A program made the position numbers and the translations under genes. Positions 1-24,884 of a stretch of DNA of 24,884 nt are shown piece by piece. Origin of the DNA: a virus. Location: positions 1 through 24,884 of the IMG/VR virus record IMGVR_UViG_3300030109_003907, one strand, 5' to 3'. The first letter of the stretch is position 1. Each line of letters opens with the position of its first letter. The notes under the pieces were generated by a model. That model was not told where the DNA came from, made no database searches, and saw only the letters and a list, made by a program, of their open reading frames with translations.

Positions 1-283
1 AGAACATAACATTAACACCAAACGGACCTCTATCAAAATCTATAAAGTTATAACTCATATCATTAACGATATTAGTCATCCAATTAACTCTACTAAAACT
101 AAACTTATCTTTATTATAAAGATTACGTGCTGGATTCATCATTGGTAACATTACATTACCAATTGAACTCGCTTGAGCAGTAGGTGCTATTGTTAATATT
201 CTATTTGCTTGTGCTAACAATTGACTACCTAACGATAGTAATATTGTCAAACCAAATAATATCCAAAATTTATTTTTTCTCAT
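1..283 (-). CDS. PorV/PorQ-family outer-membrane beta-barrel protein, N-terminal part (runs off the window)
   Basis: Only the first 94 residues are visible; the gene continues past base 1. Residues 1-24 form a signal peptide: a basic start (MRKNK), a long hydrophobic core and a likely cleavage after LLAQA. The following segment has the signature of the PorV/PorQ family, outer-membrane barrels that serve or resemble the T9SS shuttle: an ILTIAPTAQASSIGN stretch equivalent to the family's leading L-x-I-x-P-x-A-R-x-x-x-M-G motif, then MNPARNLYNK (family: N-P-A) and a strand pattern ending GPFGVNVMF. The start overlaps the end of the 38-aa gene by 14 bases, so the two are probably translated together. 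In bacteria PorV binds the C-terminal domain of T9SS cargo, which fits the cargo-like gene two positions upstream. Membership is read from motifs only; a generic outer-membrane barrel is the alternative. Confidence 0.68.
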   Translation of the reverse strand, partial: MRKNKFWILFGLTILLSLGSQLLAQANRILTIAPTAQASSIGNVMLPMMNPARNLYNKDKFSFSRVNWMTNIVNDMSYNFIDFDRGPFGVNVMF

Positions 284-386
284 TTTTACTCTCTATTTTA
301 TCAGAAAACCAAACAATAAATTTTAAGGTGAAATATAATGATGGAAGCATTACAGCTAAAGCGAAGAAAAATTGTAATTCATTCAT
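270..386 (-). CDS. 38-aa single-pass membrane peptide between T9SS cargo and PorV-like gene
   Basis: A short reading frame that fills the gap between its neighbours almost exactly. Its ATG shares a base with the stop of the upstream T9SS-cargo gene (TAATG), and its TAA lies 14 bases inside the following PorV-like gene. The peptide is MNELQFFF, then a hydrophobic stretch of about 20 residues containing two short breaks (a proline near residue 15 and a lysine at 22), then a highly charged tail (SDKIESKNEKK). It therefore looks like one membrane span with a charged, probably cytoplasmic, C-terminus. No family is recognised. Support comes from position, perfect fit and coupling; a chance open frame remains possible at this length. 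Confidence 0.5.
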   Translation of the reverse strand: MNELQFFFALAVMLPSLYFTLKFIVWFSDKIESKNEKK

Positions 387-3286
387 TATTTCACCACCGT
401 AAATTTATTGGCTTTAATTTTATTGTCTGTTTGCATTACAAAAATATAAACACCAGGTTCTAATGTTTTATGGTTTTCATAAACACTAACCTCAGGTAAC
501 CAAACAGTTGGTGTATTAGTAAATTCAAAAGTATGTAATCCAGCTAAAACATTCTCATTTAATAATGTTCCAACTTTTTGTCCTATTGAATTTAAGATAT
601 ATAATTTAACATCTTTTGATTCTTCTAAATAGAATTGGAATGTTGTATTATCTATAAATGGATTTGGATAATTATATGTTATCTCATCATTATCAGGTTT
701 ACCACCACCGAATGCCCAATACTTATTCCATACTAATACTTGACCATCTTTTCTTTTCATTAACAAATCTCTACCTGCAGGTGTTCCAGCTGAATATTTA
801 CCTGTAAATCTTATAGGTGCTGTTGTCCACTCACTATCAGGAAAGTTTGCTTCAAATAATAAATTTAATCCTGTAATTTCTTTATCTATCCAATATGTTT
901 CAGGTTTATTATTTGGTGAATAATCAACTCCACCAAAGGATACTTTTCTCCAACCATCTACAGCTTCATGAACATTCACATACGTCATCCAAGGACCTGG
1001 CAACACATCTGTTTTCATATCTACAAATTCCAATTCATCTTCTTTATATTCTAATTCAAATTCAAATCCTGCTAAAAGAACTCCGTCTCTTGGTGTAATC
1101 GTTAAAGGAACTTCTATCTGATTACCAGATTGAACTCTAACAGTAGAATCAGCAGGTAAAGAAAGAACCACAGCAACTCCATTATCAAAATCATCTGAAG
1201 TTATACCTTGTGATGAATTAAAACTTACTTCATCATTATCTGTATTGATTTTATTTGCGTGTCTTGTTGGTGCACTTCCACCTTTCCATCTATGGAACAT
1301 AATGTTAGATGCGATATCATCTTGATATCCATCTTTTCCATTACCAGGTTCAGTAACTTTAGTTCCTGTATTGTTTATATCACCTGTAAAATAATATCCT
1401 ATATCAGGCATTAGATAATCTGGATTACCAGCTTGGTCATTTTTTTCACTTGTTCTCGCTGCACTCCAAGAAGAATATCCACCACCTAATATTAAGTGAA
1501 GTGTATCTAATCCTGTTTGGTGGTCATCCATTAATGGATTTGTAGTTTCTATCTGACCAAACGATAATGCTTTTTGGTTTGTAGCTAAAGCTCTTGTTGT
1601 AGCCATTGGTGATTTTTTTCCAGCATTATTTCCAGAGGATCTATCTCCTCCAGTACCAGATTCTGCAGTTGTAGTCTCATCCCAATATACAGTAAACTCA
1701 TATTTTTGTGGTCTTGATTGTCCGTTTACTGTTTGATAGTATACGTAGTTATTAGCATTTCCACTCTCTTTAAATACCTCTATTGTAGCCCAATCCTCAT
1801 AAGAGTTTCCATTATGGTGTGTGTAGTTGTTAAAAATACCTGATACGTAAGACCATAATATATAAGTGTCATTCAATTGATATAAATCATCACCATCTAC
1901 ATCACCAATTAAATATTCAATAGCAGTTAACGTATCTATTCTACCACCACCTGCATTATAATTCTTATGTTTACCTGATTGGAAATTAAATGAAGCTATA
2001 GCATCATTTGCATTTGTAATAGCAGTTCTATCTAACTCAAGTTGTGTATGTGCTTCAATATTATCACTTGCATCAGGTGGCCAAAATGACATACGATATC
2101 TATTGTTTCTTGGTAACTGAATACTATAATATCCTTTATCATCGGTGTAAGTTGAGTCATAATAAGATATACCAAGAAATCCCTCTTTGGGTAATGCTTG
2201 TAAAGCAGTTGTTGATTTGTTATCATAATAAAATGTTGCTGTATGGTTTCCAATAACATCGTCAGTTGTAGTCTCATCTTTTTTCTTAGCTGCAGCATCT
2301 GCACCTGTATGGTCAGTTATTGTTTCTACATTTAACCAATTAGATATTCTTGGATTGAAGTTAGCTTCATTGTGGTCTAACTCAAATTTTACTTTCCAAT
2401 ATGGATATGTGTTTTCTGCTGGTGCACTCCAAGCAGCTCCAAGAGCTCTGTCTTTACCTTGAGCATATCTGAAGTATCCCTCAACGTCTAATAGTTTTGG
2501 GTGTAGTGTTATATCACCTCTAGCACCACCTATACCAACTTGTTCTGTACCAGTGTTGCCATCAATGTAAACTTTATAACTAGAGCCATAAAGTCCGTTT
2601 GTAACGTATGTGTAATACCCTGTGCTACCATCGTATTTTGTTGCAACCCTAAATGCTTTAGGAGCAAAGTTATCAGCTACATCATTGACTTTGAAATGTA
2701 GTTTTAATAATTCTGTTTGTGTACCGTTACCATTACCAAAAGTTTTGACATTACCATTGTGAGATACCATTGTTATTCTCAACCAATCATATCTTGTATC
2801 AGTAACGGATAATTCATCATCGGCGTCAGCTAATGAATCAGTATATCCTACGTTAGCATATCTTACAACTTCGTATGAATAGTGAGCACCTGCTGAACTA
2901 TCACCTTCTGTCCAACCTGAAATGTAAGCTCCTTTTTCAACGTGAGTTGAGTCGTGTCCCCACGTAAATAAATCATTGTCGAAAGCTAAATCTAAACGAA
3001 AGGCAGTAACACTAGCTCCGTTATCATCAAGAGTAACAGCTAAAGTCATTACTGAATCTCTCCAGGCATCAAAGTTATTGTTTTTATAAGCTACACCTAC
3101 AGCGGCATTAGTTGTGTTCATACCAGTTGTATCGTCAGCTAAATAGCCTCTCAACTTAAAAGTTTCAGAGTCTCTCCACCAAAATTTAGGTGTCTTATAT
3201 TCTCTACTTTGCATGAGTCTTATGATAGGTGTCTGAGCTTCGATAACGCTCACAACCATCAACAGACTTAATAAAAATTTACGCAA
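386..3286 (-). CDS. Exported T9SS cargo-like protein with cohesin-like and dockerin-like segments and C-terminal sorting domain
   Basis: About 966 residues. I place the start at a TTG (3284-3286), preceded by AGGAGA six bases away; this gives a clean signal peptide MRKFLLSLLMVVSVIEA before Q. A TTG further upstream would add eight residues before the signal peptide. Visible parts: a cohesin-like beta domain (about 70-220, with VTLDDNGASVTAFRLDLAF); a dockerin-like calcium loop (about 461-483, GDVDGDDLYQLNDTYILW); a second one (about 635-665, GDINNTG then DGYQDD); a cohesin-like domain (about 704-812, with LLAGFEFELEY); and a C-terminal domain (870-966) with YNYPNPF, GQKVGTLL, GVYIFVMQ and a final basic strand, as in type A T9SS sorting domains. 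It sits last in the virion operon but looks like a cell-surface rather than a tail protein. What it binds is unknown. Confidence 0.8.
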   Translation of the reverse strand: MRKFLLSLLMVVSVIEAQTPIIRLMQSREYKTPKFWWRDSETFKLRGYLADDTTGMNTTNAAVGVAYKNNNFDAWRDSVMTLAVTLDDNGASVTAFRLDLAFDNDLFTWGHDSTHVEKGAYISGWTEGDSSAGAHYSYEVVRYANVGYTDSLADADDELSVTDTRYDWLRITMVSHNGNVKTFGNGNGTQTELLKLHFKVNDVADNFAPKAFRVATKYDGSTGYYTYVTNGLYGSSYKVYIDGNTGTEQVGIGGARGDITLHPKLLDVEGYFRYAQGKDRALGAAWSAPAENTYPYWKVKFELDHNEANFNPRISNWLNVETITDHTGADAAAKKKDETTTDDVIGNHTATFYYDNKSTTALQALPKEGFLGISYYDSTYTDDKGYYSIQLPRNNRYRMSFWPPDASDNIEAHTQLELDRTAITNANDAIASFNFQSGKHKNYNAGGGRIDTLTAIEYLIGDVDGDDLYQLNDTYILWSYVSGIFNNYTHHNGNSYEDWATIEVFKESGNANNYVYYQTVNGQSRPQKYEFTVYWDETTTAESGTGGDRSSGNNAGKKSPMATTRALATNQKALSFGQIETTNPLMDDHQTGLDTLHLILGGGYSSWSAARTSEKNDQAGNPDYLMPDIGYYFTGDINNTGTKVTEPGNGKDGYQDDIASNIMFHRWKGGSAPTRHANKINTDNDEVSFNSSQGITSDDFDNGVAVVLSLPADSTVRVQSGNQIEVPLTITPRDGVLLAGFEFELEYKEDELEFVDMKTDVLPGPWMTYVNVHEAVDGWRKVSFGGVDYSPNNKPETYWIDKEITGLNLLFEANFPDSEWTTAPIRFTGKYSAGTPAGRDLLMKRKDGQVLVWNKYWAFGGGKPDNDEITYNYPNPFIDNTTFQFYLEESKDVKLYILNSIGQKVGTLLNENVLAGLHTFEFTNTPTVWLPEVSVYENHKTLEPGVYIFVMQTDNKIKANKFTVVK

Positions 3287-3350
3287 GGTAAATCTCCTGT
3301 TAGTTATCAATGAGTAACCTTTTTAGAATAAAAAAGTGTAGACTTTATTT

Positions 3351-3366
3351 CTTATATAAATATCGG
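3351..3366 (-). promoter_or_regulatory. Candidate phage promoter upstream of the surface module
   Basis: On the minus strand this reads CCGATATTTATATAAG, 65 bases before the TTG start of the T9SS-cargo gene and inside the 109-base gap after the preceding structural gene. Similar AT-rich cores preceded by C-C/A-G/A occur in the two other large gaps ahead of minus-strand units (6231-6248 and 17908-17924). The recurrence suggests a phage-specific promoter, but the DNA is AT-rich and part of the match could be chance. Confidence 0.3.
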
Positions 3367-3395
3367 ATAATTAATGAAAAATGTCGATATTGAGA

Positions 3396-4496
3396 TTAAT
3401 TTGTGTCGAATTTCACTAGAAAAGAAATTGACATCTCTTTTTCATTTTTTATTGGCTTGGATGGTTTACCTACGGCTAATAATTCATTCTGGTCATTATA
3501 AAGACCTATTTGAGTTATGTAGGTATTGAAGTCTGAATGGGTCGCTGGACCTATCAATTCAGTTCCAATATTATATCCCTCCGGGTTGAATGAACTTGTG
3601 GCGTAACCAACTCGTTCATAGGGAAAGTTAGGGTCTTCATTATTAGAAAATACTGAAGAGGTGAAAGGTGTACCTGCAAAAGATATACTTCCACTCTGTC
3701 CTACTTTAAGACTTTTGTTTGTGGTATGTGTAAATTTATTTTCTTCAATCGAACAAAAATATGAACGTTCGTAAATCGTTTGTGTGGAATCAAACTCTAT
3801 CGTAAATCCATCTGTACCTGTGCCTGAACTTATCGTATCGTATGAACCTGTATCAGTAAATACAATTATTCCGTCATTATAAAAAACATTACCTACGACA
3901 CTTCCACTCATTGTATTTGTGTTTGGTTCACGTCTAGCATAACTAGCTGAAAAAGCCACATCATAAATATTTCCTCTACCATCATCTCGTAAAGTAATCG
4001 TTTTAGATGTACTATCATCCACAATCTTGACAGAACTAGGTTTTATATTTTCACCGAATAATTCTTGAGGAATTGACAAAACATTTGCTGTATCTCTAAG
4101 TTGACGTGTGTAAGGTCTACGATATTTAAATGTTTGAGGTTCAGAATTTGTTGTGAGAAATCTTGTAAATGTATAATCAAGTATAGCTTCAGATGAAGTA
4201 GGAACTCCTCGTATCAAATCTATGTAACCATTCATTTGAGTTATATTACGATAATATAAATTGTTGATAGAATGATACGTAGGAACTTTATAGAAAACAC
4301 TTTCAGAGGGGTTAGATATTGTTTTAGAATCACCATCAGTAGTGTTATAGTTGAATATAGTGCTATCAGTACCTTTTGTTATTGGTACTGAATATATTCC
4401 ACTCCCACTATCAGCCTCAGTAAATGAAAACGTCTTGTGGACTTGAAATGACGAAACTACAATATCTTCGGGTTCAAGGTTTTTCTTGAATGACAT
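3396..4496 (-). CDS. Virion structural protein, probable tail/fibre-associated (paralogue of 4509-5531)
   Basis: 366 residues, starting at ATG after a strong AAGGGGG ribosome site. No catalytic motif is visible; the sequence is rich in Ser, Thr, Gly and Asn and predicted beta. Three blocks are shared in the same order with the neighbouring 340-aa protein: a VKIVDDSTSKTITL-type stretch, an RSYFCSIEENKFTHTTN stretch, and a C-terminal TYITQIGLYNDQNELLAVGK followed by a PI and a charged final strand. The two are therefore diverged copies. Their place after the baseplate genes in the late operon supports a role in the virion, such as a fibre or baseplate-peripheral part. I do not recognise a named T4 counterpart. 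Confidence 0.72.
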   Translation of the reverse strand: MSFKKNLEPEDIVVSSFQVHKTFSFTEADSGSGIYSVPITKGTDSTIFNYNTTDGDSKTISNPSESVFYKVPTYHSINNLYYRNITQMNGYIDLIRGVPTSSEAILDYTFTRFLTTNSEPQTFKYRRPYTRQLRDTANVLSIPQELFGENIKPSSVKIVDDSTSKTITLRDDGRGNIYDVAFSASYARREPNTNTMSGSVVGNVFYNDGIIVFTDTGSYDTISSGTGTDGFTIEFDSTQTIYERSYFCSIEENKFTHTTNKSLKVGQSGSISFAGTPFTSSVFSNNEDPNFPYERVGYATSSFNPEGYNIGTELIGPATHSDFNTYITQIGLYNDQNELLAVGKPSKPIKNEKEMSISFLVKFDTN

Positions 4497-4508
4497 TTAA
4501 AAACCCCC

Positions 4509-5531
4509 TTAGAAATCAAGTTTGACTTTGATAAGAGCTTCTCTCGATTTTGATTTTAAAATTGGTTGACTTAGTTTTGCAATAGCTAACAATTCATTTT
4601 CTGAATTGTACATTCCGACCGATGTAATATAAGTTTTAGGGTCTGAAGCTAATCCATCAACAACTCTTTTTACACCTGCGACTGATTCTGTATAAAACGT
4701 CTCATTAGTTGTTGAGTTAAATTCATTAGCTGTTGCTCTTACAAAGAAGTGTCGTGAAGTTATTTGTTCTTCACGTTTAGCTTGGAAGTAAGCACCTGTT
4801 TTGATTACATTATAAAGTTTCTCATTATTTCTATCATCACTATTTGAACCACTGACGCTAACCAAATTAAGATTACTTGGGTCAGCTAACTTTGTAGGGT
4901 TTAACACTAATACTCCGATACTTGGATAAAACTTACCATAAGTACCAGTAGCTCCTTCACTAGCAGCTGCTGTATCAATACTTGTTCCCCCAACTAATGA
5001 ACCACTGACAATGTTGTACTCAGGAGCAAAATTAACTTGACTTGAGTTACCACCTTTGTTAGTAGATGAATCATCAATTAACTTTACAACAGGACCTGCA
5101 GCTCCATTTTTTAAATGAAGTTCCCAACCTCCTGCTTCCATTCTTTCTCTGATTCTAGCACGATTAAATGAGATTGCATAAAATTCTTTTGTTGATAAAT
5201 CACCGAAAGTAAATTGTGTTGTTTCGGGTGGATTTAAAATATTATTGAATTGACCGAAAATAGCGGCTGTAGGTCTATCACCACTGACACCTACACCTCC
5301 TAGTGAACCACTTCCATCTCTATGACCAAACACTACACCAAACTGAACTGAAGCTGATGCATTTGTACCAGGAGCATATCTATATAAGTCGATATTGTAA
5401 TCACCTGTATTTGTGTATTGTGTTGACGAAGTGTGAAAAGTTGTGATGTTTGAAGCACCATCTTGAAATAAACCAGATGTTACTATGGCAACATCAGATA
5501 CTTTGTCGGTTTCTGTAAGTTGTTTAAACAT
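4509..5531 (-). CDS. Virion structural protein, probable tail/fibre-associated (paralogue of 3396-4496)
   Basis: 340 residues from the ATG at 5529-5531 (MFKQLTETDKVSDVAIV). That ATG overlaps the stop of the upstream gene in the sequence ATGTTTAA and follows an AGGGGG site; an earlier in-frame ATG at 5630 would lie deep inside the neighbour and is less likely. The C-terminus carries TYITSVGMYNSENELLAIAK then LSQPIL, matching the end of the next gene; SRHFFVRATANEFNSTTN and VVKLIDDSST also match it. Mostly beta, Ser/Thr/Gly-rich, with no enzymatic motif. Inferred to be a virion component from position and composition; exact role unknown. Confidence 0.75.
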   Translation of the reverse strand: MFKQLTETDKVSDVAIVTSGLFQDGASNITTFHTSSTQYTNTGDYNIDLYRYAPGTNASASVQFGVVFGHRDGSGSLGGVGVSGDRPTAAIFGQFNNILNPPETTQFTFGDLSTKEFYAISFNRARIRERMEAGGWELHLKNGAAGPVVKLIDDSSTNKGGNSSQVNFAPEYNIVSGSLVGGTSIDTAAASEGATGTYGKFYPSIGVLVLNPTKLADPSNLNLVSVSGSNSDDRNNEKLYNVIKTGAYFQAKREEQITSRHFFVRATANEFNSTTNETFYTESVAGVKRVVDGLASDPKTYITSVGMYNSENELLAIAKLSQPILKSKSREALIKVKLDF

Positions 5532-6195
5532 TAGGCTTTCCCCCTGAGTAGGTTTGTCCTCCAGCTCCGCCAGTAGTGTCACCTCCAGTATTAGCATCAG
5601 TAGTTGGGTCTTGAGTTCCTTGAGCATCACCAGTACCTGTTGTATCAGTCTTTACCGTGATGTTAATCGTTGAGACAAGTCCTGAATTAACTCCTTGAAT
5701 AGTAACTAAAGTTGAAGCATTTGGAGTTGGTGTACCAAATGATTGTGCCATTAATTCAACACTCTTACCTGTAAACGTTTTAGTCGCTCCTTGTCCTGAG
5801 AATCTAACAATGTTAGTATTTTCAATCGTGAATGAGTAATCTTCGACTGGTCCACCTTTTGTAGTAGGACTTAAAGGTATAGGTGCTCCTGCATTTACAC
5901 CAGTGTAAGTAAGTTGAGCTACCTCTAAAGAGGCTCCTGCTGCTGATTGATTTGTAAGAAAACTATTGAAAGTCGTTCTATTAGGCGCTCCTTCGAGTAA
6001 TGACATATTCTCGATAACTGCTCCATAAGAATCGGTTCCGTTTGGGTGAGTAACATCATACAAAGTGTAATCAACTTCTTCATCACTAAGAGCGAACTTA
6101 GTTATGTTGAAATTACCTCCTTGTGAGAGTATTTCACGTCCTCTTTTTGTTAAAATAGCATCAACGGTTATCGTTGAATTATCTAAAAATCCCAT
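5524..6195 (-). CDS. Phage structural protein with conserved GFLDNSTITVDAIL N-terminus and Gly/Thr-rich tail
   Basis: 223 residues from the ATG at 6193-6195, which has GGAG six bases upstream; an in-frame TTG four codons earlier would overlap that ribosome site. The N-terminus (MGFLDNSTITVDAILTKRGR, then FNITKFALSDEEVDYTLYD) resembles a recurrent phage virion-protein start that I have seen in marine T4-like phages without an assigned role. The middle is beta-rich. The last 40 or so residues are low complexity (TGTGDAQGTQDP, NTGGDTTGGAGGQ) and may be a flexible linker or a surface-exposed tail. It opens a group of three fibre-like genes after a 75-base gap that holds a candidate promoter. Confidence 0.75.
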   Translation of the reverse strand: MGFLDNSTITVDAILTKRGREILSQGGNFNITKFALSDEEVDYTLYDVTHPNGTDSYGAVIENMSLLEGAPNRTTFNSFLTNQSAAGASLEVAQLTYTGVNAGAPIPLSPTTKGGPVEDYSFTIENTNIVRFSGQGATKTFTGKSVELMAQSFGTPTPNASTLVTIQGVNSGLVSTINITVKTDTTGTGDAQGTQDPTTDANTGGDTTGGAGGQTYSGGKPNV

Positions 6196-6230
6196 TATTA
6201 TCTCCAAGATTTGAGTGTATATATAACTTT

Positions 6231-6248
6231 CCTATTAATAAATATTGG
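6231..6248 (-). promoter_or_regulatory. Candidate phage promoter upstream of the three fibre-like genes
   Basis: The minus strand reads CCAATATTTATTAATAGG, 36 bases before the start at 6195, in one of the few real gaps of the late operon. It shares the CC-purine-ATATTTAT core with 3351-3366 and a looser form with 17908-17924. No terminator hairpin is visible in the gap, so this may be an internal promoter rather than a new transcription unit. Confidence 0.3.
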
Positions 6249-6270
6249 TAAGTTAAATTTTTACACATTA

Positions 6271-9200
6271 TTAATCCTCATCTACCTGTAGGTCTGAAAT
6301 ACCAACGTCGGTTGGAACTGCTACCGTAGGTGCTGTTTTTCTTATGATGATTGGTAAATCACCATCTAAAGTTGAATTTGTTGTGTTTTTGACACCTTCA
6401 TAAAAACTATTATTAAAAGCTGTTATCTCGGTATATCGAGGGTCAATATCAGTGCTTGCTAATGATTTTGTGTGATAGAAATGTTCAGCTTTATCAAGAG
6501 TATATCTATTACTATTTATGTAATCACCTGAACTCGTGTATACAAAATTATATACTTGATTAAATTCAGATTTTACACCCTCAAGAATCATAGAACCTGT
6601 TGCTTCACTAAATACTTTATTAGGTCCTCCGTAAGAAGCTGTAGCAGTTATATAAATATTTGGGTCATCGTGGTTGAAATTAACTTTATTAAGTTCATAT
6701 AATGAAGGAGTTTTAAATATATCTGTATTATTTGCTATTCCTACATAATTAGGATATTGTGTTTCTATTCTGACGATTGAACGACTATCTTCATTTTCAT
6801 TATTTTTTTCAAAATTTCCTACATTTATCTCATCTTCATATGCGGGTTGTGTAAATGAAGGTCTGTTACGTTGTACAGGTGATTTAGGTCTTTCAAATAG
6901 ATTACCCTCGATTACCGTACCAAGTTGTGTTTTTGCTCTAGCAGGAATAACTTTTCTTAATTGTTTAAATATAGACTGGTCATAATATTTTATAAGATGC
7001 ATATAATCCCAAAAATTATTATTATCTGTATATTTTTTAAAGTAATCATCTGCTGTATATTTTAATGTTCTGTATTCATCTTCGTAATTATCACGAGGGT
7101 CACCAATCAACTGGTTAAAATCTAAATTAGCAAATGAATTTATAATATCATCATTTATTACATCAACAGGTGAAAAATAAATTCCCAATTTAGGAGAATC
7201 AAGAGGAGCAAAATCATTTGAACTTTGGTCATATCGTGCAAATCTACTCAACATAGCTCCACTACCACTCAAGTAATTGTTTTCGATTCTAATCTTTGTA
7301 GCAGTTCTTCTCACGGGACCAAAATTAGGAAGTATTGTTTTTGTTCTGTCATTAACAGATTCGAATAAATTTAATCCATCAAATCCGTGAGCACTACCTG
7401 TTTGAGTAGCATCTTGATTAGGTCTTGTATCACGAACTCCGTCTTCATTACTACCAGTAAATTCTATATTATCATCCATCGGAAATCTTCGTACTAAATT
7501 AAAGTATGAAGAAGAAGGAGTATTTCCAATATATGATTGGGGATTAGATACGTGTGTATTGAATTTATCTTCCTCTAATTTTTCAGTCCATAATCTGAAC
7601 TCCATAATCGAACCACTAAGTTTAATATTATTTGTGCCAAAACTTGTGGTCGTGTTACCACCTATAAATAAATCACCACTACCAGTCCAAGCAGCATTAT
7701 AAGAAGATGTAGTTGTATTTGAACCTGTAATGTATAATGAAGTTTTAGATGATTGAGTTATTCTATCTACACCTGCATCATACTTCTTTACAAATAAATC
7801 ATAAATAAAAGCAGCTGATATATCATCAGTATTTGTAACTGCTTTTCTTACTGAGACATCGTCCCATAAGATTGTAGATTTAGCTTTTCTGTTTTCAAAT
7901 CTTACACCTAATCCTGAAGTGTTAGAAAAATGTATTGTTTTTTGAACTTTGATTTGTTTCCAATCCGTTTCATTTAAACCAACTACTTCTGATTCATTTA
8001 TACCTCCTTTTTGTAAATTAGAATCAACGTTCCAATTCACAACTTCACCATCAGAATCTAACTCAAATAAAGCTAAACTTCCTACACTATCAACTGAACT
8101 ACCTGAAGCTTTTGCATAAACTGAAAACTCATAAGTCTGTCCTTCACTTACACTAGCTACAGAGGCATTGAGAGAAGGATAGTTTACATTATCATTACGA
8201 TACAGATTAGTGTAAGATATATTTGTTGTATCACCAGTGTGTTCGTGTCGTAAAGCATTTGTTCCCGTACGAGATACATTTGAACTACTTACAATTTTTA
8301 AATTACCAAACTCTACACTTGTTGTATCAGTTGCTCCTGTTATAAAAGGAGGATTAAATAATGACGAGGTTTCAAAACCTTGATTAGTAAATAGATTTGT
8401 ATTGACTTTATTTTTACGTAACATTACAGAATAAAATTCACCATCATAAACTGGTAATAAAGATGAACTTATTTCCTGATATCCAGGTGAACCAGATAAC
8501 TGAAATGCAACCGTTCCATAGTTATCATCTTGTCCGTTATCCTTAACCTTGATAGCCCAATCTGAATCTTTTTGAACAAGTATTTGTTCAGCTGAACCAC
8601 TCGACACTCTGAATCTAAATTCAACGGTGTCAGGTTTACGACTTGTAACTGAATCATCGTCCCAAGGTGTTCTTATAAACTGGTCTCCTCTAAAACCTAA
8701 AGCTTTTGTAAATCTTCTAGCTATTTCAAACTGCTGTCTTTGTCCTGTTTTTTGTAAACCTCCATACTCACGTACGCGTAAAATACTTGAAGGAATACCA
8801 TAACAATTAAGAATTGCTTTTAATGAGTTGATTGTACCTTTAGTTTTAAGTATGTAAGGCATGCTAGCTATCAAACGTTTAGTGATTTCTTTTGTTATTT
8901 CACCTTCAGGTACCGAAGCGGCTGTCCCATCTACAATCTTAGAAAATCCTGATGAACCTGATGTGTATAGTGAGTAACTATCACCACTAAGTTTTTGACC
9001 GAAACCTACTCTACTTAAATCTAATAAATCTTTACCATCATCAACAGACCAACCTAAAGATTTAGCTAAGTTATACACAAGGTCATTCGAGAAACCTTTA
9101 CTCAAATCATTTTGTCTGTCGGTTAATTCTGATATACCATTAGTGTAAACCCACAACTCATCAAAGTGTTGACCAACCATATCCATAAAACTAAAGAAGT

Positions 9201-10587
9201 CTAAATTGTTTTCATCCTCTTTTACAAATGTAGGTAATAAATTTTTAAGTCTATTTTTATTTTCATTATCATAAAGAGAGGCACTATAAATTTGTCCATA
9301 CTGACTATAAATTGAACCATACCAATTCGTAAAATCTGCATGAGATGAACTTACAGGAACAAATGGGTCCTCATAAGTACCACTTCCTGTTTTAGGCCAA
9401 GAAGCATCAGGAAACTCACCTAATGAACTTGACTCATAAGATGAACTTACATTGTAAAGATAATTTTCATACCCATCAAAGTTTGTTTTGATTTGTCTTA
9501 TCTTTTTATCAAAGTTAGCGGCATCACTAGGTGAAGGAATAGAAGCATAAGAAGCACTCTTTGAAGTGTAGTCTTCAATCAATTCTATTTTGTATTTAAA
9601 ATTTTCTAATCGTTTTTGAGCAGATGAGAAGTTAACAAAGTTTTCATAATTTGAATAATCTATGTTTAGAGTAACAGGTTTTCTACTACCACTTATAAAC
9701 TTGTCTTCGATTTCTTTTTTAAGTCTTGTGTCTCCTGTAACTAAATCTGTATAATTTTTTAACTCAGTAGAACGATTCGTAATAGGTGAATCAACCTGAG
9801 AACTTTCAGGATTTCTAAGAACTAAAACATCTTCATCTTCTTGGTCATATGGAAAGATTTCGATTGTTTGTTCTAGTTGAGGTAAAATTTCTTTGACTAT
9901 AAATACGTTATCCTTAATTTCAATATCATCAGGTAAAGGTTCGTATAATTTATAAATACCTGAATTGGGATAATTTTTTATAGTTTCAATATCTTGTTTT
10001 ACATTTGTGATTAGTGATAATTTATCATCACCTAAATGCATGTAGGTATTTAAATCACTATAATCATTTATTTTAGAAGAGATTTCATACGTTGTAAAAT
10101 TTTCTAAAGGACTCTTAAACTCTTGTTCTGGTTTAATTTTGTTTGTAAATTCTTCCCAACTTGTGTTGATTGTGATTTCATCATTCTCGACAGCGGCAAT
10201 TTGTGCTACAAAAGGGATAAATATAGCTTGAGGTAAAGTTTCCTCTTTACTATTGAGTGTAAATTGAATCTCAAAAGAACCCTCATCAATTTCACCTCCT
10301 TGATAAGATGATACAAGAACTGCTTGTACAACATATTGACCTGCATTTTCAGGATTATTACCAAGTACGTCAGCTATATTTACAGAGAAATTAAATCCTT
10401 CACCCAATAGTTGATATATTATTTCTTGGCCCTTATAAACATACCAGTTAACATAAGAAAATTCAATTTGTTCACTAATATTTTCAGATAAAGCAAGTTC
10501 AACCGTGTTGATTAAATCACCAGTATAACTATTATCAGGTCCTTTGTCTAAACTAATTAAGCTAAATTGTTCTGCTGTAGTTGCCAT
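6271..10587 (-). CDS. Giant tail/baseplate protein with tail-protein-I-like core and nested lectin/carbohydrate-binding domains
   Basis: 1438 residues, starting two bases after the stop of the upstream gene. In order: an Ig-like N-terminal beta region (about 1-115); a mixed region to about 440; a helical core (about 445-610, NRLKNLLPTFVKEDEN then GEITKEITKRLIASMPYILK and GTINSLKAILNCYGIP) that resembles tail protein I (P2 gpI type), used by contractile tails to join baseplate and fibres; a ConA/LamG-type beta sandwich split into two halves (about 650-728 and 920-1020, the second half with SGSIMEFRLWTEKLEEDKF); and, between the halves, a jelly-roll like carbohydrate-binding module family 4/9 (about 730-917, NLFTNQGFETS to STILWDDVSVRKA). 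The remainder is an unassigned C-terminal region. Probably joins the baseplate to receptor or glycan contacts; it may be the functional counterpart of T4 gp7 or gp10, which I cannot decide. Confidence 0.78.
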   Translation of the reverse strand: MATTAEQFSLISLDKGPDNSYTGDLINTVELALSENISEQIEFSYVNWYVYKGQEIIYQLLGEGFNFSVNIADVLGNNPENAGQYVVQAVLVSSYQGGEIDEGSFEIQFTLNSKEETLPQAIFIPFVAQIAAVENDEITINTSWEEFTNKIKPEQEFKSPLENFTTYEISSKINDYSDLNTYMHLGDDKLSLITNVKQDIETIKNYPNSGIYKLYEPLPDDIEIKDNVFIVKEILPQLEQTIEIFPYDQEDEDVLVLRNPESSQVDSPITNRSTELKNYTDLVTGDTRLKKEIEDKFISGSRKPVTLNIDYSNYENFVNFSSAQKRLENFKYKIELIEDYTSKSASYASIPSPSDAANFDKKIRQIKTNFDGYENYLYNVSSSYESSSLGEFPDASWPKTGSGTYEDPFVPVSSSHADFTNWYGSIYSQYGQIYSASLYDNENKNRLKNLLPTFVKEDENNLDFFSFMDMVGQHFDELWVYTNGISELTDRQNDLSKGFSNDLVYNLAKSLGWSVDDGKDLLDLSRVGFGQKLSGDSYSLYTSGSSGFSKIVDGTAASVPEGEITKEITKRLIASMPYILKTKGTINSLKAILNCYGIPSSILRVREYGGLQKTGQRQQFEIARRFTKALGFRGDQFIRTPWDDDSVTSRKPDTVEFRFRVSSGSAEQILVQKDSDWAIKVKDNGQDDNYGTVAFQLSGSPGYQEISSSLLPVYDGEFYSVMLRKNKVNTNLFTNQGFETSSLFNPPFITGATDTTSVEFGNLKIVSSSNVSRTGTNALRHEHTGDTTNISYTNLYRNDNVNYPSLNASVASVSEGQTYEFSVYAKASGSSVDSVGSLALFELDSDGEVVNWNVDSNLQKGGINESEVVGLNETDWKQIKVQKTIHFSNTSGLGVRFENRKAKSTILWDDVSVRKAVTNTDDISAAFIYDLFVKKYDAGVDRITQSSKTSLYITGSNTTTSSYNAAWTGSGDLFIGGNTTTSFGTNNIKLSGSIMEFRLWTEKLEEDKFNTHVSNPQSYIGNTPSSSYFNLVRRFPMDDNIEFTGSNEDGVRDTRPNQDATQTGSAHGFDGLNLFESVNDRTKTILPNFGPVRRTATKIRIENNYLSGSGAMLSRFARYDQSSNDFAPLDSPKLGIYFSPVDVINDDIINSFANLDFNQLIGDPRDNYEDEYRTLKYTADDYFKKYTDNNNFWDYMHLIKYYDQSIFKQLRKVIPARAKTQLGTVIEGNLFERPKSPVQRNRPSFTQPAYEDEINVGNFEKNNENEDSRSIVRIETQYPNYVGIANNTDIFKTPSLYELNKVNFNHDDPNIYITATASYGGPNKVFSEATGSMILEGVKSEFNQVYNFVYTSSGDYINSNRYTLDKAEHFYHTKSLASTDIDPRYTEITAFNNSFYEGVKNTTNSTLDGDLPIIIRKTAPTVAVPTDVGISDLQVDED

Positions 10588-10589
10588 AA

Positions 10590-11939
10590 TTAATCACCCT
10601 TACCTACAACTTCGATACAAGCCGGTAATGAAAGTGTACTTGTTTCATTCTTTGTATCTATTTTTAAACTGACACCTATACGTGAATTGTAACTACCTAA
10701 TCTTATTGTTACTTCACTACCATCTGTTTTATCTTTATCAATTACTTGTAAACCAGCGGAAGGTGGAGTTAAAATAGTTACATCATCTCTGTTATCTGTA
10801 AATTTTATCCACTCACCTCCGTTATCAGCGTTCCAATCATAACCATAAAATGTCCAGGTATAGGTTGTTGAAGTGTTTGGTTTACTCGAAACACTTTTAA
10901 GAGTAATAATATCTTGTTTTCCATAAGCAGGAACTTCCATATTATCTTCATTAAGTTTTCTAATTACGTTTACATTACCTTTTCCTTCTTGATGTCCTAT
11001 CACCTGACCTAACATAGCTCCATAATCACCAGTAAATCCTTTTTCACGTAAAAAATCTTCTGTTGGATAACCATCTTTAAAAATATCGTATATCTTTTTA
11101 AATGTAGTATCACCTCTTCTACGTGTAGCTTGACTTTCATCTGAAATTATAAAGTTAGCTTGTACGAGTTCACTTTCAACTTCACCTCCAGTTAATGCTC
11201 CTGTTGTACCGTCCGGAGCAGGAGGAGGGGGGATTAATCTTTCAATATAAGCATTAGGTAAATAAACATAACCTCCTACTAAACTTTGTACGTTTTTAAA
11301 CTTACTTGTTAGTCCTGATAACTTCATTCTTAGTGAATCTCTTTTTGTTGAATCACCGTCCGAAATAAACTCGGCTACATTATTGATTTGAATTTTTTTT
11401 CTCAAAACTTGACTATCTTTAAAATTATCTTTGTATTCATTATCTTTAATAGTTTGTGCTATAAGACGAACTTCATTTCGAGAAGGTGATATTTCTTGAA
11501 TAGGATATTTGTTTTCTTTTATAAATAACTGATATGACGCATCTGAATGTTGAGCTCCTGACATAACACTACCATCAGACATCGTATGAAACTCACCTCT
11601 GTAAACTTTACCTGAAGAATCGACTAAAAGTGTTTCGTTTGAACCCGCTAACTTTCTAAAAAAGTTAAACTTTACATTATACTTTCCTCGGTCATATCCC
11701 ATTTTTCTAAGAATTGTTCCTGTTTTAATTTTGATACCGTTGGTTCCGTCATTTGTGTAATCAGTTGATTCTACAACACCTGATTCTAAAAAATTATCAC
11801 CTGAATATATTAACACTTCAATATAATCATTGGTATTCGAACCAAACTCACCTCCTAAATAGGCATACTTTTGACTACTTAAATCAATTACTTGATTAGT
11901 ATTAAGTAAATCAGAATCTTTTTGATTTAATCTAGCCAT
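10590..11939 (-). CDS. Baseplate-region structural protein, family not recognised
   Basis: 449 residues; the ATG overlaps the stop of the upstream gene (TAATG). No enzymatic motif. The N-terminal half is a mixed beta region (YAYLGGEFGSNTNDYIEVLI, then MGYDRGKYNVKFNFFRKLAG). A proline run (PPPPAP, about residue 236) separates it from a second region, and the last 90 residues look like an immunoglobulin-type beta sandwich (TYTWTFYGYDWNADNGGEW onward). In T4-like genomes the segment after gp6 holds the remaining wedge proteins, so a wedge component is plausible. That is inference from order, not from sequence match. Confidence 0.7.
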   Translation of the reverse strand: MARLNQKDSDLLNTNQVIDLSSQKYAYLGGEFGSNTNDYIEVLIYSGDNFLESGVVESTDYTNDGTNGIKIKTGTILRKMGYDRGKYNVKFNFFRKLAGSNETLLVDSSGKVYRGEFHTMSDGSVMSGAQHSDASYQLFIKENKYPIQEISPSRNEVRLIAQTIKDNEYKDNFKDSQVLRKKIQINNVAEFISDGDSTKRDSLRMKLSGLTSKFKNVQSLVGGYVYLPNAYIERLIPPPPAPDGTTGALTGGEVESELVQANFIISDESQATRRRGDTTFKKIYDIFKDGYPTEDFLREKGFTGDYGAMLGQVIGHQEGKGNVNVIRKLNEDNMEVPAYGKQDIITLKSVSSKPNTSTTYTWTFYGYDWNADNGGEWIKFTDNRDDVTILTPPSAGLQVIDKDKTDGSEVTIRLGSYNSRIGVSLKIDTKNETSTLSLPACIEVVGKGD

Positions 11940-12490
11940 TATTGTATGTCATCTCCTGTAACAATACTATCGATAATACTTTGATTGAACGTCTCTAACT
12001 TTACTAAGGAGTAATCAGTAGCATAATATGTACCTAAATCTGAAAATTCTCTTTTGGTATTATTTTCGATTAACCATCTTCGTGAATCGTCAGCTTTATC
12101 ATTAGTTACTACCATTCCATTTTCGATATTTTCAGGTAGTTTTTTACCAATTTTGAGTTCAGATAGTTCGGATATGTTTCTCTCAATAGTTTTTTCTAAT
12201 AACTCGGATTTATCATAGATAGAATATTTTTTTGTTTGATAAGAATTTGAAAAATTTTGTTGTTCGGGTGTAAGAAATGTTTTATAGATACTATCCTGAG
12301 AAACATTAGCATCTTCTATTCCCATACCAGTTAAGATGTCCTCAAATAAATATAAATCTGTATTTTCATCACCAAAAGGTATCGGTCTATTAGCGTAATC
12401 TTTGATTTGTTCAAGATATGTGTTTCGTAATCTGTTTACAAAATCTTGATAAAAATCAACATTTTGTAATTCTTGTTTTGTGTATGGCAT
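11939..12490 (-). CDS. Small baseplate-region protein, unknown
   Basis: 183 residues, coupled at both ends by TAATG overlaps. Charged and mostly helical, with motifs such as ELQNVDFYQDFVNRLRNTYL at the start and DDSRRWLIENNTKREF near residue 138. No signal peptide, membrane span or catalytic motif. I recognise no family. Its place between gp6-side genes and the giant tail protein, with no space on either side, argues for a structural or assembly role in the baseplate. Confidence 0.68.
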   Translation of the reverse strand: MPYTKQELQNVDFYQDFVNRLRNTYLEQIKDYANRPIPFGDENTDLYLFEDILTGMGIEDANVSQDSIYKTFLTPEQQNFSNSYQTKKYSIYDKSELLEKTIERNISELSELKIGKKLPENIENGMVVTNDKADDSRRWLIENNTKREFSDLGTYYATDYSLVKLETFNQSIIDSIVTGDDIQ

Positions 12491-13629
12491 TATAGAGTTA
12501 CCTTAAATGTAAATCCTTCATCAAAATACTGGTCAGTCTCTTCATCAGTAGTACTACCACTTTGTATTCTATATTCTATTTTATAATATCTTTCAGGTTG
12601 ATAACCATCCATTCTAAGTAGGAAATAGTTTCCGTCTGAATCACAACTTAATTTTGAACCACTACCGAAAGGAACAACTACGTCATCAGTTTCAGCATCT
12701 GTAATAGAATAGAATGATGAACCACTTGGTAAATATTTTATCGATAAATTATCAGCAGTTGTTGAATATGTTTTATCAGGAAATCTTTCTCTACCTACGA
12801 CTCTAAATTTAGCTATAGATTTTTCTTTATATTCTGGTCTGAGGCCTTTCATATAAATAACCATATCTTCGATATTACCTTTTGTTAGAGGACTTAATGA
12901 ACCTGTTGTCCATTTTGAGTCGTCCCAAACCGCTTCAAGAGTTGGAGGATATTTTGTGTGAGTATCAGTTGAGAAGAATGAAAAATTACCAAATCTTGTA
13001 GAGTTACCCTCATCACTTCCACTATCATTATTTCCAAAAGAACCTGAAGTGGTTGTTGGATTGTAAAAACTACCACTACGTTTTACTATAAATCCCTCAT
13101 TAGGAATTGTCCCATCTAACCACGCATTTACAACACCTGTTACATCCATTCTCATATCAGAAGACTTAACTCCGAATGAATGAGACATCTCATAAGCTCC
13201 ATCATTATTAGAATACCAAGAACCTCCTGAAGAAGTTTCCTCTGACCAAAGTTTACCATCTGTTTCACCGTGTCTGAAATTCCAACTACAACCTTCAGCA
13301 GTTACTGGGTCATCATAAGCACGTCCATCACCCATTGTCCAGGATTGACTTACAGGATAAGCATATAAACTTTGAGAAGTAGCTAAAGCTGTAGGTCTAG
13401 CATCAAATAAATTTAAAAAGTATTGTGCGTTGTCTTTTATAACATTTTGATTTTTTAATTTTGAAATAGGGTCTAAATCAAATTTAATCATAATACGAGA
13501 AACGGTAACGACTTCACCTGAAGGACTAACGTCTTTTCGTACTTCTAATATCTCATCTAATCCTGAATTTAAACTACCACTTTGTTCATATAAAGTTGCG
13601 TCTTTTTCTGCGAATGTAAAATAATGCAT
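12490..13629 (-). CDS. DNRLRE-like beta-sandwich structural protein
   Basis: 379 residues. The N-terminal 240 residues follow the layout of DNRLRE/TGF-propeptide-like domains, which occur in secreted and surface proteins: a first strand KDATLYEQ, an IMIKFDL strand, aromatic-rich loops with SQSWTMGDGRAYDDP and CSWNFRHGE, a DVTGVVNAWLDG helix-strand, GFIVKRSG, and PPTLEAVWDD at the end. The C-terminal 120 residues form a second beta region. The gene follows gp6 by four bases and overlaps the next gene by one, so it belongs to the baseplate operon. A role in binding sugars or in baseplate-fibre contacts is possible but inferred; the domain call is from pattern only. Confidence 0.65.
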   Translation of the reverse strand: MHYFTFAEKDATLYEQSGSLNSGLDEILEVRKDVSPSGEVVTVSRIMIKFDLDPISKLKNQNVIKDNAQYFLNLFDARPTALATSQSLYAYPVSQSWTMGDGRAYDDPVTAEGCSWNFRHGETDGKLWSEETSSGGSWYSNNDGAYEMSHSFGVKSSDMRMDVTGVVNAWLDGTIPNEGFIVKRSGSFYNPTTTSGSFGNNDSGSDEGNSTRFGNFSFFSTDTHTKYPPTLEAVWDDSKWTTGSLSPLTKGNIEDMVIYMKGLRPEYKEKSIAKFRVVGRERFPDKTYSTTADNLSIKYLPSGSSFYSITDAETDDVVVPFGSGSKLSCDSDGNYFLLRMDGYQPERYYKIEYRIQSGSTTDEETDQYFDEGFTFKVTL

Positions 13630-13633
13630 TTAG

Positions 13634-15625
13634 TTACTCCACTATACCTAAGTTATCACCGACTACTTTTCCTTTAATATCGGAATCAGGATATTTGACT
13701 TCGAAAATACTTGGGTCTAAAGCAGGATATAATACACCATCAATGATACCACTAGCAATATCATAGAAGTTTCCTGAATACCCCTCAGTTGTTTTATATT
13801 TGTTTTCAATCACAATCGGTAAATCATTTGGATTATTTTCGACAGGTTTCACTACTGATGCTACACCATCAATCAATGATAGTTCGTAAGCTATATCAGA
13901 GATAACAATAGGTTGTCCTATTTGTATTCTGTCTGTATTGAAAAAATCTTGAACTGCTGCTACACATTGTAACAAAACATCGTTTTTGTTAAACCCGGCT
14001 TTTGTTAAAATTGAAAAGTTTATACCTATGTTAATAACATAAGCATCTTTTATGTTTACTGCATCCGTTACTAATCTAAATTGTGATAAATATGTTGATA
14101 AATTTTGTTTTACAATTTGACTCATAGGAGCTAAATTTCTATTAGTGTCATAACCTAAAGTATACATATTCATAGCTAAAGGATTAGGAGTTTTTACTTG
14201 TAGTTGTTTAATAGTTCTTCCTGCATCAACATCTGCTTGAGTAACTTTCCTTTCAAGTTCATCAAAACCTACTGATTTATTTAATTGGTCATCTTGTACC
14301 ATACTAACTTTTGCTATGTTCCCGTATTTTTGAGGTAGTGATAAAGCTCTCACAACATAATCTTCTTTAGTAACAGCTCGACTTTGAGCCTGAAAATAGG
14401 CTAACGCACTCTCACGTGTCTCACGTACGGTTTGTCCTCCTGAACCTCCTGTAGCAGGTCTAGGATTTGTAAACGAAACTGAGTTCTTACTATCAGTAAC
14501 GGTGCTCGCATTTAACAAAGCATCCTGTATTTCATACTCTATATTTGTGATTTGATTTATTTCATTCGAAGGAACATTATCATCGATACCACCTCCATGA
14601 GAATACTCTATTGTTAAAGTTGTTCTACTGGGAGCTAAACCGTAAGCTTCTGTCTTTAAAAAATTACTTGGGTCAAAAGCACTTGTCAACTTTGATGGAC
14701 TACCTGGTAAACTTGAACCAACGTTTGTAGGATTAGGAATAATCTCTTCATCAGGATTACTCGATATACCAGCTCCGAATCTTAAAATTGTTTCATCGTT
14801 ATCGTTAATAAAAGTTGTAAATCTACGTGCTGTTTTTTTCAATTTTAGTATGTAAGGAGCCACATCTCTGTTCACAACCGATGTTGGGTCTGTTACTGAA
14901 TTATTTTCCATATCTTCAAAAATAGTATCAGTAGCTAATGAATCTACTTCATACCATTTATTATTATCACTATCAGTACAGGATAATATTTCAATCACAT
15001 CAGTTGAACCTAATTTGATTTGAGAATATTTTTCAGAAGTTCCGAATGTAAATTTTTCAGTAGTAATATTACCACTTTCAACTCTAACTTGTTTTTTCAG
15101 TAAAAACTTTGTTATTGTGCTACCATCGTTTTCAAACACACTTACTTCTTTAGGGTCAAAAGAACTTGAGAACTTAAAGTTACAATCTTCAATAGTTCGG
15201 AATTGTGTACCAGTTGAAGCAGCTTGAAGAGTTGTTCCTGCTTTTACATTAAGAGCATATCTTTCATCTGGTTTATTATTGACAGCCGGTACGGTCTGAA
15301 ATACATCTAAAACAGCTACAGCAGGTGAAGTTGTTTTAGGTTTGTAACCGAATGATTGTGCTATCGTATAAACATTTCTTTTTTCTTCAGCATAAGCTAA
15401 AAGTGATTCTCTAAAAGAAGAATCAATGTAATACGATAATACATCACCAACGTATGCAGCCATCTCAATAAACATCATTCCCGGTGAAGCTTCATTAAAG
15501 TCATTGTAGGTATTAGGGAAGTAAACCTTTGCATATTCAATCAAACTATCTCTAAAATCTGAAAAGTCTTTATTGAGATAGTTTACTTGTTTAACTACAT
15601 TTTTATTTATACTTGAACGAGCCAT
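13634..15625 (-). CDS. gp6: Baseplate wedge protein, T4 gp6 / Mu gp47-J family
   Basis: 663 residues. The N-terminal region is typical of gp6-like wedge proteins: a helix (NYLNKDFSDFRDSLIEYAK), then NEASPGMMFIEMAAYVGDVL (about 45-64), YYIDSSFRESLLAYAEEKRN and IAQSFGYKP, which forms the conserved dimerisation and wedge core. A middle beta region carries HGGG (about 342). The later segment SRAVTKEDYVVRALSLP (about 412-428) is also characteristic of J-like proteins. In T4, gp6 rings the hub and holds the wedges together during sheath contraction. It lies directly after gp25, the expected order, with start and stop sharing bases. Confidence 0.88.
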   Translation of the reverse strand: MARSSINKNVVKQVNYLNKDFSDFRDSLIEYAKVYFPNTYNDFNEASPGMMFIEMAAYVGDVLSYYIDSSFRESLLAYAEEKRNVYTIAQSFGYKPKTTSPAVAVLDVFQTVPAVNNKPDERYALNVKAGTTLQAASTGTQFRTIEDCNFKFSSSFDPKEVSVFENDGSTITKFLLKKQVRVESGNITTEKFTFGTSEKYSQIKLGSTDVIEILSCTDSDNNKWYEVDSLATDTIFEDMENNSVTDPTSVVNRDVAPYILKLKKTARRFTTFINDNDETILRFGAGISSNPDEEIIPNPTNVGSSLPGSPSKLTSAFDPSNFLKTEAYGLAPSRTTLTIEYSHGGGIDDNVPSNEINQITNIEYEIQDALLNASTVTDSKNSVSFTNPRPATGGSGGQTVRETRESALAYFQAQSRAVTKEDYVVRALSLPQKYGNIAKVSMVQDDQLNKSVGFDELERKVTQADVDAGRTIKQLQVKTPNPLAMNMYTLGYDTNRNLAPMSQIVKQNLSTYLSQFRLVTDAVNIKDAYVINIGINFSILTKAGFNKNDVLLQCVAAVQDFFNTDRIQIGQPIVISDIAYELSLIDGVASVVKPVENNPNDLPIVIENKYKTTEGYSGNFYDIASGIIDGVLYPALDPSIFEVKYPDSDIKGKVVGDNLGIVE

Positions 15626-16041
15626 TAATATCCTCCTGTAGAAGCATCTATTGTGATTTGATTTATTGTATTAGGATTCAATGTCGTTGAGTAATCTATC
15701 TTGACATAAATTTGATTTAAATCTCCTTCTTCAGTCAAAGTCTCAACGTTTTGAATATTAATGTAATCTAACCACTCTGAGACAGCACGTCTCACTTCTT
15801 TTTCAATGTTTTCTGGTAACTCATCATTTTGTTGTTCAAAACAAAGTTCCAAAAGTTTACTACCAAAAGTTGGTTGCATTGGTCTTTCACCAATATAAGT
15901 TTGTAATAAATTTTTTAAATTAAACTCAGCTTGTTCTAAGGAAGTTTTTGTCAAAGCAAAATCATGGAACTTATCTCTTCCTAAAGGTAATTTTAATCCA
16001 ACGGTTTTATTCGGATTTAAATCTGTTTCAATAGCTGACAT
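15625..16041 (-). CDS. gp25: Baseplate wedge protein, T4 gp25 / GPW family
   Basis: 138 residues, the usual size for the family. Conserved features: LGRDKFHDFALTKTSLEQAE, the NLKNLLQTYIGERPMQPTFG segment (about 42-60) containing the family's GER-x3-P-x-FG motif, LLELCFEQ, and an amphipathic helix ENIEKEVRRAVSEW. gp25 bridges gp6 and the start of the tail sheath and is thought to seed sheath assembly. The start overlaps the preceding stop (TAATG), as does its own stop with gp6. Confidence 0.92.
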   Translation of the reverse strand: MSAIETDLNPNKTVGLKLPLGRDKFHDFALTKTSLEQAEFNLKNLLQTYIGERPMQPTFGSKLLELCFEQQNDELPENIEKEVRRAVSEWLDYINIQNVETLTEEGDLNQIYVKIDYSTTLNPNTINQITIDASTGGY

Positions 16042-16484
16042 TAATTACCTTTCTTGTTCATAGCTTTCATTAAATCACTATAATCACGTGTCAAAGCATT
16101 TGTTACGTGTTCGGGTACTTGTTCAGAAGTTACACCTGCTTTTTTCATAGTATCGACTGCTACCATATCACGTTGAACTTCTTCGTTTTTACCATAACCT
16201 AACATTTCAGTCATACGATTTGTATCGAATACACCACCTCCTAAAGTAGGATATTCTTCCTTACCTTGTTGGGGAAGACCTCCTCGTGTCTCGTTTAAAA
16301 CTTTGTTTAAAGTTTCGTCTTTTGTGTATTTGATTTGTTTTTTAGGTTCAGAAACTTCGGGTTTAGAAATCATTGATTCTAAAGTGGGTGAAGATTCCTC
16401 CTTAATAAATATCTTTTCTATCTCTTTTTTGACTTCTCTACGAACCGCTTCTTGTATTATCTTTACAAGTTCTTTTTTAGTCAT
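16041..16484 (-). CDS. Small helical protein between gp5-like and gp25, unknown
   Basis: 147 residues with a good AGGAG site ahead of the ATG. The first 28 residues are a charged amphipathic helix (MTKKELVKIIQEAVRREVKK), probably coiled-coil. A disordered Pro/Ser/Lys segment follows, then EYPTLGGGVFDTNRMTEMLGYG, and a last helix with TNALTRDYSDLMKAMNKK. No family is recognised. Position between the spike and gp25 suggests an assembly factor or a minor baseplate or hub component. Confidence 0.65.
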   Translation of the reverse strand: MTKKELVKIIQEAVRREVKKEIEKIFIKEESSPTLESMISKPEVSEPKKQIKYTKDETLNKVLNETRGGLPQQGKEEYPTLGGGVFDTNRMTEMLGYGKNEEVQRDMVAVDTMKKAGVTSEQVPEHVTNALTRDYSDLMKAMNKKGN

Positions 16485-16492
16485 AACAACTC

Positions 16493-17491
16493 CTATATTG
16501 TTTTTACTTTATCACTTAAATAAGTGGAATTATTTATTGCATTTTGTAAATCTTTATTTTGTTGTAAAAGTGTTTTATTTTCTTTTGTCAAGTCAACAAC
16601 TTTTTGAGGATTCGGTGTAGGTCCTCCTGGTGATGATGCTACGATTTCTGCTGTGTTTTTAGCTATCATAGCCTGATTTACTGATTGTTGAGCTGCAAAT
16701 ATCGGGTCAAGTAATTCTTTCAAATCATTACCTTTAACCACTGGTTGTAAATTATTATTATCACCGCTTCCTAATCTAATATCACTCCCTTTAATAAATA
16801 TACCATCACTTTTTATTAGTATTTTTTTTCCGGTTATTTGTTGATTATCAAACTTAATATCACGTAAACCATCTGAAGTGAGATATATCGAAGAAGCATC
16901 TGTATCGATATTTTCTTTTACAGATTTTCCTGTAATCTGTCGAGTTCCAGAATCAAGAGTCTGTCCCGCTCTTATCTTAATTACTGGTGAATTATTAGCA
17001 TCATTACATCCTATATTAATAGAATTACCATATCTTCCTTCAAAAACAACATCACCTTCTTTTACCTCGATATGTCTAATATCTTTTTTTGTAAAGGTCT
17101 TACCAAATTTAGTATTGGTTGGTAAATCAACAGGTATAGAATTTTCATTGACTGAATTTTTTCTATTGATTATCGAAAAATAAAAAAGTTTTCCATTATA
17201 CTCAGATGTTAAGACGTGTTCACCAACAACAGGTATTGTCTGAATATGTGGCATCAAAGGAAAAACTTCATCAACTTCATCACCCGAGACTGAAAATTTT
17301 CCGTTGATTGCTCCTTGTAGTCCTGTATCATTTAAATATACTTTACTCACAACAACAGGTTCTGTTTCGTGAAAATCATATTGTGATGCTTTGATTAGTT
17401 TTTTGATGTATGAACTAATTTGTTGAGGTGTACCTAAACGGTCTAAAGGTATAGAAGTATGCGTGTCAACACCCTTTCGTTCTCTGTACAT
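16493..17491 (-). CDS. gp5: Baseplate hub/spike protein, gp5-like (OB-fold and spike without lysozyme domain)
   Basis: 332 residues. The N-terminal region has an OB-fold-like pattern (about 45-110: EPVVVSKVYLND, VFPLMPHIQTIPVVGEHVL, LFYFSIINRKNS), as in gp5/gpV/VgrG spikes. VVFEGRYGNSINIG (about 148-161), then VIKIRAGQT, is the conserved link seen in gp5 homologues of T4-like marine phages. A repetitive beta stretch follows (about 195-245, IYLTSDG, ILIKSDGIFIKGSD, IRLGSGD), consistent with a beta-helical needle. The C-terminus is a long coiled coil (about 255-325). T4 gp5 carries a lysozyme domain between OB-fold and needle; there is no room for it here, so cell-wall lysis must come from elsewhere. 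One of only two TAG stops in the window ends it. Confidence 0.75.
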   Translation of the reverse strand: MYRERKGVDTHTSIPLDRLGTPQQISSYIKKLIKASQYDFHETEPVVVSKVYLNDTGLQGAINGKFSVSGDEVDEVFPLMPHIQTIPVVGEHVLTSEYNGKLFYFSIINRKNSVNENSIPVDLPTNTKFGKTFTKKDIRHIEVKEGDVVFEGRYGNSINIGCNDANNSPVIKIRAGQTLDSGTRQITGKSVKENIDTDASSIYLTSDGLRDIKFDNQQITGKKILIKSDGIFIKGSDIRLGSGDNNNLQPVVKGNDLKELLDPIFAAQQSVNQAMIAKNTAEIVASSPGGPTPNPQKVVDLTKENKTLLQQNKDLQNAINNSTYLSDKVKTI

Positions 17492-17884
17492 TTATTGTCC
17501 TTTTACTGATTCTATTCGATTTTGAATTTTGTCTGATTCTATTTGAATGTCTTTTATAGTATCTTCCATTCCAGCTAATAGTTGAGTTTTTTCTTCTTCG
17601 GATAAACCAAACTCATTTTCAGACCCAGCTTTGTTTTCAGCTGAAATTAATCTTTGTACAATACCAGCCATCTTAACAAGTTGGTCATCGTTTTTAACGT
17701 TGATTTCAAGATATTCTTTTATCATAGGAACTAATTGTACAGCTGTATCACCATCTTTGATGAACTGAACAAGTTCTTTTGTAAGTATATCTAGTTGTTT
17801 TTTGTTATATTCTGTATTGTCGTAAATGTCTTTGAAAAGAGACGAAAGAGATTTTCCTTCAAAGATTTCGTAGTCAATAGCCAT
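17492..17884 (-). CDS. Small helical protein opening the late tail operon, unknown
   Basis: 130 residues, nearly all helix: MAIDYEIFEGKSLSSLFKDI, a middle segment ending ENKAGSENEFGLSEEE, and a last helix TIKDIQIESDKIQNRIESVK. Very acidic and probably a coiled-coil oligomer. It ends directly against the ATG of the gp5-like gene (TAA then ATG), so the two are translated in tandem, and it is the first gene of the minus-strand late block visible here. I do not recognise the family; a hub assembly partner or chaperone for the spike is a reasonable guess from position. Confidence 0.68.
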   Translation of the reverse strand: MAIDYEIFEGKSLSSLFKDIYDNTEYNKKQLDILTKELVQFIKDGDTAVQLVPMIKEYLEINVKNDDQLVKMAGIVQRLISAENKAGSENEFGLSEEEKTQLLAGMEDTIKDIQIESDKIQNRIESVKGQ

Positions 17885-17907
17885 AATCTACCTTAAATGT
17901 TATTACT

Positions 17908-17924
17908 CAATTATAAATATATCG
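17908..17924 (-). promoter_or_regulatory. Candidate promoter for the late tail operon
   Basis: The minus strand reads CGATATATTTATAATTG, 24 bases before the start codon at 17884. It resembles the candidate motifs at 6231-6248 and 3351-3366. On the plus strand the same bases contain TATAAATA (17912-17919), the T4 late-promoter box, so which strand is used cannot be told from sequence. Confidence 0.35.
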
Positions 17925-17943
17925 TAGTTTAAAAACTTTAATA

Positions 17944-17951
17944 TATAAATA
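17944..17951 (+). promoter_or_regulatory. TATAAATA late-promoter-like box for the plus-strand unit
   Basis: An exact match to the T4 late promoter box TATAAATA, recognised in T4 by the gp55 sigma factor; a gp55-like gene is present at 18535-19266. It lies about 45 bases before the leader hairpin and 107 before the plus-strand start codon. The surrounding DNA is almost pure A+T, so chance occurrence is a real possibility. Confidence 0.35.
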
Positions 17952-17995
17952 TATATAAGAATTTATTATTTGTTTACAATATAGTTATTATTAGA

Positions 17996-18038
17996 GGTTA
18001 CTCGGTTACCAAAATTACTGGGTAGCCTATTTTTTTTC
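17996..18038 (+). terminator. Leader hairpin with U-tract (attenuator-like) ahead of the plus-strand gene
   Basis: GGTTACTC (17996-18003) pairs with GGGTAGCC (18020-18027) over eight base pairs including two G-U, with a 16-base loop, and is followed at once by TATTTTTTTTC. This has the form of an intrinsic terminator, yet it lies 20 bases before the ribosome site of the 73-aa gene on the same strand. It could limit read-through into that gene (attenuation), end a short leader RNA, or insulate against plus-strand transcription from the left. GGTTAC occurs twice (17996 and 18004). Confidence 0.5.
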
Positions 18039-18057
18039 TAACTAACGGGAGAAAACC

Positions 18058-18279
18058 ATGAAGGAAATCGTAACAACGGTCAAAGGATACATTGATGACT
18101 TAGCTCATCTATTGTTATCTTTTGTTACCATAGGTGCTATATCTGAAGTTATCTTTGGAAGTGGTATCTTTGGTGTCAATGTTATTGGTAACCTGACATC
18201 CATCATAAACAAGTTTGGCGAATCGGGTTTCGCCGGACTCGTCGCCTTGTTGGTGTTGGTGGGTTTATTTCGAAAGTAG
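18058..18279 (+). CDS. 73-aa two-span membrane protein, the only plus-strand gene (holin candidate)
   Basis: 73 residues with a GGGAG ribosome site eight bases before the ATG and a TAG stop. Layout: a short charged start (MKEIVTTVKGYIDD), a first hydrophobic segment (about 15-45, HLLLSFVTIGAISEVIFG), a loop NKFGESGFAG, and a second span (about 57-70) ending in FRK. Size, two spans and basic tail fit small class II holins, but that class is defined loosely; a different membrane role cannot be excluded. It has its own leader hairpin and terminator and runs opposite to every neighbour, so it is probably controlled separately, as expected of a gene whose timing matters. Confidence 0.75.
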   Translation: MKEIVTTVKGYIDDLAHLLLSFVTIGAISEVIFGSGIFGVNVIGNLTSIINKFGESGFAGLVALLVLVGLFRK

Positions 18280-18292
18280 GAGCGAAATAGTA

Positions 18293-18314
18293 CAATAGTA
18301 TTCCTACACTATTG
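18293..18314. other. Inverted repeat downstream of the 73-aa gene
   Basis: CAATAGT (18293-18299) and ACTATTG (18308-18314) form a seven-pair stem with an eight-base loop, 14 bases after the stop codon and just before the terminator at 18322. There is no U-tract after it. It may protect the 3' end of the transcript; otherwise no role is evident. Confidence 0.4.
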
Positions 18315-18321
18315 GACACTT

Positions 18322-18352
18322 AAAAAGGGAAGTGTTATGCTTCCCTTTTTTT
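18322..18352. terminator. Bidirectional intrinsic terminator between convergent units
   Basis: AAAAAGGGAAG (18322-18332) pairs perfectly with CTTCCCTTTTT (18340-18350) around a seven-base loop; the T-run continues to 18352 on the plus strand, and the A-run gives a U-tract on the minus strand. It closes the plus-strand 73-aa gene and, from the other side, the minus-strand operon that ends in the two tRNAs. This is the clearest terminator in the window. Confidence 0.88.
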
Positions 18353-18357
18353 GTTTG

Positions 18358-18430
18358 AGCCAGAGATAGGATTCGAACCTACGACCTAGTGATTACAAAT
18401 CACTTGCTCTACCAACTGAGCTACTCTGGC
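18358..18430 (-). tRNA. tRNA-Thr (anticodon TGT)
   Basis: A complete 73-base cloverleaf: acceptor GCCAGAG/CTCTGGC, D-stem GCTC/GAGC, anticodon stem AGTGA/TCACT with loop TTTGTAA (anticodon TGT at 18395-18397), T-arm with TTCGAAT, and discriminator T. CCA is not encoded. It reads ACA, which is frequent in an AT-rich phage with Thr-rich structural proteins. It is the last gene before the shared terminator and lies six bases after the selenocysteine-type tRNA, so both are probably processed from the transcript of the sigma-factor operon. Confidence 0.93.
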
Positions 18431-18436
18431 TTATAG

Positions 18437-18529
18437 CGGCGACGGATAGGAATCGAACCTACCTGTAGTATCAACTACTACACTACGGTGTTGAAGACCG
18501 AGGAGAGCACCAGCTACTCAATCGTCGCC
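18437..18529 (-). tRNA. selC: Selenocysteine-type tRNA (anticodon TCA), UGA-decoding
   Basis: 93 bases with anticodon TCA at 18492-18494 in loop CTTCAAC. Sec-type features: the 3' strand between T-loop and discriminator is 13 bases (CCTATCCGTCGCC) instead of the normal 12; the D-arm can form six pairs (GAG and AGC with GCT and CTC, one bulged T) closed by a four-base loop TGGT; a long variable arm GTAGTA/TACTAC; G73 discriminator; and G1-C72. The acceptor GGCGACG/CGTCGCC has seven pairs, and a six-pair T-stem gives a 13-pair coaxial stack. The anticodon stem is weak (four pairs). The alternative is a serine- or leucine-type opal suppressor, which would normally keep 12 bases and a short D-stem. 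CCA is not encoded. Confidence 0.72.
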
Positions 18530-18534
18530 ATAAA

Positions 18535-19266
18535 TTAAAATATCGAACCAGTATTAGAGGTATCAATCTCACCTACTGCAGAAAACTCCTCCATCATATT
18601 GAAGTAATAACGTTTCATTTGATTTATCACTCGTGTAATATGTTGAGTATTAGAACCTGTCATTTCACGAATCATAATATAAAGAGCTTTTTTATTGAAG
18701 TTCTCGATATTTTTTCTACGTCTAAACAATTCTAATACAGCATCAGCTACAAGAATATCTTTTTGTCTACGAAAGATATTAGTAATATTATTGTCCCAAT
18801 ACTCTAACATCTGGTCTACAAACTGAATGTTAAATTCATCAGCTTGCTCTTGTATAGACTCACTCAGAACATTTCGTTTAAAATCTAATACTTTGACTTC
18901 ATCGTGTGTTTTCATCTTTTTGTAATTATTGTTATTATTTAGAATCAAATAATTTTTACCAATTACAGAAAAATATGAGAAAGCTCTACCTTTGTCAGCT
19001 TTATATTTAGGCATCTGCATTACTAAAAAGGATACTACCTCGTGTTTAACTTCTTCAAAAGGATAATCAAAATAGTAAAACTTAAATGTGTGAATTAAGT
19101 TTTCAGCTAATTTATCAAAAGCAGCGGCTATATGTTCACGATAAATTCTATTTCGTATTATGGGACTTGAACATTCATTGTATCTAATGATAGCATTTTG
19201 TACAGGTGTTCCAAAATATACTTTACTTTTTTTACGTCTTTTTTTCTTGACAACTTTAACTGGCAT
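18535..19266 (-). CDS. gp55: Late-transcription sigma factor, T4 gp55-like
   Basis: 243 residues. A very basic start (KKKRRKKSK) is followed by a helical body in which SSPIIRNRIYREHIAAAFDK and the core KGRAFSYFSVIGKNYLI (about 92-108) resemble sigma region 2 as seen in gp55-type factors (core-polymerase binding and promoter opening). The C-terminal half is helical with RREMTGSNTQHITRV-like DNA-binding character (about 205-222, IREMTGSNTQHITRVINQM). In T4, gp55 directs RNA polymerase to TATAAATA late promoters together with the sliding clamp; TATAAATA boxes occur at 17912 and 17944. The start overlaps the preceding gene by 11 bases. T4 gp55 is shorter (about 185 residues); the extra length here is at both ends. 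Confidence 0.65.
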   Translation of the reverse strand: MPVKVVKKKRRKKSKVYFGTPVQNAIIRYNECSSPIIRNRIYREHIAAAFDKLAENLIHTFKFYYFDYPFEEVKHEVVSFLVMQMPKYKADKGRAFSYFSVIGKNYLILNNNNNYKKMKTHDEVKVLDFKRNVLSESIQEQADEFNIQFVDQMLEYWDNNITNIFRRQKDILVADAVLELFRRRKNIENFNKKALYIMIREMTGSNTQHITRVINQMKRYYFNMMEEFSAVGEIDTSNTGSIF

Positions 19267-19516
19267 TTACATCTTCTCCTTTAAAACTTTCTAATTGTTT
19301 TATGGTTCCTTTGATAGCCTCAAATATACTACCAATCTCATCATCAGATTCAAAGTGTCCTGTTGAATCAATTTCTTTTAAGTCGGTATCTACTTGCTGT
19401 ATTACTTGTGTAAAATCTTCTACCCAAGTTTCGAGAAATTCTGTTTTTCTAAATAAGTTCCAAATAACATATCCCTCAATAACGACTAATAATCCTAATA
19501 CTATTTCTATTATCAT
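19256..19516 (-). CDS. 86-aa membrane-anchored acidic protein, unknown
   Basis: 86 residues: an N-terminal membrane span (MIIEIVLGLLVVIEGYVIW), then a cytoplasmic-looking helical, acidic part (KTEFLETWVEDFTQVIQQVD, GHFESDDEIGSIFEAIK). A similar arrangement, one span followed by an F-E-x-D-D-E-x-G motif, recurs in phage genes of unknown role that I have seen near gp55 or exonuclease genes. It is coupled to both neighbours (TAATG upstream, 11-base overlap downstream). A function cannot be given. Confidence 0.68.
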   Translation of the reverse strand: MIIEIVLGLLVVIEGYVIWNLFRKTEFLETWVEDFTQVIQQVDTDLKEIDSTGHFESDDEIGSIFEAIKGTIKQLESFKGEDVNAS

Positions 19517-20334
19517 TATTTATCTCCGAATAATTCGTTAAACAAATCTTTGGACTTTTCTGATAAAATATCAGGAGTTTCTGATTTAGTGATAGCCTCT
19601 TTGATTGTGTTTACTGATTTTTGTTCTTGTTCTTCACGTTCTTTTTTGAGTTCAGGATTAAGAATCTCACTATAATTAATATCAGAATCTTTACTGAACA
19701 TATAACGTTCTTTTTCTAATCTTGTGGCCATCATATCAGCTTGATGTAGTATTAAAGGTAAATTTGTTTTAAGATTTTTACCCTCACCGAATCCCATCAA
19801 GTATCCTTTATTAGCATCTTCATACATTCCATCAGTCAATCGTAGAGCTAAATATTCGATTTGATTCATTTTAATATCAAACTGAGTTAGTAACCAAACA
19901 GCTCTGTCTGTAACGGTCATATAATGTAGTTTGTCATTATACTCGTACATTTTGCCTTGATTGATTCTATGCCACTCAGACTCGTTAGGTACATAGTAAT
20001 CTTCTTTCATATCACCTAACTTACCTAAGTCGTGATGAAGAGCACAGAAGATAACATTTTCAAGAGTGTATTCGTCTGTATGAGCTCCCATCTCTTTCCA
20101 CATCTCATATATTTTTTGAGAACATTCTGTAATGTTAAGAATATGGTCAACATAACCTCCAGGTATCGCATTGTGATAATACACAACACCACTAGCAGGA
20201 GCGAACATAGCTCTATCTTTAAAGTAATCATACATTTTCAAGAGATTTTCTTTTCGTTCTCCTTCAAAGGTATCTTCTATTATACCGATTAGTTTGTCCC
20301 AATTTTCTTGTATTTGTTCTGCTGTAAATTGCAT
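19516..20334 (-). CDS. HD-domain phosphohydrolase
   Basis: 272 residues with the HD superfamily metal-binding set: H64 in GGYVDHILNI, the HD pair H101-D102 in CALHHDLGKLGD, and D200 in LILHQADMMATRLE. Such enzymes hydrolyse phosphate bonds in nucleotides or signalling nucleotides with divalent metal. The C-terminal 60 residues are charged and probably disordered or helical. AGGAG lies six bases ahead of the ATG, ten bases after dpdA. Lying between a DNA-base transglycosylase and the late sigma factor, a role in nucleotide pools during infection is plausible, but the substrate cannot be read from the sequence. Confidence 0.82.
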   Translation of the reverse strand: MQFTAEQIQENWDKLIGIIEDTFEGERKENLLKMYDYFKDRAMFAPASGVVYYHNAIPGGYVDHILNITECSQKIYEMWKEMGAHTDEYTLENVIFCALHHDLGKLGDMKEDYYVPNESEWHRINQGKMYEYNDKLHYMTVTDRAVWLLTQFDIKMNQIEYLALRLTDGMYEDANKGYLMGFGEGKNLKTNLPLILHQADMMATRLEKERYMFSKDSDINYSEILNPELKKEREEQEQKSVNTIKEAITKSETPDILSEKSKDLFNELFGDK

Positions 20335-20343
20335 TTTTTCTCC

Positions 20344-21546
20344 TTAAAAGAAATTGTGTGTTGAATTTGTAGGTTGTTTTTTAGTATTACTCATTTTCAT
20401 ATAAAGTTGTTTATATGATTCGAATACTCTTGATGGGTCTTCACTCTTGACCATATCATCAATGGACCTCAATACTTTATATACTTCACTATCTACTGCT
20501 TGTTCCAATATATAATCGTGTCCATAAATTAGTTCAGTTACCATTCTGATAGCATCTTTAAATACATAAAAGTTATGTAATCTCATACCCATAGTACATT
20601 GTGTATTCCAATCAGCTACATCTTTCCAAGAAACAAGTCCTCTAAGTACATCATCAAAAGCAGTCATACGAGGCCAATCTTGATTAGGTGTTTCTCTAAA
20701 CCACTCTATAATGTCTGGATTGTGTTTTTCACTCGGAAAGTTGATTGATTCAAATGTACCTTTCTTTATACTAAATCGTGTGTAATATGTACCAAAAACG
20801 ACAGCTCTGTCAGGAGACGAACTATCAGTCGTTACAACAATATTGGAACCAATATCCTCAAGTGATTTCTGTAATTGAATCAACATCAAGAAGTCTCTGA
20901 TTTTAGAAGTACCAAGAATGTGAAAGTATTCATTACGAGGATTTAAGTGTTCTTTACCTTGAAGTAGAGCATGGACACCTGACATAAAACGATAAAGACT
21001 ACCACCAGCACCTCCGATACCCCAACCATTGAAATCAAAATCTTTGACTTGGTCATACCAGTGTTTGTAAGTGTGTTCGTCATCACCTTGTACTACGTTT
21101 AAGAACTTTGTAGAACCATCTTGTTTTGATTGAAAGTATTTGAAATTGTCAATACTAACATCTAAACATTCGTGAAACTTACCTTCGTTCTTTAAACGAG
21201 GAGGTAAATCTAAGTTCATCGCCACATCAGTATTTTCTGATAACCAGTTGAAGATTTTATCTCTATATTTTAAATCCCATTTGAGAGCTCCAGATGCGAA
21301 CTGAAATCCTCCTGAATCACCCATAACAAGATTTCTATCAGTAAGTCCCATTTTGTTTTTGTAATCTTTTACTGACATATGCGCTCCCGCTGTAATCAAT
21401 AATTGATTGTGTTGAAACTCTTCAGGATATTCTTCACTATAAAATCGTATCGTCATATCATTTCTGAAACGATGGTCTTTTACAAAGTTAGAACCCATCT
21501 CACCAGCTGAGAATGAAGGAAAATAAATAAAATTAGTTTTAATCAC
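20344..21546 (-). CDS. dpdA: DpdA-type (DNA) guanine transglycosylase, TGT superfamily
   Basis: 400 residues, starting at GTG (21544-21546), which overlaps the stop of the glycosyltransferase gene by eight bases. TGT-fold motifs: GDSGGFQ (76-82) with the substrate-binding Asp77; NLDLP (111-115); VVQGDD (151-156); GWGIGGAGGSL (174-184), matching the G-G-x-A-V-G loop of TGT; FHILG (208-212); and TTDSSSP (239-245), whose Asp241 sits where TGTs have the nucleophile. The C-terminal zinc site of tRNA TGTs is not intact: one Cys, then HNFY. This pattern fits phage DpdA enzymes, which swap guanine in DNA for a 7-deazaguanine, rather than tRNA-modifying Tgt. FolE, QueE and a QueD-like protein in the same operon would supply the base precursor. 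Confidence 0.78.
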   Translation of the reverse strand: MIKTNFIYFPSFSAGEMGSNFVKDHRFRNDMTIRFYSEEYPEEFQHNQLLITAGAHMSVKDYKNKMGLTDRNLVMGDSGGFQFASGALKWDLKYRDKIFNWLSENTDVAMNLDLPPRLKNEGKFHECLDVSIDNFKYFQSKQDGSTKFLNVVQGDDEHTYKHWYDQVKDFDFNGWGIGGAGGSLYRFMSGVHALLQGKEHLNPRNEYFHILGTSKIRDFLMLIQLQKSLEDIGSNIVVTTDSSSPDRAVVFGTYYTRFSIKKGTFESINFPSEKHNPDIIEWFRETPNQDWPRMTAFDDVLRGLVSWKDVADWNTQCTMGMRLHNFYVFKDAIRMVTELIYGHDYILEQAVDSEVYKVLRSIDDMVKSEDPSRVFESYKQLYMKMSNTKKQPTNSTHNFF

Positions 21547-22519
21547 GGAACCACCTTTCCATAGCTTCTTGATAATCTCTAACGTGTAATGGAGCTAATA
21601 AGTTACCTTTCAAAGCCATATTAACTTTATCACAAGCAGTATCGAAAGTATCATACAAATATTGTTCACTATAAAACTCAGGATAAACCAATCTGTTAGG
21701 AACAACAGGAACACAACCTAGATAAACAGCTTCAGCAATACTGAATCCAAAGTTTTCTTGTAGAGCAAAACTTACTACAACTTTAGCTCTACTCAACAAA
21801 TCATAATACTCATCTTTTGAAAAGTTATGTTCAAGAGTATTGATGAACTGAGTACTACCTATAACATCACCTAATCTATCTTCCATTTGTTTAAATAACC
21901 AAGGTTGTTTTTCATCTACATTTCTACCTGAGAATACTACTATATCTTCTTTAGGTTTCTTTTCAACTTTATCAAGATTTTCTGTATCTAAAGGAAATCC
22001 AGTTACAACTAACTTGTCAGGATTTATCAATCGTTTTTTAATAATATCATTTTTTATAAAATCACTACCACAATAAATTTCGTCAGCAATATCAAACAAA
22101 GTATCTTCAAAGTTTTTAGCCCATCGTTCCATATCTCTCACAAAATCAGTATCAGTAAAACTACCAGCGTGAATAAGTCCTCTTAACTTTACATCTTTCT
22201 TAGCAAAGTAATTCATATAAGCTATACTTTCGGGAAGTCCTGGATGCCATAAATCAGAACTCCAAATAACATCTCCACTATCAATCACATCTTCACGATA
22301 TAATCTAGCCACTTCTTCAATCTGAGCTGCTTTGAATCTAATTGTAAACTCAGCATCAAGAAAACTTCCTGCCTTCATACTTGTAGGAACAGGAATGTCA
22401 GGATAAACTTTGATACATTCTCTATCTAAGTTATCAAGATAATTTGATATATCTCTGTCCATATGAGTTGTGTATCTTGACTCAATATGTTCAAGAGGTA
22501 AGTAAATTATTTTACCCAT
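21539..22519 (-). CDS. GT-B glycosyltransferase (family 4-like)
   Basis: 326 residues from the ATG at 22517-22519, which has GGAG nine bases upstream and overlaps the previous stop in ATGGGTAA; an in-frame ATG ten codons earlier is less well placed. A Rossmann-like C-terminal domain carries VVFSGRNVDEKQPWLF (donor-binding start) and ENFGFSIAEAVYLGCVPVVP (about 255-274), the E-x7-E motif of retaining family 4 glycosyltransferases. The N-terminal domain has IWSSDLWHPGLPESIAYMNY and GLIHAGSFTD. No membrane span. It lies between the QueD-like gene and dpdA with overlaps on both sides, so its target may be phage DNA; glycosylation of a protein or surface glycan is the alternative. Confidence 0.8.
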   Translation of the reverse strand: MGKIIYLPLEHIESRYTTHMDRDISNYLDNLDRECIKVYPDIPVPTSMKAGSFLDAEFTIRFKAAQIEEVARLYREDVIDSGDVIWSSDLWHPGLPESIAYMNYFAKKDVKLRGLIHAGSFTDTDFVRDMERWAKNFEDTLFDIADEIYCGSDFIKNDIIKKRLINPDKLVVTGFPLDTENLDKVEKKPKEDIVVFSGRNVDEKQPWLFKQMEDRLGDVIGSTQFINTLEHNFSKDEYYDLLSRAKVVVSFALQENFGFSIAEAVYLGCVPVVPNRLVYPEFYSEQYLYDTFDTACDKVNMALKGNLLAPLHVRDYQEAMERWFRD

Positions 22520-22859
22520 AGATTTCAGCTCCATTCTCGTTATCTTCAAATACTGAACAATACACTAAATCAAATTCTTCTAACAATTCTTTAGCCAACA
22601 TCTCACAAGACTTTGCCTTGAAGTTACAACAATCATATTGTTCATCATAGTATTTATCTTCTAAATACTTTTTGACCTTTCTTTTAAACACGATAAACTC
22701 TACATCTCTGTCATCGTGAAAAACTTCTTTTTTAACTTCGATATGAAACATATGCCTATGAACTGATTCAAGGTATACCATTGTGGGTTCATATTTACTT
22801 GCTTCTGACCACCAGTGTAGTCCTTCAACTTGTAGTCTACATATTATATTAGTTTTCAT
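22512..22859 (-). CDS. QueD-like (6-pyruvoyl-tetrahydropterin synthase-fold) protein
   Basis: 115 residues. The layout fits the QueD/PTPS fold: a first strand ending in GLHWW (His15), then HRHMFHIEV (His34, His36), giving the H...HxH zinc set; ENGAEIY at the end matches the closing strand. QueD converts dihydroneopterin triphosphate to 6-carboxytetrahydropterin, the step between FolE and QueE. However, the catalytic Cys expected between His15 and His34 is missing and a D-H pair is replaced by HDDRDVEFI, so it may be a diverged relative with a different activity. The HRH...HDDRDVEFI signature is one I associate with many phage proteins of unassigned role. Overlaps both neighbours. Confidence 0.5.
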   Translation of the reverse strand: MKTNIICRLQVEGLHWWSEASKYEPTMVYLESVHRHMFHIEVKKEVFHDDRDVEFIVFKRKVKKYLEDKYYDEQYDCCNFKAKSCEMLAKELLEEFDLVYCSVFEDNENGAEIYG

Positions 22860-23262
22860 TTAAATAGTCCTGTATTTCTTCTGAATCTTTAGTTTCCCAA
22901 GGATAAACAATCCATTTATCTCGTTTATCAATTAATGCTAAATCTGGTTTAACAATACTTTGTTCGTGTTCGTGAATTGTTACATAAAAACTTTTCTCTG
23001 ATTTAGGGTGATTTTTATATTTTTTTAATGTATTACCCGTGTCAGCTATATCATCAATTATTACAACGTTTTCATTTACGTCATCAAATCTATCAATATA
23101 TGGAATATCCATTTTATGACTTAATAATATAGCTAACAACGCTCCGCCTCTAGGTATACCATAAACACCTTCAAAAACTTTACCTCTATCTTCATCTTTT
23201 AGATAAAACGCTATATCTGTGATACACTCATCAATTAACTCCCAACTTATAAATTCTTTCAT
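22849..23262 (-). CDS. Phosphoribosyltransferase (type I)
   Basis: 137 residues with the PRPP-binding loop VVIIDDIADTGNTL (66-79) and the upstream GIPRGGALLA (35-44). Near the C-terminus DKWIVYPWE resembles the W-x-x-x-P-W-(D/E) of xanthine/guanine phosphoribosyltransferases (Gpt group), which add ribose phosphate to a purine base. It starts inside the end of folE (ATGA) with AAGGGA six bases before and overlaps the QueD-like gene by 11 bases. In this operon it could salvage guanine, or a deazapurine, into a nucleotide; the substrate is not determinable here. Short for a Gpt (usually about 150). Confidence 0.78.
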   Translation of the reverse strand: MKEFISWELIDECITDIAFYLKDEDRGKVFEGVYGIPRGGALLAILLSHKMDIPYIDRFDDVNENVVIIDDIADTGNTLKKYKNHPKSEKSFYVTIHEHEQSIVKPDLALIDKRDKWIVYPWETKDSEEIQDYLNEN

Positions 23263-23885
23263 TTTAAATCCCTTATAAAGTTATAAAATTCTTCTCGTGA
23301 ATGACTATCATAATTCATAAACTCACCACTCAACTTAGATGTTTTCATAGTAGAATTATGTTTGATACCACGTACACAAGCACACATATGGTCAGCCTCG
23401 ACAGATACAGCAACACCAATGTTTTCTTCACACACATCGTGAATGTGGTCGTGTACCTGCATTGTTAAGTTCTCTTGTACTTGAGGTCGTCTAGCATAAA
23501 AATCAACAATACGATTGAGTTTACTAAGTCCAATCACTTTACCCTCAGGTGTAGGTAGATAAGCCACGTGAGCATGTCCTACGAAAGGTAAATGATGATG
23601 TGAACAAAATGAATGTAATTTAATATTACCTTGAAACACAATACCATCATAACCATCTACATTATCAAATGCTGTTATCTTAGGTGATTCATTATAAACA
23701 CCTGAAGCTAAATCATTGACAAAAGCTTTAGCCACTCTGATAGGAGTTTCAGAAGAGTTAGGGTCTTCACTCCAATCGAATCCAAGAGCTGTCATATAAT
23801 TACCATAATGTTCAGCAGCTTGTTCAATCATCTTTAGTTTTTCTTGTTCTGTCAACGGATTGTTTCCGTTAGCATGTTTCAACAT
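23259..23885 (-). CDS. folE: GTP cyclohydrolase I
   Basis: 208 residues, close to the usual bacterial length. The zinc ligands are all present: C94 and H97 in FCSHHHLPF, and C168 in DHMCACVRGI. Other family blocks are VAYLP, GKVIGLSKLNRIVDFYARRP and QVQENLT. The enzyme turns GTP into dihydroneopterin triphosphate, the entry to both folate/biopterin and 7-deazaguanine (queuosine, preQ0) synthesis. With queE and dpdA in the operon the deazaguanine route is the likely purpose. Starts at ATG with AAGGA nine bases upstream, inside the end of the previous gene (17-base overlap). The stop is TGA, one of only two in the window, overlapping the next ATG. Confidence 0.95.
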   Translation of the reverse strand: MLKHANGNNPLTEQEKLKMIEQAAEHYGNYMTALGFDWSEDPNSSETPIRVAKAFVNDLASGVYNESPKITAFDNVDGYDGIVFQGNIKLHSFCSHHHLPFVGHAHVAYLPTPEGKVIGLSKLNRIVDFYARRPQVQENLTMQVHDHIHDVCEENIGVAVSVEADHMCACVRGIKHNSTMKTSKLSGEFMNYDSHSREEFYNFIRDLK

Positions 23886-24453
23886 AATGTACTTTCCTTA
23901 TTAAATGTTTAAATCTTTTATCATCTAGTTTAACTGGTATAAGATGAGCATAATCAGATTGTTTAGTTCCAATATATGCTATTTTTTGAATCCAATTATT
24001 GTGTTCAGGTCTATCCCATTCTCTATAAATAAAAGAACGCATTTCGTATAAATCATAATATACATAGCTTCCTGTAGCAATCCATTTATTATTTTCTTGT
24101 ATTATTTCCATATGATATATTCTATTAGATTGTGAATCTTGTATCCAACCTAACTCTTCTTCTCTACCATGTTCAGAAAATTTAGCAGGATGCCATTTTG
24201 TATATTCTAAATCAAATTGATAACAATTATTATATTTATTATACCAAAAATTAGATTTAACGTCTGTGGTTATTTCACTTGACCAACTTTTATTTTTAAA
24301 ACCGTAATCTATACCTTTTCCCTGAACATCTTTCCACATTTCATAGTTAGTGTAGTCATACACTTCGTCCCATTGTGATTGAGCCATTTCACGAAAAGCT
24401 AATTCACCAGCTTTACCTTTTGTTAACTGCTTTACAAATAAAGCTTTACTCAT
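23869..24453 (-). CDS. PD-(D/E)XK nuclease-like protein
   Basis: 194 residues. The N-terminal part has the order of the PD-(D/E)XK nuclease core: a helix with Glu (KGKAGELAFREM, E17), then GKGIDYGF (D49), then ITTDVKSNFW (D64-x-K66) and a following strand FDLEY. The rest is rich in Trp and Tyr (YVYYDLYEMRSFIYREW) and does not match a family I know. If active it could cut host DNA, repair phage DNA, or be a homing-type enzyme; its place inside a DNA-modification operon would fit a nuclease that ignores modified phage DNA. The motif match is short and the nuclease call is provisional. It overlaps the upstream gene in ATGAGTAA. Confidence 0.5.
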   Translation of the reverse strand: MSKALFVKQLTKGKAGELAFREMAQSQWDEVYDYTNYEMWKDVQGKGIDYGFKNKSWSSEITTDVKSNFWYNKYNNCYQFDLEYTKWHPAKFSEHGREEELGWIQDSQSNRIYHMEIIQENNKWIATGSYVYYDLYEMRSFIYREWDRPEHNNWIQKIAYIGTKQSDYAHLIPVKLDDKRFKHLIRKVHYVETC

Positions 24454-24679
24454 CTAAACTCCATTGTCTGTAACCAAAAACATTCATACCAATTACAAAT
24501 GCACTTATTGCTATTTGAGGAGGTGCATCAATCAGATAAGCATATATCAAGAATGCAACATTACCTAATCCCCAAATAATAAAACAAGTCTTTATTTTTT
24601 TAGCATTGAAGTAGTAACCGGCTACTATAGCAGCAGTTCCTATCCAACCTATCCAATCATACCCCACGTTCATCTCCAT
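24446..24679 (-). CDS. Small three-span membrane protein
   Basis: 77 residues with three hydrophobic segments (about 8-23, 31-50 and 54-70) separated by a basic loop NAKKIK and a short APPQ turn, ending in a polar tail YRQWSLDE. The layout resembles small phage and bacterial membrane proteins of the CBU_0592/PnuC-fragment type, but the match is loose. The first in-frame ATG is used here; a GTG at 24665-24667 with GGAG six bases ahead is an equally good start and would shorten it by four residues. The gene begins inside the 3' end of queE. Function unknown; it might move a nucleobase or precursor, which is speculation. Confidence 0.68.
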   Translation of the reverse strand: MEMNVGYDWIGWIGTAAIVAGYYFNAKKIKTCFIIWGLGNVAFLIYAYLIDAPPQIAISAFVIGMNVFGYRQWSLDE

Positions 24680-24884
24680 ATACTATTATATGTAATCTAT
24701 CTGTAAAATTGTAACCCTCACGAGTACATAGTTCTGTCAACCATCTTCGTCTTTCATTTAGTTGACTACGTTCGAGACCTTCAGGCATTAAATATACCTT
24801 ATCATTTGGTACACCTAATATTCTTTGTAACTCTTTTACTTCTTCTAAATCTTCTTCACTTGAGATAACAGGTTTGAGTTGATA
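24657..24884 (-). CDS. queE: 7-carboxy-7-deazaguanine synthase, C-terminal part (enters from beyond the right edge)
   Basis: Only the last 75 residues lie in the window. The segment reads QLKPVISSEEDLEEV, then GVPNDKVYLMPEG, QLNERRRWL, GYNFTDRLHIIVYGD and ends in RGV before TGA. The combination KVYLMPEG plus RLHI-x-x-(W/Y)G-x-x-RG-V is the C-terminal signature of QueE, the radical-SAM enzyme that makes 7-carboxy-7-deazaguanine from 6-carboxytetrahydropterin. The radical-SAM CxxxCxxC motif would be upstream, outside the window. It starts the visible part of the operon that holds folE, the QueD-like gene and dpdA; queC, needed to reach preQ0, is not seen and may lie further right. Confidence 0.82.
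   Translation of the reverse strand, partial: YQLKPVISSEEDLEEVKELQRILGVPNDKVYLMPEGLERSQLNERRRWLTELCTREGYNFTDRLHIIVYGDERGV

Follow-up and report, generated by a model that had tools for sequence, protein, structure and literature searches.

A predicted T9SS cargo protein and a PorV-family neighbour in a conserved cassette of tailed phages

What would a tailed phage gain from a protein addressed to the T9SS of its host, and where would such a protein end up? The question is raised by an ORF near one end of IMG/VR virus record IMGVR_UViG_3300030109_003907, of which positions 1 to 24,884 were analysed (24,884 nt, hereafter the window). In the first-pass annotation its product was a surface protein resembling T9SS cargo, with cohesin- and dockerin-like parts, encoded in a tail operon. 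We consider it likely that the phage displays this protein on the surface of the infected Bacteroidota cell through the host T9SS, with a PorV-family barrel as its dedicated shuttle or anchor, and that the displayed protein forms a coat. The features that bear on this reading are collected in Table 1.

Table 1. Features of the window, with position, strand and the evidence on which each was assigned
Feature	Position	Strand	Evidence
PorV/PorQ-family outer-membrane protein, 5' part, 94 aa, cut by window end	2..283	-	NF033709
T9SS cargo-like ORF, 966 aa, TTG start	386..3286	-	ORF reading; TIGR04183 above cut-off; 70 IMG/VR relatives
T9SS type A C-terminal sorting domain (YNYPNPF...)	395..670	-	TIGR04183
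C-terminal cohesin domain	728..1171	-	Pfam Cohesin in 26/27 relatives; PDB fold matches; hhalign
Conserved GDINNTG motif, no true dockerin loop	1364..1384	-	alignment
Dockerin-like Ca loop DVDGDDLYQLND	1868..1903	-	almost unchanged in 27 relatives
N-terminal beta domain, resembling cohesin in fold only (moderate confidence)	2681..3052	-	AF2 pLDDT about 70
Sec signal peptide, residues 1-17, then invariant Gln	3236..3286	-	alignment; cleavage site inferred
Ribosome-binding site AGGAG, 7 nt before the TTG start	3294..3298	-	sequence
Two F0-type genes and one F2-type gene of the phage, upstream; probably tail/fibre by position	3396..6207	-	synteny
gp6-like and gp25-like baseplate wedge genes, on the cargo's strand and in its operon	13634..16041	-	PHROGs baseplate wedge

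Phage origin of the cargo gene

A search of viral contigs recovered 70 IMG/VR contigs that encode relatives of the cargo protein at 47-89% identity. The window falls in a marine clade of these phages. The upstream order of tail and baseplate genes is kept in most of these 70 loci, within contigs of up to 83 kb. The search for the gene beside tail and baseplate genes, which the first-pass annotation had suggested, therefore upholds its view of a phage-encoded surface protein in a tail operon. The gp6- and gp25-type PHROG matches in the operon place the phage among T4-like tailed phages, and the gp6 of the window shares 41-45% identity with the gp6 of Flavobacterium phage immuto and of a Microcystis phage. 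Family searches on the three upstream genes of types F0 and F2 gave no match for function. The cassette occurs in two genomic contexts, since the cargo gene follows a portal gene (F40) in contigs L041, L043 and L046, and a head-protease-like gene (F58) follows the cassette in L041 and L066.

When 296 Bacteroidota genomes were searched with the cargo profile (E<1e-12), the matches were limited to sorting domains of other proteins and to a single phage contig that had been placed in a Flavobacteriales MAG. A tblastn search of the cargo against GenBank phages found no match. The cargo gene lies at a contig end and one chimeric contig, L115, exists, as might be expected if misassembly had joined host DNA to a phage contig. 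However, misassembly would have to account for dozens of independent contigs with the same order, inside phage contigs up to 83 kb long, for a cargo body absent from the 296 Bacteroidota genomes bar one phage contig, and for a homologous cassette in the genome of a cultured phage. We regard it as having a negligible probability and reject it on synteny: the cargo gene is a genuine phage gene.

Anatomy of the cargo protein and the host

The plus strand at the cargo ORF contains many stops, and the reading frame is that of the minus strand. The mechanical ORF has 974 aa, 8 codons more than the 966 aa adopted here. We place the start at the TTG at position 3286 because AGGAG stands 7 nt upstream and the alignment has ATG at the same residue in most relatives, in agreement with the length given in the first-pass annotation. 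A scan for promoters and terminators around the gene returned background levels.

The Sec signal peptide noted earlier fits a hydrophobic N terminus with a conserved Gln at the expected cleavage point, invariant in 27/27 aligned relatives, and a simple rule finds a signal peptide in 64 of 69 cases. A Gln following the signal peptide is the Bacteroidetes Q-rule (PMC5837995); high Q values are also found in a few other groups, e.g. Ignavibacterium (PMC5837995). At the C terminus, an HMM search agreed with the proposed YNYPNPF-type sorting domain: TIGR04183, whose curated cut-off is 23 bits, scores 28.9 / 26.1, and the match reaches the last-but-two residue. The same model exceeds its cut-off in 34 of 35 phage records with cargo relatives, the exception being a cut contig, and the PNPF motif is invariant in the alignment. 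Por_Secre_tail (PF18962) stays below its gathering cut-off on the 966-aa protein (18.1 against 27). A Bacteroidota host is indicated by the Q-rule Gln, the T9SS signal and a cultured relative on Flavobacterium. One study assigns Far-T4 phages of marine origin to Bacteroidetes (PMC7198788). The phage contig in the Flavobacteriales MAG bin also bears on the host.

Two cohesin-like domains had been proposed, with unequal outcomes. Cohesin (PF00963) scores 23.2 bits in the 966-aa cargo against a gathering cut-off of 24.1 and is matched in 26/27 relatives, and the PDB folds closest to the better parts of the cargo model belong to cohesins (TM to target about 0.75), although as a whole this AlphaFold model is poor (pLDDT 48). 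The N-terminal domain is predicted by a model of moderate confidence; its profile comparison with the C-terminal domain was not significant.

The two proposed dockerin-like loops also fared unequally. The first (GDVDGDD..LND) is EF-hand-like and nearly invariant, with no Pfam dockerin match in a scan of the 966-aa protein. The second, GDINNTG, was rejected as a Ca loop since the EF-hand pattern is absent. By eye, GDINNTG corresponds to GDANGTG in homologues of ~640 aa. Relatives with the same architecture as the cargo give weak Dockerin_1 matches below the cut-off (E 7e-4 to 7e-3). Dockerin type I (PF00404) calls for two Ca-loop repeats and a significant profile match, whereas the cargo has one EF-hand-like loop and no match; the dockerin assignment is weak.

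The PorV-family neighbour and the wider cassette

The placing of the cargo gene as last but two in its operon was incomplete, as a PorV-family gene, absent from the first-pass annotation, follows it. The 94-aa fragment inside the window matches NF033709 at E 0.001 (18.7 bits), and 28 of the 29 aligned relatives of this protein match the same PorV/PorQ family. Against its cut-off of 90 bits, the scores are 125 in L041, 113 in L046, 98.6 in L123, 95 in L049 and 90.1 in both L030 and L129, and only about 76 in L003 and L065. The equivalog models for PorV (NF033710, cut-off 250) and PorQ (NF033711, cut-off 220) give at most 80.9 and 69.3 bits, respectively, among the seven PorV-like proteins scanned in full. 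By the NCBI cut-offs the protein is not an orthologue of PorV or PorQ, and because it falls below both it may have a role other than that of a shuttle.

For a full-length relative, AF2 predicts a barrel (pLDDT 83). Its best PDB fold matches are PorV chains of the T9SS translocon, first 8gl6_F (E 1.4e-10, TM 0.71) and then 6h3i_F (TM 0.68), with FadL behind both. The sequence profile matches PDB PorV 6h3i at 2e-14. PorV (PMC5562754; PDB 6h3i, 8gl6), a FadL-like barrel, is thus the best match in both sequence and fold, from which the phage protein differs in being shorter (about 290 aa), in scoring below the equivalog cut-off and in adjoining a cargo gene. The Gln after the signal peptide is invariant in 29/29 aligned PorV-like proteins.

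Linkage between the two genes is tight. They lie side by side in 64 unique contigs, and in the 22 cargo loci that lack the PorV-like gene the contig ends within about 110 nt of the cargo or inside it; all cargo contigs that extend more than about 110 nt past the cargo have the PorV-like gene next. A separate search with PorV only found the cargo upstream in every locus with room for it, except L115. This contig was rejected as a case of PorV without cargo, being chimeric and retaining the last bases of the cargo gene. In about 20 loci the cargo and PorV-like ORFs share 1-4 nt or are at most 11 nt apart. The phage PorV proteins form one clade (99/95) in a tree against ten bacterial sequences, a small sample. 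Among GenBank phages, PorV matched only two distant, unannotated faecal contigs.

A few genes downstream of the cargo, the lipoprotein F7 has a homologue (30%, 8e-23) in the cultured Flavobacterium phage vB_FspM_immuto (Immutovirus, NC_055915). The relevant row in this phage runs gp13, gp14, gp15, gp16, gp17, gp18, gp19, where gp17, gp18 and gp19 correspond to the marine F7, F9 and F10 in the same order. The immuto gp15 combines a signal peptide, a cohesin and a T9SS type A sorting domain, all three profiles being above cut-off (Pfam Cohesin 36.7, Por_Secre_tail 34.6 and TIGR04183 44.8 bits), and its cohesin aligns with the marine C-terminal cohesin at an hhalign E of 5e-10. In contrast to the marine clade, the cargo of immuto is split into gp14 and gp15, an extra C-type lectin with a dockerin-like loop (gp13) is present, and there is no PorV-like gene. 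A single protein of 634-658 aa in L187-L193 matches gp14 and gp15 together; to judge by its sequence, it is an intermediate between the split immuto form and the marine 966-aa form.

A search with F7 only gave at least 516 viral stretches. Outside the marine clade, a T9SS sorting domain scored above cut-off in 27 of 28 F7-only records, and in 26 of these 27 it lay within 1.6 kb upstream of F7; for G334, G335 and G349, which had no sorting domain in that scan, the record ends close upstream of the cassette match. The typical cassette homologues have about 640 aa, a signal peptide, in some cases a weak Dockerin_1 match, and Por_Secre_tail above cut-off. Cohesin exceeds its cut-off in six of the seven that were scanned, with the seventh at 24.0 against 24.1. 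On these profiles the wider phage cassette is one of a cohesin and sorting-domain protein, a lipoprotein and other predicted exported proteins. PorV was found in two of 49 other records, both apparently members of the marine clade, and searches of immuto and RM378 for PorV, and of RM378 for a sorting domain, found none. The PorV-like gene therefore appears to be confined to the marine clade, and it is not essential to the predicted cassette, because immuto-type phages have the cargo without it.

Among the remaining cassette proteins, F7, F9 and F10 could be assigned no useful function with PHROGs or Pfam. A curli/CsgG identity of these three, suggested by eye and by a 'curli' annotation in PMC7198788, was unsupported by searches: F7 gave nothing above the cut-off of Curli CsgG (PF03783) in five records, and no PDB or Pfam match. 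F8 and F11 are membrane coiled coils with weak spanin/holin-like PHROG matches. Together with several exported envelope proteins in a row, these matches would suit a cassette for lysis or envelope remodelling, where the exported proteins, F7, F8 and F11 would act on the outer membrane, disrupting or preparing it, while the T9SS domain would be incidental. However, the matches are at the level of coiled coils, and the strict conservation of the sorting domain argues for its use, so that we think such a cassette improbable.

Proposed display route, its benefit and its meaning

From the anatomy, conservation and linkage of the genes, and from the PorV homology and fold, we infer export, a surface location, a shuttle role and assembly. 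The cargo would leave the cytoplasm by Sec through its Q-rule signal peptide; the host T9SS translocon would then accept its C-terminal sorting domain, and the protein would come to lie outside, on the surface of the infected Bacteroidota cell. In the marine clade the phage PorV-family barrel would most likely receive it as dedicated shuttle or anchor. In bacteria, PorV takes type A cargo off the translocon and brings it to the attachment complex (PMC5562754), whereas a type B cargo gene often has the gene of its own dedicated PorP/SprF shuttle next downstream (PMC12618676). The phage pair resembles the latter in that a surface cargo gene is directly followed by the gene of its putative outer-membrane shuttle, but it consists of a type A sorting domain and a PorV-family barrel rather than PorP/SprF.

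Self-linking or partner capture is proposed because cohesin-fold and dockerin-like modules are found on one chain. The chain would probably link to its own copies or to dockerin-bearing partners (lectin proteins in the immuto type), and a phage-made coat would form on the infected cell; the anatomy of the cargo favours a cohesin-dockerin surface assembly of this kind. The position after the tail genes suggests that the cargo is expressed late. A more far-reaching version, where the PorV-like shuttle re-programs the host T9SS to prefer and hold phage cargo and so builds a self-associating cohesin-dockerin coat, is plausible at somewhat less than even chances.

As to the benefit, our first choice, held tentatively, is the masking of receptors, either for superinfection exclusion or to keep progeny off debris. 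Adhesion or aggregation of infected cells is the second choice and a more doubtful one, and virion loading is a poor third. Exclusion could also be achieved by hijack, if the PorV-like protein and the cargo mainly occupied the T9SS translocon or replaced host adhesins that act as phage receptors, with the cargo as a blocker and not a working adhesin. A phage PorV could indeed compete with host PorV. Nevertheless, the conserved and elaborate cohesin/dockerin modules would be superfluous for jamming, the suggested late expression would be late for exclusion, and immuto-type phages have no PorV; we therefore rate exclusion by hijack as rather unlikely.

Ranked next, and also unlikely, is an adhesive coat in which the cohesin protein would bind lectin-dockerin partners and stick infected cells to their neighbours or to particles, raising local spread at lysis. 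It draws on the immuto-type cassettes, where Lectin_C / Laminin_G proteins with dockerin-like loops adjoin the cohesin anchor, and on a proposal, made for the genome of a marine Bacteroidetes phage, that its adhesion genes act in aggregation (PMC7198788). However, no lectin partner was recognised beside the marine cargo, and the lectin partners carry no sorting domain, leaving their own surface route unexplained.

In the marine clade the cargo gene comes after the baseplate and tail genes of its operon, which might instead indicate a virion accessory that waits in the envelope and is loaded on particles at lysis via cohesin-dockerin contacts, as an extra fibre. Yet a conserved signal peptide and sorting domain would remove the cargo from the assembly site, the second marine context is beside head genes, and in immuto the cassette (11-16 kb) is far from the tail genes, the gp6 homologue being at 82 kb. 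We hold out little prospect for this role and retain surface display through the host T9SS as the preferred reading.

Phage-encoded T9SS cargo is itself not new, and the remark in the first-pass annotation that no described phage is known to use this route was not borne out. Proteins with T9SS type A sorting domains are reported in the Bacteroidetes phage Cryophage (Bellas et al. 2020, PMC7468147), where the published description concerns endoglucanase, GH39 and PA14 proteins without a PorV and differs in this from the window. T9SS sorting-domain proteins near BACON proteins, and near structural genes, are reported in gut phages (2019, PMC6949934), distinguished by a description that features BACON repeats without cohesin or PorV. 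In the open-access literature searched we found no report of a phage PorV-family protein or of a conserved cohesin/sorting-domain cassette in phages; what appear to be new are the conserved cassette and a phage cargo accompanied by a PorV-like putative shuttle from the same phage.

T9SS use by phages has so far been a passing remark on cargo genes of single metagenomic phages. Here the trait emerges as conserved across many large phages of Bacteroidota. One marine clade carries a putative shuttle of its own, and because a cultured phage-host pair has a homologous cassette, the idea can be tested directly. If the shuttle role is true, we know from the literature searched of no earlier phage that encodes a shuttle for a bacterial protein-secretion system. 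The findings raise the questions of whether phages remodel the surface of the Bacteroidota cells that they infect, why T9SS and gliding mutations are so frequent in flavobacteria exposed to phages, and what specifies the destination of T9SS cargo.

Accessory genes and partners in relatives of the exported-protein cassette

In some marine relatives, the exported-protein cassette also contains a ferredoxin-like gene, which encodes 95 aa with two cysteine-rich clusters and lies between the genes for the membrane coiled-coil protein F8 and the lipoprotein F7 (viral loci L123, L124, L125, L128 and L129). Lectin-dockerin partners of the type of gp13 from Flavobacterium phage immuto were found at four loci (L188, L191, L179 and L180), where the dockerin end is conserved despite a variable head domain that is a C-type lectin, carries a Laminin_G insert or is of another kind. 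Tandem copies of this partner may occur. The 82-kb relative G018 ends with a single ORF of more than 3568 aa.

Provenance of related contigs and distant matches

The entire 9160-nt contig NZWA01000008.1 (L073) comes from the phage family of the window and is placed in a Flavobacteriales MAG of a public genome collection, reflecting either MAG contamination or a host signal. The 4197-nt IMG/VR contig L115 is chimeric: the end of a cargo gene and the start of a PorV-like gene are fused to other genes, including, as judged by eye, those for a gp32-like and a porin-like protein. Distant PorV-like matches (27-31% identity) occur in two unannotated faecal 'Bacteriophage sp.' records, which may represent phage or wrongly filed bacterial DNA.

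Predicted tRNA genes and putative metabolic block of the window

The UCA-anticodon tRNA called by ARAGORN is assigned to the SeC type with a long variable arm and is possibly a UGA-reading phage tRNA; 21 of the 23 window genes stop at TAA and only one at TGA. By eye, the metabolic block includes a folE-like GTP cyclohydrolase, a DpdA/TGT-like protein, a phosphoribosyltransferase and a glycosyltransferase-like protein, and these identities hint at deazaguanine modification of DNA or tRNA.

Coordinates of features in the window and in other records
Feature	Record	Position	Strand	Basis
tRNA, UCA anticodon	window	18436-18529	-	ARAGORN
tRNA-Thr, adjoining	window	18357-18430	-	ARAGORN
Metabolic block	window	19516-24453		by eye
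ORF of more than 3568 aa	L146 (G018)	2366-13070		
Distant PorV-like match	MT836010	10759-11640		
Distant PorV-like match	MT835954	4171-4665

Follow-up and report, generated by a model that had tools for sequence, protein, structure and literature searches.

Why would a bacteriophage carry a tRNA for selenocysteine (Sec)? The usual explanation for phage tRNAs is codon usage, but it fails for tRNA-Sec, which serves a single codon and belongs to a dedicated host pathway. The question is raised by a gene in the stretch of DNA analysed here (the window), which is the entire 24,884-base record of a virus in IMG/VR. The features around this gene are collected in Table 1.

Table 1. Position and supporting evidence of the features at the tRNA-Sec locus of the window.
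Feature	Position	Strand	Evidence and remarks
tRNA-Sec (selC-like)	18437..18529	minus	ARAGORN; RF01852, 65.4 bits; fold z -4.2; pair counts
Anticodon UCA of tRNA-Sec	18492..18494	minus	sequence; ARAGORN
tRNA-Thr (UGU), ordinary	18357..18430	minus	ARAGORN; RF00005, 75.6 bits; comes after tRNA-Sec in the same orientation
Upstream gene, 243 aa	18535..19266	minus	ORF; synteny; no Pfam or PHROG family match
Conserved small membrane-like protein, 73 aa	18058..18279	plus	ORF; synteny; flanks the tRNA pair in relatives

Identity and structure of the tRNA-Sec gene

A sequence-only reading of the window had proposed a tRNA-Sec at this locus, and gene calling, covariance modelling and folding all bear out that location, on the minus strand. 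ARAGORN called a tRNA-SeC(tca) at 18436-18529. In the covariance-model check that the reading had called for, the Rfam model RF01852 matched positions 18438-18529 (E = 1.8e-11, with a score well over the gathering cut-off of 47 bits) and was the top scorer, no other tRNA model reaching higher. Because the adjacent tRNA-Thr reaches only 28.8 bits with RF01852, the model is a discriminating one. The first base past the model end, at 18437, is the discriminator G73, and CCA is not encoded. Furthermore, the lowest-energy fold of the tRNA is the tRNA-Sec cloverleaf (-37.3 kcal/mol), a result matched by none of 200 shuffles.

The folded molecule has a 7-bp acceptor stem, one unpaired position and a 5-bp T-stem, a D-arm with a 6-bp stem and a UGGU loop, and an extra-long variable arm with a 7-bp helix. 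Thus, the six-pair D-arm with a four-base loop described from the sequence is there, although that description had overlooked a single bulged U after the third pair of the stem. Similarly, the 13-base 3' strand is present as described, but the eighth acceptor pair (A8 x C) is a mismatch and remains unpaired, so that the helix consists of 12 standard pairs and a mismatch rather than 13 pairs; instead, the T-stem of the window molecule can be extended at its base by a G-C pair. The gene therefore departs from the canonical 8/5 form and matches the published 7/5 form with an unpaired base. The accessible portions of two papers describe 7/5 tRNA-Sec with bulges (PMC5330540) and the 7/5 form in Epsilonproteobacteria (PMC4607533), and to that extent both the unpaired eighth acceptor position and the bulges have precedents. 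In its UCA anticodon, G73, long variable arm, six-pair D-stem and four-base loop, the window gene is like the tRNA-Sec of bacteria (selC, RF01852).

Covariation was assessed on an alignment (A3) of nine distinct phage tRNA-Sec and nine from Marinimicrobia, the latter hand-chosen from 76. Under the Sec-type structure 97.6% of cells pair and 17 of the 30 pairs show double changes; none of 500 shuffles was as good, and slid versions of the structure paired at most 55.9% of cells. Compensatory double changes were seen in the acceptor, D, variable and T stems, including six of the seven pairs of the long variable arm, which the sequence-only reading had also pointed out. The UCA anticodon and G73 that it named are invariant across A3, and the eighth acceptor pair is standard in none of the 18 sequences. 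A class II-type D-arm was considered and rejected, as 70.8% of its cells are paired and only two show double changes, compared with 99.1% of cells and double changes in four of six pairs for the Sec-type D-arm. The preference of the earlier reading for tRNA-Sec over an ordinary class II tRNA is upheld by the covariance model, by this Sec-type D-arm covariation and by clustering with Marinimicrobia tRNA-Sec (see below). The stems of the nine distinct phage sequences are preserved through compensatory changes, and the locus is a genuine tRNA-Sec of host type, under selection, on a marine phage.

Neighbourhood, relatives and likely host

The stop codon of the upstream gene lies 5 bases ahead of the tRNA-Sec, and the two tRNA genes are therefore probably co-transcribed with it. 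We take the product of this gene to resemble a late sigma factor of the T4 gp55 type. A scan of viral contigs with a degenerate tRNA-Sec pattern returned 99 stretches. Besides the window, 19 of these contigs are syntenic relatives in which tRNA-Sec lies beside a homologue of the 73-aa protein, and all 19 exceed the RF01852 cut-off (63.8-73.7 bits). A homologue of the gene at 17492-17884 adjoins in 18 of the 19, the stretch of the other (L062) ending before that gene is reached, and the upstream gene has a homologue wherever a contig extends that far. Many of the other stretches look like host selC beside prophages. A distant homologue of the 73-aa protein is also present in a 113-kb phage record (G002). 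In the wider family the tRNA-Sec is patchy: protein-based scans found 40 loci with both flanking genes, and only one of them (L102, on the same record as L003) has it. The gene is thus dispensable in most of the wider phage family.

This patchiness might indicate that the tRNA is a passenger with no function, either host DNA that the phage captured or what was once an integration site. Integration at selC is known, and several further contigs from the pattern scan have tRNA-Sec near the contig end. However, the compensatory changes described above extend to the nine distinct phage sequences, the gene is held in strict synteny within the tRNA cluster of a tailed phage, and no integrase was found among the scanned window proteins; a passenger is, in our view, very improbable.

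No close relative of the window tRNA-Sec was found among named phages, but phage tRNA-Sec calls are already in print. In the parts of the reports that are accessible, tRNA-SeC calls are given for Basilisk-like Bacillus phages, which the authors present as the first bacteriophage example to their knowledge (PMC6145125), and for Salmonella phage SSBI34 (PMC8879037). These cases resemble ours in that a tRNA-Sec is annotated on a phage genome. As far as those parts of the reports go, they are software annotations with no target gene, whereas the present set adds covariation, family-wide synteny, a link to a host and UGA-containing genes in other phages.

Two further viral sequences with tRNA-Sec are recorded here. 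In L008, an 11-kb viral contig, a tRNA-Sec of 64.3 bits (8313-8411, plus strand) lies inside a 16-tRNA array, and a very large viral contig (L060 and L182; record G003, 532,729 bases) carries a tRNA-Sec of 76.5 bits together with a 393-aa EF-Tu-like protein. Elsewhere in the window, a minus-strand gene at 386-3310 encodes a 974-aa secreted-looking protein and is adjoined by another at 2-283 (minus). In Pfam this region gave a sub-threshold Cohesin match only; the tail of the 974-aa protein presumably resembles a type IX secretion sorting domain, and we assume its neighbour to be PorV-like. A phage with a secretion cargo and an outer-membrane partner would be unusual. A gene run at 20344-24884 (minus) encodes a weak TGT-like protein, GTP cyclohydrolase I (163 bits), a phosphoribosyltransferase and a weak PnuC-like match, and suggests 7-deazaguanine DNA modification.

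The window phage is also represented by a 51,256-base record (G001, the record of L062), in which the shared proteins are 100% identical to those of the window. The ferredoxin of G001 has its best genome matches mostly in Marinimicrobia, at 65-76% identity. In this phylum SelB exceeded the cut-off in 136 of 199 genomes and tRNA-Sec was found in 114 of the 199; the bulged D-arm occurs in 36 of the 76 tRNA-Sec that were examined from it. The nine distinct phage tRNA-Sec group in a tree as one clade (support 1.0), and its parent clade (support 0.775) contains in addition 35 Marinimicrobia sequences with a bulged D-arm and a single other one from that phylum. A tree of 93 bases is weak evidence of kinship with Marinimicrobia, but it agrees with the structural oddities, since the bulged D-stem and the unformed eighth acceptor pair are common to the phage tRNA-Sec and one Marinimicrobia clade. 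From this indirect evidence we conclude that the host phylum of the window phage is likely to be Marinimicrobia (SAR406).

Unlike bacterial tRNA-Sec, the window gene lies on a tailed phage, and the SelB family was not found on 17 of the 18 tRNA-Sec records, including the 51-kb record of the window phage; the match on the 18th is an EF-Tu-like protein and was rejected as SelB. With SelB missing from these records, the phage would rely on host factors.

Retention of the bulged architecture of the host clade would also suit a spare tRNA, a substitute for host tRNA-Sec that an anti-phage nuclease has cleaved; such a role has been proposed for phage tRNAs of other kinds. Anticodon nucleases can be countered by phage tRNAs, but we know of no nuclease that targets tRNA-Sec, and Sec is unnecessary for general translation. 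A spare tRNA is therefore a long shot.

UGA codons in the window phage and in other marine phages

Because UCA as an anticodon would pair with UGA, and some phages are known to recode stop codons, a different explanation arises, namely a suppressor that inserts serine, tryptophan or another residue and so expresses late genes with in-frame UGA. However, TGA ends one of 23 ORFs in the window and 10 of 57 in G001 (and 14 of 139 in the 113,475-base record G002). TGA is an ordinary stop here, and the window tRNA is thus not a recoding suppressor. The systematic in-frame UGA that the sequence-only reading had itself named as counting against tRNA-Sec was not seen, and its remark that no window gene has an internal UGA holds for the window ORFs and for the readthrough lists. 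Furthermore, the readthrough lists, conserved-readthrough clusters and Cys-to-TGA scans yielded no conserved gene interrupted by TGA in the window or the 51-kb record, the Sec-specific D-arm covaries and the phage sequences cluster with host tRNA-Sec. We therefore reject a suppressor or a change of code as highly improbable.

Where, then, might the tRNA-Sec of this phage be used? The same lists, clusters and scans, together with three walks along relatives, gave nothing convincing, and a selenoprotein gene was not found in G001 or in the scanned relatives. Readthrough candidates that proved to be antisense frames, or frames over tRNA genes, were dropped, and inspection by eye attributed a conserved post-TGA frame in L553, L555-L557 and L559 to the ribosome site and beginning of the following gene. 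Related records in the same broad group are up to 109-113 kb long, which means that about half of the window phage genome may be unseen.

A different marine phage, G002, carries on one contig a tRNA-Sec (69.4 bits) and a UGA-containing thioredoxin. As just six proteins match between G001 and G002, the two represent separate lineages, and the tRNA-Sec of G002 is closest to a different Marinimicrobia clade than that of the window. A tmRNA (RF00023, 64-122 bits) was observed in both lineages (L062, 8333-8764, minus; L040, 315-725, plus; L036, 13632-14043, minus; L190, 16044-16389, plus). The thioredoxin of G002 is a 114-codon frame whose first active-site position is occupied by an in-frame TGA (W-U-G-P-C). 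The Sec-thioredoxin matches PF00085 in Pfam (E = 5.7e-22), is broken into fragments by standard gene calling, and adjoins gp32-like and RecA-like genes in what Pfam and synteny identify as a phage replication module.

A DNA pattern for the WUGPC site gave 45 stretches, of which 30 encode this same syntenic thioredoxin (24 distinct sequences once six duplicates were dropped) and one, L232, encodes a different thioredoxin. WUGPC is conserved in the 24 distinct sequences; the Cys homologues are L248 and L249. When loci were surveyed instead by the neighbouring gene, blind to TGA, 20 of 55 had TGA at the site and one had TGT, thioredoxin being absent from the other 34. Marinimicrobia matches to the thioredoxin profile are without TGA except for one, among the matches listed, and the matches in named phages all fall below 60% identity. 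G002 is the only record that holds both genes: tRNA-Sec over the cut-off was found in none of the 17 other Sec-thioredoxin records scanned, all of them fragments of about 6-49 kb. The hosts of the Sec-thioredoxin phages are perhaps related to that of the window phage.

All 24 distinct thioredoxin sequences have a hairpin after the UGA, with its loop about 24-29 bases from the TGA. In 20 it is of GAGC type with a four-base loop, and in the other four the register is shifted by one base. By sequence, the phage thioredoxins thus carry a SECIS-like hairpin of the bacterial kind, right after the UGA and with a G in a small apical loop. We compared each of the 24 sequences with 500 synonymous recodings drawn from the codon usage of G002. 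The mean z was -5.5, with values of -4.0 to -9.2 in the 20 sequences of the first register and of -1.7 to -2.2 in the four shifted ones; rare codons thus go into the hairpin, and it is maintained beyond what the protein requires. Plain pair counts are weak as covariation, with one pair showing double changes, and it is the recoding test that carries the point. Of the Cys homologues, L248 is without the hairpin. L249 (6001-6318, plus) encodes a thioredoxin of the Sec family that has Cys at the site (WCAPC) but retains the SECIS-like hairpin, as if Sec had lately been replaced by Cys. The thioredoxin-like frame of L232 (4780-4801, plus) has WUGPC, a hydrophobic N-terminus and a hairpin with z = -2.2; no tRNA-Sec was found on its 115.9-kb record.

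Thioredoxins with Sec (PF00085, UxxC) belong to the selenoprotein families already known from prokaryotes, and as far as the accessible text of PMC1088965 and PMC13188914 goes, UxxC and a post-UGA hairpin are common to the known proteins and ours. The word 'phage' is absent from the accessible text of these two papers and of PMC2398784, whereas the phage thioredoxin genes described here sit in replication modules. A 2026 review of prokaryotic selenoproteins has none of the words 'phage', 'virus' or 'viral' in its text. No phage selenoprotein was found in the published literature searched, a coverage that excludes most subscription journals and preprints. Phage-encoded selenoprotein genes are strongly supported, at the level of sequence, for the thioredoxin of this other lineage.

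A second candidate came from the Cys-to-TGA scan, which gave at least 702 raw sites. After filtering (including a limit of at most 2 stops), 55 thioredoxin sites (duplicate records included), one protease site and four rows were left; the four rows were judged antisense. The protease site is in L240 (TGA at 1719-1721, minus), on a contig that also carries a Sec-thioredoxin, where a trypsin-like protease has an in-frame TGA (SWGYG-U) at the position of a conserved Cys in G002. A hairpin is present but is not better than synonymous recoding (z = -0.31), and the protease therefore stays a single-sequence candidate. It would fit a selenoprotein described in the accessible part of the GOS paper (PMC2398784), a trypsin-like serine protease from marine metagenomes in which Sec takes the place of a conserved Cys.

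A proposed role in infection

We favour, at a probability of roughly 0.8, a working tRNA-Sec of Marinimicrobia type that was captured by a phage ancestor, has been selected, and supplies Sec-tRNA, most likely for phage selenoproteins. According to this proposal, an ancestor of the phage group would have acquired the gene and selection would have retained it. After infection, host SerRS would charge the phage tRNA with serine, host SelA and SelD would convert the Ser-tRNA to Sec-tRNA, and host SelB would bring this to those UGA codons that have a SECIS hairpin after them. The phage would in this way add decoding capacity, contributing the tRNA alone and borrowing the proteins. The likeliest use would be the translation of phage selenoproteins during infection, because other marine phages encode Sec-thioredoxin, one of them on a 113-kb contig that also has tRNA-Sec. 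The target of the window phage may be a gene in the unavailable part of its genome, or a host selenoprotein, the two places to which the sequence-only reading had also pointed.

The last possibility could be the whole story: a phage with no selenoprotein of its own might carry tRNA-Sec only to sustain the Sec enzymes of its host while host DNA is degraded. The wide use of Sec in the likely host phylum is consistent with this, as is the lack of a phage selenoprotein in the 51 kb seen. However, about half of the genome may lie beyond those 51 kb, and UGA-containing genes with SECIS-like hairpins are present in other marine phages; we consider service to the host alone unlikely. Selection for Sec-tRNA supply, chiefly to phage selenoproteins, remains the reading we prefer, and both the tRNA-Sec phages and the Sec-thioredoxin phages appear to make selenium-containing proteins.

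More tentatively, and at somewhat less than even odds, several marine phage lineages on Marinimicrobia may run a selenoprotein programme of their own, to which they would contribute tRNA-Sec and at least one selenoprotein gene (thioredoxin, perhaps also the trypsin-like protease), while the host would lend SelA, SelB and SelD. Part of the marine 'bacterial' selenoproteome would then be phage-encoded, and the window phage would be included, with its selenoprotein in the unseen half of the genome.

If the proposed role is correct, the 21st amino acid is among the resources that phages use, infection can be limited by selenium-dependent decoding, and UGA has to be kept in view when phage genomes are read. 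Finally, phages with tRNA-Sec allow a direct test of what certain phages gain from rare tRNAs.
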